From contig NZ_AUNI01000017.1 of the NCBI RefSeq assembly GCF_000447795.1, forward strand, positions 1-64,000: a DNA stretch of 64,000 bases, written 5' to 3'. This document shows, piece after piece, positions 1 through 64,000 of this stretch; the first letter of the stretch is position 1, and each line of letters begins with the position of its first letter. The notes beneath the pieces were generated by a model. That model ran no database searches and was not told the DNA's origin. It saw only the letters and a program-made list of their open reading frames with translations. The translations under genes and the position numbers were made by a program. Origin of the DNA: Bacteriovorax sp. Seq25_V (GTDB lineage Bacteria; Bdellovibrionota; Bacteriovoracia; Bacteriovoracales; Bacteriovoracaceae).

Positions 1-646
1 CAGTATTATTAATTTGATCAAAATCAGAACCATTCCAAACAAGCCAATCACCAACATTCCAAGAAATTGTTCCATTACCATATCCTAGATCCTGACTTCC
101 GGCATTTGAAACGATATAGTATTCACCACTTGAATATCCCCCCAAAGTAGCATTTGGAAAATTTGAAGAAGCATCATAGCTTCCAAGATATGTTAGGCCT
201 GAAGAAATTGTTGTTGGCACCCATGTTGTTCCATTATATTTTAAAAACTGACCAGAACTTGCTCCCATATCAGAGAGTTTACTCGCAGTCACGCTGCCAT
301 CAATAAGATTAAAGATAACAGGAACAGCTGTTGCCCCATTCGCTGTTGAAATAATAAGACTTGAAGCAGACTCAAGAACAAGATTGAAAGATGTAGGAGC
401 AGAGAGAGTAAGAATTGTCCCTGTATTTGAAGTAACAACCAAAGAATTTGAATTCAACTTAACTGAAACCAAATCATTAAAATTTTTTCCAATAATTGTC
501 AAAGAGTCATTTAACAATTTTACATCAGATACGATCGGATCATTTTTCTGATCAACTCTCGAACTTAAATTAACATCAACGCTTCCTTTATCAAAAGGAG
601 ATACGCAGGAACTAAGCAATAAAATAATTATCGATAACTTTTTCAT
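1..646 (-). CDS. Lipoprotein with tail-fibre/collagen-like repeat region (partial at left edge)
   Basis: An open frame of 215 codons starts with ATG at 646 and runs off the left edge, so the C-terminus is missing. The first 16 residues are a short positively charged hydrophobic leader ending in a lipobox, LLSSC, so the product is probably a lipoprotein anchored at Cys14. Residues about 40-75 (VSDVKLLNDSLTIIGKNF) resemble an IPT/TIG-like surface domain. Further on, GQFLKYNGTTWVPTT and a later GDWLVWNGSDF are the tryptophan/glycine motifs found in tail-fibre-like and large surface proteins. It probably faces the cell surface; its ligand cannot be told. Lipoprotein status is fairly sure, function is not. 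Confidence 0.7.
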   Translation of the reverse strand, partial: MKKLSIIILLLSSCVSPFDKGSVDVNLSSRVDQKNDPIVSDVKLLNDSLTIIGKNFNDLVSVKLNSNSLVVTSNTGTILTLSAPTSFNLVLESASSLIISTANGATAVPVIFNLIDGSVTASKLSDMGASSGQFLKYNGTTWVPTTISSGLTYLGSYDASSNFPNATLGGYSSGEYYIVSNAGSQDLGYGNGTISWNVGDWLVWNGSDFDQINNT

Positions 647-847
647 ACATGCAGTTTATCGGAGATGAATGATATTCCATGAGCAATATCTAAAATCAAC
701 ATTGTAACAACATTTATTTTTTTTATTTTTTTTAATATCGCCAACATATGTTTTCATGGGCAAGTAAGCCCACACCATTTACTTATAAAACAATAAATAA
801 AACTATTCATACCTTATTTTTACTTTTATTATTTAACTGGAGATAAA
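647..847. promoter_or_regulatory. Divergent intergenic region between lipoprotein and TIGR02147 gene
   Basis: This 201-base AT-rich gap must carry promoters for the leftward lipoprotein gene and the rightward regulator gene. I see no clear sigma70 hexamer pair. A short inverted repeat (TGGGC at 757-761, GCCCA at 768-772) lies in the middle and could be an operator half-site pair or chance. A purine-rich GGAGATAAA stretch just before the ATG at 848 acts as the ribosome binding site of the regulator gene. Confidence 0.35.
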
Positions 848-1669
848 ATGACAAATCTATACAGTTACAAAGATTACAGACATTTTTTAAATGACTTTAT
901 TGATGACAAAAAAAAACACAATCCTTCTTTTTCCATTGCACTACTCGCAAAAAAATTAAACCTATCTCATACATCCTCATTAAACAAAGTATTAAGAGGG
1001 CAAAGAAACCCTGGCGATGATCTAATTAAAAGCTTATGTGCTTACTTTGATTTCAGTCCAGAAGAAGAGGGCTACTTTATAGATCTAGTCTCCCTAGAAA
1101 AAGAGTCAAATCCGATTCAAAAAGCAAAGCTACTAAACAGAATAAACAAACTTGTAAATAGAAACATACCCAACATTATTCCAGACAATCACTTTAGCCT
1201 CATATCAAACTGGTACTCATATGCACTTATTGAGATGTGTAGACTGAAAGATTTCAAACTTGATTTCAATTGGATATCATCAAGACTTAAAAATAAAGTA
1301 AGCTCCCTGCAAATTGAAGAAACGATAAACAGGTTAGTTTATATAAATTTGATAAATATCAATGATGACAAAATTGAATTAAATCAAAACAGACATCAAA
1401 CATCTACTGATATTCCAAATGATTATATAAAAGAATATCATGAGGAATCTATCAAAAAAGGTATTGATTCGATTAGAGAGGAAGCTATAGAAAGAAGGTA
1501 TATTTCTTCATCAACGATTGCAGTCAAAAAAGAGTCGATACACGAGGCCAAGAAACTAATAGATCAATTTCAAGATAATCTATCTCTTTTAGTAGAGTCA
1601 AATGATTCTGCTGATGATATTTATATGTTAAATATACAATACTTCCCTTTAACGAAGGAATCAGAATAA
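848..1669 (+). CDS. TIGR02147/DUF4423-family regulator-like protein
   Basis: The 273-residue protein opens with YSYKDYRHFLNDFIDDKKK, then SLNKVLRGQRNPGDDLIKSL, the hallmark N-terminal region of the TIGR02147 (DUF4423) family. That family is expanded in Bdellovibrio relatives and Fibrobacter. Residues about 28-70 look like a helix-turn-helix of the Xre type (ALLAKKLNLSHTSSLNKVLRG). The rest is a helical DUF4423 domain. There is no signal peptide, so it is cytoplasmic and probably DNA-binding. It ends one base before the next ATG, so the two genes are translationally coupled, which suggests it controls or is controlled with the secreted protein downstream. Family assignment is confident; the regulatory role is inferred. 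Confidence 0.8.
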   Translation: MTNLYSYKDYRHFLNDFIDDKKKHNPSFSIALLAKKLNLSHTSSLNKVLRGQRNPGDDLIKSLCAYFDFSPEEEGYFIDLVSLEKESNPIQKAKLLNRINKLVNRNIPNIIPDNHFSLISNWYSYALIEMCRLKDFKLDFNWISSRLKNKVSSLQIEETINRLVYINLININDDKIELNQNRHQTSTDIPNDYIKEYHEESIKKGIDSIREEAIERRYISSSTIAVKKESIHEAKKLIDQFQDNLSLLVESNDSADDIYMLNIQYFPLTKESE

Positions 1670-1670
1670 A

Positions 1671-2480
1671 ATGAAAACGTTCATACTGCTGGCATTAGTC
1701 ACAAACCTATTTGCATCAGAGGGGAAAGTACGAAATGGTGGAGATATCTCAACTAGAAATATTCTTTTCGCGGCTAACAACCTTTCACAATACATTGACA
1801 TATGCTTATCCACAAAAAGTTGTGTTGAGGAAGACAAGAAAGACAATCTAAGGCAAATAAAAGAAGTTATAATACCTTCTAACATTATATTTGTTGAAAA
1901 ACCGGCCAATCTTGATTTTTTTGTAATTGATGGGCTTGAAAAAGTTGCAATAACTTCAAATACCCCTGGAAGTAAGATTTATATAAATTTAAAAAGAATA
2001 AAATCCATGAGCATTGCAGATGCGACATCTTTACTCATTCACGAATTTGGTCATCACTTGGGCATCAAAGACCATAATTCACTTGATCAACTTGGAGTTA
2101 AGGTCGCTTTGAATGCAGTGAAATCTTATTCTATTTACAACCTACTAGGAACAAAAAGATTCACCCCTCAGCTATACTATTCGAAGAACCTTAATCCTAG
2201 TTTGTATATTTTGAATAATGATAACTACTTAAATATTTCTAACAAAATTGAAAAACTTAATCTCTGTCCTCAAAACACAGTATTGAATACTTATGCCATT
2301 GTAAACATTTTTCAATCAACTCTTGGTTCTCATGACGGAATTCACTTAACTTTACCTATCGGTATATGGCTTAGGATTAATTGCGTTAACAGAAACGGTG
2401 AAATACTTAGACATTTCTTACAAGATAATATCGATCTAATTTTTAATATGGATACTGAAATTCCTGTATATATCGACTAG
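1671..2480 (+). CDS. Secreted putative zinc metalloprotease (HExxHxxGxxD)
   Basis: A 269-residue protein with a short leader (MKTFILLALVTNLFAS) for export. Around residues 123-134 it has HEFGHHLGIKDH, a HExxHxxGxxD motif. This is the zinc-binding consensus of metzincins whose third ligand is Asp, as in snapalysin, though the following His could serve instead. No other domain is recognised. It starts one base after the stop of the TIGR02147 gene, so the pair is an operon. A secreted protease would suit a predator or scavenger, but the substrate is unknown and activity is not proven by the motif alone. Confidence 0.65.
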   Translation: MKTFILLALVTNLFASEGKVRNGGDISTRNILFAANNLSQYIDICLSTKSCVEEDKKDNLRQIKEVIIPSNIIFVEKPANLDFFVIDGLEKVAITSNTPGSKIYINLKRIKSMSIADATSLLIHEFGHHLGIKDHNSLDQLGVKVALNAVKSYSIYNLLGTKRFTPQLYYSKNLNPSLYILNNDNYLNISNKIEKLNLCPQNTVLNTYAIVNIFQSTLGSHDGIHLTLPIGIWLRINCVNRNGEILRHFLQDNIDLIFNMDTEIPVYID

Positions 2481-2511
2481 ATCATACTCACCAAATAGCT
2501 CTGTTACATGG

Positions 2512-3060
2512 TTATTTCTTAAGTGTCATATACTGCTTTTGAAGACGTGCGGAAATCTCTTTATCCATAAGGTTAAATATTTTAGAAACCTTAGCAGGCT
2601 CAAGCATTCCCAGTATTTTTACAGATAGTGACGGATCTTGTTGAGAAAGTAATTCTGCTGCCGTTGCTGGTCTCATCCCAGAGACAACATTAACCATATG
2701 GCTAATTCTTTTCTTTTGCTCAGTATCTTCTTTATCAATACAAGCGAGAAAGTTTTCTTGTGTACTCTTAAATTCAACAAATTTCTTTTTTAATTCTTCT
2801 TCACCAAGCTTCAGCTGCTCTTCTCTAAGTTTTAGTTTCTCCTCTTTTTCTGCGATAGCTTCCTCTTTTTGAAGAAGTTCTTTAGAGAAATCAAGAAGTT
2901 TGGAACGACCAATTTTTTTCATTTTCTTTTCTAACTCAGCGTAGACAGCATTTTGAAATTCTTCTTTTGTGAACTCAAGTTTATCACTCTTCTTACTCTC
3001 TTGAGCAAATGACTTTGTTGTTAAAAAGGCCAGAATTGAAATTAAAATTAAACTTTTCAT
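2512..3060 (-). CDS. MotE-like flagellar chaperone/MgtE_N-type protein
   Basis: The 182-residue protein has an N-terminal signal or membrane segment (residues 1-19, cleavable after SFA). A long Lys/Glu-rich coiled coil follows (about 30-110), then a C-terminal MgtE_N-like helical repeat with SGMRPATAAELLSQQDP and KILGMLEPAKVSKIF. This layout is that of MotE, a periplasmic chaperone for the stator protein MotB, and of related proteins encoded after fliJ. Its ATG overlaps the fliJ stop by four bases. It is the last gene of the operon, meeting the protease gene tail to tail 31 bases away. The family is likely; the exact role is inferred from MotE. Confidence 0.7.
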   Translation of the reverse strand: MKSLILISILAFLTTKSFAQESKKSDKLEFTKEEFQNAVYAELEKKMKKIGRSKLLDFSKELLQKEEAIAEKEEKLKLREEQLKLGEEELKKKFVEFKSTQENFLACIDKEDTEQKKRISHMVNVVSGMRPATAAELLSQQDPSLSVKILGMLEPAKVSKIFNLMDKEISARLQKQYMTLKK

Positions 3061-3509
3061 ACTTTATTCTCACGATGTTTTTTAATAATTGTTAGTTCAT
3101 CGATATTTTCTTGGAATTTCTTTTCACGTTTTTTATTGAATTCCAGCTGCTGTTTATCCTTGAGGTTATCAATCACTTTAACTTCCCCTTTGGCTTGTGC
3201 AAGTTCTTTTATTTTTTCTTGATACTTACGATTTAGGGAATATAAAATATTTTCTTGTATTTTCTGCTCATCGCGACGAGATTGAATATATTGAGGAAAG
3301 AACTGAACCATACGTCCAGCAGCCGGTTCTGAAACGAATGCTTCCTGTGCCTCATAACACTCTTCAATATCTTGCTGAGCTTTAGCAATTGTCGCTTTAG
3401 CCTCTTCAATCTCTTTTAAGATTTCCCCGAGTTCAAGTTTGATGCGTTTCTCTTTAAACTCACGAACCTTTAAAAGACCATCAAGTTTGAATTTAAACTT
3501 TTGGGCCAT
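3057..3509 (-). CDS. fliJ: Flagellar export protein FliJ
   Basis: A 150-residue, almost wholly helical, charged protein starting MAQKFKFKLDGLLKVREFKE, typical of FliJ, the coiled-coil stalk that links the FliI ATPase ring to FlhA in the flagellar type III export apparatus. It lies directly after fliI, the normal place, and overlaps the motE-like gene by four bases. The ribosome binding site AGGAGG lies 8 bases before ATG. The sequence is poorly conserved in this family, so the call depends on length, coiled-coil character and position, which agree well. Confidence 0.85.
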   Translation of the reverse strand: MAQKFKFKLDGLLKVREFKEKRIKLELGEILKEIEEAKATIAKAQQDIEECYEAQEAFVSEPAAGRMVQFFPQYIQSRRDEQKIQENILYSLNRKYQEKIKELAQAKGEVKVIDNLKDKQQLEFNKKREKKFQENIDELTIIKKHRENKV

Positions 3510-3512
3510 CTA

Positions 3513-4886
3513 TTAATCCTCCTGTCTTGGTGGATTAACGGTATCTTCAGCCAGCTTAGCAAGATCAACCATATTGTTATAAAGCTCATCCATAGACATT
3601 GGATCTGACATACCTTGAAACTGTTTTAACATGTTCATTAATTCATCATGAATGACCATGGCCTTATCTACACGAGGGTTGGAGCCTCGAGCATACGCAC
3701 CAACGTTAATGAGGTCTTCGTTATCTCTGTATGCAGACATAAGATCGCGTAAGTGGCCCGCAACAATCCTGTGCTCGCGAGATACGACCTTATTCATTAC
3801 CCTTGATAATGATTGAAGTACATCAATAGCAGGGAATTGGTTCTTTGAAGCAAGGTCACGAGATAAGATAATGTGTCCATCACTAATCCCTCTTACAGCA
3901 TCGGCAATTGGTTCATCCATATCGCCCCCTTCGACTAGAACAGTGTAAATTCCAGTGATAGAGCCTGCTCCTGCTTTAGTTCCCGCACGCTCCATTAACT
4001 TTGGAAGCTGAGCAAATACAGTTGGCGTATAACCTTTCTGCCCAGGAGGGTCTCCTGCTGAAAGTGAAATTTCACGACTGGCCATCGCGAAACGTGTAAT
4101 TGAGTCCATCATTAACAGGACATCTTTATTTTCATCGCGGAAGTATTCAGCGAATGTCGTCGCTACAAATGCAGCCTTCATTCTAATGAGAGCTGATGTA
4201 TCAGAAGTCGCTACAACTACGATAGATTTTTTGATACCTTCAGGCCCAAGATCATGTTCGATAAATTCAAGAACCTCACGTCCCCTTTCTCCAATTAGTG
4301 CAATAACGTTTACATCAGCAGAGGACTTCTGTGCAATCATGCCAAGAGTTACGGACTTCCCCACCCCTGAACCGGCCATAATAGCGAGACGTTGCCCCTT
4401 ACCTGCAGTCATAAATGCATTAATTGAATTTACACCTGTATCAAGAACTTCTGATATTGGTGGTCTTTCAAGTGGGTTTATAGGTGTTCCAAAAATACTA
4501 CGTGTTGTTTTTGATTTTTCAATTGGACCTTTTCCGTCAATTGGATTTCCTTGGAAATCAATAACACGTCCAATATATTCAGGACCAACTTTTATTGTTG
4601 TTGTAAGATCTTTTAAATATACTTTTGTCTCAGAATTTATTCCACTAAGCTCCTGGTATGGCATCACCATACAACGATTACCATCAATAGCAACAACTTC
4701 ACCGAGACACTTATTGCCAAACTCTGTTACGAATTCAACGTTACTTCCTATCACAGCACGAGAAAGATTTACTTCAAAGAGCATCCCTTTGGATGCACGA
4801 ACCTTCCCAATTTTTTGGTAAGGGGATGAAAATTCATAGGCCTTATGAATTGATTCAATATCTAACGATCTATTATTCGTTGTCAT
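3513..4886 (-). CDS. fliI: Flagellum-specific ATPase FliI
   Basis: The protein (457 residues from the ATG at 4886) is the hexameric ATPase of the flagellar export apparatus, related to F1 beta. It has the Walker A motif GSGVGKS (about 172-178), the GERGREV stretch, the Walker B-like LLMMDS, and the SAGDPPGQKGYTPTVF segment typical of type III ATPases. A TTG nine bases upstream is in frame, but only the ATG at 4886 has a well placed AAGG, so I chose it. The start overlaps the end of fliH by 14 bases, so the two are coupled; FliH is the regulator that binds FliI. Confidence 0.96.
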   Translation of the reverse strand: MTTNNRSLDIESIHKAYEFSSPYQKIGKVRASKGMLFEVNLSRAVIGSNVEFVTEFGNKCLGEVVAIDGNRCMVMPYQELSGINSETKVYLKDLTTTIKVGPEYIGRVIDFQGNPIDGKGPIEKSKTTRSIFGTPINPLERPPISEVLDTGVNSINAFMTAGKGQRLAIMAGSGVGKSVTLGMIAQKSSADVNVIALIGERGREVLEFIEHDLGPEGIKKSIVVVATSDTSALIRMKAAFVATTFAEYFRDENKDVLLMMDSITRFAMASREISLSAGDPPGQKGYTPTVFAQLPKLMERAGTKAGAGSITGIYTVLVEGGDMDEPIADAVRGISDGHIILSRDLASKNQFPAIDVLQSLSRVMNKVVSREHRIVAGHLRDLMSAYRDNEDLINVGAYARGSNPRVDKAMVIHDELMNMLKQFQGMSDPMSMDELYNNMVDLAKLAEDTVNPPRQED

Positions 4887-5706
4887 TAAAATCAACCTTA
4901 TCGTCTTCTGTTGACTCTAATCCTACGGAGTCAAAAAGTTTATCAATACTATTAAATTGTTCTTTTAAAGTAGCATTAATGATTCCGTTCTCAGATTGTA
5001 GGATAATTCCCATATCTTCAATATCATAGTCTGATTCAACTCTTACATTTGTTAGAGTACCAACGCGAGCCTGTACGGCTTCGAGAACTTCTGGCATCTG
5101 TTCAAAACTCTTTTGATTAACCTGAATTAGTAAATTTGCTTTTGTCTGTGTTTCAACAATAAGCTTTTCAAGTAGTCTTTCAATATACTTTCCATCGTCT
5201 TTTAATTCACGAAGAACAATCCACTTGGTTACGTTTTTAATTAACTTATACAACTCCATCTTTTGATCTTTTAAAATTTCAGACTGAGTTGAAAGAGTTT
5301 GAGAGATCATCTCTGAAAGGCTAACAAGCTTCTCATCTGTTGCTTGACGAGTTTGCTCATAGATGTCATGACGACCTTGTTCAACACCTTCTTCGTGGCC
5401 TTGTCTAAAAGCATCTTCTTGAATCTTAGCAACGCGCTTATTCACTTCTTCTTCGATTCTTCTTTCAATTTCCTCTTCTTCTTGAAGTTGGATACCACGA
5501 TGTTGTCTAACGATCGGGGAAATATCAAATCCTGACTTACGTGAAACTTCACGTTCAATCTTAATTGTGTGTTGAATCTTTTCAATTTGTTCAATTGTCT
5601 TTCCTTGAAGGTCTTGAAATTCAAAATCAGTTACAAGACCCTCTTCAGAAGGAGCAGAAAATGATTGAAATGTATATTCTTCAACGTCATATTGGATATC
5701 TTTCAT
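4873..5706 (-). CDS. fliH: Flagellar assembly protein FliH
   Basis: A 277-residue protein with a long charged helical middle (EEEEIERRIEEEVNKRVAKI, then GHEEGVEQGRHDIYEQ with Gly spaced along a helix) and a C-terminal FliH/V-ATPase-E-like domain (QMPEVLEAVQARVG, IILQSENGIINATLKEQF). FliH binds FliI in the cytoplasm and docks it at the export gate. It sits between fliG and fliI as in most bacteria. The N-terminal 100 residues are more divergent, which is normal for the family. Confidence 0.9.
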   Translation of the reverse strand: MKDIQYDVEEYTFQSFSAPSEEGLVTDFEFQDLQGKTIEQIEKIQHTIKIEREVSRKSGFDISPIVRQHRGIQLQEEEEIERRIEEEVNKRVAKIQEDAFRQGHEEGVEQGRHDIYEQTRQATDEKLVSLSEMISQTLSTQSEILKDQKMELYKLIKNVTKWIVLRELKDDGKYIERLLEKLIVETQTKANLLIQVNQKSFEQMPEVLEAVQARVGTLTNVRVESDYDIEDMGIILQSENGIINATLKEQFNSIDKLFDSVGLESTEDDKVDFNDNE

Positions 5707-5732
5707 AACCTACTCCTACAAATTCTAAAAAA

Positions 5733-6761
5733 TTAAACAAGCGCGTCGCCGTCTCCACCACGAGAGATAAACGCCTTACCTTGAGCTTCAAGTTCTTTAC
5801 ACTTTTGAACGATTTCAGATTGTGCTTTTTCAACATCTGAAAGTTTTGTTGGTCCAAGAGCATCAAGGTCTTCTTGTAATAATGTCGCAGCTCTGTTTGA
5901 CATGTTTTTAAATAGCTTCGCTCTAATCTCTTCAGGAGCTGTCTTAAGTGCAATAACCATTTTATTCTGATCAACTTCTTTAAGAAGAGCTTGAATACCT
6001 TTATCATCAACATAAACAAGATCTTCGAAAACAAACATAAGCTTTCTAATCTCTTCAGCAAGCTCTGGGTCTTTCTCTTCAACTCTTCCCATGATGTTTT
6101 TCTCAGAGTTCTTATCCATTAAGTTAAGCATATCTGCGATTGGTTCAACACCACCAAGTTGGTTAGTATCAATAGATCCGAGTGTACTAAGCTCTGTTTT
6201 AAGAACATCATCAAGCTGTGCGATAAGTTCTGGTGAAACGAAGTCTAGGTTTGCTACTCTTAGAACAACTTCGGCTTGAAGCCCTTCAGGAAGTCTTCGC
6301 AGTACATCTACTTTTCTTTCCGCATTTAAGTGAGCAACGATGAGTGCAATAGTCTGCGGATGTTCGTTAATTAGAAAGTTTGCAAGTGTTCGAGTATCAA
6401 CTAGCTCTAGAGATTCAAGCGTATTTGATGCTCCAACATCAACGATTTGTCCTAGAAGTTGCTTCGCTCTATCTTCACCAAGAGCGTTGATAATAAAGTC
6501 ACGGCCAGAGTTTTCAGAGAATAGTAAATCGTTCTCTTCATTAAGTTGTGAATAGAATTCTTCAAGAACTTTCTTAATCATCCAAATTGGCGCTCTTCTA
6601 ATGTTTCCCATTGCATTAATCATTCTCTTAACATCATTATCTCTCATGTAAGAAAATATTAACTGTGTTGTGGACACACCAAGGGAACTCAAAAGCAATG
6701 CTGCTTTATCCTGCCCTGAAAGAAGCGAGTATTCTACTTCTGGATCTAGTGATTCTGACAC
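5733..6761 (-). CDS. fliG: Flagellar motor switch protein FliG
   Basis: The 342-residue protein is the C-ring rotor component that takes torque from the stator. Visible signatures are the EHPQTIALIVAHL helix (middle domain), LRRLPEGLQAEVVLRVA and the C-terminal torque helix region (LVYVDDKGIQALLKEVDQ, FKNMSNRAATLLQEDLDALG). The length is usual. The start is GTG with a GGGTAGG ribosome binding site. fliF lies 19 bases upstream, matching the physical FliF-FliG contact, and fliH follows. Confidence 0.96.
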   Translation of the reverse strand: MSESLDPEVEYSLLSGQDKAALLLSSLGVSTTQLIFSYMRDNDVKRMINAMGNIRRAPIWMIKKVLEEFYSQLNEENDLLFSENSGRDFIINALGEDRAKQLLGQIVDVGASNTLESLELVDTRTLANFLINEHPQTIALIVAHLNAERKVDVLRRLPEGLQAEVVLRVANLDFVSPELIAQLDDVLKTELSTLGSIDTNQLGGVEPIADMLNLMDKNSEKNIMGRVEEKDPELAEEIRKLMFVFEDLVYVDDKGIQALLKEVDQNKMVIALKTAPEEIRAKLFKNMSNRAATLLQEDLDALGPTKLSDVEKAQSEIVQKCKELEAQGKAFISRGGDGDALV

Positions 6762-6780
6762 AACCTACCCCTTAAACCTT

Positions 6781-8442
6781 TTATGCTATCTGTTTATCCG
6801 ACTCATTATTATGAATCATTTCATGTATAATCTGTGCTGCCTTACCTGGATTCCCCTCAACAAGAGAGATGATCTTTTCACGGAGCATATTCCCCTCAAT
6901 TTTTTCAGGGTTAAGCTTTTCTTCAATCTGAGGAAGTGCGTCCTCAAGACCTGGAAGTTTTTGATTCGCCTGTACTTTCTCAAGCTCTTCAAGTGTACGA
7001 GGTAAGAAATCTTCAACTGTTTCAACCGTGTTATCAGTAACCCACTGGATGAATGGTCTTACAACAATGAAGAAGAAGAGTGAAATTGTTAAACCAACTG
7101 CAAGATACTTGAAAATATTCTTGATAAGCTCTCTGTTTTCTTTCTCTCTCATTAGAGCTTCAATCGACTCCATATCTTCTTGGTGAAATTCCATGTTTTT
7201 GATTGTGATTTTACTTCCACTTCTTTCATCAATACCAAGCGCAGAAGATACAATCGCTTCAAAATTTGCAATATCTGCTTCTAACCATGGCTCATACTTC
7301 ATTACAGTCTTACCATCGATTACAGTTGGAACTCTTTTTCCATCAACCATGACTGCAGCAGAGATTTTATTAATTTTCCCTGTTGGGTTTTTAGATTTTG
7401 TTACCTTCTTTGGAACATTGTAGTTCCGTGTAGCAAGCTCTTTATTCACGTCATTTCGTGTCTCTGGGACACCTGGTTGTGGTGTCTCACCAGGAAGATT
7501 TGATCTTGCACCCGGAATCCCTTGTGGAGAAGGTCTTGATCCTTGAAGTTTTTGTGTATTTGTAACTTCTGAAAGAACAGCTTTATTCTCCGAATCATAT
7601 TCTGTTTGCGTTGATACAGACTCAGTAAAGTCCATGATAACGTTAACCTTAGCGATTACCTTCCCTTCACCAACAACCTTCGCTAGAATTTCTTCAATTT
7701 GTCTTTCATATTGACGATTAAGTTTACTTTCTAGTGCCATTCTATTTGCCGTATTAGCAGTTAGGGCATCACCAATATTATCTGACAATCTTTTTCCTCT
7801 ATCATCTAAGATAACAACACCCTCTGCTCTCATTCCTTCAACAGAACTTGCAACAAGAGATGCGATACCTTTAATCTCAGATTCGCTCAGAGTTACACCT
7901 TGATCAAGATCAAGAACAACTGACGCAGTAGGAGCTTTCTTCTCTGTTACAAACGGTGAAGATTCTGGAATATTTAAGTGAACACGAGCTCTTTTAACTC
8001 CACGAAGATGTTTAATAGTTTTTACAAGTTCACCTTCAATTGCTCTTTGCTTATTAACCTTCTGTACAAAACTTGTAGTACCAAAAGATTGATTATCAAA
8101 TACTTCATAACCAACTGTCCCAGAGAAAGTGAATCCTTGAGTCATCATCTTAAGTCTTACAACTTCGATCATGTCTTCAGGAATACTAACAACCTTTTGA
8201 TCGTTACTCACCTGAACTGATACGTTATTTTCTTTTAAGAAAATTTGTACTTTATTTGAGTCTTCTTTGTTCAAATCCGTGTAAAGAACACTATATCTCG
8301 TCTTCGACGCCCAAAGAACTACACCTAGCAATGCGATAACAATAAATGATGCTACAGCAACTAAACTAATTTTCTTCCCTGAATCGAGGCTTGTGAAAAA
8401 CTCTGTGAAATTTCTAACAACCTTTTCGATAAAATCTTTCAA
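6781..8442 (-). CDS. fliF: Flagellar MS-ring protein FliF
   Basis: A 553-residue inner-membrane ring protein. Transmembrane segments lie near residues 24-45 and about 441-466, with the large periplasmic ring-building region between them. It includes YTDLNKEDSNKVQIFLKENN and RVHLNIPESSPFV, both YscJ/FliF family signatures. The C-terminal cytoplasmic tail, which binds FliG, ends with a helical EGNPGKAAQIIHEMI segment. The start codon is TTG, supported by AGGAGG five bases ahead. A 61-base gap to fliE holds no clear promoter. The protein is complete. Confidence 0.95.
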   Translation of the reverse strand: MKDFIEKVVRNFTEFFTSLDSGKKISLVAVASFIVIALLGVVLWASKTRYSVLYTDLNKEDSNKVQIFLKENNVSVQVSNDQKVVSIPEDMIEVVRLKMMTQGFTFSGTVGYEVFDNQSFGTTSFVQKVNKQRAIEGELVKTIKHLRGVKRARVHLNIPESSPFVTEKKAPTASVVLDLDQGVTLSESEIKGIASLVASSVEGMRAEGVVILDDRGKRLSDNIGDALTANTANRMALESKLNRQYERQIEEILAKVVGEGKVIAKVNVIMDFTESVSTQTEYDSENKAVLSEVTNTQKLQGSRPSPQGIPGARSNLPGETPQPGVPETRNDVNKELATRNYNVPKKVTKSKNPTGKINKISAAVMVDGKRVPTVIDGKTVMKYEPWLEADIANFEAIVSSALGIDERSGSKITIKNMEFHQEDMESIEALMREKENRELIKNIFKYLAVGLTISLFFFIVVRPFIQWVTDNTVETVEDFLPRTLEELEKVQANQKLPGLEDALPQIEEKLNPEKIEGNMLREKIISLVEGNPGKAAQIIHEMIHNNESDKQIA

Positions 8443-8503
8443 GGGATCCTCCTGATATTACTAATAGCTTCCTGCCAATAGTTAAAAACAACTCAACAAT
8501 AAA

Positions 8504-8863
8504 TTATATCTGCATTCTCATTACTTCTTTATATGCTTCAATAACCTTATTTCTCACTTGATTCATTGTCTTGAATGCAATTTCTGCTTTCTCAACTGCA
8601 AGCATTGTCTCTTGAATATTATTACTCTTTCCACTTACAAGTTTCTGGATAGCTGAATCAGCTTCTTTTTGTAAGTTATTTACATCTAAGATTTGATTCG
8701 AGAGCATTTCGCTGAACGTTAGTTTCGAATCTGCACGTGTTGTAGGATCAAGTTCAAAGTCATTTAAACTAATAGCACCTTCGATATCTGCAGACTTCGT
8801 CCACTTCTTCGTGTCATGTGTATTAAAAATGTCATTCATACTTTGAATATTATTGATGGCCAC
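8504..8863 (-). CDS. fliE: Flagellar hook-basal body protein FliE
   Basis: The 119-residue protein has the conserved FliE C-terminus: FSEMLSNQILDVNNLQKEAD, then MLAVEKAEIAFKTMNQVRNKVIEAYKEVMRMQI. FliE joins the MS ring to the rod and is exported early. The start is GTG with AAGGAG at six bases, and that site overlaps the end of flgC, so the two are coupled. Position between flgC and fliF is the common arrangement. Confidence 0.95.
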   Translation of the reverse strand: MAINNIQSMNDIFNTHDTKKWTKSADIEGAISLNDFELDPTTRADSKLTFSEMLSNQILDVNNLQKEADSAIQKLVSGKSNNIQETMLAVEKAEIAFKTMNQVRNKVIEAYKEVMRMQI

Positions 8864-8873
8864 AAACTACTCC

Positions 8874-9314
8874 TTAGTTGTTTCCAATTTCTAGCGCTTT
8901 CATCGCCATACTTTTAGTTGTATTCATTACGTTAATATTTGCTTCGTAACTTCTTGAAGCTGAAATCATATCAGCCATCTCTTCCATTACATTAATATTA
9001 GGATATGCTACATATCCTTGAGCGTTAGCATCTGGATGGTTCGGCTCATACTTTAAAATTGGTGGTTTATCTGTAGAAATTACTTCTGTTGCATGAACTT
9101 CTTGTGCTTGTGCATCTAGTTCACCTTCTAAAATATCAGAAAAACTCTTTCTTGCAGGTTCACTACCGAAAGCAACTTCTTTCTTACGATAAGGTCCACC
9201 TTCTGCAGTTCTTGTAGTTTGAGCGTTAGCGATATTTGAAGAAATGGCACCCATTCTCTTCTTATTCGCAGCAGCCCCTGAAGCACTAATTTTTAATGAT
9301 GTTAGTAAATCCAT
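8874..9314 (-). CDS. flgC: Flagellar basal-body rod protein FlgC
   Basis: A 146-residue proximal-rod protein. The N-terminus LKISASGAAANKKRMGAISSN plus IANAQT is the rod/hook family signature, and the C-terminus (MISASRSYEANINVMNTTKS) carries the matching SxRxYEAN motif of the D0 coiled coil. It is exported through the type III apparatus and forms the rod with FlgB. It lies 11 bases downstream of flgB. Confidence 0.95.
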   Translation of the reverse strand: MDLLTSLKISASGAAANKKRMGAISSNIANAQTTRTAEGGPYRKKEVAFGSEPARKSFSDILEGELDAQAQEVHATEVISTDKPPILKYEPNHPDANAQGYVAYPNINVMEEMADMISASRSYEANINVMNTTKSMAMKALEIGNN

Positions 9315-9325
9315 TATCTATGCTC

Positions 9326-9733
9326 CTATTTCTCTTGGTTGATTGTATATTTCAACATTCCAAGTTTTTTATTCAATAACTTTACTGCTGAATCATACAA
9401 AATTTTATTCTCTGCCATTTTGGCTAATTCTGCATCACGATCTACGGTGTTGCCGTCTTCACTCACAACACCATTTGGATCTTCATAAATTTCGGGTTGA
9501 AGATTTTCGAATCCACCATTTCCTACATCAAAATGCCCATTTTCGGAGGTCAGCATTTCCATGTTTCCATCAACATCAAGTGCTCTTTGTAGAGCATCTT
9601 CAAAATCAACACGTTTTGCTTTATACCCTGGAGTATCGGCATTCGCGATATTTGAAGACAGAATCTCATGTCTCATTTGTCTGAGATTTAGAGACGCTGC
9701 AAGTGCTTTTAGTGTTTTATCTTCAATCTTCAT
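9326..9733 (-). CDS. flgB: Flagellar basal-body rod protein FlgB
   Basis: The 135-residue protein has the FlgB N-terminal signature LRQMRHEILSSNIANADTPG followed by YKAKRVDFEDALQRAL, and a C-terminal helix (ENKILYDSAVKLLNKKLGMLKYTI). FlgB is the most membrane-proximal rod subunit. It starts 11 bases after the stop of the NtrC-like gene, so that gene and the rod genes share a transcript. Confidence 0.96.
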   Translation of the reverse strand: MKIEDKTLKALAASLNLRQMRHEILSSNIANADTPGYKAKRVDFEDALQRALDVDGNMEMLTSENGHFDVGNGGFENLQPEIYEDPNGVVSEDGNTVDRDAELAKMAENKILYDSAVKLLNKKLGMLKYTINQEK

Positions 9734-9744
9734 TCGCCCTCAAA

Positions 9745-10674
9745 TTATCTTAAGTTAACGAAGTAAGAGTTACCTTCTGTTCTATATTCATTAATTTTAT
9801 TTCTAAGTGTTCTAATCGAAACACCAAGAATTTTTGCAGCTTGAGTTCTGTTCTCGCTTGTGTGAACAAGAGCTTTTTTGATAAGTAGTCTCTCAGCTTC
9901 TTTAAGTGACATAAGTCTAATACCTTCAGAGTCTTCTTCAGAGATAACATTAACAACTTTCTTCTCTCCAATTTCTAATTGTTCTTCAGAAAGTACATCA
10001 CCATCGAAATTAACAAGAGAACTCTCAAGAACAGCTTTTAGTTCTTTTACATTGTGAGTCCAGTAATGAGTAACTAGTTTTTGTAAAGCAGCTTCTTCAA
10101 TTGACACTGAACCTTCGAAACAGTCTTTGATAATATTATTTGCAACAACTTCAATATCGTTAATTCTTTCTCTTAGCGGAGTTAGAGTGATTGAGTTGTT
10201 TGAAAGGTTTGTATATAGACCTCTATAAAATCTTCCAGCTCCAACAAGCTTAGAAAGATTCTTAGTTGTTGTTGCTATGATACGTAGATCGATATCATAA
10301 TCATCAAGCTCACCTAAGATCTTATGTAATTTCTTTTGAAAATCTTCTTCAAGAGCATCGATGTTTACAAGAACAACTGTCCCACCATTTGCGTTTTCTA
10401 GAGCACCTTTAACGAATCTTCCTGACTCAGCTTCTCTGTAACCTAGAATTTCATTTTCAACTTGAGTAGAACCTGTTCCACAATCAACTGTTACGAATGG
10501 CTTATTAGCTCTTGTTGAATTCTCGTGAATGAACTTAGCAAGAGTTTTCTTACCTACTCCGGCTTCTCCAACAACTAGTACTGGAACTTTTGTTACAGCA
10601 ACGTTTCTCGCTACCTTTACCGCTTTAACAATCTTTGGATCCTGTCCGAAGTACTCTGCTGTTAATGTGTTCAT
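9745..10674 (-). CDS. Degenerate NtrC-like AAA+ protein with Fis-type HTH, in flagellar operon
   Basis: A 309-residue protein with the fold of a sigma54 activator but no receiver domain. Residues 8-230 form the AAA+ domain with an intact Walker A (GEAGVGKKT, 36-44). Residues 270-295 form a Fis-type helix-turn-helix (RTQAAKILGVSIRTLRNKI). Key parts are lost: where [13 protein letters not shown] should stand it has EILGYREAESGRF (75-87); Walker B DE is replaced (VVLVNIDAL); and both arginine-finger positions in FRxDLYYRL have changed (FYRGLYTNL). So it may bind DNA and perhaps ATP but probably cannot contact sigma54 or hydrolyse ATP normally. Being inside the operon, it may be an assembly-linked regulator. 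The family is sure; the role is inferred. Confidence 0.85.
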   Translation of the reverse strand: MNTLTAEYFGQDPKIVKAVKVARNVAVTKVPVLVVGEAGVGKKTLAKFIHENSTRANKPFVTVDCGTGSTQVENEILGYREAESGRFVKGALENANGGTVVLVNIDALEEDFQKKLHKILGELDDYDIDLRIIATTTKNLSKLVGAGRFYRGLYTNLSNNSITLTPLRERINDIEVVANNIIKDCFEGSVSIEEAALQKLVTHYWTHNVKELKAVLESSLVNFDGDVLSEEQLEIGEKKVVNVISEEDSEGIRLMSLKEAERLLIKKALVHTSENRTQAAKILGVSIRTLRNKINEYRTEGNSYFVNLR

Positions 10675-10713
10675 TTGACCTCCTGTCTTTTTCCACTCTA
10701 TCCGTAGAGTAAT

Positions 10714-13341
10714 TTATAATGTTCGTTTTTTTAAGTTTAGTAATGTCAGCTCTGACCTTGCCATTTCCTTAATATAGCTCTCTACAGATGTTGAATTCAT
10801 TAAATCTGTGAGAATCTTTTCACCTTCATCAAATTTTCTAAGTCTTAAATTTTCTCTTCCTAATAAAAATTTAATTCTATTTAAATATGATGAATCTTTG
10901 AAATCTTTTACAAACTTATTGGCTTCCTCCAATACATCTGCCTTATTTTGAGAAAACATAATCTCAAGTCTTAAATACCCAACTCGATCTTTCATTTTGT
11001 GTACGACGGCCTTATCAACCTTGAATGAAGATGCATCTTTAACGAGTGCATCTGATACATCTATAAATTTAGCATATTTTGCCTGTTCATAAATAGACTC
11101 TAAATAATTTACAACACTGTCGACTAAATCTTTGCCATCAATAATGTCAAAATTAACATTCTTAGAAAAAAATCTTTCATAAGCTGTCTCTGCTTGACTA
11201 AAGTTCTTTTGACCATATAGAGCCATAGCACGATAAAACTGTGCAATTGCATTACCTGGTGTCACTTTGTCCATTTCATTGGTTAATTTTTCGACACTAG
11301 ACCAATTTCCAAGCTTAACATTTCTTAAAATTTGAAGTTGCTTTTCAATAAGATCAGCGTTCTCTGTTGTCGTTCTCGTGAGCCAAATTGGGTATGTTCT
11401 ACTTTTCTGCTCTTTCGTTTTCCCTATCAATTCGTAAATTTTTTGAAATCCTTCCCAAAGACCAAGGTTTGCGTAAGACTTCGCGATGATGAACTGGATT
11501 TCAGGGTCAGCTGCTACTTTTTCAAAGTATACTGACTTATATATTTCCCAGGCTCTGATCGATTTCGCATACTCGCCGTTATCATAACTTTTCTTTATAA
11601 TTCCGTAGACAACTTCTGCACCATCACCTTCAAAAACGACCTTAAATGAACTGTCCATCGCTGCCAGAGGAAGCGCAGTTAAAAATGTCAGCGCGTCTTG
11701 ATAGTTCCCATCCACGATAAATGATCTTAACCTTGTTAACCAGAGCAGTCTTTCTAACTCAGGCGTTAAGTTTGACTGTTCACCTTTATCCAAGAACACC
11801 TTAACTTCTTTATCTTCTGTAGTTGGTTTAATTTTTCTAATCGCACGTAGACCAACATATCTAATCCTAGCCTCAAGGCTGATGTCGACTGCCTGTGAAC
11901 GATTGATAGCATTTTTGTATAATTCTTCAACTTCACTTTCTTTTCTCTCTAGAATATCACTAGCAAGAGCTACTCTAAGTCGTGCAGCAGATGAGGCAGA
12001 ATGAAAAGAATACTTGCTCAGGAAATTATCATAAGCAGCAATACTTTTTTGATATTCTGCTGTTCTAAAATAAGCTTCAGCAGCATTGAAATATAAAGAT
12101 GGAAGGAGATCACCCTTTGTGGATTTTGTAAAATTCTCAAAGAGCTTAATCACTTGTTCTTCATCACCAAGTTTTAAGTATGTATACATTTCATAAGCAA
12201 TTTGCTTTTGCTTTGGTAGAATCTTTTGAATTGTTTTCTCAGAAATTAAAGACTTAATTTTATCAATCTGATTCAAGTTTGATAAAGATAGAAGCATCAA
12301 TTCAGTTGCATACTCAAGCTCTTCATAGTCAAAATTCTCTTTTGCATCAGCAAAGAATCTTTTTGCATATTTTAAAGTAGATATACTGTCCTGCTTCTCT
12401 AAATAGTATTGAATGAGATACTTGTAGATTCCTCTTCTAAATTCGTAAACAGGAGTCTTTTCAGCAATATTAGAAAACATTGCAACAGCTGTATCGATAG
12501 GCTTGATGTCACCAGCATCAGAAGACTCTCTCAGAAGTGCATTAGCCTTTAAGTACTCATTCATTGTGAAATTAGCATCATCTTTATACTTTTCTTCATA
12601 AAGCTTTATAGATTTTGCCATTAATCCCCATTTCTTCTTTCTGTAAAGATTAATAGAGAGTTGCATATGAGCTTCTTTATCATCTTTATCGAATTTTCTG
12701 TCTTCAATCGGATAAAAGAACTCTGGAGTCTTACGGTCTAAAAAAATTGTTTTAGAAATTTTTGGGAGTATTGGAGCATAATCCCAAATAAAAGAAGCAC
12801 CATATCTAAAATCACGGTATGTTTTCTCTTTTTTTACGATAGGAGCTGCAATAGGCTTAACTCTTACTACTTTTTTAATTTCGGCTGGCTTTTTTACAAC
12901 AGGTGCAATTTTGGCAGCAGGTACTTCTGCTTTCACGGCAGCAGACTTCTGAGAAACAGTTCCACCATCCTTCCAAAAATCAATATAGTAGGCAACATCT
13001 CTATTCTTATAGAAAGAGAAGATCTCAACATCGTCTTTTAGATTGATATTTACTGAGAATACAGCGTTACCTTCTACAGGTTCCAATTCTTTTACACTCT
13101 GAACATATGGGCTATTCTTAACAGCTTCTAGTTCCTTTTTAAGTGAACCAAAAACTTCTGAGTCTAACGTTTTTAATGTTAGAACTTTTCCAAGACGAGA
13201 AATTTTGATTAATTCTTTATTTGTATAGACTTTTACACGGAAGAAACCATCATTAGATTCTGCTTCTACAATCTTTGCAGATGTTGACCAACAAGAGAGG
13301 GCCAAAAAAGTGATGAATGTTAGAACATTACGCTTTTTCAT
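10714..13341 (-). CDS. Exported TPR-repeat protein heading the flagellar operon
   Basis: I place the start at the ATG at 13341 because MKKRNVLTFITFLALSCWSTSA is a good signal peptide; an ATG 75 bases upstream is in frame but would bury it. The mature protein has an N-terminal beta-rich domain (about 30-130), a Lys/Pro/Ala linker (KKPAEIKKVVRVKPIAAPIV), then some 650 residues of helical TPR-like repeats (SLYFNAAEAYFRTAEYQKSI, YRAMALYGQKNFSQAETAYE). It is 875 residues, probably periplasmic, with no catalytic motif. A location upstream of flgB suggests a scaffold for flagellar assembly, but this is inference from context. Confidence 0.75.
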   Translation of the reverse strand: MKKRNVLTFITFLALSCWSTSAKIVEAESNDGFFRVKVYTNKELIKISRLGKVLTLKTLDSEVFGSLKKELEAVKNSPYVQSVKELEPVEGNAVFSVNINLKDDVEIFSFYKNRDVAYYIDFWKDGGTVSQKSAAVKAEVPAAKIAPVVKKPAEIKKVVRVKPIAAPIVKKEKTYRDFRYGASFIWDYAPILPKISKTIFLDRKTPEFFYPIEDRKFDKDDKEAHMQLSINLYRKKKWGLMAKSIKLYEEKYKDDANFTMNEYLKANALLRESSDAGDIKPIDTAVAMFSNIAEKTPVYEFRRGIYKYLIQYYLEKQDSISTLKYAKRFFADAKENFDYEELEYATELMLLSLSNLNQIDKIKSLISEKTIQKILPKQKQIAYEMYTYLKLGDEEQVIKLFENFTKSTKGDLLPSLYFNAAEAYFRTAEYQKSIAAYDNFLSKYSFHSASSAARLRVALASDILERKESEVEELYKNAINRSQAVDISLEARIRYVGLRAIRKIKPTTEDKEVKVFLDKGEQSNLTPELERLLWLTRLRSFIVDGNYQDALTFLTALPLAAMDSSFKVVFEGDGAEVVYGIIKKSYDNGEYAKSIRAWEIYKSVYFEKVAADPEIQFIIAKSYANLGLWEGFQKIYELIGKTKEQKSRTYPIWLTRTTTENADLIEKQLQILRNVKLGNWSSVEKLTNEMDKVTPGNAIAQFYRAMALYGQKNFSQAETAYERFFSKNVNFDIIDGKDLVDSVVNYLESIYEQAKYAKFIDVSDALVKDASSFKVDKAVVHKMKDRVGYLRLEIMFSQNKADVLEEANKFVKDFKDSSYLNRIKFLLGRENLRLRKFDEGEKILTDLMNSTSVESYIKEMARSELTLLNLKKRTL

Positions 13342-13489
13342 TCTGGTAGAAACTTCCTGTTTCAGTGACAGCCATGTCAAATTTTTATCAGATTCTTCTT
13401 CCTGAAGATCTATCATTTCTAATTCTACATCGTTTTTAAAAATTTTAAAGGAAAATTTTGCTTAGAGGACATTTTTTCCGTCCATTTTT

Positions 13490-13518
13490 TTGACATGGGA
13501 AAGTCTGTTCGGATTTAC
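13490..13518 (+). promoter_or_regulatory. Candidate sigma70 promoter for the mla operon
   Basis: A perfect TTGACA at 13490-13495 is followed after 17 bases by ATTTAC at 13513-13518, a weak match to TATAAT. It points into the operon beginning at 13593. Two AAGGAG stretches lie downstream, the second of which precedes a six-codon reading frame. Confidence 0.4.
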
Positions 13519-13557
13519 AAGGAGTTCTAACCCTTTAGACTATTAAGGAGTGACATA

Positions 13558-13578
13558 ATGATACTAGTTCCTGTCTAA
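13558..13578 (+). CDS. Possible six-codon leader peptide upstream of mla operon
   Basis: ATG ATA CTA GTT CCT GTC TAA is a six-codon frame (MILVPV). It has a strong AAGGAG seven bases ahead, a far better ribosome binding site than that of the real gene 15 bases after its stop. It could raise or tune translation of the lipoprotein gene by re-initiation. It is very short and may be chance, so confidence is low. Confidence 0.3.
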   Translation: MILVPV

Positions 13579-13592
13579 AAAGATTAAGTAAT

Positions 13593-14069
13593 ATGAGACT
13601 TTTGTTTATATTAAATTTTGCATTATTTTTAGCTTCTTGCTCTACAATCACAAGCAGTGCCCCCGATTCAAAAGATGATAAATTAAAAGTAAATCCAGGA
13701 ATAAATTGGAAAAGTATTAATAGCGATCAAGCCGATTACGCCTACTCAAGTAGCAATTCAGACAATATTCTTTTCATTAACTCTTTATGTAAAAAATATG
13801 AAAATAGCAGTATTAAAAATTTAATGTACTCACTTCTTGGAAACACAGATTACAAAATATTAAACGAAAAAAATCTTACATTATTTAACAGAGAGACTAT
13901 GTCATATGAAATTGAAACAAAAGTTGATGGAGTTAAGACATATTTGAATATAGTTTTATTAAAAAAAGATCGCTGTATCTATGACTTCGTTCTCATAAAC
14001 CCAAAAGAGAAGTCCGACTCAAATACTCTTGATGAGTTTTATGAAATTGTTAAGGCCAGTAGTTTATGA
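13593..14069 (+). CDS. Small lipoprotein, first gene of the mla-type operon
   Basis: A 158-residue protein with a lipoprotein signal (MRLLFILNFALFLASC, Cys16). The remainder shows no known domain; it has one Cys pair (LCKKYE and DRCIYDF) that might form a disulphide. Its stop overlaps the ATG of mlaE by four bases, so it is co-translated with the lipid transporter. It may be an accessory lipoprotein of that system, but it does not resemble MlaA or MlaB. The ribosome binding site is weak. Confidence 0.65.
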   Translation: MRLLFILNFALFLASCSTITSSAPDSKDDKLKVNPGINWKSINSDQADYAYSSSNSDNILFINSLCKKYENSSIKNLMYSLLGNTDYKILNEKNLTLFNRETMSYEIETKVDGVKTYLNIVLLKKDRCIYDFVLINPKEKSDSNTLDEFYEIVKASSL

Positions 14070-14830
14070 TCTCAAAGATTCGAAGGCATATTTTCACAAT
14101 TGGAGAAATTTACAACCTTTTTCAAAATACACTAATCTGTTCTTTCACAGGCCCTATATACTGGCATCGAGTAATTGAACAAATTCGCTTTATAGGACTT
14201 GGTTCAATTTCAATAACAATTGTTATTGGACTCGCAATGGGTCTTGTTATGACCTTAAATTTTGGCTTTGGTCTAAAGAAATTTGGTGGGACTCTATATG
14301 TTCCAGCCGTTGTGTCACTTTCACTTGCGAGAGAGATGGCCCCCTTATTCACTTCACTGTTAATAGCAGGTCGTGTTGGTTCTGGGATAGCTTCAGAAAT
14401 AGGTGCGATGAATGTGACTCAGCAAATAGATGCTCTAAGAGCATTAGGAACAAATCCTATTCGCGTCCTTGTTGTTCCTAGATTTTGGGCCAGCATAATT
14501 TCTCTTCCACTCTTATCTAGTCTCTCCTGTATTCTTGGAATTCTTGGAGGACTGATAGTCTGCATGAATGAATTTGATATGTCCGCAGGTTTCTATTTTA
14601 ATAAGGTCTTAATTACTGTTAAAACTCCGGACTATATTTCAGGTTTGGTGAAAGCAATGATTTTCGGTGGAATAATTTCAATTGTTGGTTGCTACCGGTC
14701 ATTTAACACGACAGGAGGAACTAAGGGTGTGGGAAACAGTACAACTTGGGTAGTTGTTACAAGCTCTATTTTAATACTAATCACAGACTTTTTCTTAAGT
14801 AAGGTCTTTCTGGTTTATTGGACTAAATGA
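14066..14830 (+). CDS. mlaE: MlaE-family ABC permease
   Basis: The 254-residue integral membrane protein has MlaE/YrbE signatures: LSLAREMAPLFTSLLIAGRVGSGIASEIGAM, a conserved membrane-lining loop (first part at about residues 87-106), and ITSSILILITDFF-like C-terminal helices. It is the inner-membrane permease that moves phospholipids between inner and outer membranes together with MlaF and MlaD. It overlaps both neighbours by four bases. The start at 14066 is fixed by the ATGA overlap. Confidence 0.93.
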   Translation: MISKIRRHIFTIGEIYNLFQNTLICSFTGPIYWHRVIEQIRFIGLGSISITIVIGLAMGLVMTLNFGFGLKKFGGTLYVPAVVSLSLAREMAPLFTSLLIAGRVGSGIASEIGAMNVTQQIDALRALGTNPIRVLVVPRFWASIISLPLLSSLSCILGILGGLIVCMNEFDMSAGFYFNKVLITVKTPDYISGLVKAMIFGGIISIVGCYRSFNTTGGTKGVGNSTTWVVVTSSILILITDFFLSKVFLVYWTK

Positions 14831-15588
14831 TGAGCAAACCTCTTTTAGAACTGCAAGATATACATAAGATCTTCGGTAGGAAAGTTGTTCACCAAGGGAT
14901 ATCATTTGATATATTTCCAGGACAAAGAGTCGGACTCCTTGGTTCGTCAGGGACTGGAAAATCTGTTTTACTCCGCTCCATCATAGGGCTTGAGTATATA
15001 ACAAAGGGGAAGATTTATTTCGAGTCTAAACGTATCGACAACCTCTCTGAAAGAGAAATGACTTCGATAAGAACTCAGATTTCCTACTCGTTTCAATCTG
15101 GGGCACTTTTTGACTCTATGAATGTATTTGAAAATTTAGCTTTTCCACTTTTTGAACACACAAACCTCTCTCTTGATGAAGTCGATCAAAAGATTGATCA
15201 AATGCTCGAGCAAGTTGATTTAAGTCACGCAAAACATCTCATGCCCTCAGACCTGTCAGGAGGGATGCAAAAGCGAATAGGAATGGCGAGATCAATGATA
15301 CTCTCCCCTAAAATTATTCTTTATGACGAACCCACTGCGGGACTCGATCCGGCAAATACTGTTAATGTTGTTGAACTCATGAAAAAATTTAGCTCGTCTG
15401 GAGTAACTTCTATATTTGTAAGTCATGATATTCCAGCGATTCAAGAGTTTTGCGAGAGGGTGATTATTCTAGACAAAGGAAGAGTTGTTTTTGATAACGA
15501 TATTGATACTTTTAAAAATTCAAATGACCCAATAGTTAGACGTTTTCTAATTGCGGAAGGATTTAAACATGCAAATAAGACCTCATGA
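14827..15588 (+). CDS. mlaF: MlaF-family ABC ATPase
   Basis: The 253-residue ATPase has Walker A GSSGTGKS (about 36-43), the signature LSGGMQKR, Walker B IILYDEPTAGLD and an H-loop SHD. The GGMQKR variant is typical of the Mla/Mce ATPases. It powers MlaE. ATGATG at the start gives two possible initiators three bases apart; the first overlaps the mlaE stop. Confidence 0.94.
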   Translation: MMSKPLLELQDIHKIFGRKVVHQGISFDIFPGQRVGLLGSSGTGKSVLLRSIIGLEYITKGKIYFESKRIDNLSEREMTSIRTQISYSFQSGALFDSMNVFENLAFPLFEHTNLSLDEVDQKIDQMLEQVDLSHAKHLMPSDLSGGMQKRIGMARSMILSPKIILYDEPTAGLDPANTVNVVELMKKFSSSGVTSIFVSHDIPAIQEFCERVIILDKGRVVFDNDIDTFKNSNDPIVRRFLIAEGFKHANKTS

Positions 15589-16381
15589 AAAGAAAAATAT
15601 AGTTGTTGCTGGAGTGTTTGTTTCTGCACTTTTGCTGCTGTCCTCCACTTTTGTTTTTTTCTTAAGTAAAGATACATCTCTTTTCCAAAAAAGATTTAAT
15701 ATTTATGCGAAAGTAGCCAATGCTCAAAATTTGAAATCTGGTGCTTTTGTACAGTTCAAAGGTATTAAAGTTGGAAATGTGGAGCAAATTCGAATTGATA
15801 GCTTAGACTCAATAACTATTATTATGACGATCAACAGTGATATTCGTCAATGGATTAGAGAGAACTCATATATTAAGTTTAAAACAGAAGGAGTTTTAGG
15901 AGATAAATTTCTGGAAATTCTTGGCGGTACAGATGACTCTCCAGTAATTAAGGAAAACTCTGAAATTGAAGTTCAATCTTCTCCAGAAATAGCAAACTTT
16001 CTCTCAAAAGGAGAAGATATTATAGTTACAGCTGCTAGAGTTCTTGAGAGAGTTGACAAACTTCTTATCAAAATTAACTCTGATCAATTTGAATCCTTTG
16101 TTAATGACATCAATCAGACCGCTGAAAATACAAATCGGATCATGTCTTCAATCAACAGTGAAGATCTCAAACAAATCGGCCCATCTATCTTAGAACTTAA
16201 TAAAACGATGAGGAGCTTTAATAATATCTCATCTCGAATCGAAAATGGTCCCGGTACTTTGCATGACCTCATTTACGATCAAGCTATTAGCGATGATATA
16301 AAATCTCTAACTGGTGGAGCCAATAGGTCTAAGGTTCTTAAGTATTTTATTCGAGAGTCAATTAAGAAGAGTGAAAAATAA
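15569..16381 (+). CDS. mlaD: MlaD-like protein with one MCE domain
   Basis: The start at ATG 15569 has GGAAGG eight bases ahead; an upstream TTG in the same frame has none. The 270-residue protein has one N-terminal membrane anchor (IVVAGVFVSALLLLSSTFVFF), then a single MCE domain (KVANAQNLKSGAFVQFKGIK, GVLGDKFLEILGG). A helical tail follows (about 170-270) that may extend through the periplasm. MCE proteins form hexameric rings that carry lipid to the outer membrane. It overlaps mlaF by 20 bases. No mlaB or mlaC follows here. Confidence 0.9.
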   Translation: MQIRPHEKKNIVVAGVFVSALLLLSSTFVFFLSKDTSLFQKRFNIYAKVANAQNLKSGAFVQFKGIKVGNVEQIRIDSLDSITIIMTINSDIRQWIRENSYIKFKTEGVLGDKFLEILGGTDDSPVIKENSEIEVQSSPEIANFLSKGEDIIVTAARVLERVDKLLIKINSDQFESFVNDINQTAENTNRIMSSINSEDLKQIGPSILELNKTMRSFNNISSRIENGPGTLHDLIYDQAISDDIKSLTGGANRSKVLKYFIRESIKKSEK

Positions 16382-16410
16382 AAAGGGTCATTTCTGACCC
16401 TTTCTTTTTA
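16382..16410 (+). terminator. Rho-independent terminator, mla operon end
   Basis: A nine-base-pair stem, AAAGGGTCA at 16382-16390 and TGACCCTTT at 16395-16403, has a four-base loop and is followed by CTTTTTATT. The A-run before the stem lets it work for the convergent gene ending at 16408 as well, so it is probably bidirectional. Confidence 0.85.
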
Positions 16411-19400
16411 TTCAGTTTTTAAGAATTTCGGATAAGCAGTCTGTTTATATCGTTTAGAGATAATATCAAATAGAGTATCTCCCTCTTCAACATCAAGATC
16501 TTCACGTTTTAAGCCATCAAGAACTCGCTGTGTCTCTCCTCGAGTTAATCCTGTTACTTGATTTGTTGCTACTCCACTTCCAGTACCACCATATCCAGAA
16601 CCATAACTTCCAGATCCAGAACCTGATCCACCTCCACGGCCTAAAGTTTGATTACGAAGTCCAGCCCCTCCACTAATTGCTTGGTTTGTTCCATTTCCAC
16701 CTAAATCTAGAGCATCAGATGAACCACCCATATTGGCCTTAGAACCACCAGAACCTTTCTTAGAATTACCTAAAGCACTAGATCCAAGACGAAGGAAACT
16801 GTCACTTAATTTAGAGAAAAAGTTTTTAGAGTTACCCTTATCGAATGACTTCCCGTATGTTTTATCAAGAGAATCAACGTAATTACCAATTAATTTATCT
16901 TTTCTCTTCTTCTTGCTGTTATCAACAAGTTTGTCAGTCTTTATCTTTCTAGCATTTCTATCTAATGCAAACTGCGCTTGAGAGTCAAAAACAGTCTTAT
17001 CAAGATTAGATGTCGCCGCTGAATTGAGTTTTGGTTTTTTAGAGACACCATACATAGAAAGAATATTTGAAGCAATAAGGTTACCTGTTCCAAACATTTT
17101 ACTTTGACCAATTCCTCCTAAAGAAGTGATCGCAGAGGCTAAGTTCTTTGTTGAATTAGAACCTTGAGTAACATTCCCTTCTGACGCCATATTTGATGCA
17201 GTTTGCCCTGATTGAGTATTTGGCGTCACTGTAACATCAGAACGCTCATAGCCTGCAGTACATGTTCTTTGTGCTAAGAATATTTTCCCTTGTGCCTCAA
17301 TAAACTTATGTAGAAATTCTGTAATTTGTACCATTCTCATAGGTATAAGAGCTTTCCCTAGTGGAACTCTTACTTGATAATTTGTAATAGATTGCTTATC
17401 ACAGATATAAGGTATTACCTCACTTTTATTGTCTTTTATTTCTCCTCTTTTAAAAGTAGTACCCGATTGCATTGAGCTTGAGAATTCGCTAAAGAACTCA
17501 TTCTTTGCAAGTGTACTATTTTCCCTTAAAGGAAACTCTTGTCCATATAAATGGAAGATATTCTTATACCATTCCGGTTGCTGTACCTCTGTGACTTCAC
17601 CTTTTAAATAATCAATTACTGGAGCATATTCTTTTAATTCTGCAATTTCACTCTCTGTTTTAAGAAACTCTTTATTTGAGTATAAATACTTCTTAAATCC
17701 AGGTTCAAGCTCTGGTAAAATTCTTGCTCTTGAAGAAATTAACTGTGTTGGATAAATTGGATTGTGTAAGAAGTCTGTAATAACTCTATACTTCAATCTA
17801 TTTGCAATTTCTCTTGTATTAAATGAGTCAGCTTGTTTGTGTTTAATTAACCAATTAAACTCTGAACAGTTCTCCTTATGAGCACAGTACCAAACTAAGT
17901 TTTGCCCTGTTAGAGAAGCTCTCTCAAGTTCCGTTACATAGATATCAAAAGCTCCAAGAATTGCTTTAACATATGCAATATTTGCATCAATCATAAATTC
18001 TTGAGCAACTTGTGAACCTTCCTGTATATCTGGAACGTCTTTCAGAAGGTTATCTTCAGCTAAGTTCGGCTTAACAGCATCAGTACTTCCTTCCTCAACT
18101 TTTTTAAAGTAAGCATAAGTTTCATCAACTTTCACTTTCACTTCTGGACACTGGTCACCATCAATATCAAGTTCTTTAACTCGTGTAACTCCTAAATCAA
18201 TAGATTTGATAAGAAGAAACTCATTTAAATCGCAAACAATTTTCTTCGTTATTTTTTCATGATCAATTTTAATTTTTGCATACTCAGTTCTAAAACTAAC
18301 TGCAGAATCATGAATGATTTTAATTGCTTCATTATTCAATTTTCTATTTTGTGGAATATTTTCATTGGCCTCTCTATTTTCAAGAGAAATTTGCTTAATT
18401 GGATCAGCTTGACCATCAAGAATAGTGAACATATTTTCGTATACGGCAAGCTCTTTAAAGACAGAATCCGCGTATGAAACAATTCCTTCATCTAACTGCT
18501 GACTACAACGACGTCCATCATTTTCATCTGTAATAATCTCTGGAATCTTCTCTGTCTCAGGTAACGCTGGAGCAATGTATTCTGGTACATTACAAATTTT
18601 TGTGTCTGGATCATGAATTAGACCATTACAACATGTATTCCCCTGCTCTGATTTCTCTCCTGCCATCGTACACATTTTCTGCTTCCAGGCTACTTTCAGT
18701 TTGAAACGAGCATGGCAGTAGTTAATCACTTCTACACCCCAGCCCCCATCAAAGCTTCCTTTGTCTTTTGAAAGATAATCAATCGGAGATCCATTCCCTC
18801 CAGGATTACAGCGGTTCGGTCCTAGCTTTTCAAGAAGTTCAATATTATAAATTCTCGAAATTTCACGGCTCTCATCAATTTCATCTGTAAGCTTTCCATT
18901 TTTATCCTTCTTATAAAGATGAGCTTTACACCAAACGGTACCCGTTGACTCGGTATTTTGAGTTGGATCAACATCATTTGGATTTGGTGAACCATTCCCA
19001 TCACAAGTTAGAAATGTGTCTTCAACACCAGAAACAGGAATACTCTCATCTTCAAATGGAGTTACATCACATGTTGGACGATATCCACAACTTGGATCTT
19101 TGTACTGAATACCAAATTCACCATGACATGACTGGTGTACCCAAATTTTATTATCACCAGCAGAACCAAAACTCTTATCCTTCACACACGAAGACTGACC
19201 TTTTTTCTTACGTAGATAAACATTTCCAATAACTCGATTAATGAAGTTTTCATCTGTAATTTCACAGATTTTTTTCTGATAACAATATGATCTACACTCT
19301 AAGGCAATTGTCTTTGTTTGATCTTCGAAATCTGCACAAGTATAAAGCTCGCGATTTGGATCCTCAAAGTAATCAGACTCTTTAGTGATGAAATCATAAC

Positions 19401-20067
19401 ACTGTCTTCTAAAATCTAACTGGCATGAACCACCAAGAAGGCCTCCAGCTGCTTCACAATGTGCCTTTGTTACTTGCATTCTCGAAACACACTGATCAAG
19501 TGTGAATGTAAGTAAATCACCTTTAGTACGATCTATTTCATAAAGCTTTCCATCTAGAGTCTTATTTTTTTCACACTCTTCAATATTATCAGCAGTACAA
19601 TTTTTACCATAAACATGTTTATTTAAAATCGCTTCACATCTCTCAAGAACTCTTCTCTCATATGTTTCAATTTCAGCGTTCGACATTCCTCGCTCACCTG
19701 ATTGTCCCATCTCATTTTGGATAACAAACATTGTACAACGATTTAAAACATGCTTTTTCTTTCCTTCGCTAAAATTATCAAATTCTTTTCCATAATCAAT
19801 AAGAGTGTCTGGATCAATATAGTTATCTAGTGGATCGATATTTGATCGTGCCTTCTCAATACATAAATCAACGAGAGCATCCCCTGTTTTATTAGCAGCA
19901 GCAGGGCCTAGCTCTTTTTTACAATCTTCTAAGATTTCATTTTTCTGAGCCTCGCTAAATTTATTGAAAAAAGACTTTACCTGTTCATCTGTAAGTCCTG
20001 AATCAACAGTTACGGCCATTGCTTGGAAAAGAAATGCCACGATTAATAAAAATTTGATTTTGTTCAT
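16408..20067 (-). CDS. Large secreted Cys-rich protein of unknown function
   Basis: A 1219-residue protein with a signal peptide (MNKIKFLLIVAFLFQAMA). The first 500 residues hold dozens of cysteines, suggesting many disulphides; the segment IWVHQSCHGEFGIQY resembles a DUF3011-type repeat. Residues about 510-900 are helical. A Gln/Asn/Ser-rich part and a Gly/Ser-rich stretch (SGSGSGSYGSGYGGTGSG) follow, and the last 40 residues (DVEEGDTLFDIISKRYKQ) resemble a LysM or FimV-like C-terminal cap. It is exported and probably sits in the envelope or on the surface. It is divergent from another big secreted gene, so the two may share control. No enzyme motif is seen. Confidence 0.65.
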   Translation of the reverse strand: MNKIKFLLIVAFLFQAMAVTVDSGLTDEQVKSFFNKFSEAQKNEILEDCKKELGPAAANKTGDALVDLCIEKARSNIDPLDNYIDPDTLIDYGKEFDNFSEGKKKHVLNRCTMFVIQNEMGQSGERGMSNAEIETYERRVLERCEAILNKHVYGKNCTADNIEECEKNKTLDGKLYEIDRTKGDLLTFTLDQCVSRMQVTKAHCEAAGGLLGGSCQLDFRRQCYDFITKESDYFEDPNRELYTCADFEDQTKTIALECRSYCYQKKICEITDENFINRVIGNVYLRKKKGQSSCVKDKSFGSAGDNKIWVHQSCHGEFGIQYKDPSCGYRPTCDVTPFEDESIPVSGVEDTFLTCDGNGSPNPNDVDPTQNTESTGTVWCKAHLYKKDKNGKLTDEIDESREISRIYNIELLEKLGPNRCNPGGNGSPIDYLSKDKGSFDGGWGVEVINYCHARFKLKVAWKQKMCTMAGEKSEQGNTCCNGLIHDPDTKICNVPEYIAPALPETEKIPEIITDENDGRRCSQQLDEGIVSYADSVFKELAVYENMFTILDGQADPIKQISLENREANENIPQNRKLNNEAIKIIHDSAVSFRTEYAKIKIDHEKITKKIVCDLNEFLLIKSIDLGVTRVKELDIDGDQCPEVKVKVDETYAYFKKVEEGSTDAVKPNLAEDNLLKDVPDIQEGSQVAQEFMIDANIAYVKAILGAFDIYVTELERASLTGQNLVWYCAHKENCSEFNWLIKHKQADSFNTREIANRLKYRVITDFLHNPIYPTQLISSRARILPELEPGFKKYLYSNKEFLKTESEIAELKEYAPVIDYLKGEVTEVQQPEWYKNIFHLYGQEFPLRENSTLAKNEFFSEFSSSMQSGTTFKRGEIKDNKSEVIPYICDKQSITNYQVRVPLGKALIPMRMVQITEFLHKFIEAQGKIFLAQRTCTAGYERSDVTVTPNTQSGQTASNMASEGNVTQGSNSTKNLASAITSLGGIGQSKMFGTGNLIASNILSMYGVSKKPKLNSAATSNLDKTVFDSQAQFALDRNARKIKTDKLVDNSKKKRKDKLIGNYVDSLDKTYGKSFDKGNSKNFFSKLSDSFLRLGSSALGNSKKGSGGSKANMGGSSDALDLGGNGTNQAISGGAGLRNQTLGRGGGSGSGSGSYGSGYGGTGSGVATNQVTGLTRGETQRVLDGLKREDLDVEEGDTLFDIISKRYKQTAYPKFLKTE

Positions 20068-20215
20068 AATTCCACCTAATCCAACTAAATTATTTTATAC
20101 TTTCTAATATATTACTAACGAAAACCGATAGTTAATTAAATCCCAAAAAACTATTAAGATTCCTATAAAATCAATAAATAATACTTTTATTTTATAGGAA
20201 AAAGGCGTCAATGTA
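20068..20215. promoter_or_regulatory. Divergent promoter region between two large secreted-protein genes
   Basis: The 148-base gap is about 80 percent A+T and must drive both genes. I see no hexamer pair good enough to name a promoter. An ACCGATAG box near 20127 is weakly like a sigma28 minus-10 element but lacks a spaced TAAA partner. The rightward gene has AAGG ten bases before its ATG. Confidence 0.3.
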
Positions 20216-22738
20216 ATGAAAACAAAATTTGCCACCTTTCTAAAAGCTATAGTAATTTCAAGCATTTATACATTGAGCATTTCTACAGCTATAGCTGCTC
20301 CACAATCTTTTGTTTGTGAGAATACCCGACAATTAAACGGTGATTTTGCCAATGTGGCATCAAAGCAATACGTTTACTTATCTGCCCCAAGACAATTTAA
20401 AGAGTTTTCTATTTCTCGAAGTGATACTCCGAGAGTTTTCAATAAGCTCGCCCAATCGAAGTGGACTATTTCTAATGGGAATGAAAAAATTATGATCAAT
20501 CTCCTCGCTCTTTCCAAAAAGATCCAGCGAGAGACTTCTCTTAATCTGAGTTTTCTCGTCAATTTTTCAATTAGTAAAAATTCTTCTGATTTTGATGTTA
20601 GTCCAATCGCAAAAATTAAGTCCGAAAAATCCCCTTCACTTCCAAATTCAGAAGTATTCTTCTTTGATGACTCAACTCCTATTTACGAATCCCTTGGTCT
20701 TCCAAAGAATGCACACTTTGTTAAGACGGGACCTTATTATATTGAATATAATTATAACTTTGGAATGATTAATCGCATTGCAAGGACAATTGCAAGTGCC
20801 TATCTTTATGATGCTGTTGTCTGCACTGTTGATAAAGAACTTAAGATCAAGCTCATTGAAGATCAGAAAAATGTAAGTGATATTACTTTTAACTTTGATA
20901 AATGGCCTAAGTCACTAAATCCCCTTAAGCAATCTATTGCCCAAATTTATTTTGATCACTTCATTTCAAATGAAAACTTTACTCCTAACAAAGATATCAC
21001 GACACTTTTTACTCAAGTTGATTTTAATTCACTTGTATTAACAACAAAAGTTAACCTTTCAACTATCAATCAAGATAAAAAAGAAACTATTCTCTCATAT
21101 ATTCATGATATGAAAATTTCCTCAGATAAAACTCCTGGAGTTACTCGCTTTCTTAATCCTAATCATATTAAAGGGAAAAGTCTTTTTACTCTAGATTTAG
21201 ACAAAACCAAAGAAGCAAATAACAGAAAAGCCTATTCATATAATAAATATGTCGATCTCGAATTAATTTCAAAAGTATCGCTTAATCGCATCAATAATGA
21301 CTTCTACTTTTATTTCCAACCAAAGAAGACGAGTGATCACTTTATTGAAATTGGTCCTATAGACTTTAAGAAACTATACTGGAGAGAAGGCTTTGAAAAC
21401 TTTGGTACTTGCACAGAAAAAGTTATGAAGCACCTCAATGAATATGAACGAAAAGCTTTTGTTTTCGAGCAAAAAAATGATGCAATCATTGATTCTTGGG
21501 CTGATTTAGTAAAGTTACAGACACTCAAAAAATATCCTCTAGAACAATTCATTCTAACTAACAATTGCCGAGGTCCAGGAAACTTCGAATACGAGTGGCC
21601 AGGCCTAATAAAAGGTTATTTTCAGATACCTTCAAAAATTATCGCTGACATTATTGATGAACTCTCTCCAAACTTTGGCTTCGATCAAATTGCCACAGAA
21701 GTACGCCCGACAAAGTTCTATCAATCAAGACATGGCGATAACATCGTCTCCCCGGCTAGTATTAAAGACTACGTTGTTTCACTATGGTCTAAATACAAAG
21801 AAGAAGATTATCGGTGGTATCGTCTCGGAAATTTTGATAAAGCGAAAGGCTCATGTAAAAGAGAGGACATTGTTAAAGATATTGGAACTAAAAATACTTT
21901 AACTAAAAATATTGATGTAGTTTACGAAAAAGGTGAAATTAATTTTCAAGATTATCTTGGAGAGACTCGCAAGAAATCATCTTACATAGGAGAAGGAGAA
22001 CCACTTGTTTATGTGAGAACTCCTTGCTCAGCGGAAGAAGCGACAATAGCTCCACCATTTGGTTTCAGGCCCCCAAGAAATCACATCACAACCCCTGGTA
22101 AAGAATACTGGGAGAAAAAAACATGTGAATGGATACCTCACAGATTCAGATACTACAAAGAATTAACGGCATATCCGATCGCTCTGAGTAAATTTGAAGT
22201 TGATGGTCTATACTCAGGAAAGTCACATAATACTTCAAAGTTTGAACTTTCATCTTACGATCAAAAATTACTTAAAGATGATAAATCGAGAATGAGCTTC
22301 GACTTTTCTGCTGCATGGTCATTCAAGAAAGCAAAACTCTCTCAGAACGAAAGTTATTTAACAATTGAACTCTCTTCAGAAGATCACAAAAACAACCTCG
22401 TTATTGGAAATATACCACTATCAAAACTGGACGCTGAAGCAAATCGCGAAGAGTTTAAAAGTTATACACGACCTTGGGCCAATGATTCTTTCAGAGGTGT
22501 TTACTCTTTGTTAGGGATTAATCCATTTCCTCTAAGTTCTTATTATGGAAATATAGAAACTGATAAGAGCCCTATTTACTCTTTCTTTTATGATCAAGAT
22601 GGAGAAATTTTAAACCATCATGAGAGAGATATTGGTATCGAGCAATGGTATGTCAGAAAGAAAGGTAAGAAGATTATTATCGATCTCCTCTCTCACGAAA
22701 GGATTACTCCTGTGGCCAGAATTATGCTCGAATTATAA
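20216..22738 (+). CDS. Large secreted protein of unknown function
   Basis: An 840-residue protein with a signal peptide (MKTKFATFLKAIVISSIYTLSISTAIA, cut before AP). It has no membrane segment, repeat or catalytic motif that I recognise. There are Cys residues in the N-terminal and central parts (VCENTRQ, FGTCTEKV, NNCRGPG, RTPCSAEE, KTCEW). Beta-rich sequence dominates. It is probably periplasmic or on the outer surface. It is divergent from the Cys-rich giant and overlaps the downstream convergent regulator gene by six bases. Function is unknown. Confidence 0.6.
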   Translation: MKTKFATFLKAIVISSIYTLSISTAIAAPQSFVCENTRQLNGDFANVASKQYVYLSAPRQFKEFSISRSDTPRVFNKLAQSKWTISNGNEKIMINLLALSKKIQRETSLNLSFLVNFSISKNSSDFDVSPIAKIKSEKSPSLPNSEVFFFDDSTPIYESLGLPKNAHFVKTGPYYIEYNYNFGMINRIARTIASAYLYDAVVCTVDKELKIKLIEDQKNVSDITFNFDKWPKSLNPLKQSIAQIYFDHFISNENFTPNKDITTLFTQVDFNSLVLTTKVNLSTINQDKKETILSYIHDMKISSDKTPGVTRFLNPNHIKGKSLFTLDLDKTKEANNRKAYSYNKYVDLELISKVSLNRINNDFYFYFQPKKTSDHFIEIGPIDFKKLYWREGFENFGTCTEKVMKHLNEYERKAFVFEQKNDAIIDSWADLVKLQTLKKYPLEQFILTNNCRGPGNFEYEWPGLIKGYFQIPSKIIADIIDELSPNFGFDQIATEVRPTKFYQSRHGDNIVSPASIKDYVVSLWSKYKEEDYRWYRLGNFDKAKGSCKREDIVKDIGTKNTLTKNIDVVYEKGEINFQDYLGETRKKSSYIGEGEPLVYVRTPCSAEEATIAPPFGFRPPRNHITTPGKEYWEKKTCEWIPHRFRYYKELTAYPIALSKFEVDGLYSGKSHNTSKFELSSYDQKLLKDDKSRMSFDFSAAWSFKKAKLSQNESYLTIELSSEDHKNNLVIGNIPLSKLDAEANREEFKSYTRPWANDSFRGVYSLLGINPFPLSSYYGNIETDKSPIYSFFYDQDGEILNHHERDIGIEQWYVRKKGKKIIIDLLSHERITPVARIMLEL

Positions 22739-24259
22739 TTCGAGCATATTTCTCTTTTTCATTTTTTCAATAAGTGTCGTTCTATTCATCGATAGGAGTT
22801 TTGAAGCCTGATTCTTATTACCACTTGTCTTTGTTAGTGCTTGTTTAATCAATGATTCTTCAACCTCATTTAGAAAAGTCTTTAAATCTATCCCCTCTTC
22901 AGGAAGACTGAAAACATCTTCTTCACTCACCACACGACGGTTTGAAAGTGCAATGATCTTTGGAGGAAGATCTTCAATTCTAATTGTGTTTCCACCTCTT
23001 AAGATAACAAGCCTTTCTATCAAGTTTTCAAGCTCTCTAACGTTTCCTGGCCAGTCGTAGCCGAGTAGAACTTCAAGAACCTCATCATCAAAGCTAATAG
23101 CATTTCTACCATCAGCGCTTACAAATCTTGAAAGGAAGTAAGAGATAAGAATTGGAATATCTTCTTTTCTATCTTTAAGTGCAGGTATTTTAATAGGAAT
23201 TACGTTAAGGCGGTAATACAAGTCTTCTCTAAAATTACCATCCGTAACAGACTTTTCAAGATCACGGTGGGTCGCTGTTACAATTCTCACATCGACAGGG
23301 ATAGGACTCGTAGACCCTACTCTTTCAATTTCTCTATTTTGAAGAACTCTTAAAAGTTTTACTTGTAAAAGAAGCGGCATATCGCCAATTTCATCTAAGA
23401 AGATAGTCCCACCACTGGCTACTTCAAAACGACCCATTCGAGTAGATATAGCACCAGTAAAGGCTCCCTTCTCGTGTCCAAAGAGTTCACTTTCGAGAAG
23501 TTCTGAAGGAATAGCACCACAGTTAACATTAATCACATTTTTACTAGCACGCGGAGAAAGTTCATGAATCGCCTTGGCGACAAGTTCTTTCCCTGTTCCA
23601 GATGGTCCACCAATTAGAACCGTAGAATTTGAATTCGCAACTTTTTTGATACGTTCAAATATTTTCTTCATGGCCTTAGAGCGACCAATCATTCCACAGA
23701 AAAAATCGTCTTCTGTTGGCTCTACTAATTTTACTTTCTTTGCAGTTGTTTCTTTTGCTTCTTCAACTTTATTATTAAAAAGTGAACTATCAACATTAAG
23801 TTTGGAAGTCATTGCTCGAACAACTAAATTTGAAAGAATCTCTAATTCAAAAGGTTTTGTAAGATAGTGAAATACTCCCTTCTTAGTTGCCGCAATAGCT
23901 GTTTCAATGGAAGCGAAACCTGTCATCACGATACTTGCAAACTTATAACCTTTATCTCTTAAAACATCGATGAGGTATAATCCATCTGTTCCAGAATTCT
24001 CAAAACTTATATCTGTTAAAAGGCAAAACTGGTCTACTTCATCAAGACCTGCAAGGTGGGCCAAGAAATCATTAGGGCCTTCAAAAGACTTAACCTTTAG
24101 GCCTAACTTTTTAGAAAGGTAGATCAGAATACTTTGGCTTAGTAGCTTGTCATCCTCTACTAAGTATATCATTGGGATCTCTTGATTTGAGACCGGCTTT
24201 TCTTCGATAAAATCTTTAAAATCTGAAAATGCATCACCAAGAAAATCTAAATCATTCAT
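22733..24259 (-). CDS. Sigma54-dependent response regulator (NtrC family)
   Basis: A 508-residue protein with a 28-residue leader, receiver domain (about 29-150; phospho-Asp83 in LLTDISF, Thr113, Lys135 in YLTKPF), sigma54 AAA+ domain (about 185-415; Walker [16 protein letters not shown] at 265-270, [27 protein letters not shown]) and a Fis-type helix-turn-helix at the end ([21 protein letters not shown]). All parts needed to open sigma54 promoters are intact. No sensor kinase gene lies beside it. The target genes are unknown. It contrasts with the degenerate relative in the flagellar operon. Confidence 0.95.
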
Positions 24260-24305
24260 GTGTAAAATCTCTTTTCAGTTGCAGAACAAAAATTGTTCCT
24301 AAGAA

Positions 24306-24335
24306 ATCGTAGCGAACTTATCTATACAGTGTCAA
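24306..24335 (-). promoter_or_regulatory. Candidate sigma70 promoter for the NtrC-family regulator
   Basis: Reading leftward, TTGACA (24330-24335) is followed after 18 bases by TACGAT (24306-24311). This is a good pair for a promoter some 50 bases upstream of the ATG at 24259. A small inverted repeat, GAACAA/TTGTTC at 24284-24298, lies in the leader between. Confidence 0.45.
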
Positions 24336-24397
24336 ATTTCTAACGCTGGGATAAGTTTTCCTCCGCTGTCTAATCCATTGAAATTGCTTTGAGTTTT

Positions 24398-24628
24398 CTA
24401 AAAACTTCTTACTGCATTAAAGAAGAACTCAGTCGCTCGATCAGGACCACCTGCCCAGACCCAGAAAACAATGAAGAAAGTACACACCGCAGCACAACAA
24501 ACAAAGAGATAAAAAAGTGACTTCACGTCCTTTAACCAAAAGATATATGCAAAAGGAAGAAAGATAAGAATTCCTGGCACACACCAGAAAGGAATATAAC
24601 GAATAGCAAAAATTATAAATTCAATCAT
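24398..24628 (-). CDS. Small membrane protein of unknown function
   Basis: A 76-residue protein with two membrane segments (FWCVPGILIFLPFAYIFWL and LFYLFVCCAAVCTFFIVFWV) joined by a short DVKS loop. It has Cys residues in both helices. It resembles no named family that I know. No Shine-Dalgarno is visible, but a strong minus-10 TATAAT lies six bases before the ATG, so the transcript may be leaderless. It is separated from metK by that gene's terminator. Confidence 0.55.
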   Translation of the reverse strand: MIEFIIFAIRYIPFWCVPGILIFLPFAYIFWLKDVKSLFYLFVCCAAVCTFFIVFWVWAGGPDRATEFFFNAVRSF

Positions 24629-24634
24629 ATCGTT

Positions 24635-24662
24635 ATTATACTTGGAACATATTTTACAACAA
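24635..24662 (-). promoter_or_regulatory. Promoter of small membrane protein, abutting the metK terminator
   Basis: Reading leftward, TTGTTG lies 16 bases ahead of a consensus TATAAT at 24635-24640. The ATG is six bases after the TATAAT, so transcription would start at or near the start codon. The minus-35 part touches the T-run of the metK terminator. Confidence 0.5.
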
Positions 24663-24691
24663 CAAAAAAAAAAGGCCCCGAAAGAGGCCTT
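24663..24691 (-). terminator. Rho-independent terminator of metK
   Basis: On the minus strand a hairpin AAGGCC...GGCCTT (arms 24686-24691 and 24672-24677) is followed by a run of about ten T. It begins six bases after the metK stop. It should end metK transcription before the small membrane gene. Confidence 0.85.
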
Positions 24692-24696
24692 ATTTA

Positions 24697-25863
24697 TTAC
24701 TTACAAAGATCTTTTAATTGATTGACCATTGTTAAGTCTTCCCATGGGAAGTAACCAGCAAGATCTCTACCAAAGTGCCCGTAAGCAGCTGTTGGTGAAT
24801 AGATTGGTCTAAGTAGGTCAAGTCTCTCGATGATTGATCTTGGCTTCATATCAAAAAGTTCCTTAACTGCATTTTGAATTTTTTCTACAGCAACTTTTTC
24901 TGTTCCAAATGTTTCAACAAGAAGTGACATTGGCTCAGCAACACCAATTGCATATGCAACTTGTACTAGAGCTCTATCAGCTAAACCTGCGGCAACGATG
25001 TGTTTTGCAATTTGTCTAGCAGCATAAGCAGCTGAACGATCTACTTTAGATGGATCTTTTCCAGAGAAAGCACCACCACCGTGAGCTCCATGCCCACCAT
25101 AAGTATCAACAATAATTTTTCTACCAGTTAAACCACAGTCTCCCATTGGTCCACCGATTACGAATTTTCCAGTTGGGTTGATGAAGTATTTTGTATTGTT
25201 ATCCACAAGATCAGCTGGGATTACTTTATTGATAACTTCTTCCCTAATTGATTCTTGAATTTGCTTAAGAGTCATATCTTCAGAGTGTTGAGTAGAAAGA
25301 ACTACTGTATCAATTCTAGAGATTTTCCCATCAACATATTGTGCAGAAACTTGTGTTTTACCATCAGCTCTTAGATCTGGAAGAATCCCAGTTTTTCTAA
25401 CTTCAGATAGTCTGTAAGCAAGTTTGTGAGAAAGGTCGATTGTAAGTGGCATGAAGCTTTCTGATTCATTGATCGCATAACCGAACATTAAACCTTGGTC
25501 ACCAGCACCCATTTCAGTGAAAGTTCCTTCACCTTCGTTAACACCTTGAGCGATGTCAGGAGATTGCTTATCAAGTGCAACCATAACACCACAAGTATTT
25601 GCGTCAAAACCTTTCGCAGAGTGGTCATATCCGATTTCTCTAATTTTATTTCTAACTACTTCTTGAAAATCAATATTAGCTTTTGAAGTGATTTCACCAG
25701 CAAGAACAACAAGACCAGTTGTGATCATCGTCTCACATGCAACACGTGACTTTGGATCTTGAGCAAGCATTGCATCAAGCACTGCATCACTGATTTGATC
25801 TGCCATTTTATCTGGGTGACCTTCTGTTACTGATTCAGAAGTAAATACGTAGTCTTTTAACAT
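24697..25863 (-). CDS. metK: S-adenosylmethionine synthetase MetK
   Basis: A 388-residue enzyme making S-adenosylmethionine from methionine and ATP. It shows the family signatures [16 protein letters not shown] near the N-terminus, [12 protein letters not shown] (about 119-130) and the P-loop-like [19 protein letters not shown]. Length is normal. The ribosome binding site is GGAG seven bases before ATG. It stands alone between a promoter region and a terminator. There is no SAM riboswitch that I can recognise upstream. Confidence 0.97.
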
Positions 25864-25892
25864 TTCACAGCTCCAACTAAAAAAATAAATAA

Positions 25893-25922
25893 ATTATACT
25901 CTAATTCAATTTAGAGACTATA
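25893..25922 (-). promoter_or_regulatory. metK promoter with overlapping inverted repeat
   Basis: Reading leftward, a consensus TATAAT at 25893-25898 lies about 30 bases before the ATG. Just upstream, in the spacer, is a perfect 6-6-6 inverted repeat, CTCTAA-ATTGAA-TTAGAG (25899-25916). A palindrome in the promoter spacer is a likely operator. No good minus-35 is seen, which would fit a regulated promoter. Confidence 0.4.
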
Positions 25923-25967
25923 CACTTTTGCTCATGACTTAACAATAGTTGGGAATGGTAATAGGGC

Positions 25968-27644
25968 TTAATATGCCTTATTTTTGATAAAATATTTGAA
26001 ATGATGTGGGTTTCTATAACGATAAAACTTTTTTGATTTAGGAGAATATACAAATTCAGTGCCTTTCATACGAAGAACTTCATATTGAGTACCGGCTGAA
26101 GTGAAGTTGTAAAGGTATGTGTAGTTTGAATTTTTATAGTGAAGCTGAAGTTTTTTATCACCAGAAATACGTGGACCTGGTCTCTCTTCAATTGGAGTGT
26201 AGTCATCCCAAACTTGGGCCATATCAATTCGTCCCAACATGGAAGCACGAGAAAAATATCTTGTTGCAAGAAATCCAGGATCTGGACTTCTTAAAAGATT
26301 AAGAGCAAGTGAAAGATTTTTTCTTCTCAAACGACTAGCTGTTTTACTTTGGTCCGCACAGAAAATTCCGCGACTAGCTGGAATAAAAAAATATGTGAAC
26401 GAGAATTCGCCCTGCTTAAACAATACATTTAACCATGTATATTTATCAATATTTTTAATATTCAACTTTTGAAGTTTGGAATGAAGAGGCTCTGAGGCAT
26501 CTATTTTATTGTATTCATTAATTGCTAAGCGATTCATTACAACTTTTAAAACATCACTCCTCTCTGTCCCTGCATCATCATCAAGTCTACCAACCTCATG
26601 AAATAGAATTGTTTCAAGAGCAAAGAGCTGTCGATAAAGTAAATCCTTTTCACTCCAAAACTTATAAACCTCTGCCTCTTTCTCATAAATATAGTCAGAG
26701 AGTGCATACCTTGCTTTATTCTTATCATTGAACATTTTCTTAAAGAAATCCTTCTTATTCTTCTGCTGGACAAGAAGATTAGAGTAGTAAGTGACGTCTT
26801 TATCTGTCTTAGCAACCCAGTTTGAAATACGCGATAAAATTTCTCGTTTACCACCCCTCAAAACCCCATCGAGAGTATCAAAGAGTGATTCAATATCATA
26901 CGCAAGGTTATTATCAAGAAAGGAATCAGAATAAGAATCAATTCTCATATAGATCGAATCAATTAATGCCCTTAGAGTAAGATCAGATCTTCCTTTGTCT
27001 CTATTAACTGCACCTTCCTCTACAATTTTTCTTAAAAAGTAAGCTCTATTGGCCTTTCTTTTTCCTTCTTCAGTATCACTAGACTTGTACTTATCATATT
27101 CGGCACGAAGATAAAAATGATCAACAGGAAACTCAAAGGACTGAAGATAGTACATACTAACGATAAACTTCTGCAGTTTTTCTATGAATTCATGTGTATG
27201 AGACTTTGCTTCCTTAACGAGATTCTTTTTCTTATCGAAAGAGTTTTCAAGATAATAGCGGTGATAAACACTTCGAAGTTTATCTAGGTCTTTTTGCAAA
27301 ACCTTCAAAGATATTAAATATGTTCTAAGTGATTTTTCATTTTTTAACTTCTCCTCAACCCCTTTGAGCCAAGTGAGTCGTTTTTGGAGCATTGGAAGAT
27401 GATCTGAGATTGTTTCTGAATCTAAGTTTCCATCTTTTAAAAAAGGAATGTATATTCCATCTCCAAGAAAACTTTTATAAAGCTCTTCGGCATGCTTATC
27501 TGTCCCACCTGAACAAAGTTTTTTAAACGATTGCTTATGCATTCGCATATACTTGTTAATTGCGTTTCGATCCGTTATTTTTTCAAGAACGTCAGCATAA
27601 ACAAAACTATTTATAAACAGAGAGCTAATTAATATTTTTAACAA
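25968..27644 (-). CDS. Secreted protein with SleB-like cell-wall hydrolase motif
   Basis: The best start is TTG at 27644: GGAG lies seven bases ahead and it gives a clean signal peptide, MLKILISSLFINSFVYA, cut before D. The earlier in-frame TTG at 27665 has no ribosome site. The 558-residue protein is helical and Lys/Glu-rich in its first 320 residues. Residues about 345-450 (ALETILFHEVGRLDDD, VMNRLAINEYN, KQGEFSFTYF) resemble the SleB/hydrolase_2 layout with its catalytic Glu, though the match is loose. Start overlaps the mpl stop by 20 bases, linking it to murein metabolism. It could be a prey- or self-wall lytic enzyme; that is inference. Confidence 0.55.
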   Translation of the reverse strand: MLKILISSLFINSFVYADVLEKITDRNAINKYMRMHKQSFKKLCSGGTDKHAEELYKSFLGDGIYIPFLKDGNLDSETISDHLPMLQKRLTWLKGVEEKLKNEKSLRTYLISLKVLQKDLDKLRSVYHRYYLENSFDKKKNLVKEAKSHTHEFIEKLQKFIVSMYYLQSFEFPVDHFYLRAEYDKYKSSDTEEGKRKANRAYFLRKIVEEGAVNRDKGRSDLTLRALIDSIYMRIDSYSDSFLDNNLAYDIESLFDTLDGVLRGGKREILSRISNWVAKTDKDVTYYSNLLVQQKNKKDFFKKMFNDKNKARYALSDYIYEKEAEVYKFWSEKDLLYRQLFALETILFHEVGRLDDDAGTERSDVLKVVMNRLAINEYNKIDASEPLHSKLQKLNIKNIDKYTWLNVLFKQGEFSFTYFFIPASRGIFCADQSKTASRLRRKNLSLALNLLRSPDPGFLATRYFSRASMLGRIDMAQVWDDYTPIEERPGPRISGDKKLQLHYKNSNYTYLYNFTSAGTQYEVLRMKGTEFVYSPKSKKFYRYRNPHHFKYFIKNKAY

Positions 27645-29034
27645 AATCACTGCTCCACAGGCCAAGTGTTGAACTATTACTCATAATCAGATGAACATTT
27701 TCTTCCGATGATAAATTATCAATTCTCTCCTGGAGTTGTTCAAGTGTTACAACGCAACTAGCATCAATACCAATCTCATTGAGTTTTGTGGCTATTAACG
27801 TCACATCAAGATCCCCTCGCCCCTTTGCTGTCGTTGGCCTTTGGGGTTTTATTATCGTTACCGCCGATGCATCTTTTAATGCATCAAGGAACTCTGCTTG
27901 AAAAATATCACTACGTGCAGTCGCAGACCCTGGTTCGAGAAATGCATTAATTTTTTTCTTAGGATACTTTGTCATTACTGCTTTTAAAGTTTCTCTAACA
28001 GCAGTCGGATGGTGAGCGAAATCATCAATAACAATTGCTCCCCTGTAATTTCCTCTTTCCTCTTGTCTTCTTTTCACAAGAAGAAGCTCTGTGATGGCCA
28101 AATCGATCTTTTCTTTCGTGTAACCAAGCTCTTTTGCAATGAGAATAATCGAACTTAGATTATATATATTATGATCACCAACCAGGTTAGTCTTATAAGT
28201 CTCATCTTCTATTTTAAATTTAGTTCCAAATTCAGATCTTTCGATAATATGAATATTATTCTTTCCGTAATCCTGCCACTGATGTTCCTTGAACTGGTCT
28301 CGAAGGGAAATAATTTCTGGCCAGTCGCTACATCCGACCACCGAGCTTGTCGTGGGAATTACTTTTCTAAACTCATTTTTTATATCTTCAATCGAAGAAA
28401 AGATATCTGCATGATCAAATTCTAAAGATGTGATGACAAAGTGATTTACACAATATGACTGAAATTTAGAAAACTTCTCAAAGTAAGCGCTATCATATTC
28501 ATCAGATTCGATAAAAAACAGAGGACTTTTACCGAGGCGAGAGGGAGGTCTTCCATTCATCACTCCACCAATAAGATAACCACAGTCCTCACCTAATTTT
28601 TCAAAAACCTGAGCCCCAAGATAAGTCGTTGTTGTTTTTCCATGGGTACCAGATAGACCAATTACAGTTTTCTTATTTAAAACGAGAGCACCGATTGCGG
28701 TAGGAAAAGATGTAAATGGTACTCCGCACTCTTCAATCTCTCTCGCCTCTTGGCTACTTCCAGCGACTACATTTCCAACAACGATGAGATCATATTCACT
28801 TTTAAGTGTTTTGAAATCAAGTTTATCAATGGTAGAAATTTTAATACCTGAGGTTTCTAGGTAGGTACTCATTGGAGGGTAGAACATACTATCAGCACCG
28901 GAAACATCAAAACCAGCTTCTTTTAGAAGACAAGCTGCTGCCCCCATACCTGTACCACATATTCTATAGAAAAATATTTTTTTAAATGATTTATTTTGTA
29001 GATTTTTAAAATCTAGGTAGTTTGATAAATTCAT
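27625..29034 (-). CDS. mpl: Murein peptide ligase Mpl (MurC paralogue)
   Basis: A 469-residue Mur ligase. The N-terminal Rossmann motif GTGMGAAACLLKEAG, the ATP loop GTHGKTTTT and the Mpl-type FFIESDEYDSAYFEKFSKF segment are clear, with the C-terminal FAHHPTAVRETL stretch. Mpl joins recycled L-Ala-gamma-D-Glu-meso-diaminopimelate to UDP-N-acetylmuramate, so it returns murein peptide to synthesis. The ESDEYD form argues for Mpl rather than MurC. Its Shine-Dalgarno lies in the stem of a long hairpin (see separate entry). Confidence 0.9.
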   Translation of the reverse strand: MNLSNYLDFKNLQNKSFKKIFFYRICGTGMGAAACLLKEAGFDVSGADSMFYPPMSTYLETSGIKISTIDKLDFKTLKSEYDLIVVGNVVAGSSQEAREIEECGVPFTSFPTAIGALVLNKKTVIGLSGTHGKTTTTYLGAQVFEKLGEDCGYLIGGVMNGRPPSRLGKSPLFFIESDEYDSAYFEKFSKFQSYCVNHFVITSLEFDHADIFSSIEDIKNEFRKVIPTTSSVVGCSDWPEIISLRDQFKEHQWQDYGKNNIHIIERSEFGTKFKIEDETYKTNLVGDHNIYNLSSIILIAKELGYTKEKIDLAITELLLVKRRQEERGNYRGAIVIDDFAHHPTAVRETLKAVMTKYPKKKINAFLEPGSATARSDIFQAEFLDALKDASAVTIIKPQRPTTAKGRGDLDVTLIATKLNEIGIDASCVVTLEQLQERIDNLSSEENVHLIMSNSSTLGLWSSDFVKNIN

Positions 29035-29037
29035 AAA

Positions 29038-29079
29038 TTCCCCTTCTATTAATTGTATCTAATTTTAATAGAAAGGGAA
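29038..29079 (-). promoter_or_regulatory. 15-bp hairpin enclosing the mpl ribosome binding site
   Basis: Arms 29065-29079 and 29038-29052 pair over 15 positions with a single G-U pair, loop of 12. Read on the minus strand, the second arm contains AAGGGG, the Shine-Dalgarno of mpl, three to ten bases before its ATG. The hairpin has no T-run after it, so it is not a simple terminator. It could gate translation of mpl or stabilise the upstream mRNA end. Confidence 0.6.
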
Positions 29080-29087
29080 AATGCATT

Positions 29088-32000
29088 TTATATGCCCATA
29101 AACATTTTAATTACATCTTTGCACGTTTTAGTCGCATTAACTGAAGTGATACCTTCCGGATTAATCATATTCCACCACTCTTTAGTTGCTTCAAGCTTCA
29201 AGTTTGCTTGTTGATTCTTTTGTAGCTCAGATGGAGAAAGTGATCGACCAATCTTTCCTTCCACTGTTGTTTTAAATGAAGCAAAGTCACTAGTACTTTC
29301 TAAGTGAATGATCTCGTCAGGAAATACGATTAAAGGAACCATTTCTTCAACTTCGTGATAACCGGAAACTAGATTTAAAAGGTTTCTTCTCTTATCAATT
29401 TTCATCGCAGCTATTCTTGGAGGATGTCCCGCAAAACTTTGAGCAACACTCATAACCGAAGTTGATAAGAATGGAGATCCTACTGGCTCATGGCTATGGC
29501 CTTTGAAGATCGCTGCAAGAGACTGAAAGTCAATTGGCATTTCGTTCTGAGCCTTCTTAGATAGTTTCTTGCCAAAGAAAGTTTTAAGGGAACGAAGTCT
29601 TCTTGTATAGCTTCCCTGATTTTTTGTTAGCAGCTTTGACATTAAAAAATAACCGCCATTATCAGTTTCACGAACAAGGTCGTCAGCAACACCTCTAAAT
29701 GTCATCATATAATCAGCTTCATTTGTAGCCGGCTTTTCGATAGCATCAAGCCATCTTGTCCATGCAGCAATTTCAGTTGGCTCCATCTCTTCCCACGGCA
29801 TATAGGCTTCGACAAGTTCAACAACTTTCTTTCTATTATTTGAAGCAATATAGTCATCTAACTTTAAGTCCTCTGCTTCGAGTTTCGTATGAAGAGTTTT
29901 CCATCTCGCAGCAATTCCTTTACGAGTTTTTCTCTCGGCTTTTTCTTCCTTACTTACTGCCAGAGAGATTTTTGCAGCATGTGCCTTTCTTGCCGCTATA
30001 TATTCTGTAATTTTTGGATCTTGAACATTTTGTGAATTAAAATAATTTTGAAGTGCATCCATTGCATCCACTTCTGCCCTTGCATTCATAAGCTTACTTC
30101 GCTTAGATCCATACTCAGCATTAAGAGCAACCTCGGCCCAGAATATTGGATGTTTATAAAAGCCGCTAGATTCAACAATTTGTTTTAAATGTGTCATCTC
30201 TTCAAGAATAACTAGAGGATTTTTCCACCCTTCAGCACTGAAGTTTACTTCAATAATAAGACCTTTTTGATTATCAAATTTCGGAACAATCTCAGCCAGT
30301 TTGCCATCAGTAAAACTTGCATTTTTTGAAACTTGAATTTGCGCCAAAAAATCTTCCTGTGTTCCCTTCGCAGTTAATCTTCCATTTAGATTTGTAACTG
30401 TTGTTTCAAAAGCTTGGATTGCATCAACCCCAGTCATTGACTTCAGTTTTGCAACTGTATTGACCTCATCTAATAAATTCTTAGTTGTTCCATCTGGAGA
30501 GAAAAAGGCCAGATGACAGAAATTCTGCCCATCACAGACATCTGATGATGTCGTCGTTGGTAGAAAATTATATTTTAGATTTCCGTTATAAGTAACTTGA
30601 GCGTCAAGCCCTGCACTTCTAAATGCTGCCTGAGAATAGACATCAACAAGATAGTCGCTATCTTCAACTAGAAATTTTGGAACAGTAACAACATCACTCT
30701 CCGGAGGACCACGAACCAGATTAACAGTAGTGAATTTATCTACATCCGAGACTGCCCCAGCAAGCTCCTCCATAGCTTTCTTGTATTCCTCTAAAACCTG
30801 ATCAGAAGCTGCATGAAAATTGATAGCAAGAATATCACCTTTAGGGTTCCACTTTCCTTGAACAAAATCTTTGCTAATTGAAATTTTTGGTGTCACACCG
30901 GTTTCTTGAAGTTTTCTTCCTACATAACTAGAAACTTCACTCGCCAATGCAAGTCTTTTCGTAAAATAGTGATCTGAGAAGCTATCAACAGATTCAGCAA
31001 ACTGTACTACTTCTTCTGCGGTACTCACATTTGAATCTTTTAAAGCAGAGAAAACATAGTACTTAAAAGTATTACCCTTCCCTGCTAAAGCAGCATCAAT
31101 GAGATCTCTTAGCTTAGATGCACTTGATTGTGGTAGATCTGCTGTTTTAGGAATTCCAATATTATCTCTATCAAATAAAGAGATAAGAAGTTTGTTTAAG
31201 GCATTTCTTCTTTTTGCACTTGTTGCACTCGCTAGAGTTTCACCTTCACTTTTTAGTACATCAGAGATGAGAAGGTATGCTCTCATGTGATCATCACTAG
31301 AGTTTAAAATCTCTCTTAAGTGGCTTGTTTCAACTTCAACAAAATCCGAAACTTGCTTCGACTTTTGAAGCCATTCTTCCGTTTCTTGAAATGGAGAGAA
31401 AACGTGATCAACAACACCACCAATTTTTGCTCCATCAACTTGAAGGACATCTCCATTAAGCTTCTTGTTTGTATCACCAATACGAGCATGAGTTGGTATT
31501 ACAAGATCCCCAACTTTATACCCTTTCTCAGGAAATGCTCCAGCAGTTCCAATATATGTAATATCTTTGTGCCCAGTGTTTTTTAGAGCGCGTGCAAGTG
31601 GAGCGATCTCATCTCCCCAACTATTAGCAACAACTCGCCATACAATATTTTCGCCTTCTTTGTTTTGGAACGCGATATCTGACATGCTAATAACAAAATT
31701 ATCATAGTCATACTTTTTAAAACTTGGAGGTATAAATCCTGATTTCTCAGCTTTCGCCTTTACTTTTTCGAAGGCTACTTCAATTTGTTTTTTATTTTTA
31801 AAAATATCAAAGTCCTCATAGTTTCCAGACTTTAAAAATTTTACAAAAGCATCTCTATCTTTTTCAACGATCTGGCTTAACACTGCATCAGGATCGCTAT
31901 CGTACAAATTCTTAAGAGCTCTTACTTTCCAAAGAATATCAACAGTTCTCTCAATTGCACCTTTTTGACCGATAATTACTCGATTGGCCTTTGGAAGATG

Positions 32001-32933
32001 TTTCATAATTCCAGAAAGCTCGTCTTCCATCATTTTATGAGATTTATCAACATCTCCATAAATTCTTACTTTATTTTTTAAGTTACCATCTTCAAGCTTT
32101 GAGAGCCCGAACTGAAGCAGCAAGTGATTTAGTCTATCTTTTCCACCAATACTTGTAATCGCATAACGATATGTATCTTCACCTGGATATTGAACGATGT
32201 AAATTTTGTTATAGTTGTTCGCAAATGGACGAACCTCTTTAACTACCGAAGCACCATTTTCAGACAAGTTCTTTAAAAATTCCCTCGAATTCTCAAGGTG
32301 AAAATCAATTCCACGTCCACTTTCTGTTGCTTCCCAAAACACAGCTCTCGTGGTTCTATTGGAAATATAAAGCCCTGAGTCTAGTGTTAGATCATCTGGC
32401 TTGAAATTAATATCTGCTATAACCTCTTCAGTCGTTGGAGCCTTTGTTGTTAATGCTGATTTATCCTCAGTCTTTAATTTTGTATCTAAGAGAGTAAACC
32501 CTTCATTTAATTTATTCTTAAAGAAATTATATCCCCAGACATACTTGCTCTTAGCGAGAGAAGGTTTAGCACCTAATTTGTCTTCGATGATTTCATAAAC
32601 TATTCCATCATAATTTTTTGCATCAAAAATTCTCGAATCAGAAGAAAATTTTTCAATTAGATAATCAATCTTAGACTGTTTTAAAGCCGAAAGAGATGAT
32701 TCATCAATATTCTTTCCAAACCCATTAATATACTCACCGATATAATAATCCAGCTTATCAATAGCAAGTAAGACTTCAAGACGATCAAGACTCTCGCTAC
32801 TCGCTGGAAATCTTTCTGCACGACTTTCCATCGTAGTCAGGTAACCATAATTAGCTGGTCCACTGAACATCGAACATGAAGTCAGAATAAGGGCAAAAAT
32901 AAAGGCATTAATTTTTCTAAACATAGTCTTCAT
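29088..32933 (-). CDS. Large multidomain lipoprotein: nucleoside-phosphorylase-like plus ART-like domain
   Basis: A 1281-residue protein with a lipoprotein signal (FALILTSC, Cys20). Residues about 430-540 look like a nucleoside phosphorylase/nucleosidase fold (YIGTAGAFPEKGYKVGDLVIP, FVEVETSHL). LEEMTHLKQ (910-918) is a weak EExxH metal-site candidate. The C-terminal 250 residues match the neighbouring lipoprotein and carry ADP-ribosyltransferase-like features in order: FRG (Arg1080), FLSTS (1155-1159), and EVE (Glu1194, Glu1196) before a hydrophobic VFP strand. R, STS and ExE are the marks of arginine-type ARTs. It could act on NAD in the periplasm or on the surface. Enzyme activity is inferred; homology between the two neighbours is plain. 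Start may be ATG 32933 or 32924. Confidence 0.7.
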   Translation of the reverse strand: MKTMFRKINAFIFALILTSCSMFSGPANYGYLTTMESRAERFPASSESLDRLEVLLAIDKLDYYIGEYINGFGKNIDESSLSALKQSKIDYLIEKFSSDSRIFDAKNYDGIVYEIIEDKLGAKPSLAKSKYVWGYNFFKNKLNEGFTLLDTKLKTEDKSALTTKAPTTEEVIADINFKPDDLTLDSGLYISNRTTRAVFWEATESGRGIDFHLENSREFLKNLSENGASVVKEVRPFANNYNKIYIVQYPGEDTYRYAITSIGGKDRLNHLLLQFGLSKLEDGNLKNKVRIYGDVDKSHKMMEDELSGIMKHLPKANRVIIGQKGAIERTVDILWKVRALKNLYDSDPDAVLSQIVEKDRDAFVKFLKSGNYEDFDIFKNKKQIEVAFEKVKAKAEKSGFIPPSFKKYDYDNFVISMSDIAFQNKEGENIVWRVVANSWGDEIAPLARALKNTGHKDITYIGTAGAFPEKGYKVGDLVIPTHARIGDTNKKLNGDVLQVDGAKIGGVVDHVFSPFQETEEWLQKSKQVSDFVEVETSHLREILNSSDDHMRAYLLISDVLKSEGETLASATSAKRRNALNKLLISLFDRDNIGIPKTADLPQSSASKLRDLIDAALAGKGNTFKYYVFSALKDSNVSTAEEVVQFAESVDSFSDHYFTKRLALASEVSSYVGRKLQETGVTPKISISKDFVQGKWNPKGDILAINFHAASDQVLEEYKKAMEELAGAVSDVDKFTTVNLVRGPPESDVVTVPKFLVEDSDYLVDVYSQAAFRSAGLDAQVTYNGNLKYNFLPTTTSSDVCDGQNFCHLAFFSPDGTTKNLLDEVNTVAKLKSMTGVDAIQAFETTVTNLNGRLTAKGTQEDFLAQIQVSKNASFTDGKLAEIVPKFDNQKGLIIEVNFSAEGWKNPLVILEEMTHLKQIVESSGFYKHPIFWAEVALNAEYGSKRSKLMNARAEVDAMDALQNYFNSQNVQDPKITEYIAARKAHAAKISLAVSKEEKAERKTRKGIAARWKTLHTKLEAEDLKLDDYIASNNRKKVVELVEAYMPWEEMEPTEIAAWTRWLDAIEKPATNEADYMMTFRGVADDLVRETDNGGYFLMSKLLTKNQGSYTRRLRSLKTFFGKKLSKKAQNEMPIDFQSLAAIFKGHSHEPVGSPFLSTSVMSVAQSFAGHPPRIAAMKIDKRRNLLNLVSGYHEVEEMVPLIVFPDEIIHLESTSDFASFKTTVEGKIGRSLSPSELQKNQQANLKLEATKEWWNMINPEGITSVNATKTCKDVIKMFMGI

Positions 32934-32942
32934 TCCAATAAA

Positions 32943-34622
32943 TTAAAAAAATGATTTAATAATATATAAACAGTTATTCATTTCAGGCATTTCATCGATA
33001 ACAGTATTAGTTACCTTTACGGTGTCATATGATGGCGTATTATTTCCTGTCATCTTATTCCACATTTTTTTAAATAGCCCTGGCGTCTTTTCTACTTTCT
33101 TAGTCTCTACAATAGTTTTTGTTTTTGGGGCCAGATATGCTTTACTTGAATTATTAAATTCTGCAGAACGTTCTGTAATTGATTTAATAATTTCCTCAGC
33201 TTCATTCTCACCATATTCTGCGATGATTTTCTTTTTAAAAGTATCGTGTATATAAGTATTTACCGCATCAGAAGAGCCTCTGCCATTAATGCTCTCATCA
33301 TAAAAAGCGACCATTTCTTCAGGGAAAGAAATTAAAGAATGAAGATACTCCATTTCTCCTTTGAAAGATGTCATCTGGTTAAATAGTAAAATTTCTGGAT
33401 CAATAAGAAACGCTCCCATTGCTCTTGAGCCATCTTTATCTGCAGCATCACCACTGATACTAAATCCGAATCGATATCCAGTCGCAAAGTCAGTTGTAAA
33501 TGAAAGGAATGGACTCCCTTGGGCCTCAATCGAGTGCTGCTTCATCATTGTTGTTAAACGAGAGCTTGCATTCATTTCACTTTCTACATTAAATGGATTT
33601 TGAGAGATTTTCTTATCAAACATTGTTTGTAATGAACGTAATCTTCTATTCCAAGTTCCTTGATTTCTAGTGATAATCGTAGACATTGCCGCGAGACGGC
33701 CTTCTTTTACGGCCTGATCATACTCCATCACTGAACCATTAACGATTTCTGGATAAAGTCTATCTCCATAAGTTCCCCTGTAGACAAGAACTCGATCTTT
33801 AATTGGCGCAGGATTTTTAATCTTATTTAAAACTTGATCCCAAAACATATGCTCCATTGGAGTCATTTGCTCACGGGGCAAATATTTTTGTAACAAATCA
33901 ACAACTCCTGCACGATCGTTCTTTTGCAGCAGTGTACGAAGTTGACCATCATCAGCAGCGCGATCAAGTTTACTCATAATATCCTTACGAGCTTTTTCCT
34001 GTGCCTTAATCTCTTTCCTCTTGGCAGCGATCTTTGCATCAATGGCTTCAAGGTCATCATTAAGTTTTTCAATAAGATCTACAAACTCAGTTTTTCCCTT
34101 CATTGATATCTGTCTAAGTCTAATTAAAGCTCTTTGTGACTCAAGATGACCATTTCTCGCATTAAACATTGTTTCAAAAAATGAATATGGTGTTGGATAT
34201 ATTTTTTGATCGTTTATAGCATTTAGAAAACTAAGGATCTCTTGACTTGCAAAACTACTATGAGCACTTTTAGTACTTGATCGGTAGACAAGGATGGAGT
34301 GTGTTCCATTTGGTTTAATATTTACATCAATTGCAAAATCTTTTCCATCTGGTAACTCAGTATCAATAAGTTCAATAGCAATCGCTCTCGTCTCACTGCT
34401 ATTAAATGCTCTCGCCTGATACTTTGTATTGATTTGCGCAATCTCTTTTTCAAGACTAATTGGTGAATCTTCAGTACCATGTGTTGATACATAGGATTCA
34501 AAATGAACGATACCTTGATGCTCTTTATAAATTAAAGCTGCGTCCTCCGAAGCAATATCTCGCTTTGGGGAAATACAAGATGCCATTAAAAGAAATAGCA
34601 CAAAAATATTAAAATATTTCAT
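32943..34622 (-). CDS. Lipoprotein with ART-like C-terminal domain (paralogue of neighbour)
   Basis: A 559-residue protein with lipobox LMASC (Cys16). A helical, coiled-coil-prone part (residues 175-245) follows a unique N-terminal region. Residues about 230-440 match the downstream gene: YLPREQMTPMEH with YMPWEEMEPTEI, TRNQGTWNRRLRSLQTMF with TKNQGSYTRRLRSLKTFF. ART-like marks are YRG (Arg282), FLSFTT (372-377) and EME (Glu423, Glu425). A third element, STS, is changed to SFT, which may weaken activity. A Lys/Thr-rich tail ends in CLYIIKSFF. The gap to the next gene is nine bases, so they form an operon. Confidence 0.65.
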   Translation of the reverse strand: MKYFNIFVLFLLMASCISPKRDIASEDAALIYKEHQGIVHFESYVSTHGTEDSPISLEKEIAQINTKYQARAFNSSETRAIAIELIDTELPDGKDFAIDVNIKPNGTHSILVYRSSTKSAHSSFASQEILSFLNAINDQKIYPTPYSFFETMFNARNGHLESQRALIRLRQISMKGKTEFVDLIEKLNDDLEAIDAKIAAKRKEIKAQEKARKDIMSKLDRAADDGQLRTLLQKNDRAGVVDLLQKYLPREQMTPMEHMFWDQVLNKIKNPAPIKDRVLVYRGTYGDRLYPEIVNGSVMEYDQAVKEGRLAAMSTIITRNQGTWNRRLRSLQTMFDKKISQNPFNVESEMNASSRLTTMMKQHSIEAQGSPFLSFTTDFATGYRFGFSISGDAADKDGSRAMGAFLIDPEILLFNQMTSFKGEMEYLHSLISFPEEMVAFYDESINGRGSSDAVNTYIHDTFKKKIIAEYGENEAEEIIKSITERSAEFNNSSKAYLAPKTKTIVETKKVEKTPGLFKKMWNKMTGNNTPSYDTVKVTNTVIDEMPEMNNCLYIIKSFF

Positions 34623-34629
34623 TCGTTAT

Positions 34630-34667
34630 ACTCCTATCCGACAATAATTATCGGACTTTTAAGGAGT
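34630..34667 (-). promoter_or_regulatory. Hairpin pairing the Shine-Dalgarno of the ART-like lipoprotein gene
   Basis: Read on the minus strand, ACTCCT and AGGAGT (outer arms, 34662-34667 and 34630-34635) enclose a second stem TCCGA/TCGGA (34651-34655 and 34637-34641). AGGAGT is the Shine-Dalgarno eight bases before ATG 34622. The structure could hide the ribosome site. The inner stem might also be the end of the upstream gene's transcript. Confidence 0.4.
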
Positions 34668-34698
34668 AAACTTAATTAATTATGACAAATACTTGATT

Positions 34699-35580
34699 TC
34701 ACTTGGAAAAAGCGACTATTCCGACCTTGCGACGAAGGTCGTTTAACAGTGATCTATCGTACCAAAAACCATTAACTTCATTAGTTAAGAGCACACAACC
34801 AAGTTGTTTTTCCGGATCAATCCACATTGATGTTCCAGTGAACCCGAGATGGCCAAATGTATTTTTAGAAGCATTTTGTCCAGCGAGAGTTGTCTCGATA
34901 TTTTCAACTGAATCAAAACCTTTGATATAGCGACCTTGATGATCAATACCAACTCTCTTTAAAAGTTCTAATTTGGAATTAATATTTAGAAGGCTTTTAC
35001 ACACACCATCGATCGTTGCAAAGATGCCAGCGTGAGAAACTTTCTCTGCGATTACGAATGCATTATCATCATGAACTTCACCGTGAATTACATGACGATT
35101 TCTCCTTCCGGTAAAAGCGCAGTGCTCACCTTCAAGATCAAGCCAGTGTTTTACTTCTTCAGCCCAATATTTTGAACTAATGTCGTACAAATGTTTACCG
35201 GTAACTTTCTCAATTTCAAGTTGCAAGCGAAGTGCTCCAAAATCTGAGTAGTTTGTCTCACTTTCAGAAATTTTATAAGACAGAACTTGCTCTCTCCAAG
35301 TCTTCTTATCAAGTCTTCCCCAACGAGGAAGCCCTGAGCGATGAACAAGTAAGAGTTTCATTTCAGCCGTTAATTGGTCTTCAATCTCAAGACAGGCAAC
35401 ACCGAAAGTGAATGGCTTTGTCATTGAAGCAATATCGAAGTACAAATTTCCTTCAAAACCAAGCGAGAGTGTTTCATAACTATTGGCCTTGAAATCGATA
35501 ATTCCCACAGACACACTATCAAAGTGCGCCTGTGGAAGAATTTTTTCAATGTATGATTTTAATTCTTCTAACTTTTGCAT
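34699..35580 (-). CDS. Beta-lactamase-fold serine hydrolase (class C-like)
   Basis: A 293-residue protein of the beta-lactamase-related/PBP4* family. SMTK at 52-55 is the catalytic SxxK, YSD at 111-113 replaces the YxN, LLLVHRSGLPRWG is the LLxHxSGLP motif, and HLGFTGTSMWIDPE stands for the HTGFTGT box. There is no signal peptide, unusual for a penicillin-recognising enzyme; it may be a cytoplasmic esterase or peptidase. Its ATG overlaps the ppdK stop by one base (TAATG), so it is translated from the ppdK message. Confidence 0.8.
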   Translation of the reverse strand: MQKLEELKSYIEKILPQAHFDSVSVGIIDFKANSYETLSLGFEGNLYFDIASMTKPFTFGVACLEIEDQLTAEMKLLLVHRSGLPRWGRLDKKTWREQVLSYKISESETNYSDFGALRLQLEIEKVTGKHLYDISSKYWAEEVKHWLDLEGEHCAFTGRRNRHVIHGEVHDDNAFVIAEKVSHAGIFATIDGVCKSLLNINSKLELLKRVGIDHQGRYIKGFDSVENIETTLAGQNASKNTFGHLGFTGTSMWIDPEKQLGCVLLTNEVNGFWYDRSLLNDLRRKVGIVAFSK

Positions 35581-38240
35581 TACTTATTGCGAATAACCGC
35601 TTGAGCCGCAGCAAGACGAGCAATAGGAACTCGATATGGAGAACAACTTACGTAATCAAGTCCCGTACGGTGACAAAAGTCAATCGACTTAGGCTCACCA
35701 CCATGCTCACCACAAATTCCAAGACTAATGTCAGACTTTATACGACGTCCTTCTTTACAAGCAAAGTCCACAAGGAATCCAACACCAGACTGATCAAGGC
35801 TAACGAATGGATCATTTGGAACAACTGACTTTGAAATATAATCAGTAAGGAACTTTCCAGCATCATCACGAGATAAACCAAAAGTTGTTTGCGTTAAATC
35901 GTTTGTTCCAAAAGAGAAGAAGTCTGCATGCTTTGCAATCTCTGCAGCAGTAATAGCAGCACGAGGAAGTTCAATCATCGTCCCAAGTTTGTACTTAATC
36001 TCTTCTCCCGCATCTTTAAAAATTTGCTTAATGTCTTTTTCAAGAATCTCACGAAGAATAGCAAGCTCAGAATCAATTGCAACAAGCGGAATCATAATCT
36101 CTGGGATAACTGTCACCCCAGCTTTTTTTGATTCAATTGCCGCTTCGATAATTGCTCTTACTTGCATTCTGTAGATTTCTGGGAAGGTAATTCCAAGACG
36201 ACAACCTCTATGTCCAAGCATTGGGTTAAACTCATGAAGTCTCTCACCAATCTCTTCAACAGTTTTAACTTCAACATCAAGATATTCTGCAAGTTCTTTC
36301 TTGTCTTCATCTGTGTGAGGTAAGAACTCATGTAAAGGAGGATCAAGAAGACGAATATTTACAGGGAGTCCATCCATCTCTTTAAAGATCCCAATAAAGT
36401 CTTTTCTTTGAAATGGTAGAAGTTTTACAAGGGCCTTTTCTCTTTGCTCAGTGTGTTCAGCAAAAATCATTTCACGTACAGCAAGAATTCTCTCGGCCTC
36501 AAAGAACATATGCTCAGTTCGGCAAAGTCCGATCCCTTGAGCACCAAACTTGATTGAAGTTTTTGCATCCTCTGGATTATCCGCATTAGAGCGAACTTTA
36601 AGTCTTCTTACTTCATCTGCCCATGACATGAAAGTTGCGAACTCAGCCGAAATTTCAGCATCAAGAGTTGGTACCTCACCTTCAATAACTTCTCCAGTAG
36701 CACCTTCAATCGTGATCCAGTCACCTTCTTTAAAAGTTCTACCGTCTACTCTCATTTCATTTTTTACGTAATCAACAGTGATTGACGAACAACCAGCTAC
36801 GCAAGGCTTCCCCATCCCTCGAGCAACTACCGCCGCGTGAGATGTCATCCCTCCACGCGCAGTTAAGATTGCTTTTGAAGCGGCCATTCCTGCAATATCT
36901 TCAGGAGAAGTTTCTTGTCTTACTAGAATCACTTTATGACCTGTTTCATTTAAAGCATGAGCTTTTTCTGAATTAAATACAATCATCCCAGAACCTGCAC
37001 CAGGAGAGGCGGGAAGACCTTTAGTGATAACTTTTTTCTTAACATTTGGATCAAGTCTTGGGTGAAGAAGTTGGTTTAAAACTTCTGGATCCAATTGCAT
37101 GAGAGCTTCTTCTCTCGTTACAATTTTCTCACTCTCCAAATCAACAGCAATTTTAAGTGCCGCTTGAGCTGTACGTTTTCCATTTCTAGTCTGTAGAAGA
37201 TAGAGAACATTACCCTCAATCGTAAACTCGATATCCTGCATATCTTTGTAATGCTTTTCAAGTTTCTGATAAAGATCTGTTAGCTCAGCAAATGCCTTTG
37301 GCATATACTCTTCTAAAGTTTTCTCATTTCTATTTGAATCATTCTTTGAACTTGTATTGATTGGACCTGGAGTTCTAATACCAGCCACAACGTCTTCACC
37401 TTGCGCATTAACAAGATACTCTCCAAAGAATCTCTTATCTCCTGTTGAAGGGTCACGTGTGAAACATACACCTGTTGCACAATCATCACCCATATTTCCA
37501 AATACCATGGCCTGAACGTTTACCGCAGTACCCCAGTCACTCGGAATATTATTTAGCTCTCTATATTTAATCGCACGTGGGTTCATCCAAGAGCCAAAAA
37601 CAGCTGTGATGGCCTTCCAAAGCTGCTCCATTGGATCAGTTGGAAAAGACTGGCCACTCTCATTTGCGATGATTTGCTTATACACCTGAACGAGTTGTTT
37701 AAAATCATCTGCAGTTAGGTCTGTATCTAAATGAACATTACGAGCTTCTTTTAAATCCTCAAGAGTTGATTCAAGAATTGAGATATTAAAGTTCATAACA
37801 ACGTTTGCATACATCTGAATGAAACGACGATATGAATCCCAAGCAAATCTTTCATTTCCACTTTTCTTCGCAAGTGACAGAACAGTCTCGTCGTTAAGCC
37901 CAAGGTTTAAAACTGTATCCATCATCCCAGGCATTGAAGCGCGAGCCCCCGATCTGACAGAGAAAAGAAGTGGATTCTCTCCACCACCAAAAGTTTTACC
38001 AGTTATTTTTTCGACTTCTTTTAAAGCAGTAATAATTTGCGACTTTGCATCTTCGTTAATTTGATTAGATTTTTGATAGTCAATACATGCTTCAGTTGTA
38101 ACAGTGAAGCCAGGAGGGACAGGAAGACCTAGGGCACACATCTCAGCAAGGTTTGCACCTTTACCACCGAGAAGTTCCTTCATCGATCTGTTACCTTCAG
38201 TTCTTTCTTTTGAAAAAGAGTAAACCCATTTATTACTCAT
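35580..38240 (-). CDS. ppdK: Pyruvate, phosphate dikinase
   Basis: From the ATG at 38240 (AAGGAG six bases ahead) the protein is 886 residues; an upstream in-frame start is less likely. PPDK interconverts pyruvate, ATP and phosphate with phosphoenolpyruvate, AMP and pyrophosphate. Signatures are LLGGKGANLAEMCALGLPVPPGF, the phosphohistidine site GGMTSHAAVVARGMG, and the C-terminal DYVSCSPYRVPIARLAAAQA with the active Cys. The length matches the family (about 875). It probably supports gluconeogenesis from amino acids, plausible for a predator. Confidence 0.96.
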   Translation of the reverse strand: MSNKWVYSFSKERTEGNRSMKELLGGKGANLAEMCALGLPVPPGFTVTTEACIDYQKSNQINEDAKSQIITALKEVEKITGKTFGGGENPLLFSVRSGARASMPGMMDTVLNLGLNDETVLSLAKKSGNERFAWDSYRRFIQMYANVVMNFNISILESTLEDLKEARNVHLDTDLTADDFKQLVQVYKQIIANESGQSFPTDPMEQLWKAITAVFGSWMNPRAIKYRELNNIPSDWGTAVNVQAMVFGNMGDDCATGVCFTRDPSTGDKRFFGEYLVNAQGEDVVAGIRTPGPINTSSKNDSNRNEKTLEEYMPKAFAELTDLYQKLEKHYKDMQDIEFTIEGNVLYLLQTRNGKRTAQAALKIAVDLESEKIVTREEALMQLDPEVLNQLLHPRLDPNVKKKVITKGLPASPGAGSGMIVFNSEKAHALNETGHKVILVRQETSPEDIAGMAASKAILTARGGMTSHAAVVARGMGKPCVAGCSSITVDYVKNEMRVDGRTFKEGDWITIEGATGEVIEGEVPTLDAEISAEFATFMSWADEVRRLKVRSNADNPEDAKTSIKFGAQGIGLCRTEHMFFEAERILAVREMIFAEHTEQREKALVKLLPFQRKDFIGIFKEMDGLPVNIRLLDPPLHEFLPHTDEDKKELAEYLDVEVKTVEEIGERLHEFNPMLGHRGCRLGITFPEIYRMQVRAIIEAAIESKKAGVTVIPEIMIPLVAIDSELAILREILEKDIKQIFKDAGEEIKYKLGTMIELPRAAITAAEIAKHADFFSFGTNDLTQTTFGLSRDDAGKFLTDYISKSVVPNDPFVSLDQSGVGFLVDFACKEGRRIKSDISLGICGEHGGEPKSIDFCHRTGLDYVSCSPYRVPIARLAAAQAVIRNK

Positions 38241-38273
38241 TCTTTGCTCCTTATATCCATGGACGGACGTTAA

Positions 38274-38295
38274 TCCTAACAATTTCCTAACAATT
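38274..38295 (+). repeat. Perfect tandem 11-base direct repeat upstream of ppdK
   Basis: TCCTAACAATT is repeated twice with no gap (38274-38284, 38285-38295). The 11-base unit is about one helical turn, so both copies would face the same side of the DNA. It lies between the glyS terminator and ppdK and may be an operator for ppdK. Confidence 0.75.
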
Positions 38296-38324
38296 CAAAA
38301 AAAAGGCTAGTTTTAAACTAGCCC
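38296..38324 (-). terminator. Rho-independent terminator of glyS
   Basis: On the minus strand GGCTAGTTT and AAACTAGCC (38305-38323) form a perfect 9-bp stem with a one-base centre or a short loop, followed by eight T (38297-38304). The glyS stop codon (38313-38315) lies inside the hairpin. Confidence 0.85.
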
Positions 38325-39629
38325 ATTTCTTAGATATTCTTTTACTTTATCAAGAGAAATTCTCTCCTGCTTCATCGAGTCTCTATCTCTAATGGTCACA
38401 GCGTTGTCTTCGAGAGAGTCAAAGTCAAAAGTAATACAGAATGGAGTCCCGATTTCATCTTGTCTTCTATATCTCTTACCAATTGAACCTGCCACATCAT
38501 ATTCAGCAGCAAATTCTGTCGCTAGATCTTGGAATAATTTTGTTGCTGGTTCTTCTAGTTTTTTAACAAGTGGAAGAACTGCTACTTTAACAGGAGCTAG
38601 ACTTGGATGAAACTTCATCACAACTCTCTCGTTCTCTTTATCACCTTCGTTTTCTAATCTATATGCATCAGACATAACAGCAAGAAGACAACGGTCACAA
38701 CCAACAGATGTTTCAAGAACGTATGGAAGATACTTCTTATTATTATCCATCGCATCTGTGTACATTAAGTTCTTTCCTGAGTGCTCTTGGTGAGTCTTCA
38801 GGTCGAAATCAGTTCTTGAGTGGATACCTTCCATCTCACCCCAACCATGTGCATATTCATACTCAAGATCATAAGCAGCGTCTGCGTAGTGAGCAAGATC
38901 CTCACCTGTTTGCTGATACCATCTAAGTTTTTCTTTTCTAATACCATTTGATAGGTGCCAGTTGAAACGTAACTCTCTCCACTGCTCCATCGCATCTTTT
39001 TGCGTTCCTGGTTTAATGAAGTATTGCATTTCCATTTGCTCAAATTCACGAGTTCTAAAAATGAAGTTACCTGGAGTAATTTCATTTCTAAACGCCTTAC
39101 CGATTTGAGAAATACCAAATGGAAGTTTCTTTCTCATAGTTTGTTGTACATTTAGAAAGTTTACGAAAATCCCCTGAGCTGTTTCAGGACGAAGATAGAC
39201 TTGAGCTGAAGAATCTTCAACTGGACCCATTTGAGTTTTAAACATTAAGTTGAAGTCTCTTGGCTCAGTGAAAGTATCTTTTGATCCACAAACTACACAT
39301 GGTGCAGTTACATCAATTTTATCTGCTCTAAATCTCGACTTACAACTTTTACAGTCAACCATTGGATCGTTAAAGCCATCAACGTGTCCTGAAGCTTTCC
39401 AAACTTGTGGGTGCATAAAAATTGAAGCATCAATACCAACGATATCCTCACGAAGAGTCATCGCCTTCCACCATTTTTGTTTGATATTATTTTTTAATTC
39501 AATTCCATACGGAGCATAGTCCCAGCACGAAGAAAGACCACCATAAATTTCAGAACTTTGAAAAATGAAGCCTCTTCTCTTTGCCAAGCTTACTAATTGG
39601 GACATATCTTTTAAGTTGGACTCTGACAC
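38313..39629 (-). CDS. glyS: Glycyl-tRNA synthetase (alpha2 type)
   Basis: A 438-residue class II synthetase. [24 protein letters not shown] near the N-terminus, motif 2 [22 protein letters not shown] and PSVGCDR-type motif 3 ([16 protein letters not shown]) are clear. A CxxC...CxxC zinc site (CKSC, CVVC at about 91-117) is present. This is the homodimeric eukaryotic/Gram-positive-like form, not the alpha-beta tetramer. The start is GTG with AAGGAG six bases ahead. The ppdK gene follows 72 bases later. Confidence 0.96.
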
Positions 39630-39671
39630 AACGCACTCCTTAATGGGTAATAACTTAATTTAATCTGTGCA

Positions 39672-39700
39672 AGTATACCCTCAATAATCCGCGATTTCTA
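39672..39700 (-). promoter_or_regulatory. Candidate sigma70 promoter of glyS
   Basis: Reading leftward, TAGAAA (39695-39700) and TATACT (39672-39677) are 17 bases apart. Both match sigma70 hexamers in four to five positions. It sits 43 bases before the GTG start of glyS. Confidence 0.55.
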
Positions 39701-39717
39701 GTATTTCGATGGGCAAT

Positions 39718-40272
39718 TTAGCTGATATCTATGCCAAATGACGTAAGTAATCCGAGGACTTCGGGGGCCTGGAATTTGGCCCCTTTGATTTTACTGGAAA
39801 GTGGATCTATCTGATAACCGAAGGCCCCTCTAAAGTCAGCTTTTCGAAGGTCAGTTCCAGAGAAATTAGCGAGATCAAGTTCACTATCAAGGAAGCTTGT
39901 TTCGTTTAACTTGGATTCACTAAAATCTACTTCTTTAAGTCCACATGAGTGAAATTCAAAGTTCACTCCCTCGATATTTTGAAAGACAGAATAATTCAAA
40001 ATGCATGATTTAAAAGACAGCAAATGAAGAGTTAGACAATTAGAAAAATTCACGCCAACAATTTTGCAATCAACAAATTTTGTTCCACGAAAAGTTGAAT
40101 TTAAAACCGAAACATTACTAAGATTACAATTGATAAAAGTACAATCGACAAGCTTTGTATTATTCAAACTTAGCTCTGCAAAGTTGATCGAATCAAACGA
40201 ACAATCGATGAACTCATCTCCCTCACTAACTTCGAGCTTTTCATTAAATTCAATTTCTTCATAGTAACTCAT
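39718..40272 (-). CDS. Pentapeptide-repeat protein
   Basis: A 184-residue protein whose middle (about 25-150) consists of A(D/N)LXX-type pentapeptide repeats: NFAELSLNNTKLVDCTF, NCNLSNVSVLNSTFRGTKF, ANFSGTDLRKADFRGAFG. Such proteins form a right-handed beta helix; some mimic DNA and bind gyrase, others have no known role. It lies nine bases after the 205-residue gene and may share its transcript. AGGA lies seven bases before the ATG. Confidence 0.88.
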   Translation of the reverse strand: MSYYEEIEFNEKLEVSEGDEFIDCSFDSINFAELSLNNTKLVDCTFINCNLSNVSVLNSTFRGTKFVDCKIVGVNFSNCLTLHLLSFKSCILNYSVFQNIEGVNFEFHSCGLKEVDFSESKLNETSFLDSELDLANFSGTDLRKADFRGAFGYQIDPLSSKIKGAKFQAPEVLGLLTSFGIDIS

Positions 40273-40281
40273 AATTCTATC

Positions 40282-40899
40282 CTAAAATAAGAAATCAAAT
40301 TTTGCCACATCTTCACGTGGAAGCATGGCCCCTAGAAACTGTCGGTAGTGTTCCTGGTGTGTATTCATATCGCTGATGAGATAATAAAATTTTTCTTTAA
40401 ATTCTTTATCGTGAAGATATTCATCCCAGATTGAACTCTGACAAGAGAGATGAACTTTCTCAAAAAAATTGATCTGCATATTTTTAAGTTCCTCATCAAA
40501 AAAGAACATGTGTCCATGCTCAAGATCGTGAAGAAAGAATTCCAGGCAGTCTTCACGAGTGAGTATTTTGTTAAACACATGCTGAACTTTAAGTGTCACA
40601 GGTCTTATCCCTTGGGCCTGGAAAGCTAAAACCTCATATGGTGTTGGGATATAATCGAGGGCCTTAAAATTCCAAGATCCATTAACCCAATTCTTAAGGG
40701 CGATCAGCGCCTTTTCCTTAACCTTCTTGAATTTGAAATTAGTCAGGTCGTCATATGTTGGTTGGCGTTCATTTAAGACGTTTAGAAGTTTTGAATTTGG
40801 ATACTTCATCTGATGAAAATAAAGAAAGAAGCTTAGGGCATAGGCCTCATCGCTTATCTCGTGCGCTTTCCATTTCGTATAAATTTCATTGATATCCAT
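40282..40899 (-). CDS. Conserved-looking protein of unknown function
   Basis: A 205-residue cytoplasmic protein without signal or membrane segments. It has FFLHDLEHGHMFFFDEE, a HD...HxH cluster (about 120-130) that could hold a metal. Otherwise I do not recognise the family. It shares an operon with the pentapeptide-repeat gene. It is divergent from the U32 gene across a 136-base gap that should hold both promoters. Confidence 0.55.
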   Translation of the reverse strand: MDINEIYTKWKAHEISDEAYALSFFLYFHQMKYPNSKLLNVLNERQPTYDDLTNFKFKKVKEKALIALKNWVNGSWNFKALDYIPTPYEVLAFQAQGIRPVTLKVQHVFNKILTREDCLEFFLHDLEHGHMFFFDEELKNMQINFFEKVHLSCQSSIWDEYLHDKEFKEKFYYLISDMNTHQEHYRQFLGAMLPREDVAKFDFLF

Positions 40900-41035
40900 G
40901 CCGGATACTATAGATTATTTGAAAATTATCGTCTATACCCCCATAAAAGCATGTAAGTTTTCTACTTCCTCTTCTTTATATGTCGAAAAAAGGATATGAG
41001 ATAACTAATTATAAATACGTAAACCAAGGTCTAAT

Positions 41036-43501
41036 GTGAATAAGAAACCTGAACTACTTCTCCCAGTTGGAAATATGGATATGTGCCTAGCGGCCATCCA
41101 TGGCGGGGCTAATGCCATTTATGTGGGGATGCCCGGCTTTAACGCTCGCGGAAGAAGTGTTGATCAAAGTGTTGAACAACTAAAAGAAATGATCGATCTT
41201 TGTCACTTATATGGTGTTAAAGTACACATCGCTTTTAATATTCTTATTTTCGAAGATGAGATTGAACATGCCATTGAAATGCTCGATGAAGTTATTCCAC
41301 TAGGTCCTGACGCTCTTATCATCCAAGACATTGGTCTTGCAAAAATAGTTAAAGATATTTACCCAGACCAAGTTATTCACGGCTCAACTCAAATGACAGT
41401 GACAAACGACAAGGCCATCGAATACCTTGGAGAACTTGATATCAAACGTTTTGTTCTAGGTCGTGAAAACTCTCTTGATGAAATAAAAAAAATTCGCGAA
41501 GCAACGGATAAAGAGCTTGAAGTTTTTGTTCATGGAGCACTCTGTGTTGCCTACTCTGGTCAATGCTTCACCAGTGAATCAATTGGTGGTCGCTCGGCAA
41601 ATAGAGGACAGTGTGCCCAAAGTTGTCGTTTTGGATATGAGCTCATCGTAGATGGTGAAAAGAAAGACCTTATCGACAAGGAGTATCTTGTTTCTCCTCA
41701 AGATCTTTGTGGAATAAATGAAGTTTCTAAACTTCAAGAAATTGGAATTGAATCATTTAAAATTGAGGGACGTCTAAAGTCAGCGGCCTTTGTTGGAACT
41801 ACTGCACGCTCTTATGCTAATGCTCTTGAGGCAGGTAAGCCAGATAATAAAGACATCGAAAAGATGGCCACAACATACTCTCGTGGCTTCTTTAGCGGAT
41901 GGCTCAATGGTGTTGATCACCAAAGACTCGTACGTGGTACTTACAAAGATCACAGAGGAATCTATCTTGGAAAACTTTTAAAAGTTCGTGGTAATAATAT
42001 TTCAATTAGAACAACTCGTGAAATAAAAAAAGGTATGGGACTTGTTCTTTGTGATGATAAAGAAAAAATTGAAATTGGCTCAAGTGTTTACGAAGTATTT
42101 AAAAATGGTGATGAAACAGTTATTGGTCTTTCAAAAGATGCCAACCTTTCTTCATTAAAACTTGGAGCCTTCGTCTATCTCAACTCGAATCCAGATGTTG
42201 TGAGAGACGTTGAAAAAACAGTTACTGACTTAACAAAACAAAAGCGCATCAAGATCAAGGTTGAATTCACTGCAAATGTTGGAGAAAAAGCAGCCCTTGC
42301 CTTTCTTGATGAAGATGACAACTTTGTAGAAGTTCAATCGGAAGACATTTTGGAAGCTGCGAAGAAACCGTATGATCTTCAATCAATTAGTGATGAACTT
42401 TCATCCCTAAGCCGCACAATCTATGAGGCGACAGAAGTTGCCGTTGATATGGATAGTGAAACTCTTCCATTTCTCCACTCAAAAGTTTTAAAGAAACTTA
42501 AATCAGCGGCCGTTACTCTTCTCAATGAAAAGAGAGTGGAAGTAGTAGCGATTGATCGTTTTGACATTAAGGAAGAGATCACGCCTAAGACTTCAACTGA
42601 TGACAAGCGAAGTCTCAATATCGTTTTAAGAGATCTCGAGCAAGTTAAAACATTTGTAAAATCATTTAAAGACTTTCAATCGACAATCAACCTTTCTGTC
42701 ATTCTCGATTTTGAATTTGGAAAGGACTATAAGTTCGCAGCCCAATCTCTAAAAGAGATTGGAATCGAAGTTGGTATTGCAACAAATAGAATTTTAAAGC
42801 CAGGTGAGTATCACCACCTCAACGTTCTTGGTCGTCTCGCCCCTGATTTTATCCTGACAAGAAATCTTGGTGCCGTTAAGTACCTTCAAGAGAAATTCCC
42901 TGAGATTCGTCTTAAGGGTGATTTCAGTTTGAATATCGCAAACTCTTATACCGCAAACTTCATTCTCTCAAGAGGACTTGAAACAGTTTGTTCCTCATAT
43001 GACCTTAATGCTCTTCAACTTTCAAAGATGCTTTCTAGAATTGATGCCTCTCGTATGGAAGTCACAGTTCATCAGTATATGCCAAGCTTTCACATGGAGC
43101 ATTGTGTATTTGCGGCCTTCCTTAGTAAAGGTAGCTCATTCAAAGACTGTGGGAAACCATGCGAAAAACATAATGTGGAACTTAAGGATCAATTTGGCAA
43201 TCACCACTTCCTAAAAGCAGACCAAGAATGTCGAAACACCATGTTCAACGCTGTCGCTCAATCAGCGGCGGGGATTTTACCTTCACTTATTGATGCCGGG
43301 GTAAAACATTTTAGAGTTGAGATGCTAGATGAAAAAGATGATATACTAATCCAAAAGATTAGAAACTATATCTCATTCTTTGAAAATGAAATTGATACCG
43401 AGTCACTTACAAAGCGTCTTGGGACATTTGAAAAGTTTGGAATTGGATCAGGACAGCTTTTAAAGAATGAAAGAAAAACTATGGTATCTCTACATAATTG
43501 A
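41036..43501 (+). CDS. U32 family peptidase (RlhA-like)
   Basis: An 821-residue protein of the U32 group. MNKKPELLLPVGNMDMCLAAI and FVHGALCVAYSGQCFTSESIGG plus RGQCAQSCRFGY are its signature Cys-rich segments, which in RlhA-type proteins hold an iron-sulphur cluster. U32 proteins hydroxylate RNA bases (RlhA) or degrade collagen (PrtC). The second half is a long RlhA-like C-terminal extension. Start is GTG, with AAGG six bases ahead; an ATG two bases earlier runs straight into a stop. It overlaps the next gene by 35 bases. Confidence 0.85.
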   Translation: MNKKPELLLPVGNMDMCLAAIHGGANAIYVGMPGFNARGRSVDQSVEQLKEMIDLCHLYGVKVHIAFNILIFEDEIEHAIEMLDEVIPLGPDALIIQDIGLAKIVKDIYPDQVIHGSTQMTVTNDKAIEYLGELDIKRFVLGRENSLDEIKKIREATDKELEVFVHGALCVAYSGQCFTSESIGGRSANRGQCAQSCRFGYELIVDGEKKDLIDKEYLVSPQDLCGINEVSKLQEIGIESFKIEGRLKSAAFVGTTARSYANALEAGKPDNKDIEKMATTYSRGFFSGWLNGVDHQRLVRGTYKDHRGIYLGKLLKVRGNNISIRTTREIKKGMGLVLCDDKEKIEIGSSVYEVFKNGDETVIGLSKDANLSSLKLGAFVYLNSNPDVVRDVEKTVTDLTKQKRIKIKVEFTANVGEKAALAFLDEDDNFVEVQSEDILEAAKKPYDLQSISDELSSLSRTIYEATEVAVDMDSETLPFLHSKVLKKLKSAAVTLLNEKRVEVVAIDRFDIKEEITPKTSTDDKRSLNIVLRDLEQVKTFVKSFKDFQSTINLSVILDFEFGKDYKFAAQSLKEIGIEVGIATNRILKPGEYHHLNVLGRLAPDFILTRNLGAVKYLQEKFPEIRLKGDFSLNIANSYTANFILSRGLETVCSSYDLNALQLSKMLSRIDASRMEVTVHQYMPSFHMEHCVFAAFLSKGSSFKDCGKPCEKHNVELKDQFGNHHFLKADQECRNTMFNAVAQSAAGILPSLIDAGVKHFRVEMLDEKDDILIQKIRNYISFFENEIDTESLTKRLGTFEKFGIGSGQLLKNERKTMVSLHN

Positions 43502-43721
43502 AACTGAAAACGGTAAACTCTATACCGGAATCACAACCGATATTGAGCGCCGCTTTAATGAACATGCCGGTCTTAAGAAAGGAGCCAAGTTTACAAAGGC
43601 TAACCCACCGAAAAGACTAGTTTACCAAGAAGAGTTTTCTAATAGATCCCTCGCCAGTAAGAGAGAAATTGAGATAAAAAAGCTATCTCGACAAAAGAAA
43701 ATAGATTTATTTAATAAATAA
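43467..43721 (+). CDS. GIY-YIG nuclease family protein (UPF0213/YhbQ-like)
   Basis: An 84-residue protein with the GIY-YIG fold: WYLYIIETENGKLYTGITTD has the YxY...YTG pair, ERRFNEH the conserved Arg, and KREIEIKKLSRQKK the metal-binding Glu (about residue 67). This small stand-alone group includes YhbQ. Start overlaps the 3' end of the U32 gene by 35 bases, so it is co-transcribed. Role unknown, possibly DNA repair. Confidence 0.85.
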   Translation: MKEKLWYLYIIETENGKLYTGITTDIERRFNEHAGLKKGAKFTKANPPKRLVYQEEFSNRSLASKREIEIKKLSRQKKIDLFNK

Positions 43722-43758
43722 GCTTTTTTTGCTTCGAATTTAAGAATAAAATTAAGTA

Positions 43759-44442
43759 ATGAAATATCTCATACTTTTTTTCATTTCTATAGCAAGTTAC
43801 GCAACCTCGATACGTATATCAGTAGCTGAAGATGTTGCTAGTGTTTCCCCAAAATATTTGGAGATATTAAATAAAGTTTACAAAGAAGTCGGTCTAGATG
43901 TTAACTTTGTAATACTCCCACTCGAACGTACAATAAAAGAGTTCGATGAGAAAAAATTTCAAGCAATGGCTGTAAAGTTAAGTGGCATAACACAGATAAG
44001 CAAAAGGGCTATTCTGATAAATCCTCCAGTAATTAAAGGTTATCAGTATGGCATCTTTGCGCTAAAAAACTCATCCCAATCATTAATCAAAAAAATTAAT
44101 ATTCCTGATCACAGATATATCCTAACAAGAGGAACAGTATACGGAAAATTATTTAAAAAAAAATATCCAAATGCACACATTACTTATGCTAAGGACTATC
44201 AAAATGCGATTGAACAACTCAAGAGAAATAGAGCAGATTACCTAGTTTCTACAGAGGTCTACCTTGAAAGAAAAGAAGTTTCAAAAATTTTAGTCATGAT
44301 GGATGATCATAAAGAAAAAATGGATATTCATCACGTTATCTCTCCAGAACTAATGTATCTGAAACCAAAGTTAGAAAAAATATTCCAACGACTTGTAGAT
44401 GATGAAACACTATCTCTAAAGAATCTATTTAAGAAAGACTAA
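43759..44442 (+). CDS. Periplasmic solute-binding-like protein (SBP_bac_3)
   Basis: A 227-residue protein with a signal peptide (MKYLILFFISIASYA). The mature part starts TSIRISVAEDVASVSPKYLE and has a type II binding-protein layout with short domain switches (AMAVKLSGITQISKRA, EQLKRNRADYLVSTEVYLER). It is small for such proteins and has no adjoining permease. It may serve as an orphan receptor or have another role. It runs convergent with the MsbA-like gene, overlapping by four bases. Confidence 0.7.
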   Translation: MKYLILFFISIASYATSIRISVAEDVASVSPKYLEILNKVYKEVGLDVNFVILPLERTIKEFDEKKFQAMAVKLSGITQISKRAILINPPVIKGYQYGIFALKNSSQSLIKKINIPDHRYILTRGTVYGKLFKKKYPNAHITYAKDYQNAIEQLKRNRADYLVSTEVYLERKEVSKILVMMDDHKEKMDIHHVISPELMYLKPKLEKIFQRLVDDETLSLKNLFKKD

Positions 44443-46151
44443 CCTAGAGAGAGAGCATAAAGTTTTCTATATTCCCCATCGTGCGCCATCAACTCTGCGT
44501 GATGACCAGACTCAACAACTCTTCCTTCTTTCATTACGTAAATCATGTCGTAGTTTTGAATTGTACTTAGCCTATGCGCAACTGCCACAACTGTTTTAGT
44601 CTCAGCAATTGATTCAAGAGCTTTCTGAACAACTTTTTCTGATTCATTGTCTAATGCTGAAGTTGCCTCATCAAAAAGTAAAACATCTGTATTTTGCAGG
44701 AAGGCCCTGGCAATAGTAATTCTTTGCTGCTGTCCACCCGACAAACGTGAACCACGATCTCCAACGAGAGTAAATTCTTTCTCTTCAAGAGTATTAACAA
44801 ATTCTGAAGCATAGGATACTTCAAGAGCGCTCTGGATTTGTTCTTCTTTAAATTCTTTTCCAAGCGTTAAGTTCTCACTAATCGTATCATGGAAAAGAAA
44901 GATATCCTGACTAACTAATCCAAAAAGATCTCTCAGGGCCCCAAGTTTCATATCAGTGATATCTTTACCATCAATAAAAATTTTATTTTTTTCGATCGGA
45001 TAAAGTCCAAGGAGAAGATTTATTAAAGTCGACTTACCAGAACCTGAAAGTCCAACGAGAGCGATCTTCTTTCCTTTTGGAATTGAAAGCGTGAGATTAT
45101 CAATTACTTTATTATTACCATAAGCAAAAGATAGACCTTTAACCTCGATTGACTCTTTGAAATCAACTTTTTCAATACTTCCATCATCTCTCTCTTCAGA
45201 TAGTGCTAGAAGTTGAAATATTCTTTCAGCCGCCGCACGAGCTTGAGAGAGCCTGACGTTTGCTTGAGAAAATTTTCTTATAGGATCCATGAAAAGAGCA
45301 AGTGCCGCTATAAAACCAATAAAAGTACCTTTTGTAAGACCTGCATTTACAACTCTGTAGTAAGCAAAAATAATTACCGCAGAAAAAGCAACACTACTCA
45401 CAACTTCAACAAGAGGATGAGCAAACTCTTCAACAAAAGTCGTTCTCATTTGAGAGTCAAAATACTTATCCTGTGCTTTACGAAAACGTCCCACAACATA
45501 ATCTTGCAGATTAAATGCTTTTGTAAGTTTTTGGCCACCAATCCCCTCAGCAATATTATGAGTAAGATCAGCATACTCTCTTTGAACAGCACCTTGATTA
45601 TTCTTAACTTTTTTTCCACTAATATTGAAAATAAGCACTAAGAATGGAGCAATTAAAAAGATCACAAGTGTTAATTGCCAATCATAGTAAAAGGCCATCC
45701 CAAGATAGGCTGCGGCTTTTAAAGGCTCTCTTAACAAATCGATTATTGCTTTAAAACCATTAGAGAATACATGTGTATCATTAACGATAGTTGAAATCAT
45801 TTCACCTTGCTTATTCTCAGTGAAAAAAGCCGTTGGCAGTCTTTGTAATTTCTGAAACAAATCTTCACGAATAGCACATGTCGCTCTATCAACAACAAAT
45901 CGAATCCAGTAAAAGTGAAAGAATCTACAAGGAAAATTGATGATTCCTAAAACAAGTAAACTACCAGCTAGAAAATAAATATCCTTAACTGATGAATTCG
46001 GATCAATTCCATTATCAAAAATTGGTTGCACTAATCTCACTTGAAGAGCACCAATTCCAGCAAGAATAAGTGAAAGAGAAATTGAGCCGAACACCTTTAA
46101 TTTGTGTGGCTTTATATAAGGATATAAATAAGTTTTATAAAAGTTTAACAT
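44439..46151 (-). CDS. MsbA-like ABC exporter
   Basis: A 570-residue half-transporter: six transmembrane helices (about 15-310), then an ATPase with Walker A GLSGSGKST, Q-loop SQDIFLF, LSGGQQQR and DEATSALD. Homology is to MsbA, the lipid A flippase, and to other lipid/peptide exporters. It works as a homodimer in the inner membrane. Position before recO/helicase is not informative. The family is certain; MsbA function is likely but not proven, so no symbol is given. Confidence 0.9.
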   Translation of the reverse strand: MLNFYKTYLYPYIKPHKLKVFGSISLSLILAGIGALQVRLVQPIFDNGIDPNSSVKDIYFLAGSLLVLGIINFPCRFFHFYWIRFVVDRATCAIREDLFQKLQRLPTAFFTENKQGEMISTIVNDTHVFSNGFKAIIDLLREPLKAAAYLGMAFYYDWQLTLVIFLIAPFLVLIFNISGKKVKNNQGAVQREYADLTHNIAEGIGGQKLTKAFNLQDYVVGRFRKAQDKYFDSQMRTTFVEEFAHPLVEVVSSVAFSAVIIFAYYRVVNAGLTKGTFIGFIAALALFMDPIRKFSQANVRLSQARAAAERIFQLLALSEERDDGSIEKVDFKESIEVKGLSFAYGNNKVIDNLTLSIPKGKKIALVGLSGSGKSTLINLLLGLYPIEKNKIFIDGKDITDMKLGALRDLFGLVSQDIFLFHDTISENLTLGKEFKEEQIQSALEVSYASEFVNTLEEKEFTLVGDRGSRLSGGQQQRITIARAFLQNTDVLLFDEATSALDNESEKVVQKALESIAETKTVVAVAHRLSTIQNYDMIYVMKEGRVVESGHHAELMAHDGEYRKLYALSLG

Positions 46152-46189
46152 GGGCTAATACTACCTTAGTAGTGCATCAATCGTAAACT

Positions 46190-46987
46190 TTAAAAAAGAA
46201 GAGACGCGCTCTTGAAGTCCGTGAATTTAGCATTTTGCTGATAGCAAATATATTCAAAAAGGATTCGACACATATGCTTCGACGCAAATTCTAGATCTAA
46301 TACCTCCCCGTACTTGTGATGGGCTATCTTGATGATATTACGTCTTAAGGCCTGGCCAACTCTCCCATCTCCCCTTCTTTGATCTTCATCGGTCAAAAAC
46401 TGAGAGAAGGCAAAACCTCCATTATCACTAATTAAATATATTTCTTCATTACCTGTAATGGGCTCACCTGAGACACAACAAGCTTCGGAACGAGGAAAAA
46501 TTCCCATTTCAACCATGGCCTTAGAGAGGAATGTTAACAAGGCTTCACTCTGATCAAACTTATCTTCCTTACATCTTTTTTCAAGAAAAAAGATCGCATT
46601 ACTTAAAAGTCTAAAGAGTCCACCGTGGTGTTCATGATCAAGATCAAGATCATCTTTTGAACCTGCCTGTGGTGAAAATTTATCGATAAACTCACAGAAG
46701 AAACAAAGCATATAAAATGACAAAGGATTCCCTGCTAAATTAGCGTGGCACCATTTTTCATTATACTCCTTGGCACTTAGCATTTCGAAGTGTTGCTTAA
46801 CTTTCGAAGTTGTTATCTTAAACATATATCCAAGTTGGAGAATCGAACCCTTTTGATTCTTGCCTCCACCTTGTCCACCATAGAACATCACTGATACTTT
46901 AAGACCATTTCTAAGTAAGAGATGACCAACAATATGCTTGTCCTGATAGGGGAATTTGTTAATTAATACGCCTTCAATATTTTCCAT
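46190..46987 (-). CDS. RecO-like DNA repair protein
   Basis: A 265-residue protein with an N-terminal OB-like fold (EGVLINKFPYQDKHIVGHLL), a helical middle and a C-terminal metal site with few Cys (SEACCVSGEPITG). RecO loads RecA onto SSB-coated DNA with RecR. Sequence identity to textbook RecO is low, so I give moderate confidence. It follows a short helicase gene by 12 bases. Confidence 0.65.
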   Translation of the reverse strand: MENIEGVLINKFPYQDKHIVGHLLLRNGLKVSVMFYGGQGGGKNQKGSILQLGYMFKITTSKVKQHFEMLSAKEYNEKWCHANLAGNPLSFYMLCFFCEFIDKFSPQAGSKDDLDLDHEHHGGLFRLLSNAIFFLEKRCKEDKFDQSEALLTFLSKAMVEMGIFPRSEACCVSGEPITGNEEIYLISDNGGFAFSQFLTDEDQRRGDGRVGQALRRNIIKIAHHKYGEVLDLEFASKHMCRILFEYICYQQNAKFTDFKSASLLF

Positions 46988-46999
46988 GTTAGCTATACC

Positions 47000-47932
47000 T
47001 TATGACGTGGTGTCCTTTTTGCAAAGAGCAAAAACCTTAAAACTCTCTCCAAATCGACCTCCTCGGCCAAACATTTGAAAACCCGTCGCCTCTTCTGGAC
47101 GATAAAGAACAAATACCCTACGTACATTTTCAATATTTACTCCATGACTAAGAGCACTCGTCGAAATAATTATTCTTGGGCTCTTCTTCAACTCTTTCTG
47201 AGTAAAGTCCCTCACTTCCCCGCCGACGCAGGAATGTGAATCAATGCTAAGTTCTCGGAGTTTTTCTTTCCACTTAGCGACACATTTGCGAGTGGGGACA
47301 AAAACAATAATTCTTCCCTGGAAGTAGATGAAGATATGTATCCAGAGAATGAACTTTAAAAAAATATCTTTTAAATATATCAACATTGTTGGCCGATTAT
47401 TAAATTCAAAATTTCCAACATCAATGAAAGTAACATTTGGATTTGAATGACCAAGATCATCAATTACTCTCTCTCTTAATTTCTCTGTCAAACTTGCAGT
47501 CATCGCAAGAATTCGCTTTTCCTCACACACAATCTCTCTAAAGAAATCAAATAATTTTTCTCTGAAACTCTCTCCCCAGTCATAGAACAAGTGAAACTCA
47601 TCAAGAACAAATAGATAATCATGCTGCATGATCTTAGCTAATAGCGCTGACGACAATGACTCTGGTGTAATAAGCAAAATATTATCAGATTTTGATTTTT
47701 TAAACTTCTCAAGCGTTTTCTCTTTCTGCACACCCTCTTCAAAAAATATTACCCCCTCCCTCTCCTTTAATTGTTCGATAATAGATCGAAGTGGTGAGAC
47801 AAAAATTATCTTTTCTCCATTTCTCGCTAATTCCCAAATACTTCTGGTTTTTCCCCATCCCATAGGCGCAAGAAAGAATGTGACTGAGTTTGGTCTTCTT
47901 GTTATATTTAATAGAGCTTGATTGAAATCCAT
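47000..47932 (-). CDS. Short SF2 DEAD/DEAH-like helicase
   Basis: At 310 residues it holds both RecA-like domains: Walker A APMGWGKT (about 22-29), DEFH as motif II (about 111-114), TAS as motif III and GRGGRFG as motif VI, but nothing beyond. The minimal size suggests it depends on a partner. It sits immediately upstream of the RecO-like gene, so they may act together in DNA repair. It is divergent from rsmE. Family is clear; role is inferred. Confidence 0.8.
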   Translation of the reverse strand: MDFNQALLNITRRPNSVTFFLAPMGWGKTRSIWELARNGEKIIFVSPLRSIIEQLKEREGVIFFEEGVQKEKTLEKFKKSKSDNILLITPESLSSALLAKIMQHDYLFVLDEFHLFYDWGESFREKLFDFFREIVCEEKRILAMTASLTEKLRERVIDDLGHSNPNVTFIDVGNFEFNNRPTMLIYLKDIFLKFILWIHIFIYFQGRIIVFVPTRKCVAKWKEKLRELSIDSHSCVGGEVRDFTQKELKKSPRIIISTSALSHGVNIENVRRVFVLYRPEEATGFQMFGRGGRFGESFKVFALCKKDTTS

Positions 47933-47991
47933 GCTATGTGCTATGCAAGACCAGGTAAACTACAGATTATTTAAGTCGTCGGAATTAGATT

Positions 47992-48708
47992 ATGAATTCA
48001 GTGATTATTGAAAAAATTGAAATCCAAACAGAAAATAGAGTCACTCTTTCTGAAGTGAAGTCAAAGCACTTACTTGAGACAGTGAAAGTTAAAGTTGGAG
48101 ACAAGTTAAAAGTCACAGTTTTAGACCAAGGAATTGGATCAAGTGTCGTAAGTTCAGTTAGAGATGAAATTGTAGAGCTTGAGATTACTGAAGCGAAGGA
48201 AGGCCTTAAGTTTCCAATCACTCTTATAGTTGCCGCATCGAGACCTCCGACAATGAGAAAAGTAATTGAACATGGAACCTCTATGGGAGTTCGTAAGTTT
48301 ATTATCGTTGGTGCGGACCTGACTGAAAAAAGTTATCTTCAATCTAAAATTTACACAAGTGGAGAATTTAAAGAGTTAACCGATCTAGGGCTCAGCCAAA
48401 GTGTATGTTTTTATAAGTCACCAGAAATAACAATTGTTAAAAACATTTTTGAACTTCCTGAGGAAGTCTTCACAAATCAATCATACCTTCTCTCTCCTTA
48501 CGCTCAGGCTTCTATACTTGAGAGTGAATTTAACCTTCAGAAACCAATTTACTTAGCGATCGGCCCAGAGCGTGGCTGGAGTAAACGAGAAGTAGATTTT
48601 TTTAAAGAGAAAAAATTCTCTGACGTCTTTATCAGCCCTTCAATTCTTCGTGTGGAGATAGCAACAATTGCAACATTAGGTCTTCTCAATACTAGAATGA
48701 AAATTTAA
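47992..48708 (+). CDS. rsmE: 16S rRNA m3U1498 methyltransferase RsmE
   Basis: A 238-residue SPOUT-fold enzyme. The N-terminal PUA-like region holds HLLETVKVKVGDKLKV; the C-terminal knot shows LAIGPERGWSKREVDFF and LRVEIATIATLGLL, the RsmE hallmarks. It methylates U1498 in 16S rRNA. Length is usual. It overlaps a receiver-domain gene tail to tail by four bases. Confidence 0.93.
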   Translation: MNSVIIEKIEIQTENRVTLSEVKSKHLLETVKVKVGDKLKVTVLDQGIGSSVVSSVRDEIVELEITEAKEGLKFPITLIVAASRPPTMRKVIEHGTSMGVRKFIIVGADLTEKSYLQSKIYTSGEFKELTDLGLSQSVCFYKSPEITIVKNIFELPEEVFTNQSYLLSPYAQASILESEFNLQKPIYLAIGPERGWSKREVDFFKEKKFSDVFISPSILRVEIATIATLGLLNTRMKI

Positions 48709-49067
48709 GCGAGATACTTTTCTATTTTTTGCATAAGATCTTTAAACTTAAATGGCTTCTTTAAAAATTCAACATTCTTAAGCTCTGGAATCGAATCCAT
48801 TCCCTCTGTTGAATAGGCCGTAATCATTATCACGGGAGTTTTTTTATTTAGATTTTCACGTGTTTTAATTGAAATAATAAATGCCGATCCATTCATAATT
48901 GGCATCTGATGATCCGTCACAATAATGTCGTAGTTTTTCTTTTGGCAAAGGACGAAAGCATCAAGTCCATTCGTTGCAGTGTCCACCTGACACATGAACT
49001 TTGACTCAACTTCACTTTCAAGTAGATTAAGGATTTCTGTTTCATCATCAACAATGAGGACGTTCAT
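48705..49067 (-). CDS. CheY-like single-domain response regulator
   Basis: A 120-residue receiver domain only. LIVDDE gives the acidic pair, IIVTDHQMPIMNG the phospho-Asp (about 52), MITAYS the Thr and FLKKPF the Lys. With no output domain it acts by protein contact, as CheY or a phosphorelay step. It has no kinase neighbour. Confidence 0.92.
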   Translation of the reverse strand: MNVLIVDDETEILNLLESEVESKFMCQVDTATNGLDAFVLCQKKNYDIIVTDHQMPIMNGSAFIISIKTRENLNKKTPVIMITAYSTEGMDSIPELKNVEFLKKPFKFKDLMQKIEKYLA

Positions 49068-49175
49068 GGAGCACTCCTAGACAAACCTTTAATATCATTA
49101 TAAATAGTTTATCGGACAGATTTATCTAAATATGATAAAATATATTCATATAATTTGTTTAAAGGAAATTGTCAT

Positions 49176-49430
49176 ATGTTAAGAAAAATTGAAGCTTTAT
49201 TTGATGAACAAGTAAGACCGGCGCTAGCGGCCCACGGTGGAAATGTTGAGATTGTCGATTTTGATAATGGCAAGCTATTCGTAAAATTACAAGGTGGGTG
49301 TCAAGGTTGTTCAAGTTCCTCTGCAACACTCACTGAAGGTATTCAAAGATTAGTTAAACAAAATTTCCCTGAAATTGAAGAGATTGTTGACCTCACAGAT
49401 CATCAGTCTGGAGAAAATCCTTATATGTAA
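49176..49430 (+). CDS. NfuA/NifU C-terminal domain iron-sulphur protein
   Basis: An 84-residue protein starting at ATG 49176 (AAAGGA about eight bases ahead); a TTG 21 bases earlier is less likely. It contains VRPALAAHGGNVEIVDF and LQGGCQGCSSSSATLTEGI, the NifU C-terminal domain with CxxC that holds a 4Fe-4S cluster for transfer to target proteins. It is a stand-alone Nfu. A strong terminator follows. Confidence 0.93.
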   Translation: MLRKIEALFDEQVRPALAAHGGNVEIVDFDNGKLFVKLQGGCQGCSSSSATLTEGIQRLVKQNFPEIEEIVDLTDHQSGENPYM

Positions 49431-49466
49431 AAAGCTCACGCTGCTTTCTAGGCAGCGTGTTTTTCC
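49431..49466. terminator. Bidirectional terminator between nfu-like gene and small membrane gene
   Basis: CACGCTGC (49437-49444) and GCAGCGTG (49452-49459) form an 8-bp GC-rich stem with a 7-base loop; T-runs lie on both sides as read from each strand. The TAG stop of the leftward gene (49448-49450) lies in the loop. Confidence 0.88.
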
Positions 49467-49636
49467 TCTTCGAGTCTTGCTTCTGGCTCAGAAACAAAAT
49501 CTTCGTGCGGCCTCATTTTCGTCATCTTATTTGGATCAACAGTATTTTCCTTAAAAAGATAAAGACTATTCATAAAATAACTACTTGAGATTACCAATGA
49601 TAATACAAATGCTAAGAAGACAATTTCTCCTGTCAT
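49448..49636 (-). CDS. Small single-span membrane protein
   Basis: Starting at the ATG at 49636 (GGAGGT four bases before) it is 62 residues with one membrane helix (EIVFLAFVLSLVISSSYFMNSLYLF, first half) and a charged tail of Pro/Glu/Arg. An earlier ATG upstream has no better site. No family is recognised; such small proteins sometimes belong to cytochrome or membrane complexes. Confidence 0.6.
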   Translation of the reverse strand: MTGEIVFLAFVLSLVISSSYFMNSLYLFKENTVDPNKMTKMRPHEDFVSEPEARLEEEKHAA

Positions 49637-49704
49637 AGAAACCTCCAAGATTATATTATCTCTTCGGTTCATTATAACATTTCTTGAGTAAACGAATCAG
49701 ATAT

Positions 49705-50496
49705 TTAGAGAGTTCTTACGATTCTTTGTCTAGTTTCAGTTAGTTGTGACTTATCTAACTCGTGAATCACTATCTTTTCTTCTGTTGGACCTAAATCATC
49801 GATAACTTCACCCCACGGACTAACCACGAGAGAATGTCCAAACGTTGCAACGTTAGGATGATTCTGGCCAACTTGAGCTGAGGCGATGACAAAACACTGC
49901 CCCTCGATTGCTCGGGCCCTTACAAGTGTATGCCAATGAGCTTTCCCAGTTGGAACGGTAAATGCTGAAGCAAAAGTAATGAGATCACAATTTTCACGAT
50001 AGTAATTAAGCAGGAAGTTTGGAAAGCGAAGGTCAAAACAAACCGCTAAGCCTATCTTAAATCCTAATACATTTATAATTAACGGCGAGTGACCAGCTTC
50101 AAAAATCAAAGATTCGTCAACCTTCTTTCTCTCTCCATCTTTTTTAATGTCACAAGCAAAGAGATTAACCTTGTCATAGGTTTCTAAGAGTCTTCCTTTT
50201 GGATCAAAATTTAAAACACGATTATAAATTTTATCATCTTGAAGATAAGAAACTGATCCTCCAATTAAGTATGCATTATACTTCACACTTAATTTTCTGA
50301 TATTTTCAAAGTGTTCGTTTTGAAATTCTACAAGGTATGGTGTTCTCTCTTTTCCATTAGAAAGAGAGTAGAAGCACTCTGGTAAAAATATAGCATCAAA
50401 TGAACCCGCTGGAACACTATCAAGCAACTTAGTAATTTTTTCTAAGTTAACCTGATAGTCTAGTCCTGATGATATTTGAAGAACTGCTGCTCTCAA
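49705..50496 (-). CDS. Carbon-nitrogen hydrolase (nitrilase superfamily, Nit-like)
   Basis: A 263-residue enzyme with the Glu-Lys-Cys triad: FLPECF (Glu), YDKVNLF (Lys) and GLAVCFDLRFP (Cys). It resembles bacterial Nit/omega-amidase proteins that remove deaminated glutathione. Start is TTG with GGAAAG a few bases before; it overlaps the ugd stop by four bases. Confidence 0.9.
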   Translation of the reverse strand: MRAAVLQISSGLDYQVNLEKITKLLDSVPAGSFDAIFLPECFYSLSNGKERTPYLVEFQNEHFENIRKLSVKYNAYLIGGSVSYLQDDKIYNRVLNFDPKGRLLETYDKVNLFACDIKKDGERKKVDESLIFEAGHSPLIINVLGFKIGLAVCFDLRFPNFLLNYYRENCDLITFASAFTVPTGKAHWHTLVRARAIEGQCFVIASAQVGQNHPNVATFGHSLVVSPWGEVIDDLGPTEEKIVIHELDKSQLTETRQRIVRTL

Positions 50497-51806
50497 ATTT
50501 TCTTTCCAATTGCGTAATAGTCAAATCCAAACTCTTTAACTTTTTGAGTTTTAAATAAGTTTCTCGCATCAAAAATTACTTGGTGCTTTAATCTTGATTT
50601 AATTTCATCAAAGTCAGGGAAACTAAATTCTCTCCACTCTGTCATCGTCACAAGAGCATCTGCCCCATTTAAACAATCATACTTATTATTAAATTCAGTG
50701 ATCGAAGATCTATATTTTTCTCCAACAACTTTTAAAAAGTTTTCACCGGCGACGGGATCAAAGAAAGTCACCTTTGCACCCTTATCAATTAAAGATGAAA
50801 CCGTATAAATTGCCGGCGATTCCCTAACGTCATCAGTATTGGCCTTAAACGCTACTCCCCAAAGAGCAAATGTCTTGCCTGTTAGATCACCTTTATAGTG
50901 CTTTAACATTTTATCGAACATATAAAGTTTTTGTTCATCGTTAACATCTTCAGTAGCTTCAACAATTCGAAGGTTTGTACCATATTCCTTTGCTGTATAG
51001 AGAAGAGCCTTTACATCTTTTGGAAAACAACTTCCTCCATAACCAGGGCCTGGATACAGAAAATGACCACCGATTCTTTGATCACTCGAAATTCCTTTAC
51101 GAACTTCATTTACGTCTGCACCAACAATGTCACAAAGTCTTGCGATATCATTGATAAAAGAAATCTTCGTCGCAAGAAAACAGTTTGCTGCATATTTCGT
51201 CATTTCAGCAGAAAGATTCGACATCATGTAAATTGGATTACCTTGTTTTACTAATGGCTCATAAAGTTCAGACATCGCATCAGCTGCATACTGATCTTTG
51301 TGTCCGATGACAACACGATCAGGTCTCATAAAATCTTCAATCGCAGACCCTTCTTTTAAGAACTCTGGATTGTTTACAATATGAAATCTCTTTGTCGTCG
51401 TCTTAGCAACAAGCTCTCTTACTTTCTCACAAGTTCCAACTGGAACAGTTGACTTGATAACAATAATTGCATCATCAGAAATTTCTTTTGCCACATCTTC
51501 AGCAGCTTTGAAAAGATATGTTAAATCAGCACTTCCATCATCACCACTTGGTGTACCAACAGCAAGGAAGATTGATTTTGAATCCTTGATTGACTCAAGA
51601 CCTGTAGAGAACTTTAACCTCTCCGATTTAATATTTCTTGTTAAAAGATCATTCAAACCTGGTTCATAAATTGGAGATTCACCATTCCAAAGTTTTTCAA
51701 TCTTTGCCTTATCGATATCGATACATGTAACAGTATGCCCAATCTCCGCAAAGCAGGTTCCACTCACAAGCCCAACATAGCCTGTTCCAATAACTGAAAT
51801 CTTCAT
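50493..51806 (-). CDS. ugd: UDP-glucose 6-dehydrogenase
   Basis: A 437-residue enzyme from ATG 51806 (AAAGGA before it; the upstream in-frame start would add 15 odd residues). MKISVIGTGYVGLVSG is the NAD site and GPGYGGSCFPKD holds the catalytic Cys. It oxidises UDP-glucose to UDP-glucuronate for capsule or LPS sugars. No other sugar-nucleotide genes are next to it. Confidence 0.95.
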   Translation of the reverse strand: MKISVIGTGYVGLVSGTCFAEIGHTVTCIDIDKAKIEKLWNGESPIYEPGLNDLLTRNIKSERLKFSTGLESIKDSKSIFLAVGTPSGDDGSADLTYLFKAAEDVAKEISDDAIIVIKSTVPVGTCEKVRELVAKTTTKRFHIVNNPEFLKEGSAIEDFMRPDRVVIGHKDQYAADAMSELYEPLVKQGNPIYMMSNLSAEMTKYAANCFLATKISFINDIARLCDIVGADVNEVRKGISSDQRIGGHFLYPGPGYGGSCFPKDVKALLYTAKEYGTNLRIVEATEDVNDEQKLYMFDKMLKHYKGDLTGKTFALWGVAFKANTDDVRESPAIYTVSSLIDKGAKVTFFDPVAGENFLKVVGEKYRSSITEFNNKYDCLNGADALVTMTEWREFSFPDFDEIKSRLKHQVIFDARNLFKTQKVKEFGFDYYAIGKKI

Positions 51807-51891
51807 AAATGTCCTTTTAGTTAACTCAAATCCCTTCAATATTATCATCATCTATGATAAATTTTAACCTTTAATTCACAGGGAAATTGAA

Positions 51892-52878
51892 ATGCTCACA
51901 GCGTTATTAAAGGTACTCTTTGCGGGTGCAATGATTTATTGGCTTGCATCAAGTGATAAGCTCGATTTTAATTTATTAAATAAATCTATTGAGCAGGGTC
52001 CTCAACTTCTTATTGGAATTCTTGTTATCGCACTTATAGTTGTTATCACGGCGTACCGTTGGAAACTTCTCCTCGAAGCTAAAACAGATAAGAAATTAAG
52101 CCTGGCTAAAATTATTCCTATTCACTGGATTGGATTATTTTTTAGTACTTTCCTCCCTGGTGTTGTAACAGGTGATGTCGTAAAGCTTCTGTATATTAAA
52201 GACATGGATAAAAATTTTAATAAGGCCTTCTTACTATCATCAGTAGTAATTGATAGAATCATTGGACTATGTGGCCTTCTTCTTCTGACTGGAATTGTTT
52301 CAGCTCTAAATTACACAGACCTTGTAGCACACGGTCCACAGATTAAGCACCTCATCAACTTCAATTTCCTCCTGTCTGCCGGAGCAATAGGGTTTATCAT
52401 TTGTCTTTTTATTCCAAAATCAATTCAAAATAAGACATTAGGACTAGTGGATCTTATACCATTTATTGGAAAGAAAGTTTCTCACCTAATCTCGCAGGTA
52501 TGGATTTTCGGTGACAGAAAGAAAGAAATATTTATTTGTCTACTTATTAGCTTCTTTGTTCACGTAATTTCAATTATCAATTTCTATCTCATTACAAAGC
52601 CTTTTTACCAAGTTGAAATTCCACTCGCCCACCTCTACGGTTTCATTCCAATTGGATTTATATCGACGGCCATTCCAATTGCTCCAGCTGGCGCAGGTGT
52701 GGGACACCTTGTATTTGACTCGCTATTTGGACTCTTTAGTATTAAAGGTGGTGCTTCACTTTTTAACCTATACTTCCTATGTCAGGTAATAACTAACTTG
52801 ATCGGTTTTCTTCCGTACATCCTATCAAATAAAAAACATAGTATAAAAGAAGCTGAAGGTTTCGAAGAAGCTAAATAA
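51892..52878 (+). CDS. Lysylphosphatidylglycerol synthase TM/UPF0104-like membrane protein
   Basis: A 328-residue protein with about eight membrane helices. The motifs YRWKLLLEA, FFSTFLPGVVTGDVVKLLY and IPIAPAGAGVGHLVFD mark the LPG_synthase_TM (UPF0104/AglD) family, some of which are lipid flippases or glycosyltransferases. It lacks the soluble aminoacyl transfer domain. It is divergent from ugd. Function is not certain. Confidence 0.85.
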   Translation: MLTALLKVLFAGAMIYWLASSDKLDFNLLNKSIEQGPQLLIGILVIALIVVITAYRWKLLLEAKTDKKLSLAKIIPIHWIGLFFSTFLPGVVTGDVVKLLYIKDMDKNFNKAFLLSSVVIDRIIGLCGLLLLTGIVSALNYTDLVAHGPQIKHLINFNFLLSAGAIGFIICLFIPKSIQNKTLGLVDLIPFIGKKVSHLISQVWIFGDRKKEIFICLLISFFVHVISIINFYLITKPFYQVEIPLAHLYGFIPIGFISTAIPIAPAGAGVGHLVFDSLFGLFSIKGGASLFNLYFLCQVITNLIGFLPYILSNKKHSIKEAEGFEEAK

Positions 52879-52896
52879 TTTCTCCATCATTCCGAA

Positions 52897-53316
52897 ATGG
52901 AAAACATGGAAATCTTATTAAAAGTAAATTTAAAAAAAGTTATCGACGACTTCTACAATCTCTTCTTTAATGAAGAAAATGATCTGACTCGTATTTTTAG
53001 AAATACTGAATTGACCCTCCAAAAACACGAGTTACAAAAGTCCCTCGAGCTCCTACTATCAAATATTCTAGATAAAGAAGAAGTCTCTAAGTACCTTAGA
53101 GATCTAGGAGTAAGACATATCACATATGAAGTGAAACCATACCATTACGAGCAAGCTAAGCAAGCGCTGCTTTTGGCAATTAAGAATAATCTCAAAGAGT
53201 CCGACTTTATAAAGGAAGAGAAAGCAATTACTGAGTTTGTTACATTTATCTGTATAAATATGATGAATGGGGCTTCATCTGTTTTAAAATCGGAGCGCAA
53301 GAATGTCGAAATTTGA
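52897..53316 (+). CDS. Single-domain globin (flavohaemoglobin-like haem domain)
   Basis: A 139-residue globin-like protein. LRDLGVRHITYEVKPYHYEQAKQALLLAI has the layout of the F-helix region of bacterial haemoglobins, where the His in GVRH (His74) is the proximal haem ligand. No reductase domain is attached. It overlaps the next gene, another globin, by 14 bases. It probably handles nitric oxide or oxygen; which is not shown. Confidence 0.75.
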   Translation: MENMEILLKVNLKKVIDDFYNLFFNEENDLTRIFRNTELTLQKHELQKSLELLLSNILDKEEVSKYLRDLGVRHITYEVKPYHYEQAKQALLLAIKNNLKESDFIKEEKAITEFVTFICINMMNGASSVLKSERKNVEI

Positions 53317-53728
53317 GGAATTTGAAAAACTTGGAGGGCGCGGAATGCTCATCAAGATATCAAAAATTTTTTATGACAAAATTTACGAACATCCTTGGAT
53401 TGGCCTCTACTTTAAAGATATCTCTCAAGATGTTATTGAGTCGCAGCAAGTAGACTTCATGACAGGAGCATTAGGGGGAGATCAAATTTATCTTGGGAAA
53501 CTTCCAATCCCTGCTCATAAGCACATGTTTATAACAAATGAGTTATTTGATCTCAGACAAAGTCTTCTCTCTGAAGCCCTCTCAGAAGCAGGAGCAAGTG
53601 AGGAACTAAAAACAAAATGGCTTAAAATTGACGAAGCCTTTAAATCAAGGCTCGTCAAAAAAGATATATCAGAATGTGAAAAAAGATTTAACACTGATGA
53701 AATTCTAGCCTTCGATAAGGTGGGCTAG
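53303..53728 (+). CDS. Truncated haemoglobin
   Basis: A 141-residue protein with a trHb core: GGRGMLIKISKIFYDKIYEHP (Tyr25 in the B helix), GALGGDQIYLGKLPIPAHKHMFIT (proximal His72). The pattern FY...Q...GG...Y.G...AH is typical of group I truncated globins. The C-terminus extends about 25 residues past the usual end. Start lies within the upstream globin gene, so the two are co-translated. The end overlaps the convergent gene by four bases. Confidence 0.82.
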   Translation: MSKFEEFEKLGGRGMLIKISKIFYDKIYEHPWIGLYFKDISQDVIESQQVDFMTGALGGDQIYLGKLPIPAHKHMFITNELFDLRQSLLSEALSEAGASEELKTKWLKIDEAFKSRLVKKDISECEKRFNTDEILAFDKVG

Positions 53729-54348
53729 AAATTAAATTGAAAGATTTTCTTTGCTTCAATATGACCGTATCTTCTCCATTTCGTTTTTAACTTTTCAATA
53801 GTCATTAGAAATTGAAGGTCACGCTTCTTGTCTTGAAGCTTTCTTACTTTCTTAGATTCTTTAACAAGTGTTGATTTAATCTCAACAGGAAGAACTGAAA
53901 CATCATCAAGCATATTGTAAACTCCATTATACTCAAGGTTTCTTGCGATAAAAATATCATCTTTGATTAACTGAAAATTAAAATCATCTTTAGGGATCGT
54001 AATTTTCTTATCGTGTAAAATATCAAAGAGAACATGCTTTTTAGAAAAGCTTAACCCTCTATATTCAAATAAAGAGTGGTTAATATTTTTTAAGCTTTCG
54101 GTCGTTTTTTCATCTAGCTCATGAGATGAAAGGTATTCTTCTAAGAATGTCTTTCCTGAATTTAGTGCTCTTTGACTAATATACCAGTAATTAAATCCAT
54201 TCATGCGACTTTCGAAATCCACATCTTCGTCAGATATTTTTCCAGCTAGTTCAAAGTATTCTTCTTTAGCCGCCATAATAGTCTCTAAATATTCACGAGA
54301 TGAATACTTCTCAACTACTGCGTTTAAAGTTTTTATCGTCTCAATCAT
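53725..54348 (-). CDS. Protein of unknown function downstream of lepA
   Basis: Starts at ATG 54348 or 54351 (AGG a few bases before), just 15 bases after the lepA stop. A longer frame reaching into lepA is only a shadow. The 207-residue protein is acidic then basic and mostly helical, with no signal peptide, membrane segment or known motif. It probably shares the lepA transcript. Confidence 0.55.
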   Translation of the reverse strand: MIETIKTLNAVVEKYSSREYLETIMAAKEEYFELAGKISDEDVDFESRMNGFNYWYISQRALNSGKTFLEEYLSSHELDEKTTESLKNINHSLFEYRGLSFSKKHVLFDILHDKKITIPKDDFNFQLIKDDIFIARNLEYNGVYNMLDDVSVLPVEIKSTLVKESKKVRKLQDKKRDLQFLMTIEKLKTKWRRYGHIEAKKIFQFNF

Positions 54349-54365
54349 CATTAACCTATTTAAAC

Positions 54366-56174
54366 CTATTTTTCGTCTACACTTAAAACAGCGAGAAATG
54401 CTTCTTGTGGAACTTCTACCGAACCAACCATCTTCATTCTCTTCTTCCCTTCTTTCTGCTTCTCTAAAAGTTTTCTCTTTCTTGAAGCATCTCCACCATA
54501 ACATTTAGCAAGTACGTTCTTTCTTAGGGCCTTAACTGTTTCCCTCGCGATAATCTTAGCTCCAACTGCAGCTTGAATCGCGATATCGAATTGTTGTCTA
54601 TCAATTATTTTTCTAAGTCTTTCAACTAGATCTCTACCTTTGTAAAAAGAGTTATCTCTGTGACAAATGATCGATAAAGCATCAACTTTTTCACCATTTA
54701 AAAGAATATCTACTTTTACAAGGTTTGAAGTCTGGTATCCTTTAAAGTCATAATCCATCGAAGCATAACCTGAAGTCATACTCTTTAAACGATCATAGAA
54801 ATCAAAAACCATCTCACTAAGAGGAAGATCATAAGTAATCTGAACTCTTTCCTCTGTGATATAATTCATATCGGTTTGCACACCACGCTTCTCTTCACAA
54901 AGCTTAATAATCTTTCCAACATATTCATTTGGTACGTGAATAGAAAGAGAAACAACTGGCTCAGTTACTTCTTCAATTTTTGTTGGGTCTGGCATTTCTG
55001 AAGGGTTATCAACATTTACAATATCACCACTTAAAAGTTTTACCTTGAAAGCAACTGATGGTGCAGTTGAGATTAGATTTAGTAAAAATTCTCTCTCAAG
55101 TCTTTCCTGAATAATATTCATGTGAAGAAGACCTAAGAACCCACAACGGAACCCAAAACCCAGGGCCTGAGAAGTCTCTGGCTCATAAGTAAACGAAGAG
55201 TCATTAAGCGCAAGTTTCTCAAGCGCATCTTTTAATATTTCGTAGTCAACAGAGTCTACAGGGAAGATCCCACAAAAAACCATAGGTTTAACTTCTTGAT
55301 AACCAGGAAGTGGTTTCGTTGTTGCTTTTTCTTTTGCAAGCACAACTGTATCACCAACTTTAATATCACGAATATTCTTGATACCACAGATAACCATGGC
55401 AACTTCACCAGCTCCAACCTCTTTAATCTCAGTAAAAAACGGTGTATTAACTGCAAGTTTTAATACTTCATACTCCTGATCTGATCTCTTAAGATAAATT
55501 TTATCACCTTTCTTAAGCGTTCCTTCAACAAGTCTTAAAAGGAAGATTACACCTTGATAAGGATCAAACCACGAATCAAAGATAAGCCCCTGAAGTGCAT
55601 TATCTGGAGACCCTACTGGCGCAGGAATCTTCTTAACGATTGTTTCTAAAAGAGCATCAATCCCGATCCCAGACTTTGCAGAAACTTCATCAGCATCGAT
55701 TGCCTCGATACCAACAACATCTTCAATCTCCTGCTTCACCTTCTCAGGATCAGCATGAGGCAGATCGATTTTATTAAGAACAGGAACGATTTCAACATCA
55801 TTCTCCATTGCCATGTAAACGTTTGCAAGCGTTTGAGCCTCAACACCTTGAGAAGCATCAACAACAAGAAGAGCACCGTCACACGAAGCAAGAGATCTTG
55901 AAACCTCATATGCAAAGTCAACGTGGCCCGGAGTATCGATGATATTTAGAAAATAGATATTTCCATCTTTAGCTTTATACTGGAGCCTTACTGTTTGCGC
56001 CTTAATTGTAATACCACGCTCTTTTTCAAGATCCATATTATCCAAAATACGATCTTTCTTTTCACGATCAGTAATAGCGCCCGTTGCTTCAATTAATCTG
56101 TCGGCCAGTGTCGACTTACCGTGATCAATGTGTGCAATAATAGAAAAGTTACGGATGTACTTTCTTTCAATCAT
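54366..56174 (-). CDS. lepA: Elongation factor 4 (LepA)
   Basis: A 602-residue translational GTPase, starting at ATG 56174 (GGAG nine bases ahead). G1 [10 protein letters not shown]3 DTPGHVDF and G4 NKIDLPHAD are intact, and the C-terminal [20 protein letters not shown] is specific to LepA. It back-translocates stalled ribosomes. Length fits the family. Confidence 0.97.
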
Positions 56175-56277
56175 CTTATTTGTCTCCAATTTAAACACAA
56201 AATCCTACCACAATTTTCATGCATCTACATGAAGTAATTGAATAACACTAAGCAAAATCAGCTAAATAAATAGGAAC

Positions 56278-57180
56278 TTAAACGAAATTATAAATAAAAT
56301 AACTTCCACCATGATCAAAATGGATACATTCTGACTGCTTGAACTGAAAAGGAGAAATATAACTCTGCGTATCATCATGAAGAATTGCTTCCCCTCTACA
56401 CAGGCGAATTGAATTATTATAGGCTGAATATGAGGCTTCTCTTGGTGCCCCATAGAAGTATTTTTGACCTCTCACTTCAAGACCTACAAGCTGGCTAAAA
56501 AATTCTTCTTTAGTAAAAACCTTACCTGTCTCTGTTAACTGCATCACATCTTCATAATTTGCAGACTTAATAAGTTTCTTGGCCTTTAAAACTTCCACCA
56601 ACCTTTGGTCATAATCAATTTTCGAAGAATTATCTTTGGCCCTTAATGGTCCAATATTTGTCACCATCAATGCATTAATTGCGAGATGAAGATCGCTATG
56701 TAAAAATTCAATAATTTTTAATCGGGCATACAACAATGCTGATCCTAGACCAATACGCTGATAATTTTCATCAATGACGACACCCCCGAGCTCGAGGATT
56801 TTCTTACCATTAAATGAGTGACTAGCATCGGCGATAATGACAGCGTCTTTTCGAAGTGCATAGCGCGGCTTATAAAAGTAATCAACATGCCAACTTTTAA
56901 TATAACTACGACCAACGATCTTTCCTTCACTATTTTCAACAACAACAAAAATGAAACCATTTGTGGTCTTTTCGAAAACAAGACCCTGAGTAGCTTTCTT
57001 AATAAAATTTTTGTCCGTTAGATCAATTGCCATGCCAGGAAAAGTTACCTTGGCAATATCTTCGAGGTCATCGAATGTTCCGACACGAATTTTAAAATTT
57101 TTAAAATTAAAAACTGGAAGCTCTACATCGTAGAGTTTCCCATTAAAATTTAAATTAGTTTTTTGAGTTTTATGTTCCAA
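56278..57180 (-). CDS. GNAT-family acyltransferase-like protein
   Basis: A 300-residue protein with a GNAT core: FIFVVVENSEGKIVGRSYI, then ELGGVVIDENYQRIGLGSALL, whose QRIGLG is the acyl-CoA pyrophosphate loop. Some stretches recall the arginine N-succinyltransferase layout, but I cannot say which substrate is used. Start is a TTG with AGG eight bases before. It directly abuts the sensor gene stop and is the last gene of the trk operon. Confidence 0.7.
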   Translation of the reverse strand: MEHKTQKTNLNFNGKLYDVELPVFNFKNFKIRVGTFDDLEDIAKVTFPGMAIDLTDKNFIKKATQGLVFEKTTNGFIFVVVENSEGKIVGRSYIKSWHVDYFYKPRYALRKDAVIIADASHSFNGKKILELGGVVIDENYQRIGLGSALLYARLKIIEFLHSDLHLAINALMVTNIGPLRAKDNSSKIDYDQRLVEVLKAKKLIKSANYEDVMQLTETGKVFTKEEFFSQLVGLEVRGQKYFYGAPREASYSAYNNSIRLCRGEAILHDDTQSYISPFQFKQSECIHFDHGGSYFIYNFV

Positions 57181-58395
57181 TTAAATTGCCTGAACTTCTT
57201 TAGACATAACCATCAGATAGTAATCTAGCGAAGACTCTTTACCGCGAATAGGAATAACAGAAGCATACCCCTGATAAACATATTCAGGCTCTTTCTCTTC
57301 TTCATCTTTGATTTGTCCTTCGCTATCAAGGTCAGATTTAATAGAAATCTTTTCTTCTAAGTCTGAGACTTCTTCTTTTTTGAGGATAGAAATTTGAGAG
57401 TTTTCAATTTTCGAACGTCTTCTAATTGCTAACTCATATGTTTCAATAATACTTTCAGGAATAAGTGTATCCTTCATTGTCTTGCCAATACAATCTTCCG
57501 ACTGAATTTGTAGAAGCGAGTAGACATGGTTATTTAGATAGATAAGCTCACCTTTGGCATTTGCGAGAAGAACTGGCTTTTTAACCATATTGGCAAGAAC
57601 ATCAAACTTTCTATTTTCAACAGCAATTCTATCTGCTCGTAATTCCTCAAAGATTTTAAATGAGTGAATCATCTTATTCATTTCACGAGCAATTTCTCCA
57701 ATCTCATCATCTTGAGAGTAGTAAATTGAAACGTCGAAGTTACAGTCTTGAAGTTCTCTAATGGCATCCTTAATCTTTTTAAACGGAAGTGCAATTTTTC
57801 CAGGAATTACGAGCCCTAGAATAATTGTCCAAAGAAATGCAATGATCAGTGTAATCATCATTTTTCTCTTTGTTTCATTAATAATTTTCTTAATTTTCTT
57901 ATCTCTTTCTACGTTTTGAAAGAATTGAATATCTTGAAATTCAGAGAACGCATCGAGAATTTTATCAGCGAGATCTCCAATGGAGGTCATTCCAATATTA
58001 TCCCGATGAAATAAGGATGCCTTTCCTAGAACGAGCTTCAAGGAGTCAACATAGGAGAGCATCTGTCCTACAATTTTTTTAACCTCGGGTTCATTATAAT
58101 GCGTATCAAGTCGCTGTAATTGAGAAGTGAAACTTTCACAAAGGTTGAGAATCTTGTCTATTAACTCAGGCGTTGGCTTCTTAGTAAGAACTCTTCTTTG
58201 GTACTTTAGAATCGATACCGCCGTAATTCTAATTTCATCAGTAAGTAGTGAAACCTTATTCGACTTATCTGTAATCGATTCAATTTCTTTATTTAGAGAA
58301 TCTAAATGATAGAAAACAATAAATGCCAACAAAATGACAATCATTGCCGCTAAGAAGAAACTCGTTGTTACTCTATTTCTAAGTGATAAATTCAA
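57181..58395 (-). CDS. Membrane HAMP-PAS protein without kinase domain
   Basis: A 404-residue protein: membrane helix 11-31, a helical periplasmic domain (32-175), a second helix 178-198, HAMP (199-250), then a PAS domain (about 262-330, FDVLANMVKKPVLLANAKGE). An acidic tail rich in Glu/Lys follows (SDLEEKISIKSDLDSEG) and the last 35 residues look PAS-like too. There is no histidine kinase, GGDEF or methyl-accepting part. Packed between trkA and the GNAT gene, it may sense ion or redox state and relay it by contact. The start codon is TTG. Confidence 0.7.
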   Translation of the reverse strand: MNLSLRNRVTTSFFLAAMIVILLAFIVFYHLDSLNKEIESITDKSNKVSLLTDEIRITAVSILKYQRRVLTKKPTPELIDKILNLCESFTSQLQRLDTHYNEPEVKKIVGQMLSYVDSLKLVLGKASLFHRDNIGMTSIGDLADKILDAFSEFQDIQFFQNVERDKKIKKIINETKRKMMITLIIAFLWTIILGLVIPGKIALPFKKIKDAIRELQDCNFDVSIYYSQDDEIGEIAREMNKMIHSFKIFEELRADRIAVENRKFDVLANMVKKPVLLANAKGELIYLNNHVYSLLQIQSEDCIGKTMKDTLIPESIIETYELAIRRRSKIENSQISILKKEEVSDLEEKISIKSDLDSEGQIKDEEEKEPEYVYQGYASVIPIRGKESSLDYYLMVMSKEVQAI

Positions 58396-58398
58396 ACC

Positions 58399-59094
58399 CT
58401 ACCCCTCTGATAAGTCAGAAAACAATTTATTAAAGTTTTTCTCACTTCCTACTAAAACAACAATATCGTCAGACTCGATAACATCCATTGGCATTGGACA
58501 GTCATTGATCTCCACGCGGTAAGCAGACTTTCCATCTTCCGCAATATAAGGAACTCTTTTTTGAAGAGCGACAATATTTAATGAATAATTTTGACGAATC
58601 TTACTCTCCACTAGAGTTTTACCTTCAAACTTCTTTCCAAGCTTGATCTCAACAATTGAATACCCAGCTGCAAAATTATAACGCTGAAGTAAGTGAGGCG
58701 CGATAATTTTTGATGCGATAATCTCACCCATCTCTTCCTCAACCTTAATAACTTCAGAAGCACCAATTTCATGAAGTACGTGCTCATGAAGAACAGAAGT
58801 AGCACGAGCAATAACTCTCCCCACCCCAAGTTTTCTAAGCATTGTCACGGCCATGATACTCATTTCAATATGATCTCCAATCGCTACAACAGCGACGTCG
58901 ACATCAGAAATATTTACTGAACGAAGAGATCTTTCATCTGTAACGTCAAGGGAAACAGCGTGGGTAACCCTATCTTTTATCCTTTCAACAAGATCAACGT
59001 CTTTATCAATAGCAATTACCTCAGAACCCTTTTCATAGAGTCTCACTGCTGTTTTTGCACCAAATGTTCCAAGTCCGATAACGGCAACTAACAT
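58399..59094 (-). CDS. trkA: Potassium uptake regulatory protein TrkA/KtrA-type (RCK)
   Basis: A 231-residue protein with an N-terminal RCK Rossmann domain (MLVAVIGLGTFGAKTA, then VIAIDKD) and a C-terminal RCK_C domain (about 140-225). It gates the TrkH channel by binding NAD(H) or ATP. It is a single RCK, so KtrA/KtrC-like. It lies 16 bases after trkH. Confidence 0.93.
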   Translation of the reverse strand: MLVAVIGLGTFGAKTAVRLYEKGSEVIAIDKDVDLVERIKDRVTHAVSLDVTDERSLRSVNISDVDVAVVAIGDHIEMSIMAVTMLRKLGVGRVIARATSVLHEHVLHEIGASEVIKVEEEMGEIIASKIIAPHLLQRYNFAAGYSIVEIKLGKKFEGKTLVESKIRQNYSLNIVALQKRVPYIAEDGKSAYRVEINDCPMPMDVIESDDIVVLVGSEKNFNKLFSDLSEG

Positions 59095-59110
59095 ATATTA
59101 TTTCCTTTTT

Positions 59111-60841
59111 CTAACCAATCATAATTCTACCATCAGGGTAGTCCATCTTACCTGTACTCTTCTGTTTCTCACCGATCGCAAGGATTAATGTTAGAGGTCC
59201 AATTCGACCCACAAGCATTAAAACTGAAATGGCCATCTTTCCTGCAAAAGTTAAGTACGGTGTAACCCCAAGAGTTAAACCAACTGTTCCCCCAGCACTT
59301 AAAACCTCAAAGAATAGCGGAAAAAATGATTGATCCGATTCAATATTCATCATAATAAAGATAAAGATAGATGTAATAATGATAGAGATAAACATTAGAG
59401 CTGTTGCTCTAACAACCATAGGCCCAGGAATTGTACGATCAAACATCGTTACATTCTTATTACCTTTTAGTGTCGACATAATTGACTGAGCTAAAATAGC
59501 AAGTGTTGTCGTCTTAACCCCACCAGCTGTTGAACCAGGAGAACCACCGATAAACATCAGTAGTGCCATAATGTAAAGTGTATAGCTATTAAGATTTGTT
59601 AAAGGAATCGTATTAAATCCCGCTGTTCTTAAAGTTACAGACTGAAAGATAGATATCTGAATTTTTTCCCACAAAGAATACCCATCCAGAGCACCCAAGA
59701 ATTCTCCAAAGAAAATAAACAATGTCCCAAGAACGGTTAAAGAAAGTGAAGTAACAAGAACAACTTTCGTGTGCATTCCAAGTCTGACGAGTGTTCTATC
59801 CCTCGTGAATAATTCCTTTAATTCTTTTAACACGATGAAGCCTAATCCCCCCATTGTAACTAGCACTGCAACTGTGCCATGTATCAATGGATTAGTCGCG
59901 TAGTTTTCAAGAGAGTTATCAAAGAGAGCAAAACCAGCATTACAAAAAGCCGAGATACTGTGGAAAAATCCATAATATATTGCCTTTCCAAACTCCATTC
60001 CTTCAAATGTGAACGCAATTGTTAAAATAATTGCTCCCCAAAATTCGATAATAAATGTGTACTTAACAATATTGATGATCATCGCAAAGAGCTCTTCCAA
60101 AGACGAAACATCTAAAAAGTCTTGCATAATAATTCTATCTTTCATTCTAAGAGAGCGTCCAAGAAGAATTGCCATCGATGAGTATAAAGTCATAATCGAA
60201 AGACCACCGATTTGAATGAGAGCAAGAATTGTTACCTGACCAAAAACACTGAAGTTCTCATTAAGTGACAACGTTGAAAGTCCCGTAACACATGTGGCCG
60301 ATGTCGCAGTAAAGAGTGCATCGATAAAACCAATATCCTTACCATCTACAGACGAAACTGGAAGCATGAGAATAAATGTACCAACTAAAATAACGCCAAT
60401 AAAGGTAATCAATACTAGCTGAGCAGATGATAACTTTATCTTTTTCAAGTACCTGTACAGAGCGCCTTCTTTATTAAGACTCAAGTCCGTACTCTCTTCA
60501 TCATAAAGACTCAAAATTGTTGAAAGTAAGTGAGCAGCAGTTAGCAAGAATGTAAATTCCTGATCACCCCAAGTAATAAGAGTTGGAATAAAAACTAATA
60601 ATGAAAAAGAATATTTTCGAAGATAATCCTCGACATTCTTAGATTCAATGATATTACTGAGAACGCTTAAACCAATTACTAAAGGAACAATCCAGATGAT
60701 AATATCCAGAGTGTTCCCAACGAACTTTTCGTTCCATGTCGATGGAATTTTTCCGTTCGTGTATAATGAATAAATAAGTAAAAAACTTCCATTAAAGAAT
60801 AGCTCGAGTAAAAATGAAAGTTTTTGTATAATTGGACCCAT
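59111..60841 (-). CDS. trkH: Potassium transporter of the TrkH/KtrB family
   Basis: A 576-residue membrane protein with four pore-loop repeats: ATSATCVTGLS, HSISAFCNAGF, VTLRTAGFNTIP and SAGGTVGLTLGV. The extra N-terminal part (about 140 residues, four helices) is longer than in KtrB. With the RCK subunit it makes a K+ uptake system. It opens the operon trkH-trkA-sensor-GNAT and is divergent from the methyltransferase gene across 52 bases. Confidence 0.93.
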   Translation of the reverse strand: MGPIIQKLSFLLELFFNGSFLLIYSLYTNGKIPSTWNEKFVGNTLDIIIWIVPLVIGLSVLSNIIESKNVEDYLRKYSFSLLVFIPTLITWGDQEFTFLLTAAHLLSTILSLYDEESTDLSLNKEGALYRYLKKIKLSSAQLVLITFIGVILVGTFILMLPVSSVDGKDIGFIDALFTATSATCVTGLSTLSLNENFSVFGQVTILALIQIGGLSIMTLYSSMAILLGRSLRMKDRIIMQDFLDVSSLEELFAMIINIVKYTFIIEFWGAIILTIAFTFEGMEFGKAIYYGFFHSISAFCNAGFALFDNSLENYATNPLIHGTVAVLVTMGGLGFIVLKELKELFTRDRTLVRLGMHTKVVLVTSLSLTVLGTLFIFFGEFLGALDGYSLWEKIQISIFQSVTLRTAGFNTIPLTNLNSYTLYIMALLMFIGGSPGSTAGGVKTTTLAILAQSIMSTLKGNKNVTMFDRTIPGPMVVRATALMFISIIITSIFIFIMMNIESDQSFFPLFFEVLSAGGTVGLTLGVTPYLTFAGKMAISVLMLVGRIGPLTLILAIGEKQKSTGKMDYPDGRIMIG

Positions 60842-60893
60842 ATATATATGTTATTACTAAACTCACTTAAGAGATAATTGTAAATTTTTTCCT

Positions 60894-62018
60894 ATGAAAG
60901 AAACTAAAACAGTCAAATTTAAAGTAAGCTCCATCGACAGTCTCTGCCAAGGAGTTAGTAAAGTTAATGATTCAATTACATTCATTGGCAAGACTCTTCC
61001 AGGAGAAGAAGGCGAAGCAGTTGTCTACTCTTCAAAGAAGAATGTTTCTTTTGCAAAAGTTAAATCTATTTCTAAGAAAAGTCCACAACGACAGGAAGCA
61101 AATTGCCCACATTTTATTGAATGTGGTGGTTGTCAGCTCCTCCATACAGATTATGAAAATGAACTTGAGATAAAGAAAAGCTCTTTACTTGAAATATTTA
61201 TGCGCCAGCATAAAATTGATATCTCCGACAAGTTTATTCAGATAAGTGCTCCACGTAGGAATCTGTACCGCAATCGAATCCAATTACAATACGACAAACG
61301 TCGAAATTTAATTGGTTTTAGAAGTGAAGATAGTAAATCTATAATTCCTGTACAAAAGTGTGACATTGCAATTCCTGAAGTTCGAGATCTTATGCTTAGC
61401 CTCTACTCTTCGGACTGGAAAAAGTTTGCGAAAAAGGCAAATGGCCATGTTGAAATCTACAAAAAGGGTAATGAAGTTAAAACGACTTGGGATTCTCGCT
61501 ACGCACATGAAGGTTTTTCTCAAGTATTTAAAGAAATGAATGATCGTCTACTCGCTCTTCTATGTGATCCAACCCTAATTTCGAAATACAAAGGACGAAA
61601 TATTGTTGATCTTTTCGGCGGTAATGGGAATCTCTCAGCTTTCTTTGATGGCTCAAGCCTTGTCATTGATGGCACACCAGAGAAGTTCATCAATTTAGTT
61701 AGTCCTTGCCAGTCATATAAGCAGATAAATCTCTACGCCGATGATGCTGTCTCAATTTTTAAAGACGCATGGAAAGAATTTAAAGACGATAACTCTCTAC
61801 TTATCGTTGATCCTCCCAGAAGTGGAATTAAGAATCTTGATGAATTCGCTCAAGCTTGTAAACCAGCTGAGATTATTTACGTCAGCTGTAATCCTCAGAC
61901 TCTGGCAAGGGATCTCAAGACTATTCTTCAGGATTTTTCAATCTCAAAGATCTATCAACTCGATTTTTTTCCAGGTACTCGTCACTATGAAACAGTCGTT
62001 TTCCTAGGTAAAAAGTAG
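60894..62018 (+). CDS. RNA m5U methyltransferase (TrmA/RlmD/RlmCD family)
   Basis: A 374-residue SAM enzyme. CPHFIECGGCQLLH gives three of the 4Fe-4S cysteines, with a later Cys in VQKCD; VDLFGGNGNLSAFF is a SAM-binding motif, LLIVDPPRSGI and YVSCNPQTLARDL hold the catalytic Cys. A short N-terminal TRAM-like part is present. It methylates uridine C5 in 23S rRNA or tRNA; which cannot be told. Confidence 0.92.
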   Translation: MKETKTVKFKVSSIDSLCQGVSKVNDSITFIGKTLPGEEGEAVVYSSKKNVSFAKVKSISKKSPQRQEANCPHFIECGGCQLLHTDYENELEIKKSSLLEIFMRQHKIDISDKFIQISAPRRNLYRNRIQLQYDKRRNLIGFRSEDSKSIIPVQKCDIAIPEVRDLMLSLYSSDWKKFAKKANGHVEIYKKGNEVKTTWDSRYAHEGFSQVFKEMNDRLLALLCDPTLISKYKGRNIVDLFGGNGNLSAFFDGSSLVIDGTPEKFINLVSPCQSYKQINLYADDAVSIFKDAWKEFKDDNSLLIVDPPRSGIKNLDEFAQACKPAEIIYVSCNPQTLARDLKTILQDFSISKIYQLDFFPGTRHYETVVFLGKK

Positions 62019-62096
62019 ACTTTTATAACCTATTGAAAAGGGTTTCGTTTGAAAGTACAATTAAAGGTATATTTTCTCTAAAATGGGACATAGCCG

Positions 62097-62903
62097 ATGA
62101 AAAATATCTTTATCATAATCACGTTAGGATTTCTTGTATCTTGTGCTTCTAATAATGTTGAAAAAAATAAAAAAGCAGACTTATATTTTTCACATGGAAC
62201 TCAAAAGTTAATTGAGCAGGATTACACTGAAGCGCTGAAGAATTTACTTGAAGCTCAAAAGCTAGATCCTTCAAATACAAAAATTATAAACAATCTTGCA
62301 ATGGCCTATTACTTTAAAGGCAAACCTGATATTGCGATGAAAATGTTAAAAGAGTCTCTTGAATTAGATGAGAAAAATTCAGATGCAAGAAATAATATTG
62401 CTTCGATTTACTTCACAGAAAATAAACTAGATCTTGCACAAAAAGAGTACGAAAAAATTTTAGGTGATCTGCTTTATCAACACACTTACCGTGTTCAATA
62501 CAATCTGGCTCTTATCGAGTTTAAAAAAGGAAATAGAACTAAAGGATTAAGTTATCTTGAACAAGCGGTTGGAAATAGAGCCGACTACTGTCCTGCAAGT
62601 TATTTGCTAGCAAATGAATATCGAAGACTTGGACAAAAGGCTAAATCTCTAGAGACTTACAAAATTGCAACTCGTGAAAACTGTGCAAAGAATCCACAAG
62701 CTTTCTATGAGTGGGGACAGCTACTTTCGGAATTAGGAAGAGATGACGAAGCTCGCGAAAAGTTCAACTACATCATTGATAAATTTCCAAAGTCAAAGTA
62801 CTTCACTCTTGCACTTGAAAGTAAGAATAATATAAAAAAAAGCAGAATTTTAAGCGTAAATAAAGTTGAAAAGATTGATTCATTTGAATCAAGCGAGTTT
62901 TAA
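62097..62903 (+). CDS. TPR lipoprotein (PilF/PilW-like)
   Basis: A 268-residue protein with lipobox GFLVSC (Cys16), then several TPR repeats (NNLAMAYYFKGKPDIAMKML, RNNIASIYFTENKLDLAQKE, AFYEWGQLLSELGRDDEARE). PilF/PilW-type lipoproteins help assemble the type IV pilus secretin. Its neighbour, one base after the stop, is a RodZ-like gene, the arrangement commonly seen for pilF in other bacteria. The role is inferred. Confidence 0.8.
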   Translation: MKNIFIIITLGFLVSCASNNVEKNKKADLYFSHGTQKLIEQDYTEALKNLLEAQKLDPSNTKIINNLAMAYYFKGKPDIAMKMLKESLELDEKNSDARNNIASIYFTENKLDLAQKEYEKILGDLLYQHTYRVQYNLALIEFKKGNRTKGLSYLEQAVGNRADYCPASYLLANEYRRLGQKAKSLETYKIATRENCAKNPQAFYEWGQLLSELGRDDEAREKFNYIIDKFPKSKYFTLALESKNNIKKSRILSVNKVEKIDSFESSEF

Positions 62904-62904
62904 A

Positions 62905-64000
62905 ATGGATTTTGAAACAGAAACATATACCAATGAAGGGATTGTATTACCAATGAACGAAGAAAGACAAAACGAAACATTAGGTTCTTTTCTTAAAAAG
63001 GCTCGTGAAAAAAAATCTTTAAGTCTTGATGCAATTAGTAGGCATACAAAAATAAGTAGTTCAAACTTAGATGCTTTAGAAAAAGATAATAGAGACGCCT
63101 TACCAAATATCGCTTACGTTAAAGGTTTTGTAAAATCTTACTGTAAAATTGTTGATACAGATCTTGATTATTGCCTTGAACTACTCGAGCAGTTATATGG
63201 TCAAGAGATTCATCGTGAAGAAAAAATTGTTCCTCAAATAGTTGCTGAAGCAACGCAAGCAACAAAAAACACTCCTGCGATTGAACTGAGTTCTGACTTA
63301 AAGGTCAAACTTCTTGGGATGGTCGCAGTAGTAGCAATTGGTGGCTTTATCGCATATAACCGCTCAAGTGAAGTACCTCAAGAGGTAAAGAGTGAGGTAG
63401 TTAAGCCTGAAACACTAACATCGAAGACTCCTCTGACTGTAACGACAGAAACAAACTCTACTGCAGAAACAAGTGTTGATGACCCTTCAAGTGATGCAGC
63501 TGTAGAAATTGAATCTAAAGATACGATAGAAGAAGTAACTGAAGTTAAGGCTGATGTAGCTCCAACACCATCCCCTGTAAAAGCAGAAGTGGCTGAAACG
63601 AAGAAGGAAGTTGAAGTAGCTCCCGCCCCAGCTCCTGAACCAGTAAAGAAAGAAAAGGTTAAGGCTGAAGATAAAAAAGAAATTGATTTTTACAATCTTC
63701 CATATCCTCTTTACAAAATTTCAAAAGATGCTGATGAAGCGAAGAAACTTATCCCCGCAGGATATCAAATTCTTTCAGAAGGAAAGCAAAACGTATTCAT
63801 TACGGCTACAGAGGGTGATACTTGGATCACTTACAAGCAAGACTCTGATCAAGTTAAGAAGTTTATCCTAAAACAAGGTCGTTACCTAATTATTAGAGGG
63901 AATGATGTAAGAGTTTTCCTTGGAAATGCTAATGTTACAAAAGTATTTTTAAATAATAATCTTCTTGATTTCACAACAAAGAGTGGAGTTAAAAGTTTAG
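62905..64000 (+). CDS. RodZ-like cytoskeletal protein (partial at right edge)
   Basis: ATG at 62905, one base after the previous stop, opens a frame that runs off the right edge after 365 codons. N-terminal residues 20-110 (LGSFLKKAREKKSLSLDAIS, YVKGFVKSYCKIVDTD) are the RodZ HTH_25 domain that binds MreB. A membrane helix (VKLLGMVAVVAIGGFIAY) comes at about 133-150. A long Pro/Ala/Glu/Lys linker leads to a DUF4115-like periplasmic domain (TEGDTWITYKQDSDQVKKF, VFLGNANVTKVFLNN). It probably supports cell shape with MreB. Confidence 0.88.
   Translation, partial: MDFETETYTNEGIVLPMNEERQNETLGSFLKKAREKKSLSLDAISRHTKISSSNLDALEKDNRDALPNIAYVKGFVKSYCKIVDTDLDYCLELLEQLYGQEIHREEKIVPQIVAEATQATKNTPAIELSSDLKVKLLGMVAVVAIGGFIAYNRSSEVPQEVKSEVVKPETLTSKTPLTVTTETNSTAETSVDDPSSDAAVEIESKDTIEEVTEVKADVAPTPSPVKAEVAETKKEVEVAPAPAPEPVKKEKVKAEDKKEIDFYNLPYPLYKISKDADEAKKLIPAGYQILSEGKQNVFITATEGDTWITYKQDSDQVKKFILKQGRYLIIRGNDVRVFLGNANVTKVFLNNNLLDFTTKSGVKSL

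Follow-up and report, generated by a model that had tools for sequence, protein, structure and literature searches.

Locus and gene organization

The window analyzed here is the whole 64,000-nucleotide stretch of DNA from Bacteriovorax sp. Seq25_V, and the gene under study is a minus-strand open reading frame with an ATG start, encoding a 309-amino-acid regulator of the FlbD/NtrC type (Table 1). Gene order bears out the original placement of this gene between a gene for a TPR protein and flgB. From the same order, the TPR gene appears to open the operon, which continues past flgB through flgC, fliE, fliF, and fliG. The true start of the TPR gene is likely the ATG at 13341. The arrangement, with mlaF-mlaE divergent from TPR-regulator-flgB-flgC-fliE-fliF-fliG, is common to many other families of the phylum. 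The longer order metK-NtrC-mla-TPR-regulator-flgB (13593-24259 in the window) also occurs in family f12 and looks ancestral; in Bacteriovorax sp. Seq25_V, two long genes (16408-22738) separate the mla genes from the NtrC gene. The NtrC-type protein near metK, originally described as intact, has its motifs in place on alignment.

Table 1. Features of the TPR-flgB operon region, with window coordinates, strand, and basis of assignment.
Feature	Coordinates	Strand	Basis
Degenerate FlbD/NtrC-type regulator without receiver domain	9745..10674	minus	ORF list, profiles, and orthologues
Walker A GEAGVGKK, residues 36-43	10546..10569	minus	orthologue alignment
Replacement of L1/GAFTGA loop, GYREAESGRFVKG, residues 78-90	10405..10443	minus	alignment
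Walker B position TVVLVNID, residues 99-106	10357..10380	minus	alignment
Pre-sensor-I/L2 region, shortened, residues 118-131	10282..10323	minus	alignment
Arginine-finger region GRFYRGLYTNLS, residues 147-158	10201..10236	minus	alignment
Fis-type helix-turn-helix (HTH), residues 255-299	9778..9912	minus	Pfam and alignment
flgB, directly downstream of regulator	9326..9733	minus	profiles and gene order
flgC, fliE, fliF, fliG, operon continuation	5733..9314	minus	named by order and known families
TPR protein with signal peptide, first operon gene	10714..13416	minus	profiles and gene order
CsrA-like AGGA site GAAACAGGAAGTTTC, overlapping TPR Shine-Dalgarno	13349-13363	minus	leader alignment
CsrA-like AGGA site TTCAGGAAGAA in leader	13396-13406	minus	leader alignment
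Sigma70-like -10 element GTAGAATTA, class-conserved	13420..13428	minus	upstream alignment
AT-rich near-palindrome GCAAAATTTTCCTTT, class-conserved, at -35 place	13447..13461	minus	upstream alignment
Candidate ancestral FlbD site TGTCAAAAAAATGGACGG	13478..13495	minus	motif and alignment; weak here, strong in several relatives
Intact NtrC-type response regulator near metK	22733..24259	minus	context only

Domains and lost motifs

Pfam profiles Sigma54_activat (2.9e-28), AAA_lid_14, and HTH_8 match the regulator, and Response_reg has no Pfam match, in agreement with the predicted absence of a receiver domain. Matches to the FlbD, NtrC, AtoC, and DhaR profiles of NCBIfam fall well short of the curated cut-offs, with FlbD second-best at 164 bits against an equivalog cut-off of 750, as expected for a divergent family member. 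Among solved structures, NtrC1 and FleQ are nearest, and an AlphaFold model with a mean pLDDT of 79, mostly above 85 in the AAA+ part, supports a folded AAA+ domain.

Alignment with intact relatives upholds both halves of the motif description given originally, in which Walker A and the Fis HTH were kept and GAFTGA, the Walker B acids, and both arginine-finger sites were replaced. The Walker A residues G36, E37, G39, G41, and K42 are invariant (34/34 orthologues), and the HTH, ENRTQAAKILGVSIRTLRNKINEYR, is intact. The GAFTGA region has become GYREAESGRFVKG, which is shorter than the original and has a conserved pattern of its own, G-x-R-D-x-E-T/S-G-R-F-x-K-G. At Walker B, LDE is replaced by LVN (V103, N104), such that the Asp is gone and the catalytic Glu is now Asn104; orthologues in the class of Bacteriovorax have LVN or FAN, with N104 invariant in A1 and His in three deeper class members. 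The first arginine-finger position is Y150 and the second is N156, and an invariant R151 is offset by one residue from the first. Three further losses go beyond the earlier description: the pre-sensor-I/L2 insertion is eight residues shorter than in intact relatives, K210 stands in place of the sensor II arginine (NVREL), and D64 in place of the "switch asparagine" (VNC). Thus, the AAA+ fold and Walker A remain of the traits of a sigma54 activator, and GAFTGA, the Walker B acids, and the arginine fingers are absent; these motif losses support the view that the protein can hardly be a normal sigma54 activator. The intact P-loop may still allow nucleotide binding without turnover.

Conservation in the class

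The class search covered 129 genomes, which share the single family code f1, with relatives named from GTDB contigs as Bacteriovorax, Halobacteriovorax, and Bacteriovoracaceae. A full or near-full orthologue was found in 117 of the 129, and the regulator is present between the TPR gene and flgB in every one of the 73 genomes with completeness of at least 90% and contamination of at most 5%; the 12 genomes that lack such an orthologue all fall below 90% completeness. The alignment of orthologues originally proposed as a check was informative, as the same losses recur in every one of the ∼59 class orthologues read (43 distinct sequences and 16 deeper ones), with intact orthologues confined to other families at the same locus. 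Against three near relatives, dN/dS of the regulator is 0.11-0.12. The mean top-residue frequency is 0.96 in the HTH, 0.72 in the AAA+ core, and 0.56 in the lid, and invariant residues have been gained within the replaced motifs (N104, K138-N139, F149, and R151, together with D125-Y126, D129, and R131 in the shortened L2 region).

These data bear on whether the gene is a decaying pseudogene or neutral remnant, the interpretation that intact orthologues would have favored. The loss of many catalytic motifs could be read in that way, as could the slots that lack the gene altogether in families f20 and f7 and in one f6 genus. Nevertheless, the gene is full-length in all near-complete class genomes, dN/dS is ∼0.12, the HTH is invariant, and new invariant residues have arisen inside the replaced motifs. 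Because the losses have become fixed and purifying selection acts on them, with no intact copy among the class orthologues read, simple decay is rejected for the class and is regarded as extremely improbable; the gene looks more like a regulator put to new use.

Orthologues in other families

Elsewhere in the phylum, this slot is occupied by an intact sigma54 activator, without a receiver in families f3, f8, f11, f15, f16, f18, and f23 and with one in f9 and the deltaproteobacterial locus L059; the receiver is thus missing from the regulator and from most families of the phylum. Partly altered regulators occupy the f24 and f17 slots and that of one f8 genome. In f12 (13/13 genomes), GAFTGA and the Walker B Asp are lost and the arginine fingers are mostly kept, and the loss arose by a different deletion from that in the class. 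GAFTGA is also lost in f6, which at a guess corresponds to Bdellovibrionaceae, and in two f6 genomes a deletion has removed most of the region between GAFTGA and sensor I; the open frames that remain are 238-256 amino acids long and retain an intact HTH.

Orthology of these slot regulators rests on position and on the HTH, of the RTLRNK(I/L)NEY type, that the regulator shares with intact flgB-linked activators. On these grounds, the best explanation of the sequences is that the regulator is the class orthologue of the FlbD-type flagellar activator found ahead of flgB across the phylum. In a FliG-FliF-FlgC-FlgB-FliE tree, f12 groups with the intact families f8, f15, and f16 (node support 100, with 87 for the f8/f15/f16 node), f6 groups with the intact f11 (100), and both stand apart from the Bacteriovorax class. 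Since f12 and f6 each group with intact families and away from the class, the tree points to at least three independent losses, in the class, f12, and f6, assuming that regain is unlikely.

A second disarmed bacterial enhancer-binding protein (bEBP) was seen in the same genome as the regulator (locus L002, G000:C15:222765-223664, in a 560-amino-acid frame), with GAFTGA replaced by EELDLA, Walker B reading VNN, and the second arginine finger lost; it has 32-36% matches over ∼520 amino acids in many class genomes.

Promoter of the TPR-flgB operon

The region upstream of the TPR gene was scored with a sigma54 matrix that approximates the consensus. With this matrix, a -24/-12 site was found at 8/9 loci with an intact regulator, at 6/6 f6 loci, at 4/4 loci with a partly degenerate regulator, and also in f20; L198 is an intact-regulator locus without a match. 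No such site was found at 20 class loci or nine f12 loci, and ten further class loci had no clear site, with a best, borderline score of 11.7. Loss of rpoN was considered as the cause of disarming and rejected, as rpoN is kept in 55/58 relatives. An intact RpoN box, ARRTVAKYRE, in one class rpoN argues, though not conclusively, against a changed sigma54 specificity.

In place of the sigma54 site, the class loci carry a conserved sigma70-like -10 element (TAGAAT or TAAAAT), with no good -35 box visible, and a further element lies upstream of the AT-rich near-palindrome at the -35 place. The near-palindrome has a single copy in the window, which is no excess over chance. In f12 (L073, L199-L206), where the sigma54 promoter is likewise lost, the TPR gene is preceded by another promoter-like element, strongly conserved and ending in CTGCCACAATAGG.

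Most class loci also have CsrA-like sites in the leader (13349-13406 in the window), TTCAGGAWGAA and GAAACAGGAWGTTTC/CGAACAGGATGTTTCG, the second lying over the TPR Shine-Dalgarno sequence. The genome encodes csrA near a flagellin-family gene, and the leader RNA has no excess structural stability. Among the flagellin genes of the class (L208-L236), several have sigma28-like promoters, such as TAAAG-N-GGCGATAA, located ∼100-118 bp ahead of the start, and sigma54 scores at those flagellin genes that were scored are low, reaching at most 6.5.

Candidate ancestral binding site

De novo motif discovery in 18 loci from outside the class returned TGTCA-N6-TTTGnCGG, with a log-likelihood of 112.8 versus 55-60 in shuffles. 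This motif lies 83-85 bp before the sigma54 site in 9/18 loci and 141 bp before it in two more, and the lowest score belongs to L187, where the regulator is gone from the slot and the sigma54 site is kept. With its conservation and set spacing, the motif is a candidate for an ftr-like site of the kind bound by FlbD-type regulators. The model, trained without the class, was then scored on 20 class loci, where the motif falls at a fixed place 36-46 bp upstream of a TTTCCTT box. It is the best of ∼38 windows in 8/20 loci (Fisher chi2 110.5, df 40, a significance that is overstated because the loci are related). In Bacteriovorax sp. Seq25_V itself, the candidate site is alignable but weak, scoring 1.2 bits, with four of the 37 other windows scoring better, and its center lies at about -72 from the start predicted by counting from the -10 box. 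The motif was not recovered at a fixed place in f12, a simple dyad count in class promoters did not single out the TGTCA element, and TGTCA-N6-TGAC has fewer matches across the window than expected by chance, such that no wider regulon can be read there.

Proposed mechanism and alternatives

The preferred reading, considered somewhat probable, is that the regulator is an FlbD without ATPase activity that has kept its binding to the ancestral site and controls the basal-body operon independently of sigma54. Sigma54 activation would have been abandoned in the ancestor of the Bacteriovorax group, with loss of the sigma54-touching L1 and L2 loops, the hydrolysis residues, and the arginine fingers, and the sigma54 promoter of the operon would have been swapped for a sigma70-like one. 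The P-loop and an almost frozen HTH would have been retained, with nucleotide possibly bound and not turned over. An oligomer of the regulator would most likely bind the old site upstream of TPR-flgB-flgC-fliE-fliF-fliG and regulate the operon via sigma70-RNA polymerase. Binding of the candidate motif, the promoter class, the sign of regulation, and nucleotide binding are all inferred from sequence. Of the roles originally proposed, DNA binding as a non-enzymatic switch seems the best supported, given the near-invariant HTH and the apparent persistence of the ancestral site. Separate pieces of this model come from published work: the R. capsulatus NtrC that lacks GAFTGA needs ATP binding, not hydrolysis (PMC10274813), and PspF E108Q, with the Walker B Glu changed to Gln, shows better ATP binding and is constitutively hexameric (PMC4132715).

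As to the sign of regulation, it is possible, though unlikely, that the regulator represses its own operon, keeping the repressing half of the dual role of FlbD. Caulobacter FlbD represses the early operon fliF and activates later genes (PMC3930126), and the regulator sits inside an early operon; however, the candidate site near -72 lies upstream of the -10 region rather than across it. A better fit to repression would be the AT-rich palindrome near -40, but it is not tied to the protein. Activation is leaned toward because a position such as -72 is one that ordinary upstream activators use and the promoter has no good -35 box.

Mixed rings are a still less probable alternative, in which the regulator would be a passive, DNA-holding subunit that targets or dampens an intact sigma54 activator, the NtrC near metK or another, at flagellar sigma54 promoters elsewhere. 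The retained AAA+ fold and P-loop would permit this, as would the hexamers of PspF E108Q, in which the same Glu is changed (PMC4132715), and the genome encodes intact activators and rpoN. The sigma54 promoter in f6 survives despite a disarmed regulator, and another activator should work there; a hetero-complex is thus possible, above all in f6. Yet the arginine fingers, needed in trans by the ring neighbor, are lost, the flagellin genes look sigma28-like rather than sigma54-dependent, and two f6 genomes have deleted most of the core that separates Walker A from the lid. Such a deletion should block ring assembly, yet the HTH is kept. The special partnership with the nearby NtrC that was originally suggested is not supported, as this NtrC is an old neighbor of metK that lies near the operon in some genomes only, and the class operon has no recognizable sigma54 promoter on which the pair could act.

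Beyond the preferred reading of an ATPase-dead regulator in the class, a broader interpretation is offered tentatively: one flagellar locus would have been disarmed at least three times independently in the phylum, twice with replacement of the sigma54 promoter, keeping the HTH and, in one class, the ancestral site. Evolution would then have turned a sigma54 "remodeller" repeatedly into an ordinary DNA-binding regulator, with a hydrolysis-dead pocket that binds nucleotide as a passive switch. As part of this interpretation, the change of the Walker B Glu to Asn and of the switch Asn to Asp would be a near-reciprocal swap. A Glu-Asn switch pair has been described (PMC7175178).

Little is documented about how regulators and promoters move to another sigma-factor class while an essential assembly line such as the flagellum keeps working. 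Across the phylum, the regulator at this one locus can be intact, half-disarmed, fully disarmed, AAA-deleted, or absent, with matching promoter states, making the order of steps testable, with disarming first in f6 versus disarming plus promoter change in the class and f12. Annotations of a "sigma54-dependent regulator" at flagellar loci in these bacteria are also likely wrong for whole families.

Comparison with known systems

The open-access papers searched included none that deals with this locus in Bdellovibrionota. NtrC-family proteins that regulate without sigma54 include VpsR and TyrR, both of which carry N-terminal sensory domains. VpsR (7v2b) is a structural and sequence match to the regulator, which, unlike VpsR and TyrR, has almost no N-terminal domain. 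Fis has the same HTH class (HTH_8; Fis profile 1e-6) but is ∼98 amino acids by profile length and has no AAA+ core, whereas the regulator has a predicted ordered AAA+ fold. The short f6 forms appear to show an NtrC-type protein shrinking toward its DNA-binding end.

FlbD of Caulobacter crescentus is, like the regulator, an NtrC-family flagellar regulator; it is sigma54-dependent and has both activating and repressing roles, exerted via its partner FliX and not through a cognate kinase (PMC3930126, PMC7064773). It differs in having a receiver (PMC3930126), GAFTGA (PMC10274813), and sigma54 promoters, all of which are lost in the regulator or the class operon. The NtrC proteins of Rhodobacter capsulatus and Caulobacter that lack GAFTGA have a natural deletion of the L1 loop and act at sigma70 promoters (PMC10274813), and the regulator resembles them in its deleted L1/GAFTGA and its retained HTH. 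The operon of the regulator has a putative sigma70 promoter with a -10 box of that type. Those NtrC proteins, however, keep the receiver phosphorylation site and are not members of flagellar operons, and the function of Caulobacter NtrC depends on residues of both Walker motifs, A and B, whereas the regulator is without Walker B and arginine fingers. Relatives lacking GAFTGA are already known elsewhere, and the regulator adds a variant to them.

What the first reader, a model, noticed from the sequence alone, without database searches (positions are those of the whole stretch)
29088..34622. Tandem paralogous lipoproteins with ADP-ribosyltransferase-like C-terminal domains
Two adjacent lipoproteins of 1281 and 559 residues share about 200 residues with strong local identity (TKNQGSYTRRLRSLKTFF against TRNQGTWNRRLRSLQTMF; GSPFLSTS against GSPFLSFT). 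The shared region has, in order, FRG/YRG, FLSTS/FLSFT and EVE/EME, the R, S and ExE triad of arginine-specific ADP-ribosyltransferases. Known ARTs are mostly toxins or host-modifying enzymes without a lipid anchor. A pair of envelope-tethered ART-like proteins in what looks like a predator could be a prey-modifying or self-modifying system not yet described.
Basis: partly seen in the sequence, partly recalled or inferred. Interest (0 to 1): 0.75.

Follow-up and report, generated by a model that had tools for sequence, protein, structure and literature searches.

The report
Predator's exported nucleosidase–ADP-ribosyltransferase enzyme pair
Two neighbouring surface-type lipoproteins of a bacteria-eating marine bacterium carry an ADP-ribosyltransferase domain of the cholera-toxin class, one of them fused to a nucleoside-cleaving enzyme, and the same pair recurs across predatory Bdellovibrionota, so it may be a hitherto undescribed weapon used on prey.

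Summary
Genes A (29088-32933, minus, 1281 aa) and B (32943-34622, minus, 559 aa) share an ART domain. In 76 family members R (75/76), S (76/76) and ExE (75/76, 76/76) are kept even where the rest has diverged. An AlphaFold model of B (pLDDT 89) puts R, S and ExE on the expected strands, and its closest solved structures are ART toxins (Z up to 7.6).

In Bdellovibrionota the nucleosidase protein and the ART co-occur in 48 genomes (2 have each alone), as adjacent genes in either order or as a fusion. B is preceded by an exact match to the published Bdellovibrio attack-phase promoter, TTAAG-N16-CCGATA. Export is conserved; the lipid anchor is not. ART, nucleosidase and some unrelated exported neighbours end in a similar short cysteine tail. 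A and B are old paralogues.

Best reading: an attack-phase, exported NAD-using enzyme pair acting on prey. Target, activity and delivery route are unproven. No relatives were found in phages, plasmids or curated families.

The parts
34649..34675 (-). attack-phase (FliA/sigma-28-like) promoter TTAAG-N16-CCGATA, 26 nt before the ATG of B
   Evidence: exact match to the consensus in PMC3627812; 1 in the window, 0.04 expected; 7 in the whole genome against 1 reversed-control match
32943..34622 (-). gene B: 559-aa exported lipoprotein with ADP-ribosyltransferase domain
   Evidence: ORF; alignments; AF2 model pLDDT 89
34575..34622 (-). B signal peptide with lipobox MAS-Cys16
   Evidence: sequence; lipoboxes in most Bacteriovoracaceae homologues
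34053..34490 (-). B residues 45-190: zincin-like N-terminal region without a metal motif
   Evidence: weak VIA matches to zincins, Z 3.3-3.9
33213..33815 (-). B ART domain, residues 270-470: R282 (33777-33779), S374 (33501-33503), E423 (33354-33356), E425 (33348-33350)
32946..32984 (-). B C-terminal cysteine tail (NCLYIIKSFF), low confidence in the model; its Cys551 is the only Cys besides the lipobox one
29088..32933 (-). gene A: 1281-aa exported lipoprotein, nucleosidase-fold protein fused to an ART domain
   Evidence: ORF; A2 alignment
32874..32933 (-). A signal peptide with lipobox LTS-Cys20
   Evidence: sequence
31161..32027 (-). A nucleoside phosphorylase/nucleosidase (NP-I fold) domain, residues 303-591; conserved W439-G-D-E442, Y460, E533-x-E535, S557-D558, R575
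   Evidence: Foldseek prob 1.00, VIA Z up to 20.1; conservation 32-33/33; Pfam PNP_UDP_1 in 26 of 33 homologues, best 1.1e-8
30189..30203 (-). A EExxH (911-915) in a region that aligns with the zincin-like part of B; would be a degenerate HExxH
29238..29732 (-). A ART domain, residues 1068-1232: R1080 (29694-29696), S1157 (29463-29465), E1194 and E1196 (29346-29354)
29091..29132 (-). A C-terminal cysteine tail (TCKDVIKMFMGI)

Best explanation
A and B are exported, NAD-using enzymes made in the attack phase of a predatory bacterium and most likely aimed at prey. Shown by sequence and model: an R-S-E class ART domain in both; a nucleoside phosphorylase/nucleosidase-fold domain in A; Sec/lipoprotein export signals; co-inheritance of the two domains across predatory lineages; an exact attack-phase promoter. 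Inferred: on contact or inside the bdelloplast the proteins meet prey NAD+, the ART domain transfers ADP-ribose to a prey macromolecule (ExE and the aromatic ARTT loop fit arginine of a protein best), and the nucleosidase domain cleaves an N-glycosidic bond of a nucleoside or nucleotide. Together they would disable prey or free its nucleotides. The predator's own cytoplasm would be spared because both proteins leave through Sec; no immunity gene lies next to them. Specificity, activity and delivery into the prey are not shown.
For: R/S/E/E kept in 75-76 of 76 domains, including ones that have lost the NQG-RRLRSL block. R282 in strand 278-283, S374 in strand 372-376, E423/E425 just before strand 426-429, which fits the placing of R-S-E residues described in PMC7827354. 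ARTT loop X-X-aromatic-X-X-E-X-E: aromatic at the exact place in 51/76, one residue nearer in 12 more. The VIA top rows (1-34) are ART-superfamily structures: cholera toxin A1 7.6, Rhs toxins TreTu/TreX 7.2, LT, PltA, pertussis S1, Scabin, pierisin, Tpt1. Nucleosidase fold Z 20 with catalytic-type residues invariant. Nucleosidase and ART co-occur in 48 of 369 genomes, 2 with each alone; adjacent in either order, or fused. Promoter exact; FliA-like sites (score 16 or more) in the 17 Bacteriovoracaceae loci listed first, and the window score beats all 385 other gene starts sampled. Export signals throughout.
Against: Foldseek itself gave no significant match for B (best E 0.15), and VIA Z stays under 8. 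No Pfam or NCBIfam ART family reaches B or A. In A-type domains the ARTT loop is often one residue short. Nothing shows activity, a target or entry into the prey cytoplasm. The attack-phase promoter is missing upstream of the Bdellovibrionaceae loci. About 10 of 24 Bdellovibrio species lack the pair, so it is not needed for predation as such.
Confidence: 0.5

Rival explanations
1. Nutrient salvage: the ART-fold domain is an NAD glycohydrolase and the partner a nucleosidase, and the pair breaks down prey NAD+ and nucleosides released into the bdelloplast so that the predator can import the parts.
For: Nucleosidase domain next to an NAD-binding fold. ART-fold toxins that only hydrolyse NAD(P) exist (Tne5, PMC13285283). 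Sequence best matches of the A domain are MTA/SAH nucleosidases, and invariant Y460 stands where phosphorylases carry a phosphate-binding Arg (the Arg from general knowledge).
Against: The transfer-type ExE with aromatic ARTT loop is strongly kept, which a pure NADase would not need. Attack-phase promoter rather than growth-phase.
Confidence: 0.2
2. Self-modification: the enzymes stay in the predator envelope and ADP-ribosylate predator envelope or surface proteins during the switch from attack to growth.
For: Lipoboxes in Bacteriovoracaceae; conserved synteny next to housekeeping genes (Mpl-like ligase, metK, ppdK) instead of mobile islands.
Against: No NAD+ is expected in the predator periplasm (general knowledge); soluble Sec-exported forms in Bdellovibrio; up to five tandem ART copies in one genome (L055), as in effectors under arms-race expansion.
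Confidence: 0.15
3. Weapon against rival predators or other competitors, like polymorphic toxins.
For: ART toxins are common in Rhs/T6SS weapons, and the Rhs toxins TreTu/TreX are among the nearest folds.
Against: No immunity gene beside the pair (one search shows no ORF of 100 aa or more in the gaps), no Rhs, VgrG, PAAR or other delivery domain found, no hits in phages, plasmids or viral contigs.
Confidence: 0.1
4. A degenerate ART fold without catalysis, kept as a binding or scaffold domain.
For: Foldseek match not significant; A contains another degenerate-looking part (EExxH).
Against: Active-site residues are the most conserved positions of the family: G283, S374, E425 and P434 are still invariant in the 69-sequence alignment and R282 and E423 at least 90% kept.
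Confidence: 0.05

Closest known systems
R-S-E class mono-ADP-ribosyltransferase toxins (cholera toxin A1, LT, PltA, pertussis S1; Rhs toxins TreTu/TreX)
   Same: fold by VIA-align (Z 6.0-7.6), R on strand 1, S on strand 2, ExE after the ARTT loop
   Different: 8-18% identity in those alignments; extra NQG-RRLRSL block between R and S; exported by N-terminal Sec/lipobox signals; no A/B subunits, Rhs or VgrG parts; fused to or encoded beside a nucleosidase
NP-I nucleoside phosphorylases / MTA-SAH nucleosidases (DeoD, MTAP, MTAN)
   Same: fold (Z about 20 over some 205 residues) and E-x-E, S-D, R residues of the type used by the family
   Different: exported, embedded in an 800-aa protein, invariant WGDE and Y460; substrate unknown
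Detocs-type PNP effectors (ATP nucleosidases of phage defence)
   Same: PNP-fold domain used as an effector (PMC11249213)
   Different: Detocs is intracellular defence; here the protein is exported, has no kinase/response-regulator partner beside it and no PADLOC match
Tne5 and other ART-fold NAD(P) glycohydrolase effectors
   Same: ART fold in a bacterium-against-bacterium setting (PMC13285283)
   Different: Tne5 is reported with a Lys/Glu site and lacks the R-S-ExE set that is invariant here

Membership tests
R-S-E class ADP-ribosyltransferases | Arg at the end of core strand 1 | tested here: met
   R282 in strand 278-283 of the B model; 75/76 sequences
R-S-E class ADP-ribosyltransferases | Ser on core strand 2 (S-x-S/T) | tested here: met
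   S374 in strand 372-376; 76/76
R-S-E class ADP-ribosyltransferases | E/Q-x-E with catalytic Glu at core strand 5 | tested here: met
   E423 75/76 (one Q), E425 76/76, just before strand 426-429
R-S-E class ADP-ribosyltransferases | ARTT loop X-X-aromatic-X-X-E/Q-X-E | tested here: met
   B: T-S-F-K-G-E-M-E; 51/76 exact, 12 more one residue shorter, including A (definition PMC7827354)
R-S-E class ADP-ribosyltransferases | ART core fold | tested here: met
   VIA rows 1-34 ART superfamily, Z up to 7.6 over 119-148 residues; Foldseek alone not significant
R-S-E class ADP-ribosyltransferases | NAD+-dependent ADP-ribosyl transfer | not testable with these tools
   needs an enzyme assay
NP-I nucleoside phosphorylase/nucleosidase superfamily | NP-I fold | tested here: met
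   Foldseek prob 1.00, E 3e-6; VIA Z 20.1; Pfam PNP_UDP_1 in 26/33 members
NP-I nucleoside phosphorylase/nucleosidase superfamily | ribose-binding E-x-E and base-side S-D | tested here: met
   E533, E535, S557, D558 invariant in 33/33; equivalence to the known residues is from family knowledge
NP-I nucleoside phosphorylase/nucleosidase superfamily | phosphate-binding Arg of the phosphorylases | tested here: inconclusive
   Y460 invariant at that place; MTANs also lack Arg there; other phosphate ligands not mapped
Polymorphic toxin systems | adjacent immunity gene | tested here: not met
   no ORF of 100 aa or more in the gaps around A and B; neighbours are syntenic housekeeping genes
Zincin metalloproteases (N-terminal region of B and corresponding region of A) | HExxH | tested here: not met
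   EExxH in A, no motif in B; fold match weak, Z under 4

The most novel reading that the evidence does not exclude
A cohort of exported enzymes of cytoplasmic type (ART, nucleosidase, IucA/IucC-type synthetase, amidoligase) in predatory Bdellovibrionota shares a flexible C-terminal cysteine tail that serves as a recognition signal for an unknown machine delivering them into the prey cytoplasm; A and B are members.
Probability: 0.22. Interest if true: 0.9.

Novelty: new variant of a known kind. Interest (0 to 1): 0.66.

Why it matters
How periplasm-invading predators reach and disarm the prey cytoplasm is open; PMC2797640 notes that the prey cytoplasm stays compartmentalised from the predator. 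An attack-phase, exported ART/nucleosidase pair gives concrete enzymes to test, in genes that vary between Bdellovibrio species and so offer natural with/without comparisons. The ART family is also new at sequence level (no Pfam or NCBIfam model reaches it), and an exported nucleosidase-ART fusion is not described in any paper found here.

Tried and rejected
Sequence searches of B and the ART profile against Pfam, NCBIfam, PADLOC, PHROGs and PDB sequences gave no ART family. The weak NCBIfam hit TIGR03034 (16.7 bits, cut-off 156) is found in none of 37 relatives and is taken as chance. Mobile-element origin: no match in viral contigs, phages or plasmids. Recent tandem duplication: rejected by the tree. 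Lipid anchor as the defining trait: rejected. A genome-wide cysteine-tail signal in Bdellovibrio: the DNA pattern for C-S/T-x-V/I-F-x-stop was not enriched over its reversed control (6 against 13, 11 against 8), and only the ART and its 441-aa neighbour matched in frame; so the tail is not a general export tag. Foldseek ranks Certhrax/lethal factor first for B, but E 0.15 and TM 0.12-0.14 make this no evidence of kinship. Coordinates of the models are not given, so distances between R, S and E could not be measured; only their strand positions were read.

Full report
WHAT IS THERE. Two genes on the minus strand, B (32943-34622, 559 aa) then A (29088-32933, 1281 aa), 9 nt apart. Both start with a signal peptide and lipobox (MASC, LTSC). 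Relatives by sequence are Bacteriovorax / Halobacteriovoraceae genomes, so the host is a marine Bdellovibrio-like predator.

THE ART DOMAIN. A profile from 23 members finds the domain in 53 of 369 Bdellovibrionota genomes. In 76 distinct domains the Arg is kept in 75, the Ser in 76, the first Glu in 75 and the second in 76, although overall identity to B falls to about 16-20%. Members that have lost the otherwise striking NQG-x-x-RRLRSL block keep R, S and ExE (L123, L124, L125), which is the pattern expected of an active site. AlphaFold2 on 69 sequences gives pLDDT 89 and pTM 0.84; R282 ends strand 278-283, S374 sits in strand 372-376 and E423/E425 just before strand 426-429. This is the arrangement described for R-S-E ARTs (PMC7827354), as is the ARTT loop, T-S-F-K-G-E-M-E in B. 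VIA-align lists cholera toxin A1 (Z 7.6, 144 residues, 4.2 A), Rhs toxins TreTu/TreX (7.2), heat-labile toxins, PltA, pertussis S1, Scabin, pierisin and Tpt1 in its first 34 rows. Foldseek alone was not significant and Z below 8 alone would be weak; together with the invariant residues I put the fold at about 0.93.

Residues 22-827 of A were folded on 33 sequences (pLDDT 87). Model residues 282-570 (A 303-591) are a nucleoside phosphorylase/nucleosidase domain: Foldseek probability 1.00, VIA Z 20.1 over 204 residues. E533-x-E535 and S557-D558 are invariant in 33 of 33 and R575 in 32. Best sequence matches are MTA/SAH nucleosidases, and the place of the phosphorylases' Arg carries an invariant Tyr; hydrolysis is therefore likelier than phosphorolysis (inference). 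The flanking parts of this 800-residue unit remain unassigned.

GENE HISTORY. The nucleosidase unit and the ART occur as separate overlapping genes in most Bdellovibrionaceae (nucleosidase first, about 22 bp overlap), as separate genes in reverse order in genus g14 and UBA6153, and fused in the window's genus and others. Strong matches to each are in 50 of 369 genomes, 48 of them shared; the Fisher p of 3e-55 ignores phylogeny. Within Bdellovibrio 13 of 24 species have the nucleosidase unit and all 13 have the ART; in one (G176) the two lie on different contigs. Gain and loss together, adjacency in two orders and fusion are good evidence of a shared function. The tree places A-type and B-type ART in separate supported clades. 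One genome (G018) has five tandem B-type genes plus one beside its nucleosidase gene.

REGULATION AND EXPORT. A 27-bp exact match to the attack-phase consensus TTAAG-N16-CCGATA (PMC3627812) ends 26 nt before the ATG of B; 0.04 expected in the window, 7 in the genome against 1 for the reversed pattern. The box was noticed after the fact, but the consensus is published and independent. FliA-like sites precede the leading gene in the 17 Bacteriovoracaceae loci listed first, and the window site outscores 385 other gene starts; the Bdellovibrionaceae loci lack it. Lipoboxes dominate in Bacteriovoracaceae, ordinary Sec peptides in Bdellovibrionaceae: export is the conserved trait.

THE CYSTEINE TAIL. 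ART and nucleosidase proteins alike end in a short cysteine-plus-hydrophobic tail (window A TCKDVIKMFMGI, B NCLYIIKSFF; Bdellovibrio CSKVF and CEAVLL), low in confidence and so probably flexible in the models; in B its Cys551 is the only Cys besides the lipobox. Non-homologous exported neighbours carry it too: an IucA/IucC-type lipoprotein (L054, L070, L139), an amidoligase (L058), a 441-aa protein in Bdellovibrio. In samples of the window genome and of G018 the lipoproteins that matched the tail pattern were all from these loci, and it is not enriched genome-wide in Bdellovibrio. The motif was read off the sequences and then counted, so its statistics are exploratory. A shared delivery or docking signal is one reading; partner binding is another.

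MECHANISM AND LIMITS. I commit to an attack-phase, exported NAD-using pair acting on prey at about 0.5. Shown: domains, residues, export signals, co-inheritance, promoter sequence. Inferred: catalysis, ADP-ribose transfer to a prey target (arginine favoured by ExE), nucleosidase substrate, entry into prey. Salvage of prey NAD+ is the main rival. No literature on ARTs in Bdellovibrio predation was found in the open-access library, which does not cover all journals.

Noticed in passing
L054:6206-7879 (-), L070:11492-13180 (+), L139:4158-5840 (-): Exported lipoprotein with an IucA/IucC synthetase domain (Pfam above cut-off in L070 and L139) encoded beside or near the ART and nucleosidase genes and ending in the same cysteine tail.
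   Followed up: partly
L058:2016-5105 (+): 1029-aa lipoprotein with an Amidoligase_2 domain (26.3 bits, cut-off 22) two genes upstream of the nucleosidase-ART fusion, tail SCSRAIKLFFQ.
   Followed up: partly
L120:5742-7067, L121:6840-8186, L122:8373-9698: 441-448-aa exported Bdellovibrio protein without Pfam match, adjacent to divergent ART genes, ending CSKVFQ/CSQVFN like the ART proteins.
   Followed up: partly
L064:8588-12607 (-): 1339-aa protein with an N-terminal signal-like segment, a radical-SAM-like domain (just under cut-off) and a nucleosidase-like domain, without an ART domain.
   Followed up: no
G000:C20:195441-197078 (L004:7436-9088): Second B-type ART lipoprotein in the window's genome, without a nucleosidase partner beside it.
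   Followed up: partly
L063:473-4280: In Bacteriovorax sp. DB6_IX the A gene is broken in its ART part (reading frame shifts near residue 1177); it may be a sequencing error or a real loss.
   Followed up: no
window 34638-34656 (-): The -10 box of the promoter is part of an inverted repeat TCCGATAATTATTGTCGGA that runs up to the ribosome-binding site of B; similar CCGA...TCGG repeats precede several homologues (L051, L053, L062, L052).
   Followed up: no
G000:C21:365425-365451 (L228): Another of the seven exact attack-phase promoter matches precedes an exported protein that looks RHS/YD-repeat-like by eye.
   Followed up: no
window 25968-27665 (-): 565-aa protein without Pfam match, apparently exported, kept between metK and the Mpl-like ligase next to this locus in several genomes (L051, L054, L057, L070, L138).
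   Followed up: no
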